Assembly (NCBI GenBank): GCA_037447655.1
Contig: JBBHKE010000200.1
Coordinates: 1 to 64,000 of the forward strand
Direction of reading: 5' to 3'
Source: Zygnema cylindricum
Lineage: Eukaryota; Streptophyta; Zygnematophyceae; Zygnematales; Zygnemataceae
DNA: 64,000 nucleotides
Shown here: piece by piece, positions 1 to 64,000 of the stretch
Position numbering within the stretch: position 1 is the stretch's first letter
How the letters are laid out: each line of letters opens with the position of its first letter
The notes under the pieces: model-generated
What the model was told of the DNA's origin: nothing
What the model saw: the letters and a program-made list of their open reading frames with translations, nothing else
The model's database searches: none
Made by a program: the position numbers and the translations under genes

Positions 1-1
1 A

Positions 2-79
2 GGAGTAATTAGAGCAAAGGATACGCCGATTTCCTGGGGCCAGGTGTTCTACCGGATGAAATGTGTGGACTTGTGCTGA
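2..79 (+). CDS. C-terminal exon of an unidentified protein (partial)
   Basis: An open frame runs from the window edge to a TGA at 77-79 and encodes 25 residues ending ISWGQVFYRMKCVDLC. The residue mix looks protein-like and the sequence after the stop is AT-rich and UTR-like. I do not recognise the family. No splice acceptor is visible because the exon starts outside the window. It could also be chance reading of a 3' UTR. Confidence 0.4.
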   Translation, partial: GVIRAKDTPISWGQVFYRMKCVDLC

Positions 80-2299
80 CCTGATTGTCGCCTTATGACA
101 GGCCACAGGTTTATTTGATGTACAGTGTTGAATAGGAATGGAATAAAATTCATGGAGGTTCCGGCTATGGCAAGTTTACTGTTCATCTGTCTTCTGTGAG
201 GGTAAACATCCTAGTTACAGGATGCTTGTCAGTGCAGCATCTGGTGGGCTCTTTTCATCTCTGTGAAATAGAATCTATTGAGTTTTTAGTGTCAAGAACT
301 TGCCATTCTATGTACATCAACGTGATTAACCTGTTAAGAGTTTCAATAATGATCATTGACCGGAAATCCCTCAGTTTTCAAGAATCCTTGAGCTTGAGAC
401 ACAGGACATGACTGCGGTAGATATTGAAATTGATTAGATGGGTAGATTCTGTGACCTAGTTGTGCAGTATCTGAACATTGGAGGTATGGCTCATACAGAG
501 TCTAGTATAGGGAGAGAGGCTTTGTTTGATTGGATTATTGACGTAATCTGTTAACAATCAGAAAGACAAGGAAAAGCACATTTACCTTTTGCTAAGCAGT
601 CGATTTAGAGGATCACAAGATTGTTAACCAGCTGTCGACATGTTTGCCCACGTTGGTACTTGTACAACTATGTGGAGTGTATCAAAATATTCCTATGGTG
701 CCTCCCTTTGCGAAATGTGATATGGTTCGTGATACAGGGTTCAAAATATTATTACAATACTTGTTCTTATGTATTTTGAGAATGTAACTGGTGCCCAAAG
801 TGGTGATGTGAGCAGAGAATGAGATTTTTATTCTCCCCTCTTATTTTACATTTTGCTATAAAGTCATGTTCTGTCTGCACACTACAGTTGCAGGTTTAAA
901 CTGTAGCTTTAGACATTTTGCTTGTGCTGATGTCCTCACGTATGTATCTAGTTTGAGACATCATTAAATCCTGTATATTGTATTGCGGTTGCGGTACTTT
1001 TTTTACAAAATTTAAAAAGTCTTGTAATGTTTTACAATCTGTCCACTATCAGCGATGGAATTTCGTTTCCGTTATTTGCTGTGATTTTTGTAACCCTTGT
1101 TATTCACACAGTTCAAACCGGCACGCTCTAATTCTTAGATTCCTCTGTCCGAGGTGAAAAGTAATAGTGCATGGAGCAAATCTAAAGGGAATCATGGTTG
1201 ATAATTGTTATGACAAAAAACAATAAGAGTCCCTATTGGGATTTGGTGTCAAACTGGTTCCCGTGTCAAGTACGCTGAGCCATGAAAACACATTTCGAAA
1301 AATTGCTGTTTTGTTCAGCGATGCAGACGATTGATTGATTGGAAATTCAATAGCGATGCATCACTTCAACTGCTATTGAAATGCCCAGCTCTTGCAAAAC
1401 TCAAATATTGAATATTGCAACTGCGCAAAATGAGAAAACATTGGCAATGCTATGATGGTCAATGCATCGACGATAAAGCCTCTAATAAAGAGGTGACGTG
1501 CAAGGTAATTTTGAGGCTTTTGAAATACGCCAACAACATATCTTTTTAAGATATCTTCAAGCGTTTATAAGAGAATGTAAATCTGATGTATCACTTCTTG
1601 ACGTATTTAACATTTTTTGATTATCGCTGCATGTTTGTTGCAACAAAACGTGGCTCTTATTTACAACTGTTACCATCGGTATGTGCAGGTGTTATAGTCT
1701 TCTCCCTGTCGGTATTGTGGTGGAGGATGGTTGACGTGGTTCGAACCTCTCCCAGGCGGTTCCGGGACTTATGACGGTAGGGTCGAGTTATGGAGCTAGG
1801 TCTTCAGTAGATTTCCATCTGTTTAACATTCCTACCTTTTCTTGGTTTGGTTTTAACTCTCTGTTGGTTTTTTAATTATGTCCATCCCGTTACTTTATTC
1901 CGTTGTTTATGTTGTCCATTCCTCGTGTGTCCTTTGAAGGGGTTATTTGGGCTCTCGATTTGTTTGCCCTCTTAATTCACTTCATATTCATTTTGTTTTG
2001 CCTTTTTTATTTTCTGGCAAGCCATTGTATCTCACCCTTGCAAACTGATGGCTTGCCATCCCGCAGTTTCTAATAAATATCATCATTATTGATGTTATTT
2101 ACAACAGGTACGTCGCTCATGCTTCCCGATTGGTCGAACAAGTTTTGCATGGGTCGCATCGAAGCGGCAAATTTTGAAAATGGCATATGTGACATCGAAG
2201 CCCAACACCACGGCACCTCCCGACGCAAAGCGAGGCTGCGCAACGGTAATATCGAGTACTGGTTCCGAATGCGGGCCGAAGCGGTATCGCTGCGGTACT
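80..2299. other. 3' UTR-like and intergenic DNA, no gene seen
   Basis: The stretch after the stop at 79 is T-rich with many short stops in every frame. The first ~900 bases could be the 3' UTR of the upstream gene. I see no convincing exon. The only structure that stands out is the inverted repeat at 2016-2057, listed separately. Confidence 0.4.
2016..2057. repeat. Perfect 10-bp inverted repeat (hairpin)
   Basis: GGCAAGCCAT at 2016-2025 is mirrored by ATGGCTTGCC at 2048-2057 with a 22-base loop. It lies about 580 bp upstream of the LHCII start codon. It could be a terminator-like hairpin or the edge of a small repeat. Nothing shows which. Confidence 0.5.
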
Positions 2300-2633
2300 T
2301 CTCCCAGCAAAGAGAAGGCCACGTGTCAGGAAAAAACCTAGGTGGAAAGTAAATGATCGCAGGGTTCTCCCGGCGTTTCTCTTCCGGCCGCCGATTGGCT
2401 CTGGCGATCGGCTCGACCCGACGAAGGCGCCTGTCGCTGAGAGCGAAGAACGCTCCTGACGGAACCAATCGGAGGGCTCCGTTTGAGATTATGTCGAAAT
2501 CAGTCGCCAGCAAATCCCAGCTAAGGAGAAGCTTTTGAGATAAAACGCTGCCGCTCGAACATACTCTGCAGCAGTCTTCTCACTCTCACTACACACTTCA
2601 AACTCCTCTCTCCCTCCGTCTTCCTCAGACGCC
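2300..2633 (+). promoter_or_regulatory. Promoter and 5' leader of the LHCII gene
   Basis: A G-box core CACGTG sits at 2320-2325 (context GCCACGTGTC). A CCAAT-type box occurs on the minus strand near 2391-2397 and on the plus strand near 2463-2468. A GATAAAA motif near 2539 could act as a TATA or I-box. The leader just before the ATG is pyrimidine-rich and free of ATGs. G-boxes and GATA/I-boxes are typical of light-regulated plant photosynthesis promoters. Assigning them to this gene is inference from position. Confidence 0.5.
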
Positions 2634-4115
2634 ATGGCTGCCCTCGTTGCTTCCCCCGCCCTTGCCCCTTCCACCTTTGCCGGACAGACCTCCGAGCTCG
2701 CTCGCCAGGTCGGCAATGGCAGCGCACGTGTGGTGATGAGGAAGACTGCTGCCAAGCCCAAGGTCTCCGAGTCCATCTGGTACGGAGCTGACCGCCCTCT
2801 CTTCCTGGGCCCTCTCTCTGGCCCCCCTCCCTCCTACCTGACCGGAGAGTTCCCCGGAGACTACGGCTGGGACACCGCCGGCCTCTCCGCCGATCCCGAG
2901 AGCTTCGCCAAGAACCGTGAGCTCGAGGTGAGAATAAAGATGGAGTACACCTGGTAGTTCGGAATAGTGGTCGGCTGCTATGATTTTGTAAACGTTTTGT
3001 GCATAGTAAAGGTCGATCTTCGACATTGTTTCCAGTTTTAAAAGTGCCGACATTGATAATCTCTTAGCTGGCAATCCTGACGTCCTCCACTGGTAGTGAA
3101 TTATCGTTCATTTACTTTCTTTTCTCAGTTTTATTTTATTCATCTGATGCTGCTGCACCTTGTGGCAGTTAGCAGCTGTTGCTACTCTTTGGCATTGTTT
3201 TTCTGCAATGTCAGAGATTCAGCTGTGGCTGCTTCTTCGTTTTACTTATTCCTGTGACTTTCTGTGACTTTCTGTGACGTAATACTAGTTTGCATTGCTC
3301 AGTTGCAAACGTATCATCCGAACGTATCTTATTTTGTTCATCTGATGCTGCTGCACCTTGTGGCAGTTAGCAGCTGTTGCTACTCTTTGACATTGTTTTT
3401 CTGCAATGTCAGAGATTCAGCTGTGGCTGCTTCTTCGTTTTACTTTTTCCTGTGACTTTCTGTGATGTTATTTAAGTTTACATTGCCCAGCTGCAAGCGT
3501 ATCATCCGAACGTATCTTGCCTCTGTTTTCTCCTTGTTCCCTGCCCCGTTGTTACAGCGTCCATTCGAACCCTAGCTCTGACCCTAACCTCGCTCCTCCT
3601 CTCTCTGGCAGGTGATCCACGCCCGGTGGGCCATGCTGGGCGCTCTCGGTTGCCTGACGCCCGAGCTCCTCTCCAACAGCGGCGTGAAGTTCGGCGAGGC
3701 CGTGTGGTTCAAGGCCGGAGCCCAGATCTTCGCTGACGGCGGCCTGGACTACCTCGGCAACCCCAGCCTCATCCACGCCCAGAGCATTCTCGCCATCCTC
3801 GGCACCCAGGTGGTGCTCATGGGCGCCATCGAGGGCTACAGAGTGGCCGGAGGCCCTCTGGGAGAGGTGACCGACCCCCTGTACCCCGGAGGCAGCTTCG
3901 ACCCCCTCGGTTTGGCTGACGACCCCGAGACCTTCGCCGAGTTGAAGGTGAAGGAGCTCAAGAATGGGCGCCTTGCCATGTTCTCCATGTTCGGATTCTT
4001 CGTCCAGGCCATCGTCACCGGAAAGTCTCCCCTCCAGAACCTCTCCGACCACTTGGCTGACCCCGCCACCAACAACGCCTGGGCCTACGCCACCGCCTTC
4101 GTGCCCGGCCAATAG
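2634..4115 (+). CDS. LHCII type I chlorophyll a/b-binding protein (Lhcb), two exons
   Basis: This is an antenna protein of photosystem II that binds chlorophyll a/b and carotenoids in the thylakoid membrane as part of trimeric LHCII. Exon 1 is 2634-2927 (98 codons) and exon 2 is 3612-4115 (167 codons plus TAG). The intron (2928-3611) is GT-AG, phase 0, and splits the conserved helix B motif just before VIHARWAM. The 265-residue product has the usual family length. Residues 1-35 are a Ser/Ala/Arg-rich chloroplast transit peptide. The mature N terminus MRKTAAKPK is followed by WYGADR, near the canonical WYGPDR trimerisation motif. Helix B ([16 protein letters not shown]), helix C (around [20 protein letters not shown]) and helix A ([15 protein letters not shown]) are all present with their chlorophyll-ligand Glu/Asn/His/Arg residues. 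GC content and codon use are much higher in GC than the surroundings, as expected of a highly expressed gene. Identity as LHCII is secure; the exact Lhcb number is not. Confidence 0.96.
3132..3525 (+). repeat. 198-bp tandem duplication inside the LHCII intron
   Basis: Two near-identical copies sit head to tail. The phrase beginning CATCTGATGCTGCTGCACC occurs at 3141 and again at 3339, a period of 198. Both copies end with a CGTATCATCCGAACGTATCT phrase. Only scattered substitutions and a small indel separate them, so the duplication is fairly recent. It lies wholly within the intron. Confidence 0.9.
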
Positions 4116-4180
4116 GAGCCTCGCGCGCCCCAATTTTGTAGATATTTGTAGCTCGCTAGCTTAGCTGGTAGCCGGAGGCA

Positions 4181-4186
4181 AATAAA
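4181..4186 (+). terminator. AATAAA poly(A) signal for the LHCII gene
   Basis: An AATAAA hexamer lies 66 bases after the LHCII stop codon, at a normal distance for a short plant 3' UTR. A second AATAAA occurs near 4284 and could be an alternative site. Confidence 0.55.
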
Positions 4187-4475
4187 ATTGACAGAGTACA
4201 GCGCTGGATCGAGGAGCACATATTTCACCAACATCTGGTATATTAGTATTTCACTTGTGTCACTGCAAATAACATTATTACTCGAATAAAAACATGGATC
4301 CAAGATCAGTTCCACGCATAATTATATCCAGTTAATTCGCACATGCAGGTGTAAATGTTGTTACCCTTTGACTATTTAATAGTCTAGTATCTCACTATTG
4401 TCTTTCTTCCTCTTGTTTTCCTCGCACAGGTTGTTTTGAAAGCTGATCTTAAATTAATTCTGGGGTTGAGTGCAG

Positions 4476-4875
4476 GCATTCAGCGTGTTTAGAAAAAGTG
4501 GAATCAATGTGCAAATGATCAGTCAAGGGGCTTCGAAGGTAATTTTTGGCAAACTCAATCTCTTCTTGCAAACATGATCTAATTAAGTTGTCGTCTAAAA
4601 GGAAGTTATCTATCGTGCTCTTTTCTCTACACTTGGACTTCTAAGTAATTCATATCATTCATTTTTCTGAAGTGCCTCATTGCCATCTTCTTATGTCAAT
4701 TCAGGTGAACATCAGTCTTGTGGTAGATGATGAACATTCTCGCGAGCTTGTGGAAAAGCTCCATCGTGAATTTTTTGAGCTACCGAAATCGACAAATGAA
4801 GAAAGTTCTGATTCTTTGTTATCTTTGGAGGATTCAAGACCGAAGGAAAGCGTTTCAGCCAACGGCTATGCATGA
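4476..4875 (+). CDS. Aspartate kinase, last two exons (C-terminal ACT domain)
   Basis: Aspartate kinase phosphorylates aspartate in the plastid, the first step toward Lys, Thr, Met and Ile. Exon 4476-4538 follows a TGCAG acceptor and encodes AFSVFRKSGINVQMISQGAS plus K. Exon 4705-4875 follows a TTCAG acceptor and encodes VNISLVVDDEHSRELVEKLH and a Ser/Glu-rich tail, ending in TGA at 4873-4875. The intron (4539-4704) is GT-AG and phase 0. NVQMISQGASKVNISLVV is the signature of the second ACT repeat of monofunctional plant aspartate kinases, which senses lysine. The next upstream exon should end with an ILE-type sequence. None is present in the ~290 bases between the LHCII poly(A) site and 4476. 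The rest of the gene is therefore either far upstream, with the LHCII gene inside a long intron, or absent, making this a fragment. Confidence 0.8.
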
Positions 4876-5927
4876 TCGGAATATAAATATTAAATCCCAT
4901 GTGTCTATTTTTTTTTCTTAAATTTCTTTGGTTGTTTCATATTTATGAAATCAGGTCCAAAGCTTCTTTTAATATCTGTTTTTAACTGAAAGAGGAAGGA
5001 GACAACTGCTCTTCTTCACTGGATTCCACTCCATTCTTTAAGCTGTTAAATGATTCATACAATAAGGGAGGATCGCGACAACTGCCCGCTATACGGAGTA
5101 TATCATAATTCTTTTCTTTTTATTTTTATGGGGAGTATTACGATATAAAGTTCAAGGTAGCGGCCATTCAGGTGGTGATGAACCGAGTTCATGTGATGTG
5201 ACAGAGACATGGAGAAATAAAAGTTTATGAAAGCATTAATTATGTTAAGGTTTACGTAGTATCTGCCAATTCTTCAGATTCAGAGGTTAAAATGAGTAGT
5301 AGGGAAGGTATGTAAGTGGCCAGCTTGTCCTCGTTATCTGATTGTAACCTTTGTTTCTCATGAAGGGGTTGATTGGGGTTCAGTGCGCTAACATGTTGTG
5401 AATAGTCTGGGACGTCTCCTGGTTTCTCTCTTTATGTTTCTCACCTTTTTTGTGCTCTTTGATTTGACATGAATTGGAGGTGCAGTAGGGGGGGGGAAGA
5501 AGCCTGTCGACAGAAGTGTGGAAAGTTGAGAATATAGCATGCATTGCTTATTTGAACTTCATTGCATTAAATTCACTGCAATGCTTATTTTTGCTTCTAC
5601 CACTTGGTGTCTGTCTTTTCTTGCACCATTTGGTAAGCGGTTGAGGAATTGTTAACATTGCTCGGGCCTAAATTAGAGTTGACAACATAACATAAGCCTC
5701 ATGCTCCATCACTATTCACTATTGATAGTGTGGCAGTAGTTGACTTAAACTGCAATGTGGACACGTTTTTTAGGAGGTCAGGGTGAGACTCCAGTAAGAA
5801 AAGCGTGATGGTAAACCATCTGGTAAGTTATGGGAACCAAAGAATAAAGGCATAATTACTTTTTTCTAAATGCAGCAAACGTTTAGTCGCAAAACGTTTT
5901 TGGTGCGGGCGGAAACTTCTTGTCAAT
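4876..5927. other. No gene seen
   Basis: AT-rich sequence follows the aspartate kinase stop. The first part is probably its 3' UTR. A nine-G run occurs near 5490. I find no coherent coding frame, TIR or tandem repeat. Confidence 0.35.
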
Positions 5928-6277
5928 AGCCATTTTCAGCCATGGATTTACCCTCGGAAGCACCACAGACTACCTCAACAACAGCCTACTTTGAGTCCAC
6001 TCAGAATTCTTCAGAATAAAAAAAACAGGCTGAAACTACACGAACAGATATTTTCTAGGCCACTTTGTATTCCCAAAAATTTTCATAAAAATATACCAAA
6101 CAGAATTATTACACCACTCAGTCAAAGTTGCAGAAAAACAGTCTGCCAGAACTTTGATAAATCTGACCAACTTCACAATGAAGTTCCAAGCAAACCAGAC
6201 ACACAATAGGTCTGCAAATTTGCCACAATATTTCCAATACAAAGAGGAACACACATGCAAAATTTCAGATAATTCTG
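5928..6277 (+). repeat. Dispersed repeat, copy A (second copy inverted at 19002-19346)
   Basis: This ~350-bp block matches the reverse complement of 19002-19346 along its whole length at roughly 85-90% identity by eye. Shared phrases include GGAAGCACCACAGACTACC, CTCAGTCAAAGTTGCAGAAA and CAGACACACAATAGGTCTGC. The other copy lies at the 3' end of the gag region of the gypsy element. I see no matching TIRs or target duplication here, so this is either a gypsy fragment or a separate short interspersed element. Confidence 0.85.
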
Positions 6278-7828
6278 CCAATACAACTGAGAGCAATCCT
6301 CAGATGAAAATTACCAAAAGGAGCAAAACAGTTTTTGTCCAAAAAATTCCTAAGTCTAAAAATGCCTAAGTCCTACAATACAGCTTACTACTAACTGTAC
6401 GGAGGCATACCAGCCGTACGTAGTCAATCAACTACCTCTATTAATGTGAGTGTACCTGAGATCTACACTAATAATTAATACACAGGACAAAACATTGTTA
6501 AATATTTACAAGTCTTACGAATTCCTCAAACGAATCGGAACCGTCCAAAATAAATATCATGTGATGGACGCGATTTCGCGTCCCTCACCAAACTGACGGG
6601 CGTCGCCGTCTGTAGATCTTCTTCGGCATCCTTGATGTCGTGAAGCATGATCACCAAAATCCAATTAGCGAAATGACATCACTCCATTCAAAGTCCGTAC
6701 CGGCGGCGTTCTTGTTCAAAAACATTCCAAATCGGATCGCTTCGCGATCCGCCGTACATTTACATATTCCGTACCTTTCCTTACGTTTTGTTCGCGCCAC
6801 TCAATTAATTACGTACATCCCAAAACAATTAGTACCATTACTCCCCTAATTCCCAGATCCATTCGAACCTCCACAATAAATCAAGATAGCATTAGAATCT
6901 CGTACTGTACCCACTAAACATTGTGTACGCACGAAATGTCACACACGCACGAAACTAACTTTTCAAACCAACAAATCTCACTTTAAGGGAAAATAAAGTG
7001 GAATCGAAAAAGGTAGACAAAAAAGGCAAGCCATGAAAAGTACGATAAGGACAAAAGTGACAGAAAAAGTAAAGGGACATACGTGACGGGGGAAATGAGA
7101 TTAAACCACGAGAAAGCCACAGGGGGTGTAAGGGGGAATTGCCGCGGGAGGAAAGGCTGGTCGTCAAGGGGAGGAAGGGGGGAAATGTCGCTACCGGGAG
7201 GGGGAGGGTGGGAGAGAGAGGGGGCAAAAAACCAGAAATGTCGTTGTCAAGAAGAGAGGAAGGGGAAGGAAGATGTGACTATCAAGGAGAGGGGCACGTG
7301 TCACTCCCGGCTGGGAGTCCTACTTGGGAGGAGTGCTGCCGATGATTGGGGGGGGCGAGAGAGGGGGGAGAGAGGGTGATTTTGCCTGCGTGTAGCCGAT
7401 GACAATCTCTCTGATGAAACAGGTGAAGGAAAATAGAATCGAAGGTAAAGCATGGCGACGGAAAGACGATGCTTTCGAGTCGACTGTGGTTTTCAAGTCG
7501 GGGTTTTCAAAAATAGTCCTTGGGCTTCTTGAAAGGCTATGCCCTAATTTCATCTAGATTCAAAAAAATTGGAAAATGTCATTCACAAGTATTTGGTGTC
7601 GTCTTTATAACTTAGAGACACTCAGGGGTTGTTTTGTTCCATTCTCGCTAACCATACGCAATAAGAAAATTGTAAAACACAAAAAAAGAGTGATAATTGT
7701 TATTATTGTTGACAAGTTACAGAGATAATTTGGCAAAGTAGTCCGTGTTTACATTTCACAATGTCAATTTAACCCATTTTTTGTGGACTAAATGGAGTTA
7801 TCTGTGGATTCTTGTGTTAAATGAATTT
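6278..7828. other. Intergenic DNA with a purine-rich block at 7080-7380
   Basis: No gene is supported. The G/A-rich block at 7080-7380 produces open frames of biased composition (Gly, Arg, Glu) that do not look like proteins. The remainder is AT-rich. Confidence 0.35.
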
Positions 7829-7832
7829 ACAC

Positions 7833-7965
7833 TAGTGTTGGGTATCGGGTAAATACATACCGCGATAATTTCGATATTTGATATATCGAATATCGATCGA
7901 GCAGAATCCTCGATATATCGTACCGAGACCAACATAAATTATCGCGATATATATCGCGATATATA
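7833..7965 (+). mobile_element. Fragment of a TAGTGTTG-terminus TIR element
   Basis: It begins TAGTGTTGGGTATCGGG, very close to the TAGTGTTGTGTATCGGT terminus of the elements at 40827 and 57748. A run of nested ATATCG/CGATAT palindromes follows, as in those copies. No matching right terminus is visible, so it is treated as a truncated or diverged relative. Confidence 0.55.
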
Positions 7966-9480
7966 GTAAAAATGGTTCCAGTCTATAATACGGTATCTCA
8001 TCCCAAAAAATTAGAAAAAAAAAAAAAAAAAAACGAGCGACCAGCTATTAAATTTGTGATAAACTTTCACAAAAAAATGGGCAGAAGACGAGAGGTGGTT
8101 GTGAAAATCATTCAGAATACCATAAATCTGTTGTTCCTAATTGATAATTTGACACCTATTTCCAAAATTAGGGTTCAGAGGGGAGAAGGTTCCAGTCTCT
8201 CCAAAACTACGTCAGCGTCCAAATAGGCGCCCCACCGGCCCAGAGGGAAGTACTTGAACTGGGACCACCTGGGGGAGGGGAGGGGGAGAGGGAGAGGGAG
8301 TGGAAATGAATAACTAAAATGCGAAGAAATGAGTGGAGCAATAAATGGAGAATGAAAAACAGATAATAATAAATAATAAATGGGAATTCAAACAAAAAGA
8401 CAATTTTACAAAATTTGTTTCCTCTGTTTGGGTGTTGTCCGCTTAAAAAAACATGTGTGACAAACAAGCAAAAACCTCGAACCTCGCCCTCTTCCCCAAT
8501 CTTTCCCAGTGTATAATTTACTTCCCAAACATCCTTTGTCTCTTATCCATCAAACATTTCCTCCCTCTACCCCTCTCTCCCTTTACCCCTCCGAATATCG
8601 GCCACTGACTTGAAACACTAATTGATAATGGAACATCAATATTTATGCTAAAAAACCATTCAACATCGGAAATTTTCTGATGGGAATTTTTTTGGCGGGA
8701 AATTGGAATTTGACGCTAAATCGACATAAAAATTGAATTTGGGAAAGACAGAAACTCAAAATTTCAATTTTAAGCATTTGAAAAAACCATCCATAATTTG
8801 AAATGGGATAAAGAGCGTCAGAAATGGGAACTAAAAAGAAGTGAATAAATAATAGTAAATAAACATATGATAAGTTTGATAAGATAAAAACAATTAGTAC
8901 AAATAGAAAGAGAGAGAGCGTGAAAAAAAGTACAGATGGTTAAAATGAAAGAAACTAGAGATATTTCTAAATTAAAAACTAAGAATAAGTATCACTATCA
9001 TCATCAGCCTCCCTATCCCACCCGATGCCCCTCCCAAATCCCCCTCCCTCCCCCTCCCTCCCCCCCACCATGCCCCGTAGGGCTTTGCCAGGCAGTGCAG
9101 ATGCAGATGGTCCACACTATTAAAGGGAGGCCGGTGGAACCCCAAGCTGGACCCAAGGCCCCAACAAAAAACAAAATTATTAATTAATTAAAAATCAAAA
9201 AACCACGGAGTATCAATTTCTAATCCTGCATGAACTCTTTTCCCCCTACCCCCCTCTTCTTCCCTTCCTCTCCCTCCCCCCCCCCCCCACCTGTGCGTCT
9301 CCGCCTGGGGGGCGTCTCTCTGCAGAAGCTCCCTCCCCACCTTCACCATCCGCGTCACTGCACCCCCTCCCCTCCCCTCCCCTCCCTCCCCCTCCCCCCC
9401 CCCCCCCCCAAAAAAAAAGACCAAAATCCACTTTTCAGAAAAAAAGAACCACATACATAAAATCCACTCTAAATAGTGTG
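7966..9480. other. Intergenic, low-complexity DNA
   Basis: Contains an A-run near 8014-8033, GGGGA/GGGAGA tracts near 8270-8300, and C-rich and CCCTC tracts at 9030-9070 and 9240-9420. Pro-rich and Gly-rich open frames here follow directly from these tracts. No gene is supported. Confidence 0.4.
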
Positions 9481-9501
9481 GAGGGCCTCCGGTGCAATGC
9501 G

Positions 9502-9558
9502 GCAGTTCCGTACACAGCAGCTGTACGGAAACGGAGGCTCCGCCGTTTACGGAACTGC
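9502..9558. repeat. Nested palindrome (cruciform-capable)
   Basis: Outer arms GCAGTTCCGTA (9502-9512) and TACGGAACTGC (9548-9558) pair perfectly. Inside them are two smaller hairpins, TTCCGTACA/TGTACGGAA and CGGAG/CTCCG. The region can fold as one long or several short stems. No function can be assigned. Confidence 0.7.
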
Positions 9559-9580
9559 ATCGGCACAGTCTCCGTGCATG

Positions 9581-9607
9581 CCACGTCACGTCACGTCACG
9601 CCACGTA
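9581..9607. repeat. CACGT pentamer tandem repeat
   Basis: Four or five CACGT/CACGC units lie in tandem. A related block (CACGTCATGTCACGTCACGT) occurs at about 9962-9985 on the other side of the poly-C run. CACGT is a core of bZIP/bHLH sites, but a regulatory role is not shown. Confidence 0.6.
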
Positions 9608-9799
9608 CCCAGATGGTGATCCACGTGGCCACACTGCAGGCTGTCCACGTCTCGCACGTGCGAAATAGGGATCACCAGATAGTGCCTGCGCCGGAAACGA
9701 ACCGACTTACTTATTATACTTTTTTTTTTGTATTTTTTTTTGTCGTTTTTCGAACTTTTCCCCTTCCTTTTTTTCCTTCCTAGGGAAAGCCGAACCCTA

Positions 9800-9828
9800 A
9801 AAACAACAATAATAACAACAATAATAAC

Positions 9829-9894
<66 letters not shown>
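9800..9894. repeat. (AAT/AAC)n microsatellite followed by a 35-C homopolymer
   Basis: AAC/AAT trinucleotides run from about 9800 to 9859 and are directly followed by an unbroken run of 35 C at 9860-9894. Homopolymers of this length are often mis-sized in assemblies. On the opposite strand this is a long G-run able to form quadruplex structures. Confidence 0.95.
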
Positions 9895-10428
9895 ACCTGG
9901 CGGCCGCCGGGCGGATGTCCTCAAACGCCATCACCAGGTCGTCCTGCAGAGGCCCCCCTGCCACGTCATGTCACGTCACGTCATGCCACGCTGTCACACG
10001 TGCGGACGCTGCTGCGGACAGGCTGGCGGGAAAGTGGCGCACCGCATAGAGGACGCGTGTCGTACGGCCATCCGTACTGCCGCGAGCCAGCTGGCAGAAC
10101 ACGCAGCGAAGAGACATGCCGCACGTGTGAGCGTGCCACGAGGAGAAGTCGACGATTGTCGGTAGCGGAGGTGACGCCGGCGGCAGAACGGGTACGACTT
10201 TGTGGTACGGAATCTGTTTGTGGTACGCGCTCGTCCGTACGGTCACTTCTGTAAAGGAGATGGCGTACGGCTGGCGGCCAACAAAGTGACACTTCCACCA
10301 CAAATAGTGAGGATATATGGAAATGTTTGCACTTTATTTAAAATGTATCATCGTTATCATTATCAACACCAAGTTTTTCATTCCATTTAATGTAATTATT
10401 TATATTATTGCAAGTATTATTAATATTA

Positions 10429-11377
10429 GGGTACGTCCCCATGTAATCGGTACTTTGATAAAGTATTTTGGACTGTAGTAAGGATTCTCCGTACTACTTT
10501 GAAGAGCGTTCCTATGTGCGAAAATGAAATCGGAACTTTGAAATGTGACGGTTGTAGACGTAGGTACAACTTGTGACGATTGAAGACGGCTACGAAACTT
10601 CCGACGATTGGTGACGCCAACAAAAACAGCGACTGTGGTAGACGTCTAGATTTTTGTGAAATTGCATATGTTTAGGGTTTCGTGATATTGTGACGTCACG
10701 CTCACTTGTGACAACGTCGACGTCACTGATTCAATAACTTTCTGCCATGGTTTTCCGATTTCGTTTTTTCTACTTTTCTCGCTCGACTTGCCATTAAAAA
10801 AAAAACCTAAAAATTGTCAAAAATATTATTTTTAAAATATCTTTCATTTTATACCAATATTGTCGTCTCTCATTCTAAAAAGTGTGAGATAAAAGCGATG
10901 GTGTGAGAGGGAGAGGGGAGAGGCGACGACCGCACAAAATTTTGCAAAGGACCCCATGAATGAAAGTGGAGGTCCGAGACCCCTGCAGATTTTTTCCGTA
11001 CATGCGCGTGACGGGCACGGAGAAAAATAGCGAGGACTCTCCTTCGTCCTAAAATTTTCACACTCTTGTGGCGCGTGCGTGGGTCATTTTTCATTCGTTG
11101 TTTGGGCGGTACTTGAACTAAAATCACCCCCTCAATGTGATTTTGGATGAAGTTTTTTTTTGGGCTGGATTCTCTTGCCTGGAGTTCGAAAAGGGGAAAG
11201 CCCCAAAATGCGTTCACATGACGACAAACACGCCGTACATCCAAAGTATGCATTGACGTTTACTTTACTTTGGTAATAATGATTTTATCGTACGGCTAAA
11301 GTTTTTGTCAAAGTTCCTTGAATTTTAGGGCAAATGGACAGAGAAAAGTAGATACTTTAATACATGGGGACGTACCC
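10429..11377 (+). mobile_element. Harbinger-like TIR element, copy A
   Basis: Perfect 17-bp TIRs, GGGTACGTCCCCATGTA at 10429-10445 and its complement at 11361-11377, are flanked by TTA on both sides (10426-10428 and 11378-11380). A 3-bp TTA/TWA target duplication with GG-starting TIRs is the PIF/Harbinger pattern. No transposase frame is present in this 949-bp unit, so it is non-autonomous. The left ~490 bp is repeated in inverse orientation at about 30690-31196. Confidence 0.85.
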
Positions 11378-11394
11378 TTATTCATAATTGTTAG

Positions 11395-11545
11395 TGGTAT
11401 TGGTAGTAGCTATTGTTATTATTGGTTGTTGTAGTAATTGTTATTAGTAACATAGTAGTAATAATAATTATTAGTAGAAGTAATAATTATTATTAATAAC
11501 AATAACTAGTAATAATTATTAGCAGTAGTAATAACACCAATAAGG
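11395..11545. repeat. TTA/TAG-rich trinucleotide tract
   Basis: Degenerate repeats of TAA, TAG and TTA run without coding potential immediately right of the Harbinger-like element. Confidence 0.7.
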
Positions 11546-12155
11546 GTGAACCTCCATCAGGCGAAAAGTGAGGTTTGTTACTGGAAAAAGTGCATTTTTG
11601 TACAGATCCAGCTCATTTTCGTACAGGGATGTACTTTTTGTTTTTTTTTATTATAAAACATGATTATTGGAGATTCGTCAAGATTCTCCAAACTTTCGAG
11701 CGACAACGTCGACCGTTCGATTATGTGTTTTCGAAGCAAGCGGCCACTTCGTCCAGTGATTAGCTAGTCTCTTTAGGGAGGAGACTAACCAATCACCGGA
11801 CGTGTAAAATGTTTACGCGTGGAAAGATCACGTACGAGCCGCGCGCCTTCGGACATTTTGCCACGCACCTTCAGACATGTGGGAATCAAATCCAACGAAA
11901 ACCACCAAAAACAAATATTTGTTGAAGAATGTGCCGTGACGCCTCCTCCACGATCCGATGACATCCAGAATTTCCGGCGCCACGACGAAACACAAACAAC
12001 AAAACAACTACAAAAAATACAAAACACAAAAGTACAAATTGCACATTCACGTAATTTCATTTTGCCGCTAGATGTACAGAAACAAGTTCAGATATTGTGC
12101 TTTTGGAATCTTTCACATGCTCGTCGTTAGAACATGAACCTACGTGCATCCAATC

Positions 12156-12606
12156 CATAGTTCAAAAGTAGGTGAATGTACACCCACACAATATGCCTAT
12201 TGTACGCAAAAAATACAATATACCCTTAAGACCCATATTGTATTGGCCGCAAAATGAAATAAAACTTTAACAATGCTCCAAAGATCGATAGAGAATTAAA
12301 CGTCATGTATAAATTTGAAAAAAAAAACGGACAAAAAAATATTTTTTTGTGAGTTTTGAGCGACTTTTTATTTAAACCGTCAGATTCGGACGATCAGACG
12401 GTCGCTGATCAAATTAGCGATCTAAGAAGATCACATGAAAAGCCTATAACACAATTTACGATAGGACTATGGTCAAATTTGGACGATCGGACGGTCGCTG
12501 ATCAAAGTAGCGACTTAAGATCGATCACATAAAAAGCCCATAACACAACTTACGATGAATGCGCCGACAAAAGACCTACAATAGAAACGCCTACTTTTGA
12601 ACTATG
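12156..12606 (+). mobile_element. hAT-like MITE with perfect 8-bp target duplication
   Basis: The termini CATAGTTCAAAAGTAGG (12156-12172) and CCTACTTTTGAACTATG (12590-12606) are exact inverse complements. The 8-bp sequence ATCCAATC flanks both sides (12148-12155 and 12607-12614). An 8-bp duplication with short TIRs is characteristic of hAT elements. The 451-bp unit has no transposase and contains an internal 93-bp tandem duplication. Confidence 0.9.
12381..12566. repeat. 93-bp tandem duplication inside the hAT-like element
   Basis: Two diverged copies share CGATCAGACGGTCGCTGATC-type phrases at about 12391 and 12484, giving a 93-bp period. Each copy also contains short inverted GATC/CGATC motifs. 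Confidence 0.8.
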
Positions 12607-12614
12607 ATCCAATC

Positions 12615-13089
12615 GAAAAAAAACACATACGCGATAGATTCCATTGCTGACACGACCTGATAGAGAAGTGAACGAAGTGATGGAGAAGTGAACGAAGTAT
12701 TACTGCCGATAAACGTTTCCGTATGATTACTCTAGGCGCCTGATGGAGAAGCGGCCTAAATCGTTAAACTAATAAGGGTGGTTGTAATTTAGTAAGACAA
12801 GCGTCGTCGTCTCATTGGTGCAAACACGCCTCGTGGAGGTTGCGCGTGGTGCTTTCAAATGATACGAAACAACAATTTCAATATGAATGCATTGTGTCAA
12901 TTTCACAAATCTTTTGGCGATAGTGACGTTGGTGTACTTATTAAACAATATATTATGTTGAGGTTGTGGGTTGAAAAATAGAGCCATAGAGAGTGTTTAA
13001 GAGATCATTCAAACATCAAACTACATTATATACTACGTAATTACTGCGTGGTTCACACTTGAAAAAGGGGAAAACGGTATGGTAACGTA
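12615..13089. other. No gene seen
   Basis: AT-rich sequence between the hAT-like element and the gypsy element. A short direct duplication (GAGAAGTGAACGAAGT) occurs near 12664-12700. No coding frame or TIR is recognised. Confidence 0.35.
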
Positions 13090-13372
13090 TGTCGAGCGTG
13101 CTAGAGAAACATAAGGGAAGGGCCCGCTGCCCGGAATGGCCGGTCTCGGCGTCCTGCAAAGAACCCACCAATGCGAATGCTTCCCATAAAAATGATAATG
13201 CCCACTGCTGACCTTATCCCTCCCAACAGGAATGCATGCACAAATAGGAAAGGCACAAGGATAGGGAATAGGGATGAGTGCATGGGAAGGCGAAAAGATC
13301 TCCCCTCCCCCTTACTTTCCCCATTAAGCCGGGGAAAGGGGTTGGGTTCTCGGTAATCGGGTCGGTGCCCCA
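13090..13372 (-). repeat. Candidate 3' LTR and polypurine tract of the gypsy element
   Basis: Just outside the last pol codon the minus strand has a purine run (complement of 13373-13386, AAGAGGGGGGGAAAT) typical of a polypurine tract. It is followed by TGGGGCACC, which would be the LTR start (reading leftward from 13372). The left end is only a guess from a TG at 13090. No second copy is visible to confirm it. Confidence 0.4.
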
Positions 13373-13416
13373 ATTTCCCCCCCTCTTAGTCAACCGTGAC
13401 TAAGAAAAAGAAATAG

Positions 13417-13990
13417 TTACCCGCCCAATTCACAGTTTCTGCAGAACCATGGACTAGGGGATGGAGGGCGTGGTTCCCATGAGGAGGGGAGACAAGCTGG
13501 ATGCCAGCACTGCCCGCACTGATGGCAGACCAAGATGTCTTGCTGCTGGGAGGACAAGTTGCAGGATGATGAACAGGAAGGAGGATCGACAAAGTAAGTC
13601 AAGTGGAAAGTGGAGTCGTCTTCTAATCCTCGGAGGTGACAAGGGGCCACATTGATTTGATTCTCTTTAATTCTTCGCCCATCTTTCCCTTCCAAAGTCA
13701 GAACTCTCTTATTGTAAACTTCCACCACTTTCAAGATCACCCGCCCAGCAGAAATTTCAAGCGTGTCCTTTTTCTGTTGCATGCGATTAACAAAGTCTCC
13801 CGGCATAAATCGTCGTTGTCGGGGCACATAATCTCCGCTCTGGCGCTGGGAATACCACAATTGATCCCGGTGTTGTGCCGCCTGTAAATTCCCCATGGCG
13901 AGAGGCATCTTCCGGTTGAAAATTTTGGCACGGTCGGCAATCAGTTTTTCAACAATTCCCTTGTCATCCATTGCCGGGAGGACCACCGCT
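13417..13990 (-). pseudogene. Gypsy integrase C-terminus fused to a PHD-type zinc finger
   Basis: The frame encodes the integrase C-terminal module (FMPGDFVNRM ... GRVILKVVEVYNKRVLTLEG) followed by a Cys-rich tail ending in GG at a TAA/TAG-type stop at 13417. In the 233-residue open frame the tail has C182, C186, C198, C201, H206, C209, C226 and C229. Spacing from C198 on is C-x2-C-x4-H-x2-C-x16-C-x2-C with a Trp two residues before C226. That is the PHD finger pattern (C4HC3), although the first pair is C-x3-C rather than C-x2-C. PHD fingers commonly bind histone H3 tails, so by analogy with chromodomain-bearing chromoviruses it may direct integration to particular chromatin. That role is inference. 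A frameshift near 13985-13995 separates this part from the integrase core. Confidence 0.8.
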
Positions 13991-14990
13991 TGGGCAGAGG
14001 CAGCTCGGGCAGAATGGGATGCCGTCCGAGTAAAATGAAGTAAGGGCTGTAGGAGTGAAGAGAAGCCTGTCTGCTGAATCGGTATCCCATGGCAATCCAA
14101 GGCACCCTTCTGTCCCACTCTCCCAAGTCTTCTTCAACGGCATATTTCCGTAGTGACCGCTTCACTGTCTGTACGCACCTCTCGGCCAAACCGTCGGCTT
14201 GGGGGTGGTCGCGGCTGGTAAGTCGATGGTCGATGAGGCATTTCTCCAAAAGATTGGTAAATTCTCCGGCGAATTCCGATCCCTGGTCGGTCAGAACCTC
14301 TGCCGACGCCCCAAACTGTGACAGGACTCTCTGCAGAAAGGCGTCGGAAATGGACTTAGACTCCTTTTGGGGCAGGACCACAAGCTCTATTCATATTGAG
14401 AAATGTTCAATCATGACCAGAACGAAACGATTCCCACGTCTGCTGGTCGGAAGAGGTCCCAAAAGATCCAAAGACCACCGATAAAACATTCCCCTGATGG
14501 GAAGAAAATGGAGCTCAGTCCCGCCCTTTTTGTCAAATGCCGCCTTAACTCGATCGCAGGAAGAGCAAGTCTGTACAATTCGGTTGACTTGGGCCCGCAA
14601 CCCGTGCCACCAGTAAGAGCCTATAACCAAGGAAGTGGTTCGCTTCTGTCCGAAGTGTCTACATTGTTTATGGAGATTAGTAATCAGAGTTTCTCGATCT
14701 GAGGGAGGAGGAACCACTCTCCTAGTACCGTCTGCCCATTTCGGGAGGAGCACTCCTCGGTCCCACTCATACGCAGCCATCCGGGTCTGAACTCGGGATA
14801 ATTGAATTCCAGCCAAGTGGGGAAGAGGGGATCCTTGCTGAATAGATTGGAGAGCTTCGGAGTCATTCCAAATGTCTTTCCGTCCGGCTCCCATGGGTGC
14901 CTGCCCCTCAACATCTGCTGCAAAAGTTGACAATTCCCCCCCAGATGGAAGAAGCCAAATGAAGGCGGAGGATGCTCGAATGAGTCCCAA
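13990..14990 (-). pseudogene. Ty3/gypsy integrase (zinc-binding domain and DDE core)
   Basis: Integrase inserts the cDNA copy into host DNA. The HHCC zinc-binding domain is seen as LHKQCRHFGQKRT ... CSSC. The core has the first Asp in WSLDLLGPLP, the second in LTDQGSEF and the Glu in DHPQADGLAER, so all three catalytic acidic residues remain. An in-frame TGA at 14391-14393 interrupts the core. The upstream and downstream segments are in the same frame, so it is a simple nonsense change, probably from TGG. Confidence 0.92.
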
Positions 14991-16420
14991 ACTGATTTCC
15001 GGATCCTCGTCGTGCCGAGCCCCGGTGGAATCCAAGGTAGAAGGATCGGGGTTTCGGCTCAGTCCGTCGGCATTCCTATGAATTTCCCCTGCCCGGTGGA
15101 CAATGCTGAAATCATATTCTTGCAGGATAAGAACCCATCTGCCGATTTTGCCGGTCAACTTACTATTTTCCATGATCGACTTCAAGGGTTGGTGATCGGT
15201 GATTAGTGTGAAATGGACCACGTACAAATAAGGTCTGAATTGCTGGATGGCCCAAACCGCGGCAAGAAGCTCCCCATGTAACTGCTATAATTTCCCTCAG
15301 CTCGGTTATTGCTCCGGCTGGCGTAAGCCACCACATACTCGGCACCTGCGTCGTCAACTTGAGCCAAAACAGCTCCCAATCCAAACCTGCTCCAATCAGT
15401 GTAAAAGAGGAAAGGTCTCTGGTGATCAGGCATCCGGAGCACTGGGTGCTGCTTCAGGGCATCCTTCAAGAACTGGAAAGCGATCTGCTGTTCCTCGGCC
15501 CACTGCCATTCTTGATCTTTCCGTAATAGCTTATTGAGGGGCTGGGCGTGACTACTGAACTCGGGAATAAACCTGCGATAGTAGTTAGCCAGGCCGAGAA
15601 AGGTGCGCAAGGCAGAAATGTCCTGCGGGGGAGGAAGAGCGTCGAGGGCTGCAACCTTCACCATATGGGGACCCAATGTCCCAGGAGTTACCTCATGTCC
15701 GAGGTAAATGATTTTCTGCACCCCAAAAATACCCTTGCCCGGGTGACATTTCAAGCCCGCTGCTTGAAGAGCCCGGAGAACGATCTGGATATGCTCCAGG
15801 TGTTCTTCAAAGGTCTTGGAAAATATTATCACATCGTCGATGTAGCATTTGGCACAATCGATTCCTCGGAGCGCTTCGTCCATGGCCCGTTGGAACTTTG
15901 CTGGTGCATTCTTCAGTCCGAAAGGCATGTAAATCCACTCATAAAGTCTGGATCCGGCCCAGAATGCCGTTCTCTCCCGGTGTTTTGGTTCCATGGCAAT
16001 CTGGTGGAAACCATTCTTCATGTCCAGTGTGGAGAAAATAGTGGCCCCAGCGAGAGAGTCGAATATCTCTTCCGGAGTTGGCATTGGGTACCGGTCAGGA
16101 ATGGTGGCCGTGTTCAACATGCGGTAGTCCCCACACATTCGGAAGTCCACAGTTTTCCCGGATGAATCCTTCTTAGGAGGGAGAACTGTGGGGGAAGCAA
16201 ACCCATGGAGTCCGGTACTTTCCTGAACCAACCCTGCGTCCACCAAAGTTTGAACCTTTTCAGTAATAAACTCTTTCTCCTTGAAGCTGAGAGGATATTG
16301 TTTCTGCCAAACCGTTGCGGTTTCGTCGATCAAATCTATCCGAAAGGGGGTTCATTTGTAGATTCCGACGTCTGTTTCGGACCATGAGAAAACCTGAGTG
16401 TTTCTAGCCAAGAGTTCTGT
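14990..16420 (-). pseudogene. Ty3/gypsy reverse transcriptase and RNase H
   Basis: RT copies the element RNA into DNA and RNase H removes the RNA. The frame from 16333 encodes the RT with LDMKNGFHQIAM (first catalytic Asp), FGLKNAPAKFQR and the active-site YIDD, then the connection FLGLANYYRRFIPEFS and RNase H starting LFYTDWSRFGLGAVLAQ. RNase H continues in a different frame from 15227 (LITDHQPLKSI ... RKADGLSR-like NADGLSRNP), so a frameshift lies between 15203 and 15227. Upstream of 16333 the same frame reads on through a TGA at 16352-16354 and a TAG at 16436-16438 into the methyltransferase. Confidence 0.95.
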
Positions 16421-16599
16421 TAGCTGTTCTTTCTGCTACGGGTCCAGCTGCTCCCTCAGAGTCCAGTCCATTTTTCCCGGCTCAACCGCAACCCAAGCTT
16501 TCGGTGGTCTTCCCCAGAGGTTGATGTCGAATTCTAGCCCAACCTGTGGATCTGCCTCTATTCCTCCGGATAATACTTTACTGCCGACAACTTTTGCTA

Positions 16600-17864
16600 T
16601 GCTGTCTCCTTCTAAGCTCCCCCCCGCTGAAGGAACTCTCGGGTGTAGATTTTTTCTCTTTTCTCTCCCCCCCTCAAGCTGCAAAGTTGCTTGCATGGAC
16701 AGTAACTGTGGAGCTTGAAGGTAATTTCTGCGTGAATCTGGAGCGTGGAGATTGGAATAGGCAAGAGCATTCTTTACAACCCATGTAATGGAATTTAAAT
16801 CCATGTTTTGCCCTATGATGCTGCACCGCTGTAGGTCTGAAATACCTGGTGCTGCCGTGGTTTCCGGATGAAATCCCATTGCCTGTTCTCGTTCCGATAT
16901 TGTTGGTGCTATCCAAAGTCTTTCCTTGCTGTCAAAAATCATTCCAGCTGCTCCTTTCCGGTAGGCGTGACTGTGAGGAAAAGATACCAACGTGGGGAGT
17001 GCTCGACGTGGGAATCCGGGGATATTGCATTGGAAGAAAGGTGTACGATCCGGTTTTGTTACAGGTGTCGCCATTCTCCCTTTTCCAAGTATCTGCTGCA
17101 CTGAAATCTGGGGGTCGGGGGTTTGTGTCTCCAACAGTTGCCGGAGGACTGGAAGAAGGATCATATTGGTCCAATATGCCCGGAGTCTGTGCGCTCGAGA
17201 TCCCATTTGAGCAGCGTCAAAAACCAAGAATACAGGTTACCTGATTCCAACTTTCTGCAACCTGCTTTCGTTTATCATCCCCCGGATGGACATTCTCCAG
17301 AATGTACCCCACTGGTGTGTCTTGGAGCTGCTGAATCCACGATATCAATGTAATCATCTGATAGAAGGTTCCACTTCGGTGGTCCTGATGCCCTCTTCCT
17401 TGTCCTGCTAGGGAGTATCTTTGACAAGGCCATCCCGCCACAACCAGATCTACTCTTCCCAGATTAGCTAAATGAGGTGCCATTATATTATCCACATTCT
17501 GGGGAAGACTCCGGTGAGCTTTCGAAATGGAAGACACTGGAAGCTGTTGAGGATATAAGCGGTGCAGTTGATGTAGGCGGTGTTCGCTGACAACTCGCGC
17601 TTCCGGTGAAATTTCTACTGCTGTGTATGACTCCACTCGATACCTTGCCTTTAAAACTGCCTTCAAATCAGAACTGATTCCTGAAAATAAAGATAAAATC
17701 TGAAGTCCGGAGTCTAGGACTGTCAATGACACCACTTGTCGATTGAAGTCCTCGCTCCCAGTCTGGGTTTTGAAAACATCTGACTGGATCGTCGAATCTG
17801 TTTTCGGTAATAGTAAGGCCGAGAATATTTGATCCACTCCCCGCCGGAGTTTCGCCACCTGCAA
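16600..17864 (-). pseudogene. C5-cytosine DNA methyltransferase domain within gypsy Pol
   Basis: C5-cytosine methyltransferases transfer a methyl group from S-adenosylmethionine to cytosine in DNA. In the 215-residue first segment (17864 to 17217) motif I is LSLFSGI at residues 57-63, motif II is AVEISPEAR with Glu84, motif IV is GWPCQ with catalytic Cys147, and motif VI is ENV at 190-192. The second segment (from 17227) has motif VIII GSRAHRLRAYWTN, a motif IX-like RALPTLVSFPH, and the terminal SEREQAMGF and SIIGQ (motif X-like). All catalytic motifs are therefore present in order. A single-base slip in a T-run near 17225 separates the segments. The second segment is in the same frame as the RT, with only two stop codons between them, which shows the enzyme was part of the Pol polyprotein. 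The PCQ form resembles DNMT1/CMT/bacterial enzymes more than DNMT3 (PCN), but family placement needs a tree. DNMT-carrying gypsy elements are known from charophytes. Confidence 0.92.
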
Positions 17865-17959
17865 TAATCTGTCTGTGTATTCTCTCTCCCACCGCTTGGA
17901 AATCGGGAATTGCTAGATGTCTTCGGCAATATCTGTGGAATTGTCAAACAGCTCGGCCG

Positions 17960-18480
17960 AAGAGGTGGTAGAATACACGGGGTAACAGCCAGACACCGGA
18001 ACATTGGTCTTTCCCCGGTTCCATAAATCCAAAGGAACCACAACTTTTGTTTCTTCGGGATTTCCTGGGTCTCAACTGTACATTGCTCCTTCCAAACACT
18101 CAAACTCATATTCATGCGGGTCCAAGTTGTCATTCCCAACAGAATTTCAAACTGATTCCCTTCTACCACTAAGAAAATAAGTCCAATTTTCACCTTTTGT
18201 CCCTCATCATCTGAGAATTCAATGTCCATGGCTTTGATGATCCCATGGACTGGCTGTTTTCGCTGCTGACTGTGCTCAAGCAGATGTTACTCGGGCAGAT
18301 CTGGGGTCCGAGTTCTTCCGGCATTTTTTGCAATGCAGAAGTAGTTATGAGGTTGGGAAGGGCTTCCGTATCCACCACAGCGTCCTAATACCCGCCGTAC
18401 CCATTCAGTTTTAAATTCCCGGTCCGGTTTAGAATGAGTGCCACGGAAAAAGTTTTGTAGTCCCTATCCGCCATAGGGGT
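17960..18480 (-). pseudogene. Gypsy aspartic protease with mutated active site
   Basis: A retropepsin that would cleave the polyprotein. The active-site stretch reads AVVDTEALPNLITT, where the family has D-T/S-G. The Gly is replaced by Glu (codons at 18364-18372), a single G-to-A type change. A TAG at 18385-18387 lies just upstream in the same frame. The C-terminal half (FEILLGMTTWTRMNM) is in another frame from 18229. The domain is inactive in this copy. Confidence 0.8.
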
Positions 18481-19001
18481 CTTAGGATCTGAAGACAAGT
18501 ATACCGCCGTGGGTGGTGTCACCCTGTCGACTTTGTCTTTTCCATAATGGATCTCTTCTCCCAAGGCCTGAATGAGGATCTCTTCGGGCAGATTATGGGA
18601 GGAAGCAAGGGTCTTGACATGGGTCAAGGCATAAGGCATCAAATGCCGGACCAGCATAAAAGCAGGCTTGGAGGAATGGAGCGGAGCTTATGGGGAGGAT
18701 GTCGGCGAATTTTGTTCCTGACCGGTTCTATCTCTTCGTTGCCATCAGTTTCAGAACCGGAATCGGGTACGGGTGGAGTTTTTGGTGCATCTTCGTCCGG
18801 GCGTTCGGCCATAAACCGTTCAAACCAATCCTGTGTACTTTGGTTGTCCTCTTCCAGTGATTTTGTCTCCTGCTGCAGTTTCTCTTTCTTGTAATTTTCG
18901 AAACCGGGAGGCAGTCTAGGTTGAGGAGGAAGAGGAGGGGGTTGAGTGGGCTTGATCCCAAGGCCTATGTCACTGTTCAGAATGACTGCCCTGGGCGTGA
19001 A
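18480..19001 (-). pseudogene. Degenerate gag-protease linker of the gypsy element
   Basis: Minus-strand frames here have a protein-like acidic and Asn/Lys-rich composition but are broken by frameshifts. One frame holds an RFERFMAERPDEDAPKTPP-like stretch. No domain is recognised. It lies between the protease and the dispersed repeat at 19002. Confidence 0.45.
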
Positions 19002-19346
19002 TTATTTGAAATTCTGCATGTGTGTTCCTCCTTGTATTGGCAATATTGTGGCAAATTTGCAGACCTATTGTGTGTCTGATTTGCTTGGGGCTTCATTGTG
19101 AAGTTGGTCATATTTATCAAAGTTCGGGCAGGCTGTTTTTCTGCAACTTTGACTGAGTGTTGTGATTATTTTGTTTGGTATTATTATATGAAATTTGGTG
19201 GGAATACTAAGTGGCCTGGACACTATTAGGTTGAGTAGTTTCAGATTGGTTTGGTTATTCTGTGGATATCTGAGTGGAATCAAAGTAGGCTGTTTTGGGG
19301 TAGTCTGTGGTGCTTCCGAGGGTACATTCATGGCTGTAAATGGCTA
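19002..19346 (-). repeat. Dispersed repeat, copy B (inverted copy of 5928-6277)
   Basis: The minus strand aligns with 5928-6277 over its full length. It begins where the gag frame loses its zinc-knuckle-type composition and ends near AATAATTC, also the end of the match in copy A. It could be a short element inserted into the end of gag, or gag-linked sequence of which copy A is a stray piece. No clear target duplication is seen. Confidence 0.8.
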
Positions 19347-21213
19347 GGAACAACAGAGCAGGCCGATAAGTCGACCCCAAACGAAGTGCAGCCAATTGTG
19401 CAGCCATGGCAGCCATCTGCTGACTCTGCTGTTGGATTATTATCTCTGGTGTAAGTCTTGCGGGAGCAGTCGTTAATGGTTTTGGCGTCACTAGTGTAGG
19501 CAGCACTGGGCGCTCCCAAGGATAAAGGAGTTCTAGGGGAAGAGGGTTAACGGCAGTCTCTCCTCCTCCTGTGAACAAAGCGAATTGCATCATTTCCTTA
19601 GGTATTCTGTTCTTCCGGAAACATTGTCCCTCCTTGTGCCCCATAAAACCACAGGCTTCGCATTTGTGACCCTCAGTGGTATACTTGCTTCGAATCTCGT
19701 TGGAGATCTGAGCATCGTCAAACTTTGGCAGTTTGATTTGCCGCAGTTGGGACTGGGACATTTTCGAAGTTTCGCTCCGGGGAGTGGGTCGGTAATTGTT
19801 CTTTGTGACCGGTGTTCTCTCCCCCCCCCCTGCTTTGAGCCTTTCTTCATGCTGCTTCTGGCTCCTTTCTGAACGCTCTACCTCCCATTCTTTCAACTTG
19901 AGGGCTAGCTCCGGTTTGAGTTTCCTGCTGCAGCGTTTCCATCCATGTCCAGGTTGTTGACAATTTAGGCAATTGTACAGAATCACCCGATCGTCGGCCC
20001 CCATTGCATGTTCTGGCCCGCTGTCCACAACTTGCTTCCCTTTAAGCTTCCGCAAAGCTTGGAGTTCCGCTTGTTCTTCCCCACTTAAGGAAGTTTCCCC
20101 GGCGAATCCTGCAAAATTCGCTCTTGCCTTGCCGGTCACGGCTTTTTCTCTCGCCTCACTGTGAACGAAGTGGTCGTATAACTTCATGGCCACCAGGGAT
20201 ATGTCCTTGGCCGAGGGATTTATGTCCTGGATGGCCTGTCCTGCGATCCATTTATCCAAGGCAGTCTGCCCTGTCGGTCCGAAGGAATTACGGACAGCAA
20301 TGAAATACTTGGTCGCCATTGCAGGAAGGTCAATGGTAGACAGTTTAGTCTTCTCACAAAGACTAGAGAGGCGGTTAAAGAGTGTCTGAGGCGTCTCATT
20401 CTTCAAACACTGGAATTCCGTGAATTCCTTGATGGCAGATTCGTTCCTCTCGGTGTAGAGGACTCTCCAGATGTTTAGAAGAGTGGTGCAAGGGGTAGGA
20501 TTCGCCACGATACGAGTAGCAGCCCGAGCTGCCTGAATTGCTTGCAGCTAGTTAACATAGGCCCTCCCTTGAGCCTGCAACTTAATATCATCGATGAAGG
20601 TAGCTGTTACAGGGGTCACCGCTGCGGTAGCCAAATCTGCCTCCGCTCGTAAAACTTCTGCATCCAGGGCCGGATCTGAGATTTTGATGCTTCGAGCCAT
20701 CAAGAGAGGTTGACGCTCTTTATAATCTGCCAACGCCCCTCCAGAGAGGTAGTTGACCATCATGGGAAAGAGAGTTGTTTCGAAGTCGTCAGGAATAGCT
20801 CCTCCCCTGTACTTGTTAATTTCAGATTGGGTGAAGGATTTCCACAACAATTCAAAATCAGAGAAAGCAATCCCAGAGCTATCTCCTGTAAAGATTTGGA
20901 TGTCCCCCATTTCCTTTTCCTCCTCTGCCGAATGTGTGAATTGAGACAAGGAAGGTGCGGTGGGATTGACAAACTGGGCTGGCGAAGTGGCTCCTAGGTC
21001 CTCTTCCTCGGGAATGGATCCGACTCCTCCTCCGGTAGGAGGTGTTGCCCTGAGAGGTGTGGAATCTCCTCCAGCAGAGGAAGTACCCGTGCCTAGAAAT
21101 GTGGTAGGAGGAAGGGTATTCCTTGACGATTCTCTTGTTGCAGAGGATATCCGTGTCTGTGGGCCTGTATGTCCGACTGAAGTAGAAGGGGCCCACTCCC
21201 CTATATCGACCAC
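19347..21213 (-). pseudogene. Gypsy Gag (capsid and two zinc knuckles)
   Basis: Gag forms the virus-like particle and binds element RNA. The capsid-like region contains ALLNIWRVLYTERNESAIKE-type helices and FNRLSSLCEKTKLSTIDLPA. Two CCHC zinc knuckles follow: CLNCQQPGHGWKRC and CEACGFMGHKEGQC. A single in-frame TAG at 20548-20550 splits the frame; both sides are in frame, so it is a point nonsense change. Gln/Ala-rich and Thr/Pro-rich segments lie at the ends. Confidence 0.85.
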
Positions 21214-23160
21214 TCTATATCCACTAGACTATCGCTCGTCCCGGAGAACTGTTTCTGTGGACGGGATTTGAAGCCGAGGTCTGTTTGCAGGTGGATATTG
21301 GGGTCGGGATGGAGAAGAAGATGGAGATGAAGGCCGGTTATGGGGAGAAGGTGTCTGTCTCCTGAACGGGGTCGGTTTCTGAGGCCTTCTTCCTAAGGTT
21401 TTAGGGGGAGGAGTTCCAAACTAGAGGATGGGGAACGCCGGTGAGGAGGGGAGTATACGTCGTACTTATAGGGTAAATTCAGCGGACCAGGGGACCCACG
21501 GTCGGCTCCACTAAGAGAAACATAAGAAGATGGAGAGGAGATGGGATTGTCCCGGGGTTCTGCTGCCAGAGCCTGGGAGTGGGAAGTAGGAGGATGAGGA
21601 GGGAAAGGAGGAGGATCAGGGGATAGTCTGGGTGGAGGAGAAAGAGGTGTAGACGGTCTCAAGGGGATGTGAATTCTTTCGTCCGGTCGTAACTCCACTA
21701 AGGCCTCAACAGCTTCAGATACCTCCACCGAAACAAAAGTAGGCAATTCCCGCGGAGCCGCTTCGAGTTCAGACGGTAAATCTGCACCCAAACCCCCAAT
21801 ATAAGGTCTTGTGTCTGCCCCCTCTTCCCGCTGAAGAGGAGGTTCTTGACCAATCTCCGAAAGAGGAGCCTAGGGTGGAGATCCAGGCGGAATTTCGCTA
21901 CTGGTGTTGGAGGGATCCGCCCACTGAGGATCCCACTAGACCTCCGCTTAGCTTCCCGGATGAGATTCAATTCCTGCTCCCACAACTTTCTCCATTCTTC
22001 CTCCAACGCTTCCCAATCTACTGTAACGGGTCCAGTCCCCGCCGTAGCTGAGCCATGAGATTTTAAAATTTCCATTAGTTCCTTAGCCCTTTCCACTACT
22101 CCGGTCAGATTAGCTATCCTTGCTCCTATAATTTCTAGATCTGTAGGCCTGGCTCGAAACAATTCCTCGGACAACTCTTCTTGTTCGGTATCCGGAACCT
22201 CTGGGTCAGTGGGTTCGGGTCGCCAGAACCCTCCATCAGGGCGGACCCGGGGTGCCAGAGGGGTAGATCTCTTGGTGGAGACTGGCACTGGCGTTGGGGA
22301 AGGTTCTTCCTTGGGAATAGGTGCAAATCTACCTTTGCTATCCTTGTGGTCAAACTTCTTCCCCCTCCCCGGCTTTGGAACCCCGCTATCGCTGCCACCT
22401 GCTCTCCTACGAGACCTCGAAGCTGGGCGCCCCCGGGACGGTCGGCTTGCTGCAGTGTCTTGGGAAGAAGATGGAGGAGGGCGAGAAGGAGGAGCCCTCT
22501 TGGGCTGTTCCCGCAAGGACTGGGAGGAACCACTCTCTGAAGAGCTATTAGAAAATCTCCACTACCCCTCCCACTGGTTTAACCACCCGAGGTCGATCTG
22601 ACCGAGACACTCTTTGCACTAACTCCTGCTTAACCTTCAATTCATGAAGATCATGAAGAGCAAGGAGTTCCTTTCGACCAGGGCGGCTGGGATCCGTCAA
22701 AACTGCAGGGTCAATTTGAATTTCGGCCCTTGGAATCTTTGATCTGGTGTGAAGCCCGACATCTGGAAGGGGACCCAAAAGGGGCTCCCGCTGAGCTTAC
22801 ATTTTTGGCCTGACCCGGGGTAACACCCGGTTTCTTTCTTGAGCTTGTGCTCTGGACTCCTTTCTTTCCTCGGCAAAGGTTCTGGAGGCCTTCGCCAAGG
22901 AGGGAAAATGTTCAGGAGTGAGGCTAGGAGGAGATGGGGGCGAAGTTTGTGGTTCGGGTGGTTTTGGAGGAGTTTCAACCCTAACAAGCTCAGGCATCAT
23001 CCCTTGGAGACACCGCTCTATGTTGGTAGGCGAGGTGAAGGGGACGGATTCTTCAGGAACCTGTGACTCTTCTTTCTGATACCACCGCTTCTCGATTCGC
23101 TCGTTCTTCCGGCCTGGCACCAGAGAGATTCTTATCTTGAGCTTCACCTCCCCCCATGAT
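21214..23160 (-). pseudogene. Pro/Ser/Glu-rich N-terminal region of the gypsy element, degenerate
   Basis: Minus-strand frames upstream of the capsid are long but switch phase several times (roughly 21393-21791, 21698-22516, 22548-22778, 22797-23147). Compositions are Pro/Ser/Arg-rich with a few ordered-looking stretches such as LLALHDLHELKVKQELVQRV. No domain is recognised. A start near MGGGEAQDKN at about 23160 is possible. It is either an extended Gag N terminus or an additional 5' open frame of the element. Confidence 0.5.
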
Positions 23161-25925
23161 GACGAAGGTCTCGAAAGAGGAATTAACGACAGAAAACAAT
23201 ACTCGCTTCCGCCAAGAGAGCTTCTAAAGTCAAAAAGCTCCTATCACCTCTAATCCAAAGGAGACAGGTGGGCTTTTCAGTACTGTGCTTATTCCACAGG
23301 AAGTCTATAGCATTCGTTCCCTCAAAACCCACTGTTTCGATGCCAGGAAATTGCAGTTTTACCCCGGGAAGTCCCCGCCAAAGCAAAAGAGACTAAAAGT
23401 GAAGACACAAATGCACTACCACGTGGACAAATAAAAATAAATAGGAATGGTTGTTTCAGATTTAACAATATCACCTTGACCACAGAAATAAAATATAAGA
23501 TGGAAGATATAAAAGATGGCGAAGCAAGCTAAACATACCCCGGCAATTTACGATGACAATGGGAGAAAGGCGAAATCTCTCCTGATGGCAGTGTAAATAG
23601 GTATGGTACTCCTTCAACCCTCGGTGTCCGCAGCTCAGAACCGACTAGACTCTTCTCAGTTTCAAGCAGCGAAAAATCCAAAAATCACCCAAAGGGACGG
23701 TAGTGCCAACCACCAGCCCGAACTATGATTCCCAAAATGGACAAATCCAAAACAGAGATGGCAATAGAGTCAAACAACACAAAGCTTCTCCAAAAGAAGG
23801 TTTGTTGGAATTTCTGAGGGTTTTCACAGGAGACAGTACTGAAAAGCAACCTGTCTCCTTCGGCCCCAAGCGCCCTATACATCAAAGTTTGTCCAAAATC
23901 AGGTCCAAAAGTCAAACCTACGATATTAGCCAATGAGCGACCACCAACGACAATCAAACTGACATAGGACAAAATAATGTGTACTACTCTTGGGGCAAAA
24001 AGTTGGACCTCTGACCACGGCTAGATCCGCGGCCGGAAGTTATTATTTCTTCCACAGTTTTTAAGACAAAGTACTAAAAAGACACGGAAGTGCCAAGCTT
24101 TGACTTAATGTAATTAATTAACCACTGGTCAGCTGAATCTGAACTGAATTGCTACAGACACCTAACAGCAAAATCAAGATTACAGTCCGGAAGTCTACGT
24201 GGCAATCCACAATTTACCCTCCACTAGGGCTGGTGGAAGCTAGTACTATGTGACGGAACTGCGATCTTTCAGACGGTAGAACTTTGTCGTCCAGCCTCCG
24301 TTAGGCACGAAACAAAGTGCGTCTTGTTCAGTAGAGGAAATACTTCAATCCTTCCGGCAGGTTGTGCGGGCTTCTCCGAAATCTGAGAATAGTACGGGTC
24401 GGAAGGGTACGGAAATCCTCGGTAATATAGAAGTGTGCTTGAAAAGCACTCGAGCCTGACAACAATGTAGTATAAAGCACAGTTATATAGTATATTGTAT
24501 TTCTTACACCTATCAACAATAAAACAAATTGTTGGTTTCGGAGCGATATATCAAGACCCCTCATCGTTTGACAGCCGATAATTGTCGTTATCAGTTTTAT
24601 CGCGATCCTATTATTCTTGATACATAACAAAACAAATTTTACATTGAAATTGGTCGATTTGTAAAATCTTCGACAATTTTTAATGTATAATTTTGAGCTT
24701 ACGTGGTGCCACTCAGAACATAATACTCAAGCCAAAGCTTGTATCCTAATTGCAACTCGTCCTTAATATTACAGCCAGTTTAATTGTCCGTACAATTAGT
24801 AACACCTCTCAATGGAACTAGACCCTTAATATTGACAATTTATTACCTCTACGCCATTAACCATGATCAGCTAGCTCACCACAGTTTAACATCAATTTTG
24901 TAAAACTCAACTTCATAACGAAAATTTCGTTGTGCATATTTACACTACAATTTCTCTTTCAAAATTTTTTGTGATTAAATAAAAAAGTAAGGTGTGAAGA
25001 TGTAAGGTTATTTTAGCGGTAAGTATAAAAGTATTTGATAACCAAGCGTGGCCTCTGTTGTAACCTTTCATTTTGACTAAAATTGTGAGGTTAGTTGGTG
25101 ATCGAAGTGTTTAGTCAACGATGTATGCTTTTTGTATTAAGCTCAAATTAGAACAATGTTCCTGTTTTACTCACCTTACTTGCGTGTAAACATTGGAGGT
25201 TATTTTTCAGGTGATCATCCGTTTCTGTGCGATCATTTACAGGTAAATAAAAAAGGTTGATCTTGAGGTGTTGGAATTGTGCCCTGATTGATAAACAGAC
25301 ACCTACATTTAACCAGATTGGTGAAGTAGTATCCATGTGTCAAGACGTAGTTATTGCTCTAAATGATTAAGCATTTAGATAGTCTTTTTAAAGTATTAGA
25401 AAAGGTTTTGAATACAGGCATTCCTTAAGGCACGCCTAGATAGGTTAACCATTCTTAAAAAGATGTTGCACGCTAGAAGGAAAACTACTTCTGAATTGCC
25501 AATCAATGGTACTAAAATCGTAGAGAAAGATTGTAAGGGATCTCGTAGAGGGTCTTAATGGTGAATTTTGAATATGAGCACACTCGCATCCTCGAACCTA
25601 AACGCAATCCACAAAAGAGTGGGTACCAAAGTGACACCAAAAAATAGATTAAGAGTGCGGTGAGTGTGTTTAAAGGTAAAGTTTGAAGATGACGTCTCAT
25701 GATTTGGCGTTGTCTAAAAACACAGTGTAAGGGTGGCCTTCCATTAGCAAAAAAATGGGGTTTTTTACTGATGGTCGTACCGTTTCGTAAAGGTCCATAC
25801 AGAAATATTTTTTTCAAGGAAAACATCATTACAGAAAAATGTCCAAGGTTTAAGTTGTAAATTCGGACCATCGGATGCTATTACACATATTATCCGAGAC
25901 GCCACATCATTAACCCTACAGTGTG
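23161..25925. other. No gene or recognisable element
   Basis: AT-rich sequence between the gypsy and copia elements. I searched it for a second copy of the candidate gypsy LTR and found none. No TIR pair or tandem repeat stands out. It could contain the lost 5' end of the gypsy element, too diverged to see. Confidence 0.4.
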
Positions 25926-25930
25926 TTAAG

Positions 25931-26497
25931 TGTTAGGATATTGTACTGAGCACTTACTTAGGGACGAGATAATCATGTAGCTAACGTAGCGACGACTAGC
26001 GACGAAAGTAGTCTCGTCGCTAGATATTTGAAGTGACGTAGAAGTTAGCGACGAAGTAGTTTCTTTGCTCGATATTTGAAGTGACGTAGAAATCAAGTGT
26101 TCATTTCGTTTCACGTATGTTTGAATAGTACCATAGAAGTGACGTGGAAATTGCTTGGTAGTTTTGGTTCACGTAAGTTCAAGTCGTACCGTGTGATTCA
26201 AGTTGGTTCGCGGTTGACTTTTCTAGTCTTACCGTGTTTGTCTAACCGGTTCGCAATTTTCGGTCGTATGTTTCGGCACGTTGACTCTTACGCGTTTTAG
26301 TTGTGTACATATATATACTTGTTGGGACTTAGTAGTAATCTATCTTTTGGAGGCGTAGCTTGTTAAGGAGGCGTTAAAAGGTCAGAAGTAAAAGGAAAGA
26401 AGAACAGAAGTTGTATTTGCATTGTGCTTAATATATTGAATGTTTTTGGAGGAACACCGTTGTTGTGTGTGTATTTTATCTGGTTTGTAATCTATCA
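25931..26497 (+). repeat. 5' LTR of copia element 1
   Basis: TG...CA termini. A TATA-type sequence (ACATATATATAC) near 26307-26318 likely drives transcription. The U3 part has two ~50-bp tandem units carrying the phrase GATATTTGAAGTGACGTAGAA, and the inverted repeat TAGCGACGA/TCGTCGCTA. Confidence 0.95.
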
Positions 26498-26499
26498 AT

Positions 26500-26514
26500 T
26501 GGTATCGGAGCGGG
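26500..26514 (+). other. Primer-binding site of copia element 1 (tRNA-iMet 3' end type)
   Basis: TGGTATCGGAGCGGG starts two bases after the 5' LTR. It resembles the common plant copia site TGGTATCAGAGC, which pairs with the 3' end of initiator tRNA-Met, with one mismatch. Confidence 0.85.
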
Positions 26515-26535
26515 TTACTGGCAACACTTGCCGGT

Positions 26536-27345
26536 ATGGCGGAGAAAGGGAAATCCGCGGCGAAACCTAGTGGAGGAGCTAGTGGGGGAGTTAGTGGAGG
26601 AGGAGTTACAGGGACACAATATGATGAGTATGACAAATGGGGGGAGAAAAATGTGAAGATGGAATAAGGAACGTTTGAACGCTTTCAAGAGTTTCTCAAA
26701 ACACAAGAAGATGATGGAGATGGAGGAGTAAGTGGAGACTCACATAACTCTAAGAAAATAAAAAGAAAGAAGGGTAAATCTAAACTTATTGAGACAGAGG
26801 CGGAGAGCATAGATGATGATTTTAAAGTGTTTAATAAAACCATTGTCTTCACGGGTTCCAACTATGCAATTTGGAAGAGATACATTCGAGGAGCATTCAC
26901 ACTGAAAAAACTTTGGGACATCGTTATCGGGGAAGAAACACGACCGGATCCTTCCGTGGATCTAGCCGGAGCACATAAGTGGGACAAGAAAGATATGGCG
27001 GCCTCCACCGCACTTATACAAAGTTGTGCTAGTTCTATGCATGAACACTTTCTAACTCATGATAGGGCTTTTGATTGTTGGACCGCTTTGCAAAATGCGT
27101 TTGAAAAAGGGTTTGAGGCAAATGAAAATTATCTCTTTGAAGAATATATTGGATTTAGAATGAAGGAGAATGAGTCCATTGATGATGGAGTCAAAAGGTT
27201 TAATGTCATCATAGAACAACTTAACTCACTCAATAACTTTCCTACAGAAAAAGAAAGGTTGTTTGTCTTTATGAGGAGTCTTCCAAGCAAGTTTGCAGTA
27301 GCAAATGAGGTTATCAAGGGGCGAGAGAACAAATACCTACGGTAA
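26536..27345 (+). pseudogene. Copia Gag (UBN2-type), element 1
   Basis: The frame starts at ATG 26536 (MAEKGKSAAKPSGGASGG) and continues through one in-frame TAA at 26665-26667 to 27345. It has a typical copia Gag core: FTGSNYAIWKRYIRGAF, LWDIVIGEE, CWTALQNAFE, DDGVKRFNVIIEQLN and LPSKFAVANEVI. No CCHC knuckle follows, because the sequence jumps to integrase-like sequence. Confidence 0.88.
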
Positions 27346-27349
27346 AACA

Positions 27350-27520
27350 CTTAAGGATTTGGGGATGTGAGGTTATAGGATACATAGAGGAAAGAAATCG
27401 GGGGGGAAAATTTGCTGCACGGTCATGGGAAGGATATTTTGTGGGATATAGTCAGAACTCAATGCAGTAAAGGATTTACAACCTAGTTATTAGAAGGGTT
27501 AAAGAGTCTAGAAATATGGA
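27350..27520 (+). pseudogene. Remnant of copia integrase C-terminus, element 1
   Basis: After the Gag frame the sequence reads RSWEGYFVGYSQNSMQ and then RIYNLVIRRVKESRN in a compatible frame. This is the conserved tail of copia integrases (K-x-GYFVGY ... YR-x-Y). Everything between the Gag core and this point is deleted. Confidence 0.8.
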
Positions 27521-29542
27521 GTTTAATGAGAACTTGGAATCGATGGTGAAAGGAGCTAATGAGTCTAAACGAGCTCAAGATTATGAGGAGGAGAGTCATT
27601 ATGAGAAGTTCACTGGAGAGGAAGAGGAAAAGGATGAAGTTTTGATTGAGGTTGGGACGAAGAAAAAGGTGCGATTTGTAGAGAAACCTTTAGAGAAAGT
27701 TTCGACACCTAAGCTAAGCGGCACCGCATCACAAGGAGATAAGGTCATCAGAGAATCACTTAGTGGCACTGACAACGTGATACCAGAAGAGACAACGAGG
27801 ATGATGACAAGATTGAGAACAGTGATTCAGATAAGGAATTTGCAGAAGACGTACGGAGAAGTATGAGATCCACTAAAGGGAAGGCACCGGAACGATTCTC
27901 ACCTGGACAATCATATAAAAAGCAAAATAGCTACCAGAGGGCAATTTCCGAAATTAGAGAAGGAAAGGCGGAATCTTTTCTCTTATGAAAGGCAATTACA
28001 GAAAATCGTCCGGTGGATCCTCAATCTTATCATGAGGCTCGAGACTCGGACGAATGGGAGGAGAAGTGGAAACCGGCGTTTATCAAAGAATTTAATTCTG
28101 TATAATCAAATGGGTGTTTTGAAGAGGTAGATTTACCGTTTGGTAAGAAGGCGATAGACTCAAAGTGGGTTTTTAAGACAAAGACAAGAGCTTCGGGAGA
28201 AATTCTTAAGTATAAGGCACGGTTGGTATGTAAGGGCTTCCAACAAAAGAAAGGTATTGACTATTCGGAGACATTTGCTCCTGTAGTTAAGTTCAATTCA
28301 TTGCGCGCAATTATTGCAATGGTGGCGGCAGGAGGAATGCACATCCAACAGATGGATGTAAAGATAGCCTTTTTAAATGGTGAATTGGAGGAGGAGGTGT
28401 ATATGAAAATTCCAGAAGGAGTTCCTGGAAAGAATGGTAAGGTATGGAGGTTGTGGAAGGCTTTGTATGGTTTGAAGCAGGCACCAAGAACATGGAACCA
28501 TAAACTTCACAAGGTTTTATTAATTTTGGGATTTAAGAGGCTTACTACAGATTGTGGAGTGTATATTCGGGGAGAAGGTTGGGACATGATAATATTTAGT
28601 GTATACGTCGATGACTTTATTTCCATCTCTCACAACTTGGAGTTACTTGGAGAAATAAAGATTGAATTTCGAAAGCACTTTAGAATTACAGATTTAGGGG
28701 ATGCACAATACATTGTGGGAATTCAGATTCAGAGGAGGAGGAACGGAGACATTAAGTTGAGCCAAGAGCAATATGCAAAAGAGGTACTACAAAGGTTTGG
28801 GTTCTTAGATTGTAAGCCACTTGGAACTCCACTTGATCCTCCTGACAAGCCTTCTAACTTTGTTAAAAGTCTCAAGATTGATTCCCCGTATAAGGAGGCG
28901 GTCGGAAGTTTAATGTACTTGAGTGTCGGTACTAGGCCAGACATTAGTGCCGCAGTGAGTGTGGTTAGTCGGTATTGTAGCAATCCGAAAAAAATACGTT
29001 GGGAGGCAGTGAAGAGAATCTTTAGATATTTGGCTGGAACACTTAGTCTTGGAATAGTTTATAGGAAAGGTGAGAGCTTGAGTTGTTATGGATATTGTGA
29101 TGCCGACTATGGAGGAGACCATGATACAGGAAGGTCTACGTCAAGATGTGTGTTTTTACTTTCAGGAGGAGCTATCTCGTGGAATTCCCGTTTGCAACCT
29201 ACTGTGGCACTTTCATCAACGGAGGCGGATTATATGGCTGCGTGTCATGCTGCGAAGAATGCTGTGTGGATTAAAGAATTTCTATTGGAGGTTGGAGTGG
29301 AAAAAGAATGCATGCAAATACTAAGTGATAATATGTCTTCCATTGCACTTAGTAAAAATCCTATTTTGCATAAGCGCACTAAACACATTAAAATTTAGTC
29401 GCATTTTGTTCGAGATTTGGTTGCGGAAAAAAAAGTTGAATTTTCGTTTGTTCCGACAGAAGAACAAGCTCCTGATATGTTAACCAAAGCAGCATTAAAG
29501 GAAGTCTATGAAATGGGAAAGAAGTTAGTGGGCATGGAGTAA
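27516..29542 (+). pseudogene. Copia reverse transcriptase and RNase H, element 1
   Basis: A charged linker (27516-27866) leads to RT and RNase H. RT shows DSKWVFKTKT, QQMDVKIAFLNGELEEEVYM and the active site YVDD at 28604-28615. RNase H shows DADYGGDHDTGRSTS and STEADYMA. A TAG at 29396-29398 truncates RNase H, and the frame continues open to TAA at 29540-29542. The region just before RT also has stops and frame changes. Confidence 0.92.
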
Positions 29543-29565
29543 GAGGGGGCTTTGAGTGTCTCAGT

Positions 29566-29576
29566 AAGAGGGGGAA
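29566..29576 (+). other. Polypurine tract of copia element 1
   Basis: AAGAGGGGGAA immediately precedes the 3' LTR. It is the expected plus-strand primer site. Confidence 0.85.
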
Positions 29577-30143
29577 TGTTAGGATATTGTACTGAGCACT
29601 TACTTAGCGACGAGATACTCATGTAGCTAACGTAGCGACGACTAGCGACGAAAGTAGTCTCGTCACTAGATATTTGAAGTGACGTAGAAGTTAGCGACGA
29701 AGTATTTTCGTCGCTGGATATTTGAAGTGACGTAGAAATCAAGTGTTCATTTCGTTTCACGTATGTTTGAATAGTACTATAGAAGTGACGTGGAAATTGC
29801 TTGGTAGTTTTGGTTCACGTAAGTTCAAGTCGTACCGTGTGATTCAAGTTGGTTCGCGGTTGACTTTTCTAGTCTTACCGTGTTGTTCTAACCGGTTCGC
29901 AATTTTCGATCGTATGTTTTAGCGCGTTGACTCTTACGCGTTTTAGTTGTGTACATATATATACTTGTTTGGACTTAGTAGTAATCTATCTTTTGGAGGC
30001 GTAGCTTGTTAAGGAGGCGTAGAAAGGTCAGAAGTAGAAGGAAGGAAGAAAAGAAGTTGTATTTGCATTGTGCTTAATATATTGAATGTTTTTGGAGGAA
30101 CATCTTTGTTGTGTGTGTATTTTATTTGGTTTGTAATCTATCA
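29577..30143 (+). repeat. 3' LTR of copia element 1
   Basis: Same length and termini as the 5' LTR, with substitutions concentrated in the AGCGACGA-rich part of U3 and scattered beyond. Confidence 0.95.
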
Positions 30144-30148
30144 TTAAG

Positions 30149-30558
30149 AACGTGCACAGTGAGGACAATTCACGAAGACTGAACGTGTAAAAATAGGTCG
30201 CGTGGAAAAGGTAAAAAAAATCCACGATGAGCGGGGGTGTATGTGGGTACACGTCGCAAAGGCCATGTGCCTTCCGCCTGGGTGCGAATCTGCCGAAATT
30301 ATCCCGTCACGCTCCCACCATCAAAGTTTGCCGCCGCCTTTTTGTCGTTGCGTTTTGAAATTTTGGGTAGTACATTTAGTCATTAACTACCTTCGACGGT
30401 ACAAATATTTCCTTGGCGAGTACAAATATTACCTCTGCTCGAACAAATATTGCTTTCACATTTTGCATTCTAAGATTTTTTAAAGATTTTAAGCATCTAA
30501 TATTAACCTACGTGTTACCAACCAGAATGAGCCACGCAAATAAATAGTGGTTTACTGT
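30149..30558. other. No gene seen
   Basis: Sequence right of the copia element. Contains ACAAATATT repeated several times near 30400-30450. No coding frame is supported. Confidence 0.3.
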
Positions 30559-30668
30559 CGCGACTTAATGGAAGGCACACCCTTCAGTAAAATTTTGTCG
30601 CCACCTAATGGAAGGCACGCCCTTCAATAAAAATTTTAGTACAATTAATGAGACGCCTAATGGAAGTT
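30559..30668. repeat. Short tandem repeat, ~40-bp unit
   Basis: The phrase TAATGGAAGGCACRCCCTTCA begins at about 30566 and 30606, and a shortened third copy at about 30657. The inner AAGG/CCTT bases make a small palindrome. Confidence 0.75.
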
Positions 30669-30689
30669 CACTTTGCGCCCTCGTCGCCT

Positions 30690-31196
30690 CTCCCCTCTCC
30701 CTCTCACACTATCGCTTTTATGTTTTTTCTCTCAATTATTAGAATGAGGCACGACAATACTGGTATTAAATGAAAAATATTCAAAAAATAATTCTTTTGA
30801 CTGCCTTTATATGTATGTTTATGGCAAGTCGAGTGAGAAAAGTCGGAAAAACGAAATCGGATAGCCATGGCAGAAAGTTCTTGAATTTTGTGACGTCAAC
30901 ATTGTCGCAAGTGAGCCTGGCGTCACAATGTCACAAAACCCTAAACGAAAACAATCACACAAAATTACAAAAAACCGTACGTCTACAAGCGTCGATGTTT
31001 TTGTTGGCGTCACCCAATTGTCGAAAGTTTCGTAGTCATCTTCAACCGTCACAAAGTTGTACCTACGTCTACACCCGTCACATTTCAAAGTTTCGATTTC
31101 ATTTTCGCACATGGGGACGCTTTTCAAAGTAGTATGGAACACTTCACTACAGTCCAAAATACTTTTTCAAAGTATCGCTTACATGGGGACGTACCC
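30690..31196 (-). mobile_element. Harbinger-like TIR element, copy B (inverse of 10429-10920)
   Basis: The minus strand matches the left half of the 10429-11377 element from its terminus inward. It ends in ACATGGGGACGTACCC at 31181-31196. Shared phrases include GACGTAGGTACAACTTTGTGACG-type sequence and the CTCTCCCCTCTCC tract. The opposite TIR is not visible to the left, so this copy is truncated or its other half is unrelated. Confidence 0.8.
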
Positions 31197-32169
31197 TAAG
31201 TTTGATAATGTCGCAAATTGTACTTTCATTTTTTTTTATTTTTTTTGTGTAGTTGTAGTTTATTCGGTATGGCGTTAATGTTTTAAGTAAAACGACAAAA
31301 AATAGTCAATCTAGCACATAGGGATAAGGCCTTACACTTTTGCATACGTAGAACTAAAGAGATTTGTAAAGTTACGTACATGGGGTACAACGAGGCAAAA
31401 ATAGCAACAGGTATGCAATATTTTAAGTTTTTAACGACTTCCAAATCCACTAGATACTGTACCTACCGTGAATCATAATTAGCGTTAATAACTTTTTCGC
31501 CACTGAAAATATCTTTTCTCCGTACACATTTGTCCAATTTCCAATTTAAGACCGCCATTCGTAAGTTGAGAATATTACCTTTCAATCGCAACCATGTGTA
31601 CAGAGAAAAGATGTTTTAAGAGACGAAAAAAACATTAACGCTACACCGTGAATCGCTTTTAGCGTACATGACGCTAATTGCGGTACCTTATTTTTTTCGG
31701 CAAATTCTCAAATAAAATAAAGTACGCTAAATGTTTCTGAAAGTTGTTTGAGGTACCCCGCTCAATACGGTTCATGATTGTAATTTATTGCCCTTTTAAA
31801 TAGTGTGGTGTATGGACTGTCAGATCCGAACTATTCCGTTCCTTTTAAAAAAAAAGTACAGAAAAAAAAAATATATGTCATCGCTCGCGCACGAAAATGT
31901 GCTCTGAAAAAAATGTCCGAATCAGGTCGGCAAAAGACGCGTTCAAATTTGTTGAATGTCGTTGGCGTGGTCGGCCGTGTCAACACTGGACATGCGTGTA
32001 GGTCGTAAGTTAAAGAATTTTTCGTAAAACAATCCAACTGTGTGATGTGTGACCTTGTCGTTGTAACTGCCAACCCTAACTGTTTACGTTGTCACTGTAA
32101 TTAAGGGATTACACATAATTAGGGTAAACCTTAATTCTATCTCGGGACAACAGCCTATTTAGCGTCAAT
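31197..32169. other. Intergenic DNA with CACCGTGAATC terminus motifs
   Basis: Motifs of the CACCGYGAATCG family occur near 31463 (ACCGTGAATCATAATTAGCG) and 31642 (CACCGTGAATCGC). They probably mark fragments of the TIR family seen complete at 58594-59207. No gene is supported. Confidence 0.5.
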
Positions 32170-32640
32170 GTAAACCCTAATTTCTCCCTCTCCCTCTTCC
32201 CACACTCTCCCTTTCAATTGCCTCTCACTCCCTTTGCCCTCTCCTTCCCCCTCTCAATCTACCACTCCCTCTCCTTTCCCATTTTCCTCTTTCTCTCCCT
32301 TTCCCTCTCTTCTCCCGTTACTTCTCCTCCTCAATCAACCTCCCACTCCCCCCTCATCTCCCTCTCCATCTCCCCCTCCATTTGTCTTTACCTCTCTCCT
32401 CCCTGTCCCTCAATCTGTCGCTCTCTCTCCCTCTCCCTCCACCCCTCCATCTCCCCCTCTCTCTACCTCTCTCTCTCCCACTACCTTTTCTCTCCTCTTT
32501 CCTCTCCCTCTTCCTCACCCTTTCCCTCCCCCTTTACCTCTCTCTATCCCTCTTCCTCTCCCTCTCCCTTTCAATCTGCCTCTCTCCCTTTATAATTATC
32601 TTAACCTCTTTCTAACCAAATTTCTTCTTCTCACTCCCTT
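32170..32640. repeat. Pyrimidine tract (CTCCCTCT-rich)
   Basis: About 470 bases of almost pure C/T on the plus strand. Ser/Pro/Leu-only open frames here are composition artefacts. Confidence 0.9.
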
Positions 32641-33509
32641 CTTGTTTCACTTCTGATGTCGTAGGCATGGGAATTTGTGCGATAACATTATGGAATTGGA
32701 GATAAGAGTGGATGGACCGCCGACACGTATTTCTGTTTGGTTCCTTTTGTATTAATAGAAAAGTTTTAGGTTATCATAGTGCGGATATGAGCGGGATAGA
32801 TTAAAGCTTGTTAGAAAGATTAGTCGATGGAATTATTTATATATTTTTGGTGTGATTAAAGGGATTTTCCACATGGATCAGAGATTATGTGATTCTATAA
32901 GTTAATATGTTTTAACCTTGGGGCTCTTTCTTATATTTTTTAGGCGTGGAGACGAGTATTCTTTATTTATGTGTTTTTGTACTAATTTTCAATGAAATAT
33001 AATACATTTCCTTTTCGATTGAGATTATGTTTTTTAAAATGACTTTGTAAGATGTTAGTATATTTATTACAGAAACTGAAAAAAGGATGCGGATGAAAAA
33101 ATGTGTGTTTGTATGTGTGCATGTGTGCGGGGGAGTGTGGGGGGAGATTGTTCAAAAAAATTACAGAAAAGTTTTTCAAAGAAAGGTAAGAGAGAGGCGA
33201 ATGAAAGATGGAGGAAGGCAAATAATATTTAAGAATAAAGAGGAAACGAGCGAGATAGAGAAAATGAATTAAGGGAGATAAAAAGAGAAGAAGAGGGAAG
33301 GGAAGAGAAGAGAAAAGAGTTTGGGGAGATAACGAAAAAAACAAGTTTGATATCCTAACCTCAATTTTTTTGAGGGAAAGCAATGAGAAATGGAGGCATG
33401 TAAAAGATTTAGGGATGGAAGAAACGTGAAATATAATACTTAAATCCATAATTGCTCAAATCTAGGTTTGAAAGAAAGGTGAAGAAATGTGTAGACAAAC
33501 AATTCAAAG
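32641..33509. other. No gene seen
   Basis: AT-rich, with a purine-rich stretch at 33180-33340. No coding signal. Confidence 0.3.
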
Positions 33510-33690
33510 TTGTCTCGTCGCTGAATTGTATAGATTCGACACCTCAAACCAACGACGATAATGTGTTGTCGCTGAATGATAAAACTTAAGTTCTACCATC
33601 CAACGACAACAATGTGTCATCGCTGAATAGTACAACTTCAGGTCCACCATTCGGCAACGACAATGTGTCGTCGTTGAGCGGAAGAACTTT
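33510..33690. repeat. Minisatellite, 51-54-bp unit, three copies
   Basis: CAACGACRAYAATGTGTYRTCG recurs at about 33550, 33601 and 33655, with a partial unit before. Each unit carries a CAACGAC/GTCGTTG-like inverted pair. Confidence 0.75.
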
Positions 33691-36231
33691 CAAAAATTCC
33701 ATTATTTTATTCTTTTTCAAGGGCAATGAGAGTAATAATATGAAAAGTTTTCAAGTTCAAAAAATGGTAAATTCGTACCAAAACCTGGAAGCTATACATA
33801 GGTTGGTTAAAGGAGTAAACCGTAGATGTAATTGGCTAAAATATACCGATGTTTTCTTTTTTCCTCACAATTAATAAACCAAACATCGATTTCTTCTCTT
33901 AAGTTTGGTCCATCGAAATCAAAAACAATAATCAAACGTCATTTTTTTTCTTGTCTTTTTTTTATCTTGGTCGTAAATAAATCACATGTGACATTTTTTT
34001 TTCTTTATCAAAATAACCTCGCATCATCATTTTTTAACAATCAAGAGCATAATTTACTAACATAAAGCAACATCATATGTAGAAATAAAAAACGAAAAAC
34101 ATAAGTAAACAACATAACCCAAAACAAAAATTGAATAACACAAACAAAAAACATAAATGAGAAATTCCCTTTTTTTTATATTCTTTTCACGAACACATAA
34201 AAGTTGTACATAAATAGACCAGTCTACATACAAACCATAACTATGGAACCGTAAAGAGATATAACTAACAACGGAAAAAACGAAAACCTATCTCGGAAAA
34301 ATACTGAATGTAACATATAGTAAAAGCATAAAAAAAATAGTGCTCCCTATTTTTCTCTATATTCTATTTGTTTTTGTCACTTGTCGAGTCAAACCACCAC
34401 TCTCAGTATAAATCCATGCAACTCTTTCACTCCCTCTTACTTTTGACTCTTCACCGTTATTTAACATGGTATTAGGCTTATTTTCAAATCTCCCCTCTTT
34501 TCATTCCCCTCTTTCCTCTCTCTTTTACTCTCTTACTTTCTTCACCTCCCTCTTTCGTCTCCTCACTCTATTTTTTCATATCGTCAAAACTTGTTTTTTT
34601 ATAATTTATTTGTATGCTCATTTGATTCAAAAAGCAGAGGGAATAATGAGTACATCAAAACTGCAAATAAGACAAAAAAATAAAACGATAAACAAAACGG
34701 CAATCAAAAACAAAAATAAATAAATGCAAACCAAAACACACAAATAAACCACAATAAAAAAAAGATAAACAAAACAAAATAACTACATTGAAATAAGTTC
34801 AAAAGGGCTACGAAAAGGGAAAGGGAGAGAGGGAAGGAGAGGGACAAAGCTAAGGGAGGGGGCGGCATTTGAAAGAGGGGGGGGAGGGGAAGACAAACCA
34901 AAGGGGAGATTGGGAGACGAGAGACATGTCGAGGCAAAGAATGTAAGAGGGGACTAAGGAGGAAGAGGGAAGGGAGATCAAAAGTAAAGGAGGGAGGCTG
35001 ATTGAATAAGCAGGATAGTCGAGCAGAATGAAACGAGATCAACAAGGGATCTCAAAGAGGTGGGGGGATACCAGGAGGGAGGTGGAGGAAGGGGGCGAGA
35101 TCAGAGGGAATGGAATGGAGGGACATGGAAAGGAGGGACAACGATGCAGAAGGGGGGGGAAGGAATGGAATGTAGGAACAGAAGAAGGAGGCGAGAGGAC
35201 TTAGTGAGAGGTAAGAATGCGATGAGGAAGATTGTGAGAGAGAAAAAGAGAGGGAGAAACCAATAGGTAGAGGCAGATTGAGAGGGTGAAAGGGAGAGTG
35301 AGAGATATATATATGGCGTGAGAAAAGGGAAGTAGAAAGGGAGCGATGACGTCCATGAAATGGAATCCATGGATGAAAAATGGAGCAGGCGGCGGAGCTT
35401 TCGCCTGCTTCTTGGTGAAACGATTGGAATTTTCTCAAAATGACGGCGTAAGCGTTACGTCCCAAATGGACAAAAAACGGTTGGTTGTGATTCGTCAAAC
35501 ACGGATCTTTTTTTCTGGGGACTGTCCGCATTTGGCGTTTCTTTGCCCCAAATATCACCAACGCCAAATGCTGTTATGTTATTCTATTTAATTCAATGAA
35601 TAACCCCAATTTGTGGTTTTTTTGGCACATCAACCCTATATTCACATAAACGTTTACTGCATTTTGTGTTCGACACCATATTACAATAGACTTTTATACT
35701 AAATGGGACCTTTATCACCTTAATACTATAAAATTTTACGCTAAATTAACCAAATACATAAAATAGCATTAGTAATCACTCTAACTGCTTACAAGGAACT
35801 TACTTGGAGTTGAAACCGTAAATATCAAAGTTTACGGTTGGTGGCGCAACATTCGTTCAGTTTCGTTAATATACTAAGAAAATCTGACTTTCCACATGCG
35901 AATATGTTTGACGTTCCACTGTCGACCATGCGGCTGTTGGACCAAAATGTGCGAACGTCATTATTTACGACTCGGACTGATACCCTTTTTAGAGCGCATA
36001 TTCTCATGCGTACACGGTTACTAAATATAGTGAATTGTACTTTTTGACTTAAAAAGGTACACTTATGTACGGTCTGTCACTATCCGAACACCACACTAAT
36101 TACACGATACCGTACTTCCGTTTTGTACGGTACTTGAAAATTAACCCTAAATAGAGTAAAGAAAAAAATAGAATGAACTACGCTAATCGAGAAAAAAAAA
36201 AAAAAAATAGCGGGACGGAATTAGTGTACAC
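33691..36231. other. AT-rich intergenic DNA with purine block 34800-35340
   Basis: No gene is supported. The 34800-35340 block is G/A-rich on the plus strand. Around 35820-36231 the sequence resembles the interior of the CACCGYGAATCG family and ends in AATAGCGATTGGCGGTGTA near 36239-36257, a right terminus of that family. Confidence 0.4.
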
Positions 36232-36336
36232 TACGCTAATAGCGATTGGCGGTGTACATGCTTAGCTTACAGACTGCCTTTTAGTGTCCTTTTCTGTTAT
36301 CCGTTGTCCCTAGTCCTTAATCTGCTAACAGCAGCC

Positions 36337-38168
36337 ATGGCCTTCATTCTGGAGTTTACAGAAAACCTAATTCGTCAGCATATGGAGGATCCAAAGGAAC
36401 GATATGACAAATGGGTGGCACACGTGCGGGTGAGTTTTTTAGGGTTACCCTAAAGAATCCTGAAAGAAAACCCTGGAAAAGAAAGAAGTAAAATGCTGAT
36501 TGAATCGGCCATGGATAATCTGTAACTCTTATTTTCTCGTCTTCATACTACACTTCTAACACAACGCAACTACATACGAACAAGTATCAGGGAGACAAAC
36601 TTAAAATTGGATCTTTTTTCTTTTTTCTTTTTTTTCTTTTGCCACAACAGTGTTCTTTTATGTGTTGTTAGACAAACAGTCGTAATACTGGAAATTGTCT
36701 TGCGATCGGTTTCTGTTCCTAAAAGTTTTGTTTAGTTTCTCGTCTTGCTGTTACTGAAAGCAGGATAGTCAGAAAGATAGAGCTTAATTTTTAATGAATT
36801 GATTAGAGTATAATCATTGTTATCATAGTTTTATTAACAGTATTATCAATTTTAACATTTTTTTTAATATTATCAATATGATCAATGTTATCTTCAATAT
36901 GATCAAATATTTTTACCAACATTATCCTCAATTTTTATTAGTATTATTATCAATCTTTAGAGGGCTCAATGCGTGGAGAACAAAATTATGTTTTAAGTGC
37001 CTTGTGAAACATTTAAACTTCTACCAATTACTGACAAAAGCAGTTGACAAAATACTCATTGCATTATAGAACAGTATTTCCATATAAAGGAATATATTTC
37101 CTTTTCCAATTCCCATGTGTGCCTCAGTTTATACCTTCAAGGTGTAATGTACCGTCCATCGCTATTAGGAATTGTTAGCGTTAACACTCTACTAGAATAA
37201 ACTACACCAACTACACTGAATTATGTTTTAACACGTGGCTTATTGTGGGCCACTTATCTAATAACACTAATTTATGATTTCGGGTCAAAAAAGCACTACC
37301 TGGAATTAGAGTGATTTACTCTAATACCAATGGGTGTTGAAGATGAGAAACCGTCGGTTTTAACCCTAAATCTTGGACAGTGTCCTGGCCAGAAACTTTT
37401 CCTGATGTCTTCGCTAATTCATTCAGGAAAAGATGCTTCAAGTTTTGCAGTGGTGGTCGTATCTCATTGGTCAATGACAGGTTAAAAAAGGTTCAAAGAT
37501 GTTTAAACAGTTTAAGACAAGGTACCTATTCTAGTTATTTTGGATTGCAAAAGAACACCGTTGCTGTTTTTATGACCTGCAATTAATAGGTTCTGCACGG
37601 GCGTATCATTTTTGACCAGTTTGGGTTTACACTTTTGTGTTGCAACAAGGAGTTATGTTGAGACTAAGACATCTGTGGGTGACATCAGTTGCCTATATGA
37701 TGATTACACAATACACAATTACTGGCGTTATTTCCAGTAATCACACTAATTGTACAAAAACTGTATGAATCATACGGTTTTTATATGACCACAACAATTA
37801 CTGCCAGTAATCACAGTAATCGTACAAAAAACTGTAGGAATCATACAGTTTTTCGTACAATTACAAACGCAAAGTGATCCTGTGTGTGTAATTAACCTAT
37901 TAGGAGCATACAGTATACAGCATGTCAGCATACAGTATCGTCAACATATTCAAAAGTTAGTTTTAAGGCTGTCACACTTTATTTGCTGCAGACCACGCAT
38001 GAGAATGCCAAAAAGGTGAGAGAGACATGGGCTCAACCCACGAAGGCTTTCGGATACTGGAACACGGATAAGAATAATAACAAGTACCTCCTTAATCTGA
38101 GGTTTAACCGACTTTCTGGTCGCCAGAATTCTTGGGAGGCAGTGGAGCAGAGCCAACGAAAGGACTAG
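36337..38168 (+). CDS. Small two-exon gene, 89-residue charged protein
   Basis: Exon 1 is 36337-36429 (31 codons, starting MAFILEFTENLIRQHMED) and exon 2 is 37992-38168 (58 codons plus TAG at 38166-38168). The 1562-bp intron is GT-AG (GCGG|GTGAGT and CTGCAG|ACC), phase 0. The start codon context GCAGCCATGG is a strong plant-type context. The product is Lys/Glu-rich with an amphipathic N-terminal helix and a Trp/Tyr-rich middle (ETWAQPTKAFGYWNTDKNNN). It has no classical transit peptide or membrane span. It resembles, from general memory only, small conserved plant mitochondrial proteins, but I do not assign a function. Complete open frames in both exons and good splice sites support a real gene. 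Confidence 0.7.
37736..37862. repeat. Tandem pair of hairpin units in the intron
   Basis: Two ~65-bp units each contain CCAGTAATCACA followed by a hairpin. The second is AAAAACTGTA/TACAGTTTTT with perfect 10-bp arms; the first is similar but imperfect. Confidence 0.7.
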
Positions 38169-38659
38169 TTGAGCTCAAAAGTCCTAAAAAAACCATAAAC
38201 AAACCATGAAAAGGATCTCCTAGATTTAGGTTTCATGATCCATGGATGAGAAAGTCATCAATGTAATTTGTTTAACGGAATGAGTGACGGAAAGACTAGA
38301 CCAACGTAATGCAAGATGAATGATAAACCACAGAGTTGTACCTTGGTAGGTCAATGCAATACATGTATTTGTGAGTTTTTTCCCACACTTTATACAGCGA
38401 ACAGCTGGAAATGCAGTGCAAGTGGTCTCATAGTTCTTGGTACAGTTGTCCTTGTTTCTACTGATTTTGAAAGAAGTATCTTTGAGTGACTTGTTTGTTA
38501 ATTGCACAAATTCTGTAAACAGTATGTTGGTTAATATGGTATGTTGGTTCGGTGTTAACTAAAAGGATTTATGTGGTTGTGGCGAGAGACCTGGTTCGAA
38601 AAAGTGTGATGCAAAAAGTCTCTGAACCTTTAGTAAAATACTGTTTTGCAATATTTACC
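38169..38659. other. 3' flank of the small gene
   Basis: Probable 3' UTR and intergenic sequence. No further exon is recognised. Confidence 0.3.
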
Positions 38660-38757
38660 TGGTGTCCCTTCCCTTTCCTCCCCTCCCCTCCCCTTCCATC
38701 CCATCCTATCCTCTCCCCTCCCCTCCCCTCCCCTCCCCTCCCTTCCCTCTCCTGGGA
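38660..38757. repeat. CCCCT/CCCTTCC microsatellite
   Basis: Repeated CCCCTCCCCT-type units on the plus strand. Confidence 0.85.
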
Positions 38758-38929
38758 CATTTAGAGGGTAAAACTCCAAGAAATCATAAAAACTGAGGAA
38801 AAAATCCTGTCAAAACCTCAAAAATTTGAAAATTTCAAAAATCTGGAAACCTCAAAAAAATGAAAACCTCATAAGATTGAAGCAGTTTTGGAAACCTTGA
38901 AATAAATCTTTAATTCTCGCTCCTCATTA

Positions 38930-40385
38930 TTATTTCTAGCGACTTGTCTTATTTCTCGCTTCTAATCTTTATTCCTTGTCTATTTCTCGCTTCTTATTTT
39001 TATCTCTTGTTCCTTATCTTTCTCTTTCGCTTCCTATCTTTATTTCTCTCTTCTTGTATTTCTTTCTCGCTTTATCGTTCTTCTCGCTTCTTATCTTTAT
39101 TTCTCATCTTTCTTTCTCAATTCGCATCTCTCCATTCGCATTTTTCTTTCTCCATTCGCATCTTTCTTTCTCCATTCGCATCTTTCTAACTCGATTCTCC
39201 TCTTTCCAACTTTCTTTCTTTCCCATCTTTCTTTATCAGTTCGCATCTTTCTTTCTCAATTTGCATCTTTTTTTCTCAATTCTCATTCTTTCCTCAATTC
39301 GCATCTTTCTTCCTCAATTCGCATTTTTCTTCCTCAATTCGCGACTTTCTTTCTCGATTCTGTTGTCTTTCTTTCTCGATTCTGCCTCTCCTGATTTTGT
39401 CTTTCTTTCTCGATTTGCGTCTTTCTTTCTAGATTCGCGATTCTCCTCTTTCTAACTCGATTCTCCTCTTTCCAACTCGATTCTGTCTTTTCTTTCTTGA
39501 TTCTGTCTTTCTTTCTCTATTCACGTCTTTCTCTGTGGATTCGCATCTTTCTTTCTCAATTCGCGTCTTTGTTTCTCCATCCCTGTCTTTCTTTCTCGAT
39601 CCGCGTCTTTCTTTCTCGATCCGCGTCTTTCTGTCTCGATCCGCGTCTTTCTGTCTCGATCAGCGTCTTTCTGTCTCGATTCGCGTCTTTCTTTCTCAAT
39701 CCGCGTCTTTCTGTCTCAATTCTCGTCTTTCTTTCTCGATTCTGTCTTTCTTTCTCGATTCTGTCCTTCTTTTTCGATTCGCATCTTCCTTTCTCGATTC
39801 GCAATTCTCCTCTTTCTAACTCGATTCTCGTCTTTCTTTCTCGATTCTGTCTTTCTTTCTTGATTCTGTCTTTCTTTCTCGATTCGCGTCTTCCTTTCTC
39901 GATACGCGTCTTCCTTTCTCAATCCGCGTCTTTCTTTCACAATTCACATCCTTCTTTCTCAATTCACGTCTTTCTTTCTCAATCCGCGTCTTTCTTTCTC
40001 AATCCGCGACTTTCTTTCTCAATTCACATCTTTCTTTCTCAATCCGCGACTTTCTTTCTCAATCCGCGTCTTTCTCTCTCAATTCTCGTCTTTCTTTCTA
40101 GCTTCTTGTCTTTATACCTTGTCTATTTCTCGCTTCCTATTATTCTTCTCGCTCCTTATGTTTATATTTCTTTTTTTTTCGCTTCCTATCTTTATTTCAC
40201 TCTTCTTATATTTTTTTCTCGCGTTATCATTCTTCTCCCTTCTGATCTTTATTTCCAACTTTCATCTTCCTTTCTCAATTGTCATCTTTATCTCACTTCG
40301 AATCTTTATCTCTCGCTTCTTTTTTTATATCTCACTTCTTATCTATATCCCTCACTTCTTATCTTTATCTCTCGCCTTTTATTTT
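38930..40385 (+). repeat. 20-bp minisatellite, ~1.45 kb
   Basis: The central part (about 39100-40100) repeats a 20-bp unit close to TTTCTTTCTCGATTCGCGTC more than forty times, with variants CAATCCGC and GATCTG. Both flanks carry a related unit, TTTCTCGCTTCTTATCTTTA. The 324-residue open frame across it is a translation of the repeat (period 20 residues) and not a gene. It stops about 20 bases before the splice acceptor at 40406 and supplies a very long pyrimidine-rich tract to that intron. Confidence 0.93.
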
Positions 40386-40406
40386 GTTGTGTGTTAACAA
40401 CAACAG

Positions 40407-40526
40407 TGGTTTCTGGGAAAAAGTTGCGACACTTTCTGTCCTATGGGTCCCTGGATCGTCCCGGCCTCTGAGATCAACGGCCAGGATCTGCAGATCCAGT
40501 GCTGGGTGGACGACGAGCTGCGGCAG
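40407..40526 (+). CDS. Isolated exon of a fumarylacetoacetate-hydrolase-family protein
   Basis: The exon follows an AACAG acceptor (40402-40406) and ends before a CAG|GTGGAC donor at 40527. It is 40 codons, phase 0 at both ends. It encodes WFLGKSCDTFCPMGPWIVPA and then LQIQCWVDDELRQ. The GKS-x-DTFCP-x-GP-x-I signature followed by WV-x-x-E-x-RQ is the core of FAHD2-type hydrolases (C-C bond hydrolases or decarboxylases of diketo acids). Neighbouring exons of this family are not found within several kilobases on either side. It is either part of a gene with very long introns or a captured fragment. Confidence 0.85.
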
Positions 40527-40826
40527 GTGGACTCAAAGGGCTCCTCTCCTCTCCTCTCCTCTCCACTTCTCTGTTCCTCTCCTCACCCCTCCTCACTTTC
40601 CTCTCCTCACCCCTCCTCACTTTCCTCTCCTCTGCAGCCTTAAGTGACTACGACAAGTGTGCGGGTTAGAGAGAGGAGTTACAGGCAGACTGCCTCCGCT
40701 TCTTTTCTATTTCACCCTAGAAAAATATCATAAGAAAAACACTATTATCTACACAATATAGACCTAGAAAATACACAAATTTGAACATGGTCCACGTCTT
40801 TAAATAGTGTAATTTATTTTATTTAA
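40527..40826. other. CTCCT-rich intron-like sequence
   Basis: Tandem CTCCTCTCCT and CCCTCCTCACTTTCCTCT repeats occupy 40540-40640. No following exon of the same family is recognised. Confidence 0.5.
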
Positions 40827-41722
40827 TAGTGTTGTGTATCGGTAAAACAAATTATCACGATGACACTGATACCGATAGTTATCGGCTATCGAACGCTCAG
40901 AGGTACCGATATATCAGTCAGAGACCAAAAAAATCTATATTGGTGATAACTTTAACAATATATAGTATGCATACTATAGTATCTTATTATATAGTGTATT
41001 ATACTATTTACATTATATTGCGTGGCATGCAACGTATTCGAATCTGTTCCGTAACTGTTTAACTGGAAATATTTACTAAATACGCAGCACACAAAACGCT
41101 GGCCAGTTAACTCAACAGAAATTTTACAGCAACGTACGGTATTGTACCGACAAACTGATAAACATGGAAACGAAAAGGGACGGCGGACACAAATTACAAT
41201 AGACGCAAAACAACATTCTGCGCGCCGCCAAAATCGAACGGACGACTTGGAATGAGAAAACCGACGGCCAGCGTGAGCGCCGACATCCCATAATGGCTCT
41301 TTTGGCGGCTTGGATGAAAGGGACAAAGCCATGTCGTCGGATGTGAAAGGTACATCGTTTTATTGTATCCGTACCAAAACGGTACACACCTGATGGCGGC
41401 TACTGTACCTTTTGTGCTTGTACAAATGTACAATAACAAGATCTGATTAGTAGACACCTCAGTAGATAGGGGTTGTAAGTAGAGCGCGTCCGAGGAATAA
41501 GACGTACAGTTCATTATAATGAGCGTACATTTATGTGTACGGTCCGTACATATATCGCCTTTAGTTATGGATATTGTTGTTATCGCCGATAAAACCGATA
41601 AATATTAGGTATTTATCGGCGATAATACCGATAGCGATATATCGTACCAATATATCGATTATCAGTACCCGAAAAAAGGTCTATATTGAATATCGACAAA
41701 TCCTTACCGATACACAACACTA
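40827..41722 (+). mobile_element. TIR element with TAGTGTTGTG termini (hAT-like), complete
   Basis: The left end TAGTGTTGTGTATCGGTAA is mirrored at the right end by TTACCGATACACAACACTA. The start TAGTG fits the hAT YARNG rule. The flanking octamers TTATTTAA (40819-40826) and ATAATTAA (41723-41730) match at 6 of 8 positions, consistent with an old 8-bp duplication. No transposase frame is present. The interior is repeated inverted at 57748-58430. Confidence 0.8.
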
Positions 41723-42387
41723 ATAATTAAGTTATCAATGTCAAAAGTTTCGGGCGCCGATATAGCGTACATAAGGCTAATAACCATTCACGGTGTACAT
41801 CTTGAATCGCTATTAGGGTTATTAACACTAATTCGGCGACCCCAAATTTTAACACTAAAACCTTAAAAAGAATTAATAATACTAATTGTTTTTCTACGTT
41901 AATAAAGGTACTGGTTAATCAACGTTAAGAACTCTAACATGAAGTTATCTTGAATAGAGTAGTCTACGAAACGTGTTAGACGGTATAAAATGGTATTATG
42001 CTAAGTAATAAAGTACGAAACGTAGACTAAAATAATAGCGAACACAGTTAAAACATTGCTCATAATAAAAGGCAAAATGAGATCGTACCTATTTTAGTGA
42101 AAAAATAACAATCGCGTATTAATTATACGCGAGCCTGCCTAAATTAGAGTTATGGATCGATTAAAGTAATTGACGGGACGATGTACGATTTGTAAGATTT
42201 GTACTCATACCTATTTTAGTGTAAAAATCTTATTCGCATATTCATTATAGGCAACTGTACCCAAATTAGAGTTGTGAATAAATTAGTGTATTTTTTTTTT
42301 CGAAACGCAAAAAATCCAAATAAGAGTTGAAAACACGAATTATTTCACACCTAATAGCGATTCACGATGTACTTTATTGTCCTTTTG
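41723..42387. other. Intergenic DNA with CACCGYGAATCG-family motifs
   Basis: Terminus-like motifs occur near 41784 (CCATTCACGGTGTA) and 42355 (AATAGCGATTCACGATGTA). No complete element or gene is resolved. Confidence 0.45.
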
Positions 42388-42787
42388 TGTATCGGGAATA
42401 AAAATTATCGCGATAAAATCGATATTCGATAGGTTGAATATCGGACAATCATAGAGCTCGATGTATTGCTCCGCAACCAACAGAAATCATCGCGATATAA
42501 TTTTAGGTTGTAGGGGTCTGTACTGAAATGTTGTACGGTATGTAAGGAAAATTTCCCCCCCATCTCAAGTGGCGCGCCACGAGGGAGGGGAGGGCGCATT
42601 TGAAAAAAAGTTAGAACATAGTGACGCGTCAGTATATCACTTTACAAACACATTGGCATATTAAGACGATACATCGGTAAATATCGTGATATTCAACTTT
42701 TTGATCTATTGAGGCGATATATCGATATATACGCGTACATAACATTACGTATATATCAAATATCGGCAAGGTCAATACACAAAACTA
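42388..42787. mobile_element. Diverged relative of the TAGTGTTGTG TIR family
   Basis: GTGTATCGGGAATA at the left and GGTCAATACACAAAACTA at the right are degenerate forms of the family termini. Dense ATATCG/CGATAT palindromes fill the interior, as in the 7833 copy. Confidence 0.5.
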
Positions 42788-43073
42788 CTTAAAACCCAAG
42801 CTCAAACTCAAACCGAACTTCCCTCAAACTTTCAATATCGTAAGTCACTTTTGCCATCTCGACAATTTGTTCAACTAAACACTAACTCTTCCCCCCCCCA
42901 AACTTTACCACCAACGTTTTTTTAATATCTTGTATTAAAGACTTTAATGTCCTTCTTTTCACGGTGTTGCACCACTCACTTACGTACGGGACTTTTCATG
43001 GAATGAAGGGATATTCTTCCGTCAATAAGTTTAACTCGTGAATTCCTTTTGCGAATCAAGTTTAATAATAGTG

Positions 43074-43076
<3 letters not shown>

Positions 43077-43124
<48 letters not shown>
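43077..43124. repeat. (AT)24 microsatellite
   Basis: Uninterrupted AT dinucleotides. Confidence 0.97.
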
Positions 43125-43126
<2 letters not shown>

Positions 43127-45112
43127 ACAACAAATCTTGATAATTTGACTTTGGAGGCGTTTACTTGTCACCTTTCTTTACCGTCGACAACGTCATTATA
43201 CTTACTTTGTCAATCTCTAAAGCAAAGGAAGGTTTATTATCATTCCATCAAGCGTTTGTCTTTACTCGTGTAATGGTACTTTACTAGTAACATCTTTTCC
43301 ATCTCTTAATGTCGGGAGCATATTTCAATTGTAAGAACACATTTCATAATACCAAACAACCACTCAAGTTTGCAATTATTCTGCACGCATAGCCAACCTG
43401 AATAAATCATGTTTTTGGTTCGTTTATGATTTAGTTTGCCCCACCAACCGCTTTGTTTGAGTTCGTCTTATGTTTATAAACAACTTGCTAATTTTAAAAG
43501 GATTCATTTAGTTGGTTTATCACGTGGAGGGGGGAGTACGGTTGAGCGCTATTTCATATAAAACACACCGCAACCGTTGGTGTCAAGGGGGGGCACACCT
43601 TAAAACGTTATGTTTCTCATGCACTCTTCGTCACCCTAGTTGAGTTTTCATCCATAGTGGTGGGATGGCCCTCGAACACATGGTTCTTCACAAAATGACT
43701 AAGACACATGTTTTTTTTATGTGAAATTTCATAGAGGCATTGTGCCTCGAGACGCAATAACTTCAAGGAACGGAATTAATATCACGGAGGTTTGGTAGCA
43801 TTCGATTACGAGTTGTAAGACTATGCTCATCGAGACCTTTGCAGGTGATTTTGTCCCATATCCGATAAATATGGTGAAACCTTTGTATAATTCCTTTCTT
43901 TTATGATTAGGAACAAAAATTTATCGAATCAAGAGGTTTAGGTAGTCCTCCAACGAGCCTTTCCAACGTTTTTTAAGTCAGGTAGCATTTGCCTTTGATC
44001 TTTGTTTTTATGTTGGAGCAAAAATCAACGTGAATAGCTATGACCAGAACGAAGTGTTTAGTTAATGGGAAAAACCAGTGTTAGTAACTACTTTGGTTGT
44101 CATGACCTAAAGTAAACTAAACAATAGTATTAACAGCATAGAAAATAATGTTTATGGGTACACATTCCTATGGTATGGCATTTACCGTTGTTTTAATCAT
44201 GAGGTGTCAGTAATTGTAAGAGAAAATTTATTGGTAACTGTTTTCCAAGAGGTCGTGCTAGAGAAGATTTATTGGTAATTGTTTTCCATCAGGTTGTGTT
44301 AGTACAATACACCGCTCATTGTTATTAGTGTTAACAACACTAATTTGCTCGCGACTTTTTTTGGCCAATAATCCCAAATTGGAGTTAACAACATTATTTA
44401 AGGATGTGGACTACAATCTTCCACGTCTACTTGCACTAAATTAGTATTACTAATTATGTTTTCGCATTAAGACTAATAAATCTTTATGGTTGATAACGAT
44501 GAATGGTATAGATTTCGCATGCGTTTTTTGTTGTGACTGGTTCTACGCAAGCAAAAGTAAAAAAAATATAACCTATCCAAGATTTTACAGCCATGTAATC
44601 TGTGGAATAATTCTAATTGCGTACTATAGTCATTGTACAATTGTACGTACTATTTCAGTGGCCTCTGCGACGTTGATAGACGTCATTGCTCTCTATCACA
44701 GCACTTCAGTGCGTCGTCCAGACGAAGCAATTATGCGTGGCCTGCATGCAGTTACCGACCGCCATGATGACAGTCGAGGACGTTAGCCGACTACAAAGCC
44801 AAACGGCGCGATTGCTTCGTGGATGAGGACACTGAAAACATCGAACGGTCAAGTTTGCGCATAGAATCCTAGACGGAAGGGAGGGAGGGAAGGAGGTCCA
44901 CACTAATTGTTGTTTTGTTATTGAGTGTATCGAAGGCTCCTCTGATCACCGATAAGTGATTTATATTTTTTGATTTGTGATTTCCAATTTCCGGTTTATA
45001 AGTATATGAAATTCTTAGTTTTGATTTCGATTTTTGAATTTTGATTATTTACCCATTTTTTGAATTTTGATTATTGATGCATGATTTTTGATTTTTGGTT
45101 GTCCGAATGCAG
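43125..45112. other. AT-rich intergenic or intronic DNA
   Basis: No exon is recognised. The stretch at 44783-44850 (GGCGCGATTGCTTCGTGGAT and onward to CATCGAACGGTC) is a diverged copy of 59573-59630, so it belongs to a dispersed repeat. Near 44940-45100 the sequence is T-rich and ends in the acceptor of the following exon. Confidence 0.4.
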
Positions 45113-45601
45113 TCTCGTATCCTTTGGCGATGAGACGTGATGGTCTTCTCCCCGTCTGGATCTGTCAAATCCACACTAATTCTAGTGTGCCGATCAAAGC
45201 CACCATTATCACGGGCATTATGGCGGCAACCATGTCATTCTTTATGGACATTAACCACCTCACAGGAATGGTATGTGGTCTATCACCTCTTACAAGACCA
45301 GAAAAAGAATAAACGTAAAAAATAAGATAACAAAGCTTCGGGTCAGTTTTTAATAAGCATACATTTCGTGGAAATCGCGCTGTTTTTTCCACCTTTGTTT
45401 GTATTTTTTTTCGTTTGTTTTTTTGTTTCTTTGTTTCTTTGTTCGTTTGTTTTTTTTTGTTTGTTTATGAATTTACTAGCTGTTAATTCCTCGTAGGTGA
45501 GTGTGGGAACTCTTTTCGTCCTTTTTCCGCAATATGACGTCGATGTCACAGCTGCCGCCTCCACGTGTGACAGCCGCAAAACTGCCACATGTCCTTGTTA
45601 G
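45113..45601 (+). pseudogene. Cationic amino acid transporter (CAT family), two internal exons, second one broken
   Basis: CAT proteins are multi-span transporters of Lys, Arg and other amino acids. Exon 1 (45113-45270) follows an ATGCAG acceptor and encodes YPLAMRRDGLLPVWICQIH and then VPIKATIITGIMAATMSFFM plus DINHLTGM. It ends at a GTATGT donor. This matches the MARDGLLP...VP-x-K-x-T...FF-MD...L-GM region of plant CATs. The next exon starts at 45497 after TCGTAG with VSVGTLF, exactly the family continuation. It then loses similarity and reaches TAG at 45599-45601, where the family continues with a membrane span and L-R-Y-V-P-P. A diverged ALLVRVVD is visible in another frame near 45602. 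The frame therefore appears shifted. Copia element 2 is inserted about 350 bp further on. Confidence 0.75.
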
Positions 45602-45949
45602 AGCTCTCCTTGTACGGGTCGTCGACCTCGGACCACTCTCCCATTGCCACCTGACAGTCCCGATGTCTTTCAATTTGCAATTTTTGGATTGGCAAGTTTG
45701 GGGGAGTCCGCGGCTTACAGATTCCTCCTAGTTGTCTTGCCAAGTGTGGCCGATTCGGGCGACAGAGTGGAAATATCCGCTTCTTCTTTTTCTTCCGTAC
45801 CGTCGTTTCCGAACTTCAAGGATGCGATTTTCCTGAGGAGTCCATTGGTGTTGGAGGACGAAAGGAGAGAGAAGATGAGAGAAAAGGGGATAGAGGAGAG
45901 GAAAGAGGAGAGAGGCGGAAGGGACAGGTAGCGTGTTTATAGAGGCTTT
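45602..45949 (+). other. Possible continuation of the CAT locus up to the copia insertion
   Basis: An open frame at 45644-45931 encodes a Ser-rich then Glu/Arg-rich stretch and could be a decayed cytoplasmic loop of the transporter. A GACAG|GTAGCG donor-like site lies at 45926. Not certain enough to call coding. Confidence 0.3.
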
Positions 45950-46981
45950 TGTAGAAACTAATGGATTTATTAGTATTTTCTAGGTCTAAATAGAAATAGA
46001 AAGAAGCCGAGGCAGTCTATCTCTAACTTCTCTCTCCAACTCTCAAACTTGTTGCAGTCACTGAGAAGTTGGAGAGGAAGCTAGAGCCATGGCTATCCTG
46101 AAGTTTACGGGAATTTAATACTAGGGTTTATTTATTTAATTAAAAGTTAAGCGCCGGCGACAGGATTTGATCCCTGTACCTACCGGCCGGCAGATAGGAA
46201 ATAGCCGGTAGCCTTAGCCGTTAGGTCTAGCTATAGTGATACATACTATATAGTTTGATAATTATTTAAAGATGTATACGTACGATAAATTCATTTAACT
46301 GTTACGGATTACGGGATACATAGATCCGGTACGGATGACGGTACGGATTACGAATCAATACCGCGCATTTGTTTCGGAAGTGAAATAAATACCGCGCATG
46401 TATTTATTACGGCTAAGATTAAATCTGAATTTAATCGGACGGCCGGAATTAGCGCCGAGATCGCGGAGGGAGATTTCGGCGGTTTGTGGCCATCGCCACA
46501 TCGGATGACACGTGGCGAAATTCCGTTGGATTGTAGAATCTCCGGAGATTATGGCACCGAATCCGGATTCGACATGTGTCGACATTTAGGCCATGTCGTA
46601 CAATGTCCGTACTGAAAGTACACCGGCGGCTGTACTTTTGCGTACGGAACTCAATTCTGATTGGTTCCGTACATCAGTAGATAGAGTCTGTGAGAGAGAT
46701 AGGACTTAGAAAAATTAGAAGATAGGACCCTCTCTCCCAGAGAGCTTCTGTACAAAAGGTCAACTTTGACCCTCCATAACTTACTCCTCAGGGGAGCAAA
46801 TTCAGAGATTCTTTTTGCTACTGACTCAAGGGAGTCTTGCCTTCACAGGGGTGCAGGTTGTCAGGGTTTTTGTCTGCCAGGGTGGCAGTTATTTTTGCTT
46901 AAACACAAAGGGGTCAGGATTATCCTAGAGGCTTCTTGGAAGCTGTCCACTCTGAGGACTTATGGAGGTCTCAGAGTTACA
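45950..46981 (+). repeat. 5' LTR of copia element 2
   Basis: Contains a TATATAG box near 46249, several TACGGATTACG-type repeats at 46260-46350, an AATACCGCGCAT direct repeat, and a tRNA-like block on the minus strand at 46151-46233. The Gag frame opens inside this LTR at 46962. Confidence 0.97.
46151..46233 (-). other. tRNA-like A-box/B-box block, antisense in the LTR
   Basis: On the minus strand TAGACCTAACGGCTAAGGC (46211-46229) resembles a pol III A box of class II tRNAs. GGATCAAATCC (46163-46173) resembles a B box, set in a T-arm-like stem ACAGG/CCTGT. A CCGGC/GCCGG stem lies between them. No acceptor stem can be formed, so this is not a functional tRNA. An identical copy lies in the 3' LTR at 51535-51617. 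Confidence 0.45.
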
Positions 46982-48086
46982 GGTTATGGGCCCACCCTCT
47001 AGGGTACCAATCTTTAATGGAACTGGCTTCATATACTGGGAAAGTATGATGATAGGAGCTCTATGCGAAAAAAGGTTTTGGGGGATAGTGAGTGGACGAT
47101 TGGGGCGTCCATCAAGTCTTGGAATTCCTCTAGGGTTTGGAGGAAGCAGATTCACCAGGAAAGAGGATTCACCTTCAACGGAGGAAACAAAGGAAGGAGA
47201 GGTGGTGGACAAAGGAAAGGAGAAGGAGGCGACCACACCAATAGCAACTGGTTTAGCATTCATGTCACCTATTCCGAGGAACGAGGAGAATGATACTGAA
47301 ACCTGGGACTTCAACAATATGGCGGCAAAGCACTTCATCCTACGCCATCTCACTCAAGGACTTGCATGTCCTCATTTGCAGGTAGAAAGAGCATCCGATC
47401 TTTGGATGGCTCTCATAGAGATGTACCGAAGTGGTACGATTCAGCAACAACAGTTGGCTGATCAGAAAGTTAAGGAGTATGTATACAAAGGGGGAAATAT
47501 GTTGGATTTTTGCAATGAGCTTGCTACACTCTTCATGGAGCTACACAGTGCGGGAAAAGATTTTAGTGAAAAAGAAAAGGTTAACTGTTTACTGATGAAG
47601 TTACCTGATGAGTTCGTGAACATAGTTTACCGTGTGCAGGACTTGCCTGACTCAAGGTGGATATGGAACTTAGTGGTAGGGATGATTCTCGTTCAAGAGA
47701 ATACAATTGAGATCCGAAGGGGAGGAAAGAGTGGCCAAGCCTTGGCAACAGCGACTGATTGGAGGAACTGGGATTCCCGAAAACCGGTCAGAAACTATGG
47801 GGGTAGGGAGCAGAAAAAACAGGCAGATGAGTTCGAACCAAGGGCTCCCAAAGGTCTATGTCATTTTTGTAAGAAACCGGGGCACTATATGGCAGAGTGC
47901 ACTAAGCTAACCGAGCTTCGGTTAAAGGAGGGGCAGACCGGTGGTACCCCGAGAGGAAAGAAAAAGGCCCTTGTCACACAGGTACTTGAGGCTGAATCCG
48001 AGGACGAGGACGATGAGCTCCTTTTGGATGAGGAGATGGAGGCGAAAAAAGAGGTCGAAATTCCACGGAGGCAGAAATGTGCTTAG
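46962..48086 (+). CDS. Copia Gag, element 2
   Basis: Gag packages element RNA. The frame opens at ATG 46962 inside the LTR. A second in-frame ATG at 46986 lies inside the primer-binding site and is a more likely start if transcripts begin mid-LTR; a further ATG follows near 47046. The 374-residue frame contains a Gag core (FNGTGFIYWESMMIGALCEK; ILRHLTQGLACPHL; DLWMALIEMYRS; FCNELATLFMELH; LLMKLPDEFVNIVY). It ends with one CCHC knuckle, C300-x2-C303-x4-H308-x4-C313 (CHFCKKPGHYMAEC), and an acidic tail. It terminates at UAG 48084-48086. The next codons are in the same frame and start Pol. Confidence 0.93.
   Translation: MEVSELQVMGPPSRVPIFNGTGFIYWESMMIGALCEKRFWGIVSGRLGRPSSLGIPLGFGGSRFTRKEDSPSTEETKEGEVVDKGKEKEATTPIATGLAFMSPIPRNEENDTETWDFNNMAAKHFILRHLTQGLACPHLQVERASDLWMALIEMYRSGTIQQQQLADQKVKEYVYKGGNMLDFCNELATLFMELHSAGKDFSEKEKVNCLLMKLPDEFVNIVYRVQDLPDSRWIWNLVVGMILVQENTIEIRRGGKSGQALATATDWRNWDSRKPVRNYGGREQKKQADEFEPRAPKGLCHFCKKPGHYMAECTKLTELRLKEGQTGGTPRGKKKALVTQVLEAESEDEDDELLLDEEMEAKKEVEIPRRQKCA
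46982..46996 (+). other. Primer-binding site of copia element 2 (internal half-tRNA-iMet type)
   Basis: GGTTATGGGCCCACC follows the 5' LTR directly. It is complementary to the anticodon stem-loop of initiator tRNA-Met (GGGCCCAUAACC-type), and does not match the 3' acceptor end. Drosophila copia is known to prime from a cleaved half of this tRNA with a very similar site. The ATG in the site is the complement of the CAU anticodon. Confidence 0.8.
48084..48086 (+). promoter_or_regulatory. In-frame UAG between gag and pol, candidate readthrough stop
   Basis: Gag (phase 46962) and Pol (phase 48087) share one frame with only this UAG between them, followed by GGTGGA. There is no ATG in the pol frame before 48135, which is already inside the protease active-site motif, so Pol cannot start on its own. 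A small hairpin GTGC-ctctat-GCAC lies at about 48129-48142. Stop-codon suppression would set the Gag to Gag-Pol ratio. A fresh nonsense mutation is the alternative. Confidence 0.7.
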
Positions 48087-51000
48087 GGTGGATTGAAAGG
48101 TGAAGCAGGCTGGATTGTAGATTCAGGTGCCTCTATGCACATGTGTAAGGATAGACACCTGTTCACTAAGATAAGAAAGATTCCCACCGTAGAGATAGAG
48201 TACGGGGATGGGAGGATAGTCACCACTACTCTTGTAGGATCGGTAGATCTAAAAGTGTTAGTAGAAGGAAAGACATCCATATTAACATTCTCCGATGTAT
48301 TGTTTATTCCGGAGCTGAACAAAAATCTTATCTCTAAATCAGTATTAGATGATAAGGGTTTTTTTACTAGCACTAGGGAAGGAGTCTTTACTGCTAGTTT
48401 TGAGGATGATGTCTATTTCATTGCTGAGAAAGGTAGCCATGGGATGTTTAGGCTGATCTTAAGTAATGAAAAGAAGAAACTTTACTATGCTGGTGTTCAT
48501 GATATTATGATGTGGCATAAGAGGCTTGGGCATGTGAATCTAGATAAGTTAAGAGAGATGAAAAAGATGGGAGTGGTGGAAGGGATTCAGTTCAGTGAGA
48601 GTGATGATATAAGTGATTGTAGTGGATGTGCTCAAGGTAAAGCACACAGATTACCCTTTCCTAAAACAACCACCTATAAGGGAGAAAAACTTCTAGATCT
48701 AGTACACACAGATATTTGGGGACCGGCTAGAGTGCCCTCACCGGGGGGGAAGAGATTTATGATGACTATAACTGATGATTGGTCTCAGTATTCCCGGGTA
48801 TATTTTTTGAAAAACAAGTCCGAAGCTGAGGATTGTTTTAGACAATATAAAGCATGGAGCGAAAAACTCCATGAAACTCCAATCAAGAGAGTAAGGAGTG
48901 ACAATGGTGGAGAGTATACTTCTAACCAGTTTGAGGATTTTCTGAGGGAAGATGGGGTTCAACACCAAAAGACAGTTCCAGAAAATCCGGAACAGAATGG
49001 GGTAGCTGAAAGGTTAAATAGAACACTAAGTGATAGTGCTAGAAGTATGTTGTCAGATAAAAAGATAGGAAAAAGGTTTTGGGCAGAAGCAATGAACTGT
49101 GCTAATTACCTCAAGAATAGAGTTCTTACTTCAGCTATAAAAGATCAAACACCTTATGAGAGATGGACAGGCCGGAAACCAGACATATCTCACTTAAAGG
49201 TTTTCGGTAGTCAAGTATTCAGTCTAGATACTGATCGGTCCAATTGGAAGCTAGATCCTAAAGGAAAACCGGGATACTTATTAGGATATGATGAAGATGT
49301 TAAAGGATATAGAGTTTATGATTTAAAAAGGGAAGATATAATCTTAGTAAAGCATCTAGTAGTTATGGATGAAGGAAAGTATGTGGATCCCTTCAAATAT
49401 ACAAAGTCAGTAAAAATCAGATTTGAGTCAGAAAATTCCGATGACTTTGAGCTTCCTAACTATCCAGGTTTTAGAGAAGATGACATTCTTGCAAGAACAA
49501 ATCAGACCGAAAAGGACTCGGCTGTGGAAACTCCAGTGACAACTCTACTCGAAGCGGAAGACGTGGTGGAAATTGATTCGGGATCAAGGGATAGGGGAGA
49601 AGCCGAGTTTGTTCGAAAGAATCCACGAGAACCATCTATTCCGGCATCAGATTTTGAGGGGGGGAGGAGAAGTAGCAAAAGACTGCAAGAAAAACAGGTT
49701 AATAACAAGGTAACTAAACTATCTCATCAAGATGAACCTCAATCTTATAGAGAGGCGATGACTTGTCCAGAAAGAAACCGGTGGAAGACAGCCATCAATG
49801 AGGAGATGGCTTCAATCATGGCAGCCGATACTTGGGAGCTGGTGGACTGTCCACCTAACCGAAAACCAATCGGTTGTAAGTGGGTCTTCAAATTAAAACT
49901 GAACCCAGATAACACAATCGAACGCTACAAGGCCAGATTAGTGGCAAAGGGATTTACACAAAAGGAAGGAATTGACTACGAGGAAACCTTTGCCCCGGTG
50001 GTCAGATTTCCCTCCGTCCGCATACTTCTCAGTTTAGCAGCGGCGGAAGACATGGAAGTGCATCAGATGGACATCAAGACAGCCTTTCTGCATGGAGAAT
50101 TGGAAGAGGAGATCTTCATGCGACAACCCGAAGGTTTTGTGGAGGAAGGAGAGGAGAGTAAGGTATGCCGGCTGATTAAATCTCTTTATGGTTTGAAACA
50201 GGCACCTCGACAATGGAATAAGAAGCTTGATGAGTTTCATACCTGTCTGGGATATATTCGGATCAGCTCAGATCACTCAATCTATGTTTTTGAAGATGAG
50301 GAAGGTTTGATATTTAGTGCAATTTATGTTGATGATTTGCTTGTATTAAGTAAATCAATGGAAAAAATTAACAAACTGAAAACCGATCTTAAGGGGAGAT
50401 TTGAAATGAAGGATATGGGAGAAGCAAGATATATTTTGGGAATTCAAGTAGAGAGAGACCGGAAAAGGAAAATTATAAAACTGACTCAAAAGGAAACAAT
50501 AGGGAACATGCTTGAAAAATTTCAAATGGATAAAGCTAATAGTTGTACAACTCCAATGGAGTTGAAGAAGGGAAGTGAGGGGAGTGAGGAAGAAGGAGTC
50601 ATAGTCTTAGACGAGGAATTATCTCCTGATGAACAGAAGTTCATGCAGACTATTCCTTACAGGCAAGTAGTGGGAAGTCTAATCTATTTTATGAATTGTA
50701 CCCGGCCGGATTTAGCTGCAGCTGTAGGAGTGCTGAGTAGAAGTCTAAATGCTCCCACTAAAAGGGATTGGGAGGCAGCTAAGAGAGTCCTTAGATATTT
50801 GGTAGGAACTAGAGATCTATGGTTGCATTTGGGTGGGGAGAATACTGACATCACTACTTGGAGTGATGCCAGTTATGGTGATGCTCCGATGAGGAGATGT
50901 ACTTCTGGATATGTATTATATGTGGGTGATGGGGCTTGCTGTTGGAGTAGCAAACAGCAAAAGGTTATTGCTCAGTCCACCATGGAGGCTGAGTATATGG

Positions 51001-51320
51001 CCTCTTGCTCTGCTGTAAAAGAATTGATGTGGGTCAAGTCTTTGCTTGGTGAGCTTGGTCACCTTAAGAGTGGTGTGCAGAAAATATTTTGTGATAATCA
51101 GGCAGCAATCGCTATTTCTGCCAATCCTAAACACCATTTTAAAGCCAAACACATGGACATCAGACTCAGCTTTGTTAGAGAGAAAGTAGAAAACAAAATA
51201 ATCAGTTTAGAGTACAGACCACATAGTGAGATGGTAGCAGATATGATGACCAAACCTGTGCCTTCCCCTAAGCTAATTTTTTTCAGGGAGAAGTGTGGTC
51301 TGAAATTAAAGATTGACTAG
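48087..51320 (+). CDS. Copia Pol: protease, integrase, reverse transcriptase, RNase H (element 2)
   Basis: An uninterrupted 1077-codon frame after the UAG. Protease has WIVDSGASMHMC just after the stop. The GAG-pre-integrase zinc-binding domain is WHKRLGHVNLDKL ... CSGCAQGKAHRLPF. The integrase core has the catalytic Asp in LVHTDIWGP, the second in RSDNGGEYTS and the Glu in NPEQNGVAERLNRT. RT has ETFAPVVRFPSVR, HQMDIKTAFLHGELEEE and YVDD at 50325-50336. RNase H has WSDASYGDAPMRRCTSGY, STMEAEYMA and FCDNQAAIAI. The stop TAG at 51318-51320 abuts the polypurine tract. All catalytic residues I checked are intact, so the enzyme set looks functional. Confidence 0.97.
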   Translation, partial: GGLKGEAGWIVDSGASMHMCKDRHLFTKIRKIPTVEIEYGDGRIVTTTLVGSVDLKVLVEGKTSILTFSDVLFIPELNKNLISKSVLDDKGFFTSTREGVFTASFEDDVYFIAEKGSHGMFRLILSNEKKKLYYAGVHDIMMWHKRLGHVNLDKLREMKKMGVVEGIQFSESDDISDCSGCAQGKAHRLPFPKTTTYKGEKLLDLVHTDIWGPARVPSPGGKRFMMTITDDWSQYSRVYFLKNKSEAEDCFRQYKAWSEKLHETPIKRVRSDNGGEYTSNQFEDFLREDGVQHQKTVPENPEQNGVAERLNRTLSDSARSMLSDKKIGKRFWAEAMNCANYLKNRVLTSAIKDQTPYERWTGRKPDISHLKVFGSQVFSLDTDRSNWKLDPKGKPGYLLGYDEDVKGYRVYDLKREDIILVKHLVVMDEGKYVDPFKYTKSVKIRFESENSDDFELPNYPGFREDDILARTNQTEKDSAVETPVTTLLEAEDVVEIDSGSRDRGEAEFVRKNPREPSIPASDFEGGRRSSKRLQEKQVNNKVTKLSHQDEPQSYREAMTCPERNRWKTAINEEMASIMAADTWELVDCPPNRKPIGCKWVFKLKLNPDNTIERYKARLVAKGFTQKEGIDYEETFAPVVRFPSVRILLSLAAAEDMEVHQMDIKTAFLHGELEEEIFMRQPEGFVEEGEESKVCRLIKSLYGLKQAPRQWNKKLDEFHTCLGYIRISSDHSIYVFEDEEGLIFSAIYVDDLLVLSKSMEKINKLKTDLKGRFEMKDMGEARYILGIQVERDRKRKIIKLTQKETIGNMLEKFQMDKANSCTTPMELKKGSEGSEEEGVIVLDEELSPDEQKFMQTIPYRQVVGSLIYFMNCTRPDLAAAVGVLSRSLNAPTKRDWEAAKRVLRYLVGTRDLWLHLGGENTDITTWSDASYGDAPMRRCTSGYVLYVGDGACCWSSKQQKVIAQSTMEAEYMASCSAVKELMWVKSLLGELGHLKSGVQKIFCDNQAAIAISANPKHHFKAKHMDIRLSFVREKVENKIISLEYRPHSEMVADMMTKPVPSPKLIFFREKCGLKLKID

Positions 51321-51333
51321 AAAATAAGGGGAG
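51321..51333 (+). other. Polypurine tract of copia element 2
   Basis: AAAATAAGGGGAG lies between the pol stop codon and the 3' LTR with no spacer. Confidence 0.85.
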
Positions 51334-52365
51334 TGTAGAAACTAATGGATTTATTAGTATTTTCTAGGTCTAAATAGAAATAGAAAGAAGCCGAGGCAGT
51401 CTATCTCTAACTTCTCTCTCCAACTCTCAAACTTGTTGCAGTCACTGAGAAGTTGGAGAGGAAGCTAGAGCCATGGCTATCCTGAAGTTTACGGGAATTT
51501 AATACTAGGGTTTATTTATTTAATTAAAAGTTAAGCGCCGGCGACAGGATTTGATCCCTGTACCTACCGGCCGGCAGATAGGAAATAGCCGGTAGCCTTA
51601 GCCGTTAGGTCTAGCTATAGTGATACATACTATATAGTTTGATAATTATTTAAAGATGTATACGTACGATAAATTCATTTAACTGTTACGGATTACGGGA
51701 TACATAGATCCGGTACGGATGACGGTACGGATTACGAATCAATACCGCGCATTTGTTTCGGAAGTGAAATAAATACCGCGCATGTATTTATTACGGCTAA
51801 GATTAAATCTGAATTTAATCGGACGGCCGGAATTAGCGCCGAGATCGCGGAGGGAGATTTCGGCGGTTTGTGGCCATCGCCACATCGGATGACACGTGGC
51901 GAAATTCCGTTGGATTGTAGAATCTCCGGAGATTATGGCACCGAATCCGGATTCGACATGTGTCGACATTTAGGCCATGTCGTACAATGTCCGTACTGAA
52001 AGTACACCGGCGGCTGTACTTTTGCGTACGGAACTCAATTCTGATTGGTTCCGTACATCAGTAGATAGAGTCTGTGAGAGAGATAGGACTTAGAAAAATT
52101 AGAAGATAGGACCCTCTCTCCCAGAGAGCTTCTGTACAAAAGGTCAAATTTGACCCTCCATAACTTACTCCTCAGGGGAGCAAATTCAGAGATTCTTTTT
52201 GCTACTGACTCAAGGGAGTCTTGCCTTCACAGGGGTGCAGGTTGTCAGGGTTTTTGTCTGCCAGGGTGGCAGTTATTTTTGCTTAAACACAAAGGGGTCA
52301 GGATTATCCTAGAGGCTTCTTGGAAGCTGTCCACTCTGAGGACTTATGGAGGTCTCAGAGTTACA
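51334..52365 (+). repeat. 3' LTR of copia element 2
   Basis: Matches the 5' LTR base for base except for A at 52148 (C at 46764), as far as I could follow by eye. The change sits at the centre of the palindrome GGTCAANTTTGACC. Confidence 0.97.
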
Positions 52366-52370
52366 GCTTT

Positions 52371-52716
52371 CACGAATGGTAGTGTGCCAGCTGGCGCCTA
52401 GATGGAAATTTCGAATTTAGGGAGGGAGAGCACGGAAGTTAAAGTTCCTAATAACGCAGGTGAGGTAGGAGAGGGGGAGAGGGAGAGGGAGAGAGGAAAT
52501 GGGAGAGAAGAGTGGGAGAGAGAGGGAGGCACGAGAACGAGAGAGAAGAGGAGAGAGGGTGAGAAAAGGAAGAGGGAGAGAGTGAGAGCGGCGAGGTAGA
52601 GAGAGGAGAGGTAGAGATGGGAGAGGTAAGTTGATAGGGGGAGGAAGTCGGAGACTGTGGCTGCCTTTTTAGAGCAGTGATGGAATATTGAATCCTTTCC
52701 TCTGATTGGTCGGTGC

Positions 52717-52718
<2 letters not shown>
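52371..52718 (+). other. Right flank of copia element 2; possible exon remnant and purine tract
   Basis: Right after the target duplication a short open stretch ([20 protein letters not shown]) ends at an AACGCAG|GTGAGG donor-like site near 52458. With the element removed it would join the sequence left of 45950, so it may belong to the interrupted CAT locus. GAGAGG-rich purine sequence follows to about 52630. Confidence 0.3.
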
Positions 52719-53184
<466 letters not shown>

Positions 53185-53589
53185 TATTTTTATCAAATAT
53201 ACTTGTGTAGTGGTTTTAGGGGCTTGATTTGCACATTATCATTACGTGATTAAAAGTTTATAGGGGTTTGATTAATACCCAATTTAGGGTTTTATAACAA
53301 AAATATTAGTCACTAAAAATTTAAGGCTATAAGAAACAAAGTATTTGTCATGTTTTTCCACATAAACAAACATATACGTCATTCTTCCTTACTTGCACGT
53401 AACATAATAAAAAAAAGGTAATAAAAGTATCACCAAAACAAAGTATTCAAAGTATTTGTATTGTATTTCATAAAAAAAAAAAAAAAACCAATGTTTGTAA
53501 TGTTGGTCATACAAAAAAAACAAAGTAATAAATATCACCGAAACAAAGTAGTCAAAGTATTTATGTTGCATTTAAAAAAAAAAATGTAT

Positions 53590-54130
53590 ATATATACCAA
53601 TATTTGTAATGTTAGTCAGCCTTTGAGTTGATAATGACGTTTAACAATTATCTTGGTCTTTAGACTAAGTTAGTTGATGGAAAAAAAATAAAAAAATATT
53701 CAAAGTAACAATGTAATCTAACAAACATATATTATGAATGAAAATAAGTGTTTGTAATGTTGGTCAGCCTCTGAGCTGATAATGATGTTTATGCAACCTT
53801 GTAAGTTGTAGGACTAAGTTGGTTGATCACAAAAAAAAAAAAAGTTCTCAAAGTAATAAATCTAATATAATAAACAACGAAAATTAATAAATATTAAGCG
53901 ATTGTAATGTTAGTCAGCCTTTGAGCTGATAATGATGTTTATGCAACCATCGGGGTCTTCAACTAAGGTGTTTGATTGAAAACAAAAAAAAACACTTAGA
54001 GTAATCAACATATTCTAACTATCAAAAAATATAAAAGAAAATACGTGGTTGTAGTGCTAGTAAGCCATCGAGCTGATAATGATGTTGTTCCAGCCTTCTA
54101 GGTCTTTGGACTAAGTTGGTTGAATCCTAG
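53590..54130. repeat. Tandem repeat, ~150-bp unit, four copies
   Basis: The phrase TAATGTTAGTCAGCCTTTGA, with variants, recurs at about 53608, 53755, 53907 and 54051, each followed by GCTGATAATGATGTT and a GGACTAAGTTGGTTGAT-like end. Spacers are A-rich and variable. Confidence 0.88.
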
Positions 54131-54602
54131 TTAAGTTTGATGTTTTTTTGGTTTTTTCTTTTTATTTTCATTTGTTTCTTTCATTTTTGTTATGTGATCA
54201 AGGTTGTATTGCAGTTATTTATTTTGTTTATCTTTTTTTTGTTTTCTTCTTCTGTCGCGTGACATGATTTAGTCTATCGTTTCATTAATTCGCGTTGTTT
54301 CATTGGACGATTGTTCCCCCATATAGTTTTCTTTTATATGTATTGATAACACGACATTTTGACGTGAGGTCGAATTTGTCTGGCCGTTTATCATACCATT
54401 ACAACATAGATGTCTCGTCCGCATAAAACTTAAGCATGAAACGCCCAAAAAGTAACGAATATGCGTATGAAACAAAAATCAAAACTTTATAAAATGCGTT
54501 GACCAACTTTGGCTTTATAATAAAATATTAAAATATTAAAATATAAATGCTACTACAACTCAATCAAATTTATTTTTGTTTTACCTTAATACGCATACTT
54601 TT

Positions 54603-55130
54603 GAATTAGCGTTAGCTACTCTAACTTCGACTGCTTTTAAATAGTGAAATGTACGAATTGTGTCAGTTCGTACTAAAAACTATTCATTATTTTGTACTGA
54701 CGTACAAAATAATTGTCAAGTAACGGCGTTGACTAGGGAAATTGAGTGCGTCGCTATGGAAATGCGTACTCAGATTTCATTCCAAGTCATAAAGACGAAG
54801 GAAAATCACAAAAAGTTGTTCGCACATGTTCAAAAAATATGTGAACTCAAACTATATATTTTGTTTAATTAGCGTTAATTGCTCCAATTTCGACTTTCTG
54901 AAATATTTAAATAGTGTAGTGTAAAAAATGGACCAGTTTGTACGAAAACTACTCATTATTTTGTACGGATGTACAGAATAAGAATTAGATAAAAGAGTCG
55001 ACACAGGAATTTGACTGCGTCACCACAAAAAAACGCACTTTGATTTGAATCCCATTCATAAAGACGAGGGAGAATCGCGAGAACTTGTTCTCACATATTC
55101 AAGCGTCGAACATGTGAACATAGACTATCG
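54603..55130. repeat. Tandem duplication, ~263-bp unit
   Basis: Two diverged copies begin AATTAGCGTTA at about 54605 and 54868 and share CTACTCATTATTTTGTACGG-like and CATAAAGACGARGG phrases. Identity is roughly 70-75% by eye. Confidence 0.8.
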
Positions 55131-55168
55131 CAGCTACATCTAAATTAGTGTTAGGTGTGTATAAAGTT

Positions 55169-55695
55169 CACCGTGAATTGTAATTTGAGTTATGAATGCT
55201 AATTCGGTCGCCCTAAATTTCGACTCTATCACTTTAAATAGAGTGAATAATTCTAAACTATCCTTTATACTATTTAAGGTAAGGCTAAATTATCGTATAA
55301 TAATTATAATATACTGCCGTTATAAATAGTGTGTCGTACGGTCGGTGTCTGACCGTACATATTGTACTTTAACAGCTAACAAAGTACAAAAAATGAGTTA
55401 ATTTAATCGGCGCGCGCACGCCAAATTGCACTAAAAATAAAAAAAACCGATCAAATTCCAACGAAAAAAACCCGTTCGCGTGTCTCCGTCCTATCGACAG
55501 CATGGTCGTTCGTGACTTCGTGTGAACATTGAGATAAGTTTGCATGTGACGTCAAACTATATGGACAGATATTTTTTGTACTTGTACTTAATTTAATGTT
55601 TATAATTACTACGTGGATAATTAATGCCGACATAACCCTCGTCCGTGTGAATATTGACCCAAAATAGAGTTTAGCTTTAATAGCGATTCACGGTG
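55169..55695 (-). mobile_element. CACCGYGAATCG TIR element, copy A
   Basis: The left end CACCGTGAATTG and right end CGATTCACGGTG are inverse complements with one mismatch. TA follows the right end. The minus strand aligns with the interior of the element at 58594-59207, including TTATGTCGGCATTAATTATC and GTTCACACGAAGTC-like phrases. It has no transposase. Confidence 0.78.
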
Positions 55696-56304
55696 TACGT
55701 TCAACCCTTTATTTCAATAAGTCCGGACATTATAATCGTACATTTACTCCATACGAAAGTATAAGCATTTTACGAAAGTTTGAAAATCCATACAAAGTAA
55801 CGAAAAATGTCAAAATCCGTACGAATGAGACATCTATGTATTACAACCACGCGAAATACAACAAATAGGATTATACCACGTGTCTCTATTCATTACATAA
55901 AAATTGGAACATGACATAGCCAATCAAAACTCAAATCACTCAACGGCACACGATCTTACACAAAAAAAATCGACGATCAATTATCGTTTTCACCAGAGAC
56001 GCCAATCAAAACTCAAAAAACTCAACGGCTCAAGATCTTACACAAAAATAATCGACGATCAATTATCGTTGTCACCAGAGACGAATGCGACTAGAATGCT
56101 TTTCCCTTTTAGAAAAAGGGCAAAGCAAAAAGTGACTTACGTAGACGTGTACGAAGAATTGTGACAGATGAAGTGGTACATAAAATGAGGCGAAACTTCC
56201 ACTCGCCTTCAATTTGAGGCGTTTCTCCGCACGCTGTACAATTTTTGTGACTTCGTAATGTCCGTACGCCACATTGTCGACGTGTCGAAACCCTAAAATA
56301 CCTT

Positions 56305-57362
56305 TCGCTGTCGCACATAATTTGCGGTTTCGTTTATCGTCTTCCCACTTGCCGACAGGTGGCCAATTTTTTTCATACGCCGTATGTGTGAAGATACGTG
56401 TTTATTTTGTACAGATCAGCTCACGCAAAACATTAAACACAAGTTGTAAACGTGCAGTGCTTTTTTTTTTGGTACTACGCGCACAAAAATTGTAAAAAAC
56501 TTCAGACACTTGCGACAGTGTCTGCATATTCGCTCACCTTATTGGACTTTTTTTCAAATCACCTCACGAGGTGATTTGATGTAAAGTTTGAACATGTGTT
56601 GAAAGGACGCGAAAGTGGCTCGAAATGCGCTAAACGACAAATTATATCACCTTCGACGACAAACTAATGTACGTATAAAGTTTCAAGGTAATGCAACTTG
56701 TACGGTGGTAATTTCCATTTTTTGTTACGGCTGCGTATTTTCTCATTTTTTTCTAAGGGTACTTTCGCATGTGCTAAAGTTACAGTTATTTTCTGTCGTT
56801 TTCCTCTGTAACGTAGAAAAAAACGAGAAAATATGCAGCCGTACCATAAAAACGAAATTAATACCGTACAAATTGCAACTTTAAATGTACTGTAGTTTGT
56901 CGTTTAGGTCGATGCAGTTTGTCGTCTAGCGAGTTTCGACCCATTTTCACGTCCTTCCAGCTCATCTTCAAACTTGAAATCAAATCATCTCGCGAGGTGA
57001 TTTTAATTAAAGTTCCAGGATGCGAGCGAATAGGAAGACGTTGTAACACGTGCCATAAGTTTTTTACTATTCCCGAGGGCGGAGTACCAAAAAAAAAAAC
57101 CAAATGCACATTTACGGCATGTACGAACCGTATTCCGTACGCTGTTTTCCGTACAGGGGCCGTGGAGGGGTCACGACCAACGGACGCCATTTCGCAAAAG
57201 CGCGAAGGCGCCTCCTTCCTTCCCCTCATATCCTTCCTCAACGTTCTCTGTCGTAACACTCTTTTCTCAAACACACGTGCTTTCACATATACGGCGTAGG
57301 AATAACATTGGGCACCTTTCGAAAACCGGGAAGGCGAAAAACAAACCGCATTTATGTGCAAC
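56305..57362. repeat. Foldback element: 1.06-kb imperfect palindrome
   Basis: The left arm (about 56305-56800) pairs with the right arm (about 56830-57362) along nearly the full length at roughly 70-75% identity. Matching pairs include GCACATAATTTGCGG with the complement of CCGCATTTATGTGC, TACGCCGTATGTGTGAA with TTTCACATATACGGCGTA, and GTAAAAAACTT with AAGTTTTTTAC. Two near-perfect short palindromes (AAATCACCTC-AC-GAGGTGATTT at about 56556 and its relative near 56983) mark equivalent points in each arm. A transcript would fold into a long hairpin. Confidence 0.85.
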
Positions 57363-57435
57363 CTACCTGTTTGCATTTATATGGTAGGCACACAGGCAGG
57401 CTGTTGGCAAGCAGGTAATTAACAGGCAGGCAGTT

Positions 57436-57492
<57 letters not shown>

Positions 57493-57678
57493 ATATATAT
57501 ATGCATATTATAATATATATTATATTATTAATATTATTGTTATTATATTATAATTATATTATATTATAATATAATATATATGCATATTATTTGTCTCCCA
57601 ACTGCCTGCCTGTCTGCATTTATATGGTAGGCACACAAGCAGGCTGTTGGCAGGCAGGTAATTAATTGGCAGGCAATT

Positions 57679-57747
<69 letters not shown>
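57363..57747. repeat. Duplicated GGCAGGCAG-rich block around AT microsatellites
   Basis: The sequence CATTTATATGGTAGGCACAC through GGCAGGCAGTTGGC occurs at about 57373-57437 and again at about 57617-57680. Each is followed by an (AT)n run (57439-57485 and 57681-57747). Confidence 0.9.
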
Positions 57748-57750
<3 letters not shown>

Positions 57751-58430
57751 TGTTGTGTATCGGTAAGGATTTGCCGATAACCGATATGGGCCTTTTTTCG
57801 GGGACCCGATAATCGATATATTGGTACGATATATCGCTATCGGTCTTATCGCCGATAAGTAGCCGATAATATCGGCTACTTATCCGCGATAATGCCGATA
57901 AGGATAACTATTGGCGATAATTGTACAGACCGTACAAATAAATGTACGGCCTGTAGAGTCATCTGTACGTCTTATTCCCCCGACGCGCCCTACTCACAAC
58001 CCCTGAGGTACCCACCAATCAGATCATTGGTACAAGCCGAAAGTACAGTAACCGACAATGGATATGTACGGCTTAAGTACGGTTCCAGTTAAAACGATGT
58101 ACCTTTCACATCCGACGCCGTGGCTTTGTCCCTTCCTTTTTTGGGATCCAGTGGAAATCTGCCACGTGTCAATCCGTGGAGTTTTTTGGCAAAAGAAAAA
58201 AGCCATTCCGAGATGGCGGGGCTCACGCTGACCGTCCGCTCGCATTTTCTCATTGAAAGTCGTCCGTTCGATTCCGGCTGCGCGCATAATGTTATTTTGC
58301 ATCCGTTGTACTTTGTGTCCGCCGTCTTTTTACCGTTCCATGATAATCAGTTTATCGGTGCAATTCCGTACGTTCCCGTAAAATTTATGTTTAGTTAACC
58401 GCCCAAAAAGTACTACAAACATTTCCCGTA
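57748..58430 (-). mobile_element. TAGTGTTGTG TIR element, second copy, one end lost
   Basis: Starts TAGTGTTGTGTATCGGTAA at 57748 and is colinear with the reverse complement of 40827-41722, including CGATGTACCTTTCACATCCGACG and GCTCACGCTGACCGTC phrases. The opposite terminus is not found. Its left end abuts the AT microsatellite. Confidence 0.8.
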
Positions 58431-58593
58431 AAAAACCGTACATTTATCGTAAATTTACCGTTCAATTTACCGGACAGAAAGCACTCCGACAGAAAAAAAC
58501 CCTTACTTAGGCACATGGAGACGCACCCTTACTCTAATAACGATTGACGGTGTACTTTCTGGGTGGTATCACGTAAGTTAAGATCGGATACTA

Positions 58594-59207
58594 CACCGCG
58601 AATCGTAATTAGAGTAATGAAAAAATTATAGTAAAAAAACAAAAAAAAAACAATTAGAGTAATTAACTCTAATTTATGTGATATAACTTTTTCACAGAGG
58701 AAGTTTACTCTTATTTATTTAAGTACTCTATATTGGGTTATGTCGGCAATAATTATCCGCGCTGAAATTATGAACACTAAATTACGTAGACGTACAAAAT
58801 CTGTCTGTCCGTATTGTTTTGACGTCATTATGACGTTAGTTTTATTTGTCGCGCTGAATGTCAGTTAATGTTCACACTGACGACGATGATGTCGACGGAC
58901 GAGAGTTATGCGGACGGCTTTTTTTCGATGTGATTAATTTTTCGTTTAGCGCGATTTCACATGAGAGCGTGATTCTATTAAATCATTATTTGTACTCTAA
59001 ACTTAAAAAAGTACAAATTGCACGGTCGAACGTCGTCCGTACTCCCCGCTATTTAAAACTAACCTATATGACATTTTTTTACGCTAATTAAACTTACCTA
59101 AATTAGAATAATGAAAAAATTAGAATCGTTTACTCTATTTGATGTCATATAGTCGAAATTTCGAGCGACCGAATTAGAGTAATTTACTCTAATTACGATT
59201 CGCGGTG
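58594..59207 (+). mobile_element. CACCGYGAATCG TIR element, copy B, complete
   Basis: A perfect inverted repeat of 24 bp or more bounds the 614-bp element. It begins CACCGCGAATCGTAATTAGA and ends with the complement. TA dinucleotides flank both ends (58592-58593 and 59208-59209), as in Tc1/mariner-type insertions. A 77-residue open frame inside shows no transposase motif. Confidence 0.85.
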
Positions 59208-60403
59208 TACAGTAACAATCGTCAAAGATCGAACCGACCAATTTTAATGTAAAATCTAAAAATATTCATTTGCGTACCATTGTACTTGCGTACCGATCAA
59301 AAGTCAATACTCGTTGCGTAGGAAACCAGTAACCACGAAGCTTTGGAAGGATGGCAGAAGGAGCGTGACAACGAAATACATTTCGGCAATGATTTTCCGT
59401 TGGATCCTGGTGGACTCGTGTCCACCTTGTCCGGCACATGGCCTGTGCAACGTGTGAGAATTACGACGGTAATCCATCGTGAAACGCATATGTAATACCC
59501 ACGTGTTGCGATCCTACACATTCTGTACTGTAGCTGACCAGCCACCTGGGAGAGGCGGGTGTTCAATTAAGAACCGAATGGCGCGAATGCTTCGCGGATG
59601 AATACCCAAGTATTATCCAACGGTCTTTGTTACCTTTCGGACCTTCTGAGAATATTGGTAAGATCTCTGTAATGTTGTTTTGCCAATTAAAACAAAATAA
59701 GCGGTATGTCTCAGTACGGAAATGTACGAATATCTGTAAACAACCTCACTTTTCGTGAGGTACTGTAAAGGCAAAATCGTATTATTAACGCTATGTTCGG
59801 TTCAAGCCTTCAAGGGTCGTAATTCAGGTGCACCGCCGCACCGAATAGAGATTCACGGTATACTGTACTTTGTCGTTGCTGTTCAACATCCGTACTGGCT
59901 ACACGTGTATCGTTCTCTAACGGCTCAACCGCCAACGACAAACAACAAACCGCAGCGCATCATCATCCCGGCCGTTTGAGTCCTCTACTCCGCGAACCAC
60001 GCGTCACTCAACACGACCTTGTACTTGCCACGTGTACTTTACACCTCTTCCTTCCATTTCCTTTCCTACTTCCTCCACTTTCCCTCCCTCCCTTCTTTCC
60101 CTCCACTCCTCCCTTCCCCTCCCCTCCCCTCTCCTCCCCATTTCCCTCACCTGCCACCAGACGTCCCTTCCACCTCCCTCCCTTTCCCCCCTCCCCAACC
60201 TTCCTTCCTTTCTCTCCCTCGTCTGACTCCCTGCGCTGCCAGCTTCCGCCGACGCCCTGCGATCCGACGGCTGCGGCGTGGTCCGGCGGGCGGCTGGCTG
60301 GCTGGGCGGCGGCGGCAGGGGCAACGCGGGCAGCGGCGGGCGGGCGGCGGCGCGGGCGCCGTCAGCGAGCGAGCGGCTGGAGGGGCGGCTGGGGGCGGCC
60401 GGG
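59208..60403. other. Intergenic DNA; pyrimidine tract and GC-rich leader near 60050-60403
   Basis: 59573-59630 is a diverged copy of 44783-44850. From about 60040 the sequence is C/T-rich, and from 60230 very GC-rich, a likely promoter and 5' leader for the exon at 60404. Confidence 0.45.
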
Positions 60404-60484
60404 ATGGCGCTCAGGCGGAGCTACGCGCATCTGGCGCTGAACCCTGAAGCGCACGGGGGCTTAGTGCCAAGGAAAGCGCTGGAG
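60404..60484 (+). CDS. Probable first exon of an unidentified gene
   Basis: ATG at 60404 in a GGGATGGC context opens 27 codons (MALRRSYAHLALNPEAHGGL, then VPRKALE), ending at a GAG|GTGAGG donor at 60485. The same frame is open further upstream from 60278 with a Gly/Ala/Arg-rich stretch that looks like leader composition. The GC-rich island and consensus donor support a real first exon. The family is not recognised. The acidic candidate last exon at 63559 could belong to the same gene. Confidence 0.5.
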
Positions 60485-60540
60485 GTGAGGGAGACAGGGA
60501 AATTTTTACTCGTTTAATTCTCGTTTATATTCTCTCGGTT

Positions 60541-60890
60541 TTCTCTTCTCTCTCTCTCTCTTTTTCTCTCTCTCTCTTTTTTTCTCTCTCTCTCTTTTTC
60601 TCTCTCTCTTTTTTTCTCTCTCTCTTTTTCTTTTTCTTTGTTTTTTTTTCTTTTCGCCTTCCCTCTCTTTTTATCTCTTCTGCTCTCGCTCTCCCGCTTC
60701 CTCTACTTCTCTCTCTCTCCCTTTCTCTCTGCCTCTCTCTCGTTCCCCGCTCTCTCACTCTGTTTTCTCTCACGATTCCTCTCTCTCACCTCTGTCTATC
60801 TCTCTCCTCTGTGTCTCCCTCTGCCTCCGCTTCTGTCCCTTTCGCAGTTTCCCTCTTTCTCTCCCTCTCCCTCTCCCTCCCCCTCTTGGC
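60541..60890. repeat. CT-rich microsatellite in the probable intron
   Basis: CTCTCTCTTTTT and CTCTCC repeats. Ser/Leu-only open frames are artefacts. Confidence 0.92.
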
Positions 60891-61384
60891 ATTGCATGCA
60901 AAACATATGTAAATACCTGATCCAATCCCGGACATTTTTTATTATTTATGTTAAAAAAAGTTTTTGTAACTTATTCAAATCGGCAGACAGTTAATTTAAC
61001 TTTTTGTTCACATGAATTAGTTTGGAGGCATTAAGTTTGAATCGATCAATTTCTATTGGTTTTCATTCTGAAATCACTGAGGAAACCCTAAATACATTTT
61101 GAATCCGTTCTGTTAATTTAAATTTTCTACAAAGGAAAATAGGTGTTACCGGGGGCGGTTCGATATATATTAGGCAAGCATTTCAAAATAAAAGTGAAAT
61201 CCCAAACATGTCCTGTTTAAAAATGCACAAACAAATAACAAATTTCAGTTTTTCAACAAAATCAGTAAAATTGAAGTAATTTGACATTACAGAAGTCTTA
61301 TTCACGAATGGTTTCAGTGCCTGTCTTCATGCATATATATGTATATATGTTCAAATAAGTACAATGCCAAATGTCCATGAAAAT
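60891..61384. other. No gene seen
   Basis: AT-rich, intron-like sequence. Confidence 0.3.
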
Positions 61385-61570
61385 ACGTATAAAAAGGGAT
61401 GGTTAGTTTATGGGACGGTTAGTGCTCATAATTTTGTTTTAAATGTATTCTTTTATTTTATATATGAACTAACCGTCCCATTATTTCTACTTCAAATAAA
61501 CCAACGTTACCATTTTATACAAATGATATTTATGTTTTATATATGAATTTCCCGTCCCATTTTATACGCA
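61385..61570. repeat. Nested inverted repeat (hairpin)
   Basis: ATGGGACGGTTAGT (61410-61423) pairs perfectly with ACTAACCGTCCCAT (61468-61481). An outer, imperfect pair CGTATAAAAAGGGATGG (about 61386) and CCGTCCCATTTTATACG (about 61552) encloses it. A third CATTTTATAC-type arm lies between. Could be a small MITE or a hairpin RNA source. Confidence 0.7.
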
Positions 61571-62373
61571 TTATGACGGATATACAGGGTTATAATCATT
61601 TGACATTTTTCCACATTCAAACACTGTGTCCATCATCGCAACAAATTAAGGAAAGTGGAGGTTCACTGTTTGCCATTATTAATATGGACAAAAACACTAA
61701 TTTGGGTAGGCAAAACGGCGCAAAAAGGAAAATGGGGGGCTTTATGTGCTCGTGTAATATACGCTTTTTTTTTTGGGGGGTATGCTTAATGCATAAAAAA
61801 TTATTACCAGGCCTTGAAATTGAGGCACTCAAATTCTGTACTTAAAATTTTATATCTGAAACCTATGGCGAAATGATGAAAAGTGGTTTTGTCACCAAAG
61901 TATGACCTTAAAGGATTGGCTTTTTTATCCTGTCTGCTTCATCCTCTTGAGTCGTTGCAAAAAGGACGAAAAAAGAGAAGCATAAGTGGATTACGGAATC
62001 ACATATTTGAGTTAAGGTTCTTTTTTTGGTCATAAATTCCACCGTTGTTGAATGTTTCAATGAAGGTTCGAACTATAGTTGGATACCTTATGGACGTTTT
62101 ATTTTTAGGCTTGGGTTCTGTCAGTCTGCGTTCCACCCCCTTACTGGGCACAAGCGTTTGAGAAAATTCATTCTGGTGTATGAAGAAGATGTTCAGGGAT
62201 TCAAGAACATTCTGATATCAAATTTGTAAGAAAGTTGCAAAAAAGTTATGCAAAAGTGGTCAGCAGTTGCCATTTCCTTAGAAAACACTGTGTATATATA
62301 TAAGAGATACGTCTGTAAAAAACTTGTACGCAGAGAAATTTGTATCCGCAAAATGTGTATTATATGTGTATGA

Positions 62374-62375
<2 letters not shown>
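61571..62375. other. No gene confidently seen
   Basis: Some stretches (for example 62109-62220) have exon-like open frames next to TTTTAG acceptor-like sites, but none can be assigned. Confidence 0.3.
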
Positions 62376-62417
<42 letters not shown>

Positions 62418-62450
62418 ACACACACAAACACACACACACACGCACACCCA
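62376..62450. repeat. (AT)n and (CA)n microsatellite
   Basis: AT dinucleotides to about 62414 followed by ACACAC-type repeats. Confidence 0.95.
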
Positions 62451-63465
62451 CATACATATAAAAATAAGTGTATATATATTTTTGTGGATGTGTTCAATAA
62501 TATTCTTTATACTTTATCCTCCGAGTACTGCAGAGTCAGTTGTACTCACAATCAGAGTAAAAAGAGCTTATTTATTTGTAAAGCAAAAAATCATTCAGAC
62601 AAGAACTTCGAACATGGTTTTCAAATTTTAGCTTTTTTATTCGATGTTCTTTCTAGTCGTACTTAAAAGGTCATAAAAGTTTTTAATTTTCTAACAATGA
62701 CTCTCAAGCCGATTTCTTTTATAGACCTGTGGAAAAAAAATAAGTTTGATCAAGTCATAGAGTGGTCAGTCTAGTTGAAGCAATGTTGAGAAAACTACAG
62801 TACTGTTGAGTTTTTCTTTTCATTTTTTTTTCTTTTCTTAAGTTTTTATTTTTCACGAGTGTAAGTATGTTTAACATGAATGATTAACATTTGTTCTAGT
62901 TCTTTTTTGTGTTTCATCAATGGTCATGCTTTTCACATATTATTCCAATTTTGTAGTCAAAGACTAATCTCGTTATGCTGTTTTTTTTATTGTTGAGCTA
63001 AAATGTAGCGTCAAATGTTTTTTCAATGTGTGAACTTAAGCAAGTTGTTTAGGTGAGAAATAAGCAAAATATGCATCAGCAGTTTTCCGTCAATAAAAAA
63101 AGGTGGTTGTGATCCAAAAGGCGGATACAATATATATTTGGGAAAGCCAGACGTAATCGATTGGAAAAATATGTGTATGAGAGGGTGGGAGGGAGTGAGA
63201 GAAGAAAAGAGGGAGAAGTGGAGAAGCGGGAATAAAGTTAATGGATACAATATATAGCATTTTTTTTTGTTTTTGCTTGTTTTTTTAATCAAATGTGAGA
63301 AAAAACGAATGATTTTCGTCATTCTTTTTGGAGCATCTTTTTGACTTTATAACAACCAAAACCTTTTTTTAAAGAGGAACTCTTTTAATCACTCACTCCT
63401 CTCCAACTTTTTCCTTCTTATTCCACTCTTTCATCAAGGTGATGTTTTTAGGTCGCCCTCCCCAT
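62451..63465. other. No gene seen
   Basis: T-rich sequence without a supported exon. A GGGAGGGAGTGAGAG purine block lies near 63180. Confidence 0.3.
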
Positions 63466-63496
63466 CTCCCTCCCTCCCTCCCTCCCTCCCTCCCTC
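63466..63496. repeat. (CCCT)n microsatellite
   Basis: Seven or eight CCCT units in tandem. Confidence 0.95.
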
Positions 63497-63558
63497 GCAC
63501 TCTCTTCTCTTCCCCCACCTCTTGAATTTCAACGTCTCCATGGTATGTTTTTCTTCAG

Positions 63559-63621
63559 GACCACTTTCAATTATTCCCCACCAATATTAGTGAGGACATT
63601 CTTCCAAAGGGACATTACTAG
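63559..63621 (+). CDS. Candidate last exon, 20 codons
   Basis: After a pyrimidine-rich TTTTTCTTCAG acceptor the frame encodes DHFQLFPTNISEDILPKGHY and ends at TAG 63619-63621. The residues look protein-like and the acceptor is good. It may be the terminal exon of the gene starting at 60404, but nothing else ties them together. Confidence 0.3.
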   Translation, partial: DHFQLFPTNISEDILPKGHY

Positions 63622-64000
63622 CTTCGGTGGCTCAAAATCTTGGTCCCTCTTTAGTTGATCGAGCTTTTGGAGGAAAGGACGATTTAGATTGGATAGATTT
63701 TCTAAAAGGAACTATTATTTGTTGTAAAGAAACTTCCAGAGCTTGTCGGTTGAATTTGCTTATATCGGTTTTTGCGAAGTTTCCAGATCGAGAAAAGACA
63801 AAACAAAATTCGACCGAGAAAAAGGTTTTTGACGAGGGAGAGAGAGGAGGAGAGGGTGAGGGAAAGGGAGAGGGAGAAAAGAGGCAGTGGAGAAACACGA
63901 AGGAAGGGGAGGAAAGAGGAATACTAATAGAGGAGGATATCCGGTCAAACTCTAATTTAGAAGAAGGCTGGTTTGATACTCAAAGTTTGGAAAATTTATT
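63622..64000. other. No further gene seen
   Basis: Likely 3' flank of the preceding candidate exon, with a G/A-rich block at 63830-63920. Confidence 0.3.

What the first reader, a model, noticed from the sequence alone, without database searches (positions are those of the whole stretch)
16600..17864. Cytosine DNA methyltransferase embedded in a Ty3/gypsy Pol
Seen: C5-methyltransferase motifs I, II, IV (PCQ), VI (ENV), VIII and X-like in order, between the element's protease and reverse transcriptase. The C-terminal segment shares the RT frame with only two stop codons between. Known: retrotransposon-encoded DNMTs have been described in dinoflagellate copia and in charophyte gypsy elements, and some methylate CG de novo. 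Inference: the element may have marked its own copies or cDNA. This window holds a relic of such a lineage.
Basis: partly seen in the sequence, partly recalled or inferred. Interest (0 to 1): 0.95.

Follow-up and report, generated by a model that had tools for sequence, protein, structure and literature searches.

The report
Retrotransposon carrying its own DNA methyltransferase
A family of jumping genes in a green alga carries, as a standing part of its replication polyprotein, a DNA-methylating enzyme of the DNMT3 type, so the element may be able to mark its own DNA chemically; the kind was already known from another alga, but this family is large, partly intact and unusually informative.

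Summary
Confirmed and extended. The window holds a broken gypsy-type retrotransposon (minus strand, ~24.4-13.4 kb) with a C5-cytosine methyltransferase between protease and reverse transcriptase. Its two segments are one enzyme: segment 1 hits DNA_methylase (6.8e-10); a relative from another source spans both. Sequence and fold are nearest DNMT3. It is no stray insertion: in the 353-Mb own genome 29 of 30 best copies have RT downstream, and 10 of 10 sampled RT copies with no listed methyltransferase proved to have one. Two copies keep MTase-RT-RNaseH-IN-PHD in one open frame. UAG CAA UUC separates Gag-PR from MTase-Pol in 30 of 32 copies, suggesting readthrough. Ends are PAT/DIRS-like split direct repeats, not LTRs. 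Median MTase dN/dS is 0.18. Related proteins place the MTase between RNase H and integrase instead. KnitGypsy-Dnmt3 of Klebsormidium (2018) is the same kind, so this is a new member of a known kind. What the enzyme does for the element, probably methylating cDNA or new inserts, is inferred.

The parts
23415..24461 (-). 5' terminal region (repeat A1) of the element; begins with TGTC
   Evidence: 24035-23415 is 73% identical to repeat A of C1374; TGTCAGGC start at 24461; 24463-24304 is 98% identical to copy C665
19258..20547 (-). Gag-like ORF with two CCHC-like knuckles (by eye; no Pfam Gag or knuckle hit)
   Evidence: 74-75% identical to the Gag stretch of two other copies
18190..18384 (-). protease-like segment
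   Evidence: matches P0015 residues 628-675 where Pfam finds gag-asp_proteas at 625-713; found in 26 of 30 copies, the window's own among them
17913..17915 (-). UAG stop between Gag-PR and MTase-Pol, followed by CAATTC
   Evidence: UAG in 31 of 32 copies, UAG CAA UUC in 30 of 32; window place
17220..17912 (-). MTase segment 1: motifs I, IV (PCQ), VI (ENV)
   Evidence: PF00145 6.8e-10
16439..17236 (-). MTase segment 2: motif VIII-X region (to about 16740) and linker to RT
   Evidence: E 8e-15 with P0001; in frame with segment 1 in copies such as C665, C161, C1374
15206..16351 (-). reverse transcriptase and start of RNase H
   Evidence: RVT_1 6.8e-29, RT_RNaseH_2 2.1e-22
14394..15284 (-). rest of RNase H and integrase zinc-binding domain (other frame)
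   Evidence: RT_RNaseH 6.4e-16, Integrase_H2C2 5.5e-14
13944..14390 (-). integrase core
   Evidence: rve 4.3e-5, 24.1 bits, below Pfam's cut-off of 32.6 here; 46.1 bits in copy C1374
13420..14133 (-). integrase C-terminal part ending in a PHD finger
   Evidence: PF00628 1.9e-5, 25.0 bits against cut-off 24

Best explanation
This is a broken copy of a large, partly intact family of gypsy-type retrotransposons whose Pol begins with a DNMT3-type cytosine methyltransferase. SHOWN: order Gag-PR / UAG / MTase-RT-RNaseH-IN-PHD; the MTase is present in every copy checked and evolves as under purifying selection; ends are split direct repeats in the copies examined for it. INFERRED: the UAG is read through at low rate, so the MTase is made and packaged in the small Pol dose with RT and IN. 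It then puts CG methylation de novo on the element's own cDNA, or on the new insert while IN with its PHD finger delivers it to chosen chromatin. A pre-methylated copy would look like host DNA and carry its own mark from the first cell cycle.
Against: No enzyme assay, methylome or expression was available. dN/dS used only copies with an open frame, which biases it down, and is 0.29-0.39 for the least diverged pairs. K. nitens, with a similar element, has a methylome like that of land plants, and copies of its element carry CHH and CHG methylation as silent elements do (PMC5890265, section 9), so no clear benefit is known; the tested Symbiodinium LINE enzyme did not methylate DNA. The DNMT3 tree placement is unresolved because DNMT3A is a long branch. 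Readthrough rests on conservation only, and the related C1344 element has no such stop inside its long open frame.
Confidence: 0.6

Rival explanations
1. The methyltransferase is a host gene inserted or fused into this one copy by chance.
For: Only the single copy was seen at first.
Against: 48 of 108 RT places have a listed MTase upstream at nearly constant spacing and 10 of 10 sampled others carry it too; PR-MTase linkage recurs in proteins from other sources (P0003, P0004, P0015, P0079).
Confidence: 0.01
2. The enzyme acts on host chromatin or on old copies rather than on the cDNA: it helps to silence the element and its neighbours, limiting harm to the host or silencing competitors.
For: A host-benefit role is among those offered in the Discussion of de Mendoza 2018; the PHD finger suggests chromatin contact.
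Against: Position in Pol, made with RT and IN, suits a step inside the particle better (inference).
Confidence: 0.25
3. The domain has lost methylation and serves as a DNA/RNA-binding or structural part of Pol.
For: In 14 of 64 aligned rows motif IV reads ECQ instead of PCQ, 11 of them RNaseH-MTase-IN elements.
Against: Cys kept in 61 of 61 family domains, Glu of motif VI in 60 of 61; dN/dS well below 1. The window's family has PCQ.
Confidence: 0.1
4. It methylates RNA (element or host), as DNMT2 does.
For: Suggested for the Symbiodinium LINE enzyme that failed on DNA.
Against: Fold and sequence are nearest DNMT3; DNMT2 was not compared directly.
Confidence: 0.05

Closest known systems
KnitGypsy-Dnmt3, Klebsormidium nitens (de Mendoza et al. 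2018, PMC5890265; abstract, section 9 with the Fig. 4 legend, and Discussion read; rest not read, figures not held)
   Same: DNMT3-type MTase with unrearranged motifs inside Pol of a Gypsy-type element; repeat structure described as that of a DIRS element; purifying selection (Ka/Ks < 0.2 there, median 0.18 here)
   Different: Its sequence and drawn domain order were not available, so kinship was not tested. The parts read do not mention a UAG before the MTase, a PHD finger, or a second position of the domain; they say K. nitens has fewer copies than Symbiodinium, while here at least 150 MTase places match
SymbioDIRS-Dnmt3 and SymbioLINE-Dnmt (same paper)
   Same: retrotransposon-encoded cytosine MTase; the DIRS one methylates CG de novo
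   Different: DIRS and LINE elements, stated there to be unrelated to the K. nitens case
PAT/DIRS tyrosine-recombinase elements (PMC4157794, passages read)
   Same: A1-B1-A2-B2 split direct repeats; some encode a methyltransferase domain
   Different: They use a tyrosine recombinase and lack integrase; this element has a gypsy-type rve integrase and no recombinase showed in the Pfam scan of the intact frame
SIRE1 stop-codon suppression (named in passages of PMC2829016; the UAG CAR YYA rule is recalled)
   Same: in-frame stop crossed by suppression in a plant retroelement; UAG CAA UUC is one base off the recalled rule
   Different: there the stop lies between pol and env, here between Gag-PR and MTase-Pol; no translation data here

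Membership tests
C5-cytosine DNA methyltransferase (PF00145) | profile match above Pfam cut-off | tested here: met
   39.3 bits against 22 for segment 1; 48.9 for the intact C1374 frame
C5-cytosine DNA methyltransferase (PF00145) | catalytic Cys (motif IV) and Glu (motif VI) | tested here: met
   PCQ and ENV in the window; Cys 61 of 61, Glu 60 of 61 family domains
DNMT3 group | closest to DNMT3 by sequence and fold among solved structures | tested here: met
   (best E 5e-4)
DNMT3 group | clusters with DNMT3 in a tree | tested here: inconclusive
   DNMT3A is a long branch next to DNMT1/HhaI; only three reference enzymes used
DRM (plant) | circularly permuted motif order | tested here: not met
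   motifs I, IV, VI, VIII run in conventional order; order of DRM recalled and in PMC5890265 section 9
Ty3/gypsy | RT-RNaseH-integrase order with gypsy-type domains | tested here: met
   one 1520-codon frame
Ty3/gypsy | long terminal direct repeats | tested here: not met
   no LTR pair found for the element in the window nor in C1374/C544; A1...B1-A2-B2 in C1769 and C2183
PAT/DIRS | split direct repeats | tested here: met
   2 of 2 copies examined on both sides for it; C1374 also holds a second A and two more B; not found in the window's own copy
PAT/DIRS | tyrosine recombinase in place of integrase | tested here: not met
   rve and H2C2 found, no recombinase family listed at E <= 0.1 for the intact frame
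KnitGypsy-Dnmt3 kind | DNMT3 in a gypsy Pol with DIRS-like repeats | tested here: met
KnitGypsy-Dnmt3 kind | common descent with the K. nitens element | not tested
   no K. nitens sequence was identified among the hits
Active de novo methyltransferase | methylates cytosine | not testable with these tools
   needs an assay

The most novel reading that the evidence does not exclude
Gypsy-type elements of green algae form an old lineage in which a DNMT3-type methyltransferase is a standing Pol domain that has changed place (PR|MTase|RT in one group, RNaseH|MTase|IN in another), combined with PHD-finger integrases and, at least in the window's family, PAT-like split repeats. Such an element would methylate its own DNA as part of replication and read chromatin when it inserts: a built-in epigenetic cargo rather than a stray acquisition.
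Probability: 0.4. Interest if true: 0.78.

Novelty: new member of a known kind. Interest (0 to 1): 0.58.

Why it matters
Transposons are usually the targets of DNA methylation. A family that carries the enzyme, keeps it under selection in many copies and still has young, open copies makes the question 'why would a transposon methylate DNA?' testable in an alga. The split repeats on a gypsy coding region, the conserved UAG and the two domain positions give handles on how such elements replicate and how the domain spread.

Tried and rejected
Wrong turn: I first labelled C1344 and C1407 as relatives without MTase (group 'noMT'). One search showed that C1344 carries an MTase (E 1.3e-79, motif ECQ) upstream of RT in the same open frame; C1407 has a DNMT3A hit just upstream in its listed 1757-codon frame. 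No MTase-free relative was found, so gain and loss could not be placed on the RT tree. A host DNMT3 gene did not stand out: 138 of 510 candidates were scored with human DNMT3A in the own genome, best E 2.8e-12; many listed places coincide with MTase places or lie upstream of gypsy RT/IN, the others were not placed, so a host gene among them is not excluded.

First model (P0002, mean pLDDT 43) was poor; its fold hits are superseded. Three scans of viral contigs gave nothing useful (L001 is a 28% identical stretch on a viral contig, not followed). Phage matches (109 records, all under 60% identity) are generic. No RNA family reached its threshold. Literature searches; in these listings and the passages I opened I saw no DNMT-bearing gypsy element of Zygnematophyceae, but the library is open-access only, figures are not held and most listed papers were not opened. 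The host species was not determined; Closterium names appear among relatives, which is no proof.

Cross-count (13 of 25 gypsy rows with an upstream DNMT3A hit) used 47 of the 138 hits plus one empty placeholder row, and C1344 gives two rows; it is a lower bound and not relied on. In one search the loci from minus-strand matches had not been turned; one search repeats the count correctly. In one search one RT copy (L014) was dropped because its stretch holds a stop, and pairs without a defined dS are not in the medians.

Full report
Observation. The window's minus strand at 17912-16436 encodes a C5-cytosine methyltransferase in two frames. Segment 1 hits PF00145 (6.8e-10) and TIGR00675 (6.2e-13, below its cut-off). 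Segment 2 alone hits nothing, but P0001 from another source (281 aa) continues from motif VI into it (E 8e-15; segment 1 vs P0001 41% over 160 aa). Around it lie, in order, Gag-like ORFs, a protease-like segment, RT, RNase H, integrase H2C2 and core, and a C-terminal PHD finger. The copy is broken: a frame break inside the MTase, two stops before RT, further frame changes in RNase H and integrase, and no similarity to C1374 beyond about 13.37 kb, so its 3' end was not recognised.

Integral domain, not an insertion. In the own genome (352,776,454 bases, 2689 contigs; unnamed) segment 1 was scored at 150 of 1413 first-look candidates and gave 151 matches, 150 listed, at 63-100% identity, the window's own included. 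RT was scored at 108 of 4092 candidates. Though only 150 MTase places were listed, 48 of 108 RT places have one upstream on the same strand, 47 with a gap of 845-984 bases and one of 1369; among the ten RT places most like the window's (itself included), 9. In the 30 best MTase copies (the window's included), the protease segment is found in 26, MTase segment 2 in 30, RT in 29. I then took ten RT copies of the 60 for which no MTase had been listed and fetched 2.4-2.7 kb upstream: 10 of 10 have an MTase stretch (segment 2 in 10, segment 1 in 6; one has 1791 N). The domain is thus, as far as sampled, a fixed part of the family.

Intact frames and expression. C1374 and C544 have one open frame of 1520 and 1525 codons with MTase, RT, RNase H, integrase and PHD in that order (Pfam scan of the C1374 frame: PHD 17.5 bits, below the cut-off of 24; 25.0 in the window). 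Directly before it stands an in-frame UAG: UAG in 31 of 32 copies looked at, UAG CAA UUC in 30 of 32 (L015 reads UAG UAA, L022 UAU). In C1374 the 279-codon frame before it holds the protease stretch and ends at this UAG. A stop kept in place while flanking codons vary is best read as programmed readthrough, giving the MTase the low dose of Pol; this was not tested.

Ends. C1374 and C544 share sharp ends (TGTC...GACA, 11,022 and 11,083 bases) without long direct repeats. The 3' 200 bases (B; 40 of 293 candidates scored) recur in pairs 1376-1405 bases apart on five contigs and 1011 apart on one, and in C1769 and C2183 the order is A1 (1.19 kb) - coding - B1 - A2 - B2: split direct repeats as in PAT elements (definition: PMC4157794, passages read). 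An A+B piece in C544 fits recombination of A1 with A2, and A1...B forms fit B1 with B2 (inference). In C1374 the first 200 bases of A occur twice without a difference, so that copy is probably young; two more B copies and the second A lie about 4-5 kb beyond its first B, presumably after an insertion (not examined).

Selection and catalytic residues. Over 13 copies with open segment 1 (11 of the 30 best, the window's among them, plus C1374 and C544), 78 pairs, the median dN/dS of pairs with a defined dS above 0.02 is 0.182, range 0.084-0.461; 0.39 and 0.29 for the least diverged pairs. For RT, 6 copies, 14 pairs with dS above zero give 0.014-0.34. Choosing open copies biases this down. In 64 aligned rows (61 family domains, 3 references) motif IV reads PCQ 44, ECQ 14, others 6, always with Cys; the Glu of motif VI is Asp in one.

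Relatives. A padded profile search found 173 proteins at E <= 1e-3 among the 7996 scored; 120 are listed. Of the 54 longer than 480 aa, judged by queries taken from the window, MTase precedes RT in 5 (two named Closterium sp. NIES-53), follows RT and RNase H in 14 and RNase H in one more, precedes H2C2/integrase without RT in 8, and stands in a frame without seen RT or integrase in 26. The RNaseH-MTase-IN domains form one group (21 labelled rows, eight of them labelled from the integrase side only, with the unlabelled P0070 inside; support 100/99; RT tree, 14 rows, 100/99). So the domain occurs at two places of Pol, each in a diverse group. A second family in the own genome (C1344) has MTase-RT-IN-PHD in an open frame of at least 2273 codons with motif ECQ.

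Comparison. de Mendoza 2018 (PMC5890265) reported DNMT3 enzymes in the Pol of a Gypsy element of Klebsormidium nitens with DIRS-like repeats and Ka/Ks < 0.2 (section 9 and legend read), and CG methylation de novo by retrotransposon DNMTs (abstract). The window's family agrees in these features. New here, as far as the parts I read go: the UAG boundary, the PHD-finger integrase, the number of copies, the fixed presence, and the two positions. I could not see figures or supplements, so some of this may be shown there.

Host. A chlorophyll a/b-binding gene at 2544-4112 (PF00504, 2.4e-35 for the larger piece) shows a green host; species undetermined.

Noticed in passing
P0043, C-terminal part after the PHD finger (residues about 1690-1870, by eye): A second class I methyltransferase-like stretch (DPWAGTGTI ... 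TSPWF) at the C-terminus of an RNaseH-MTase-IN element; no Pfam hit; reading by eye, motif recalled.
   Followed up: no
window 13420-14133 and intact copies: PHD finger at the integrase C-terminus where chromoviruses carry a chromodomain (recalled); also in RNaseH-MTase-IN proteins and the C1344 family.
   Followed up: partly
window 18911-18165 and 16235-15740 against L008 (C161): Mosaic: these flanks are identical to copy C161 while the MTase region between is 91-97% identical to C161 and in most blocks closer to C665, as after template switching or conversion.
   Followed up: partly
window 5927-6275: Second fragment of the same family, plus strand, 87% identical to 19346-18999.
   Followed up: no
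window 45950-52369: Young copia element: 1036-bp repeats 99.8% identical, Gag and Pol frames open.
   Followed up: no
window 25931-30143: Older copia-type element with 567-bp repeats 96% identical.
   Followed up: no
MTase motif IV in 14 of 64 aligned rows: Pro of PCQ replaced by Glu (ECQ) with Cys kept: 11 RNaseH-MTase-IN rows, two Closterium-named rows and P0032; also in C1344.
   Followed up: partly
G000:C961:71443-72534: RT place in a listed open frame of 5743 aa; the fetched neighbour stretch holds 1791 N, so the length is probably an assembly gap.
   Followed up: partly
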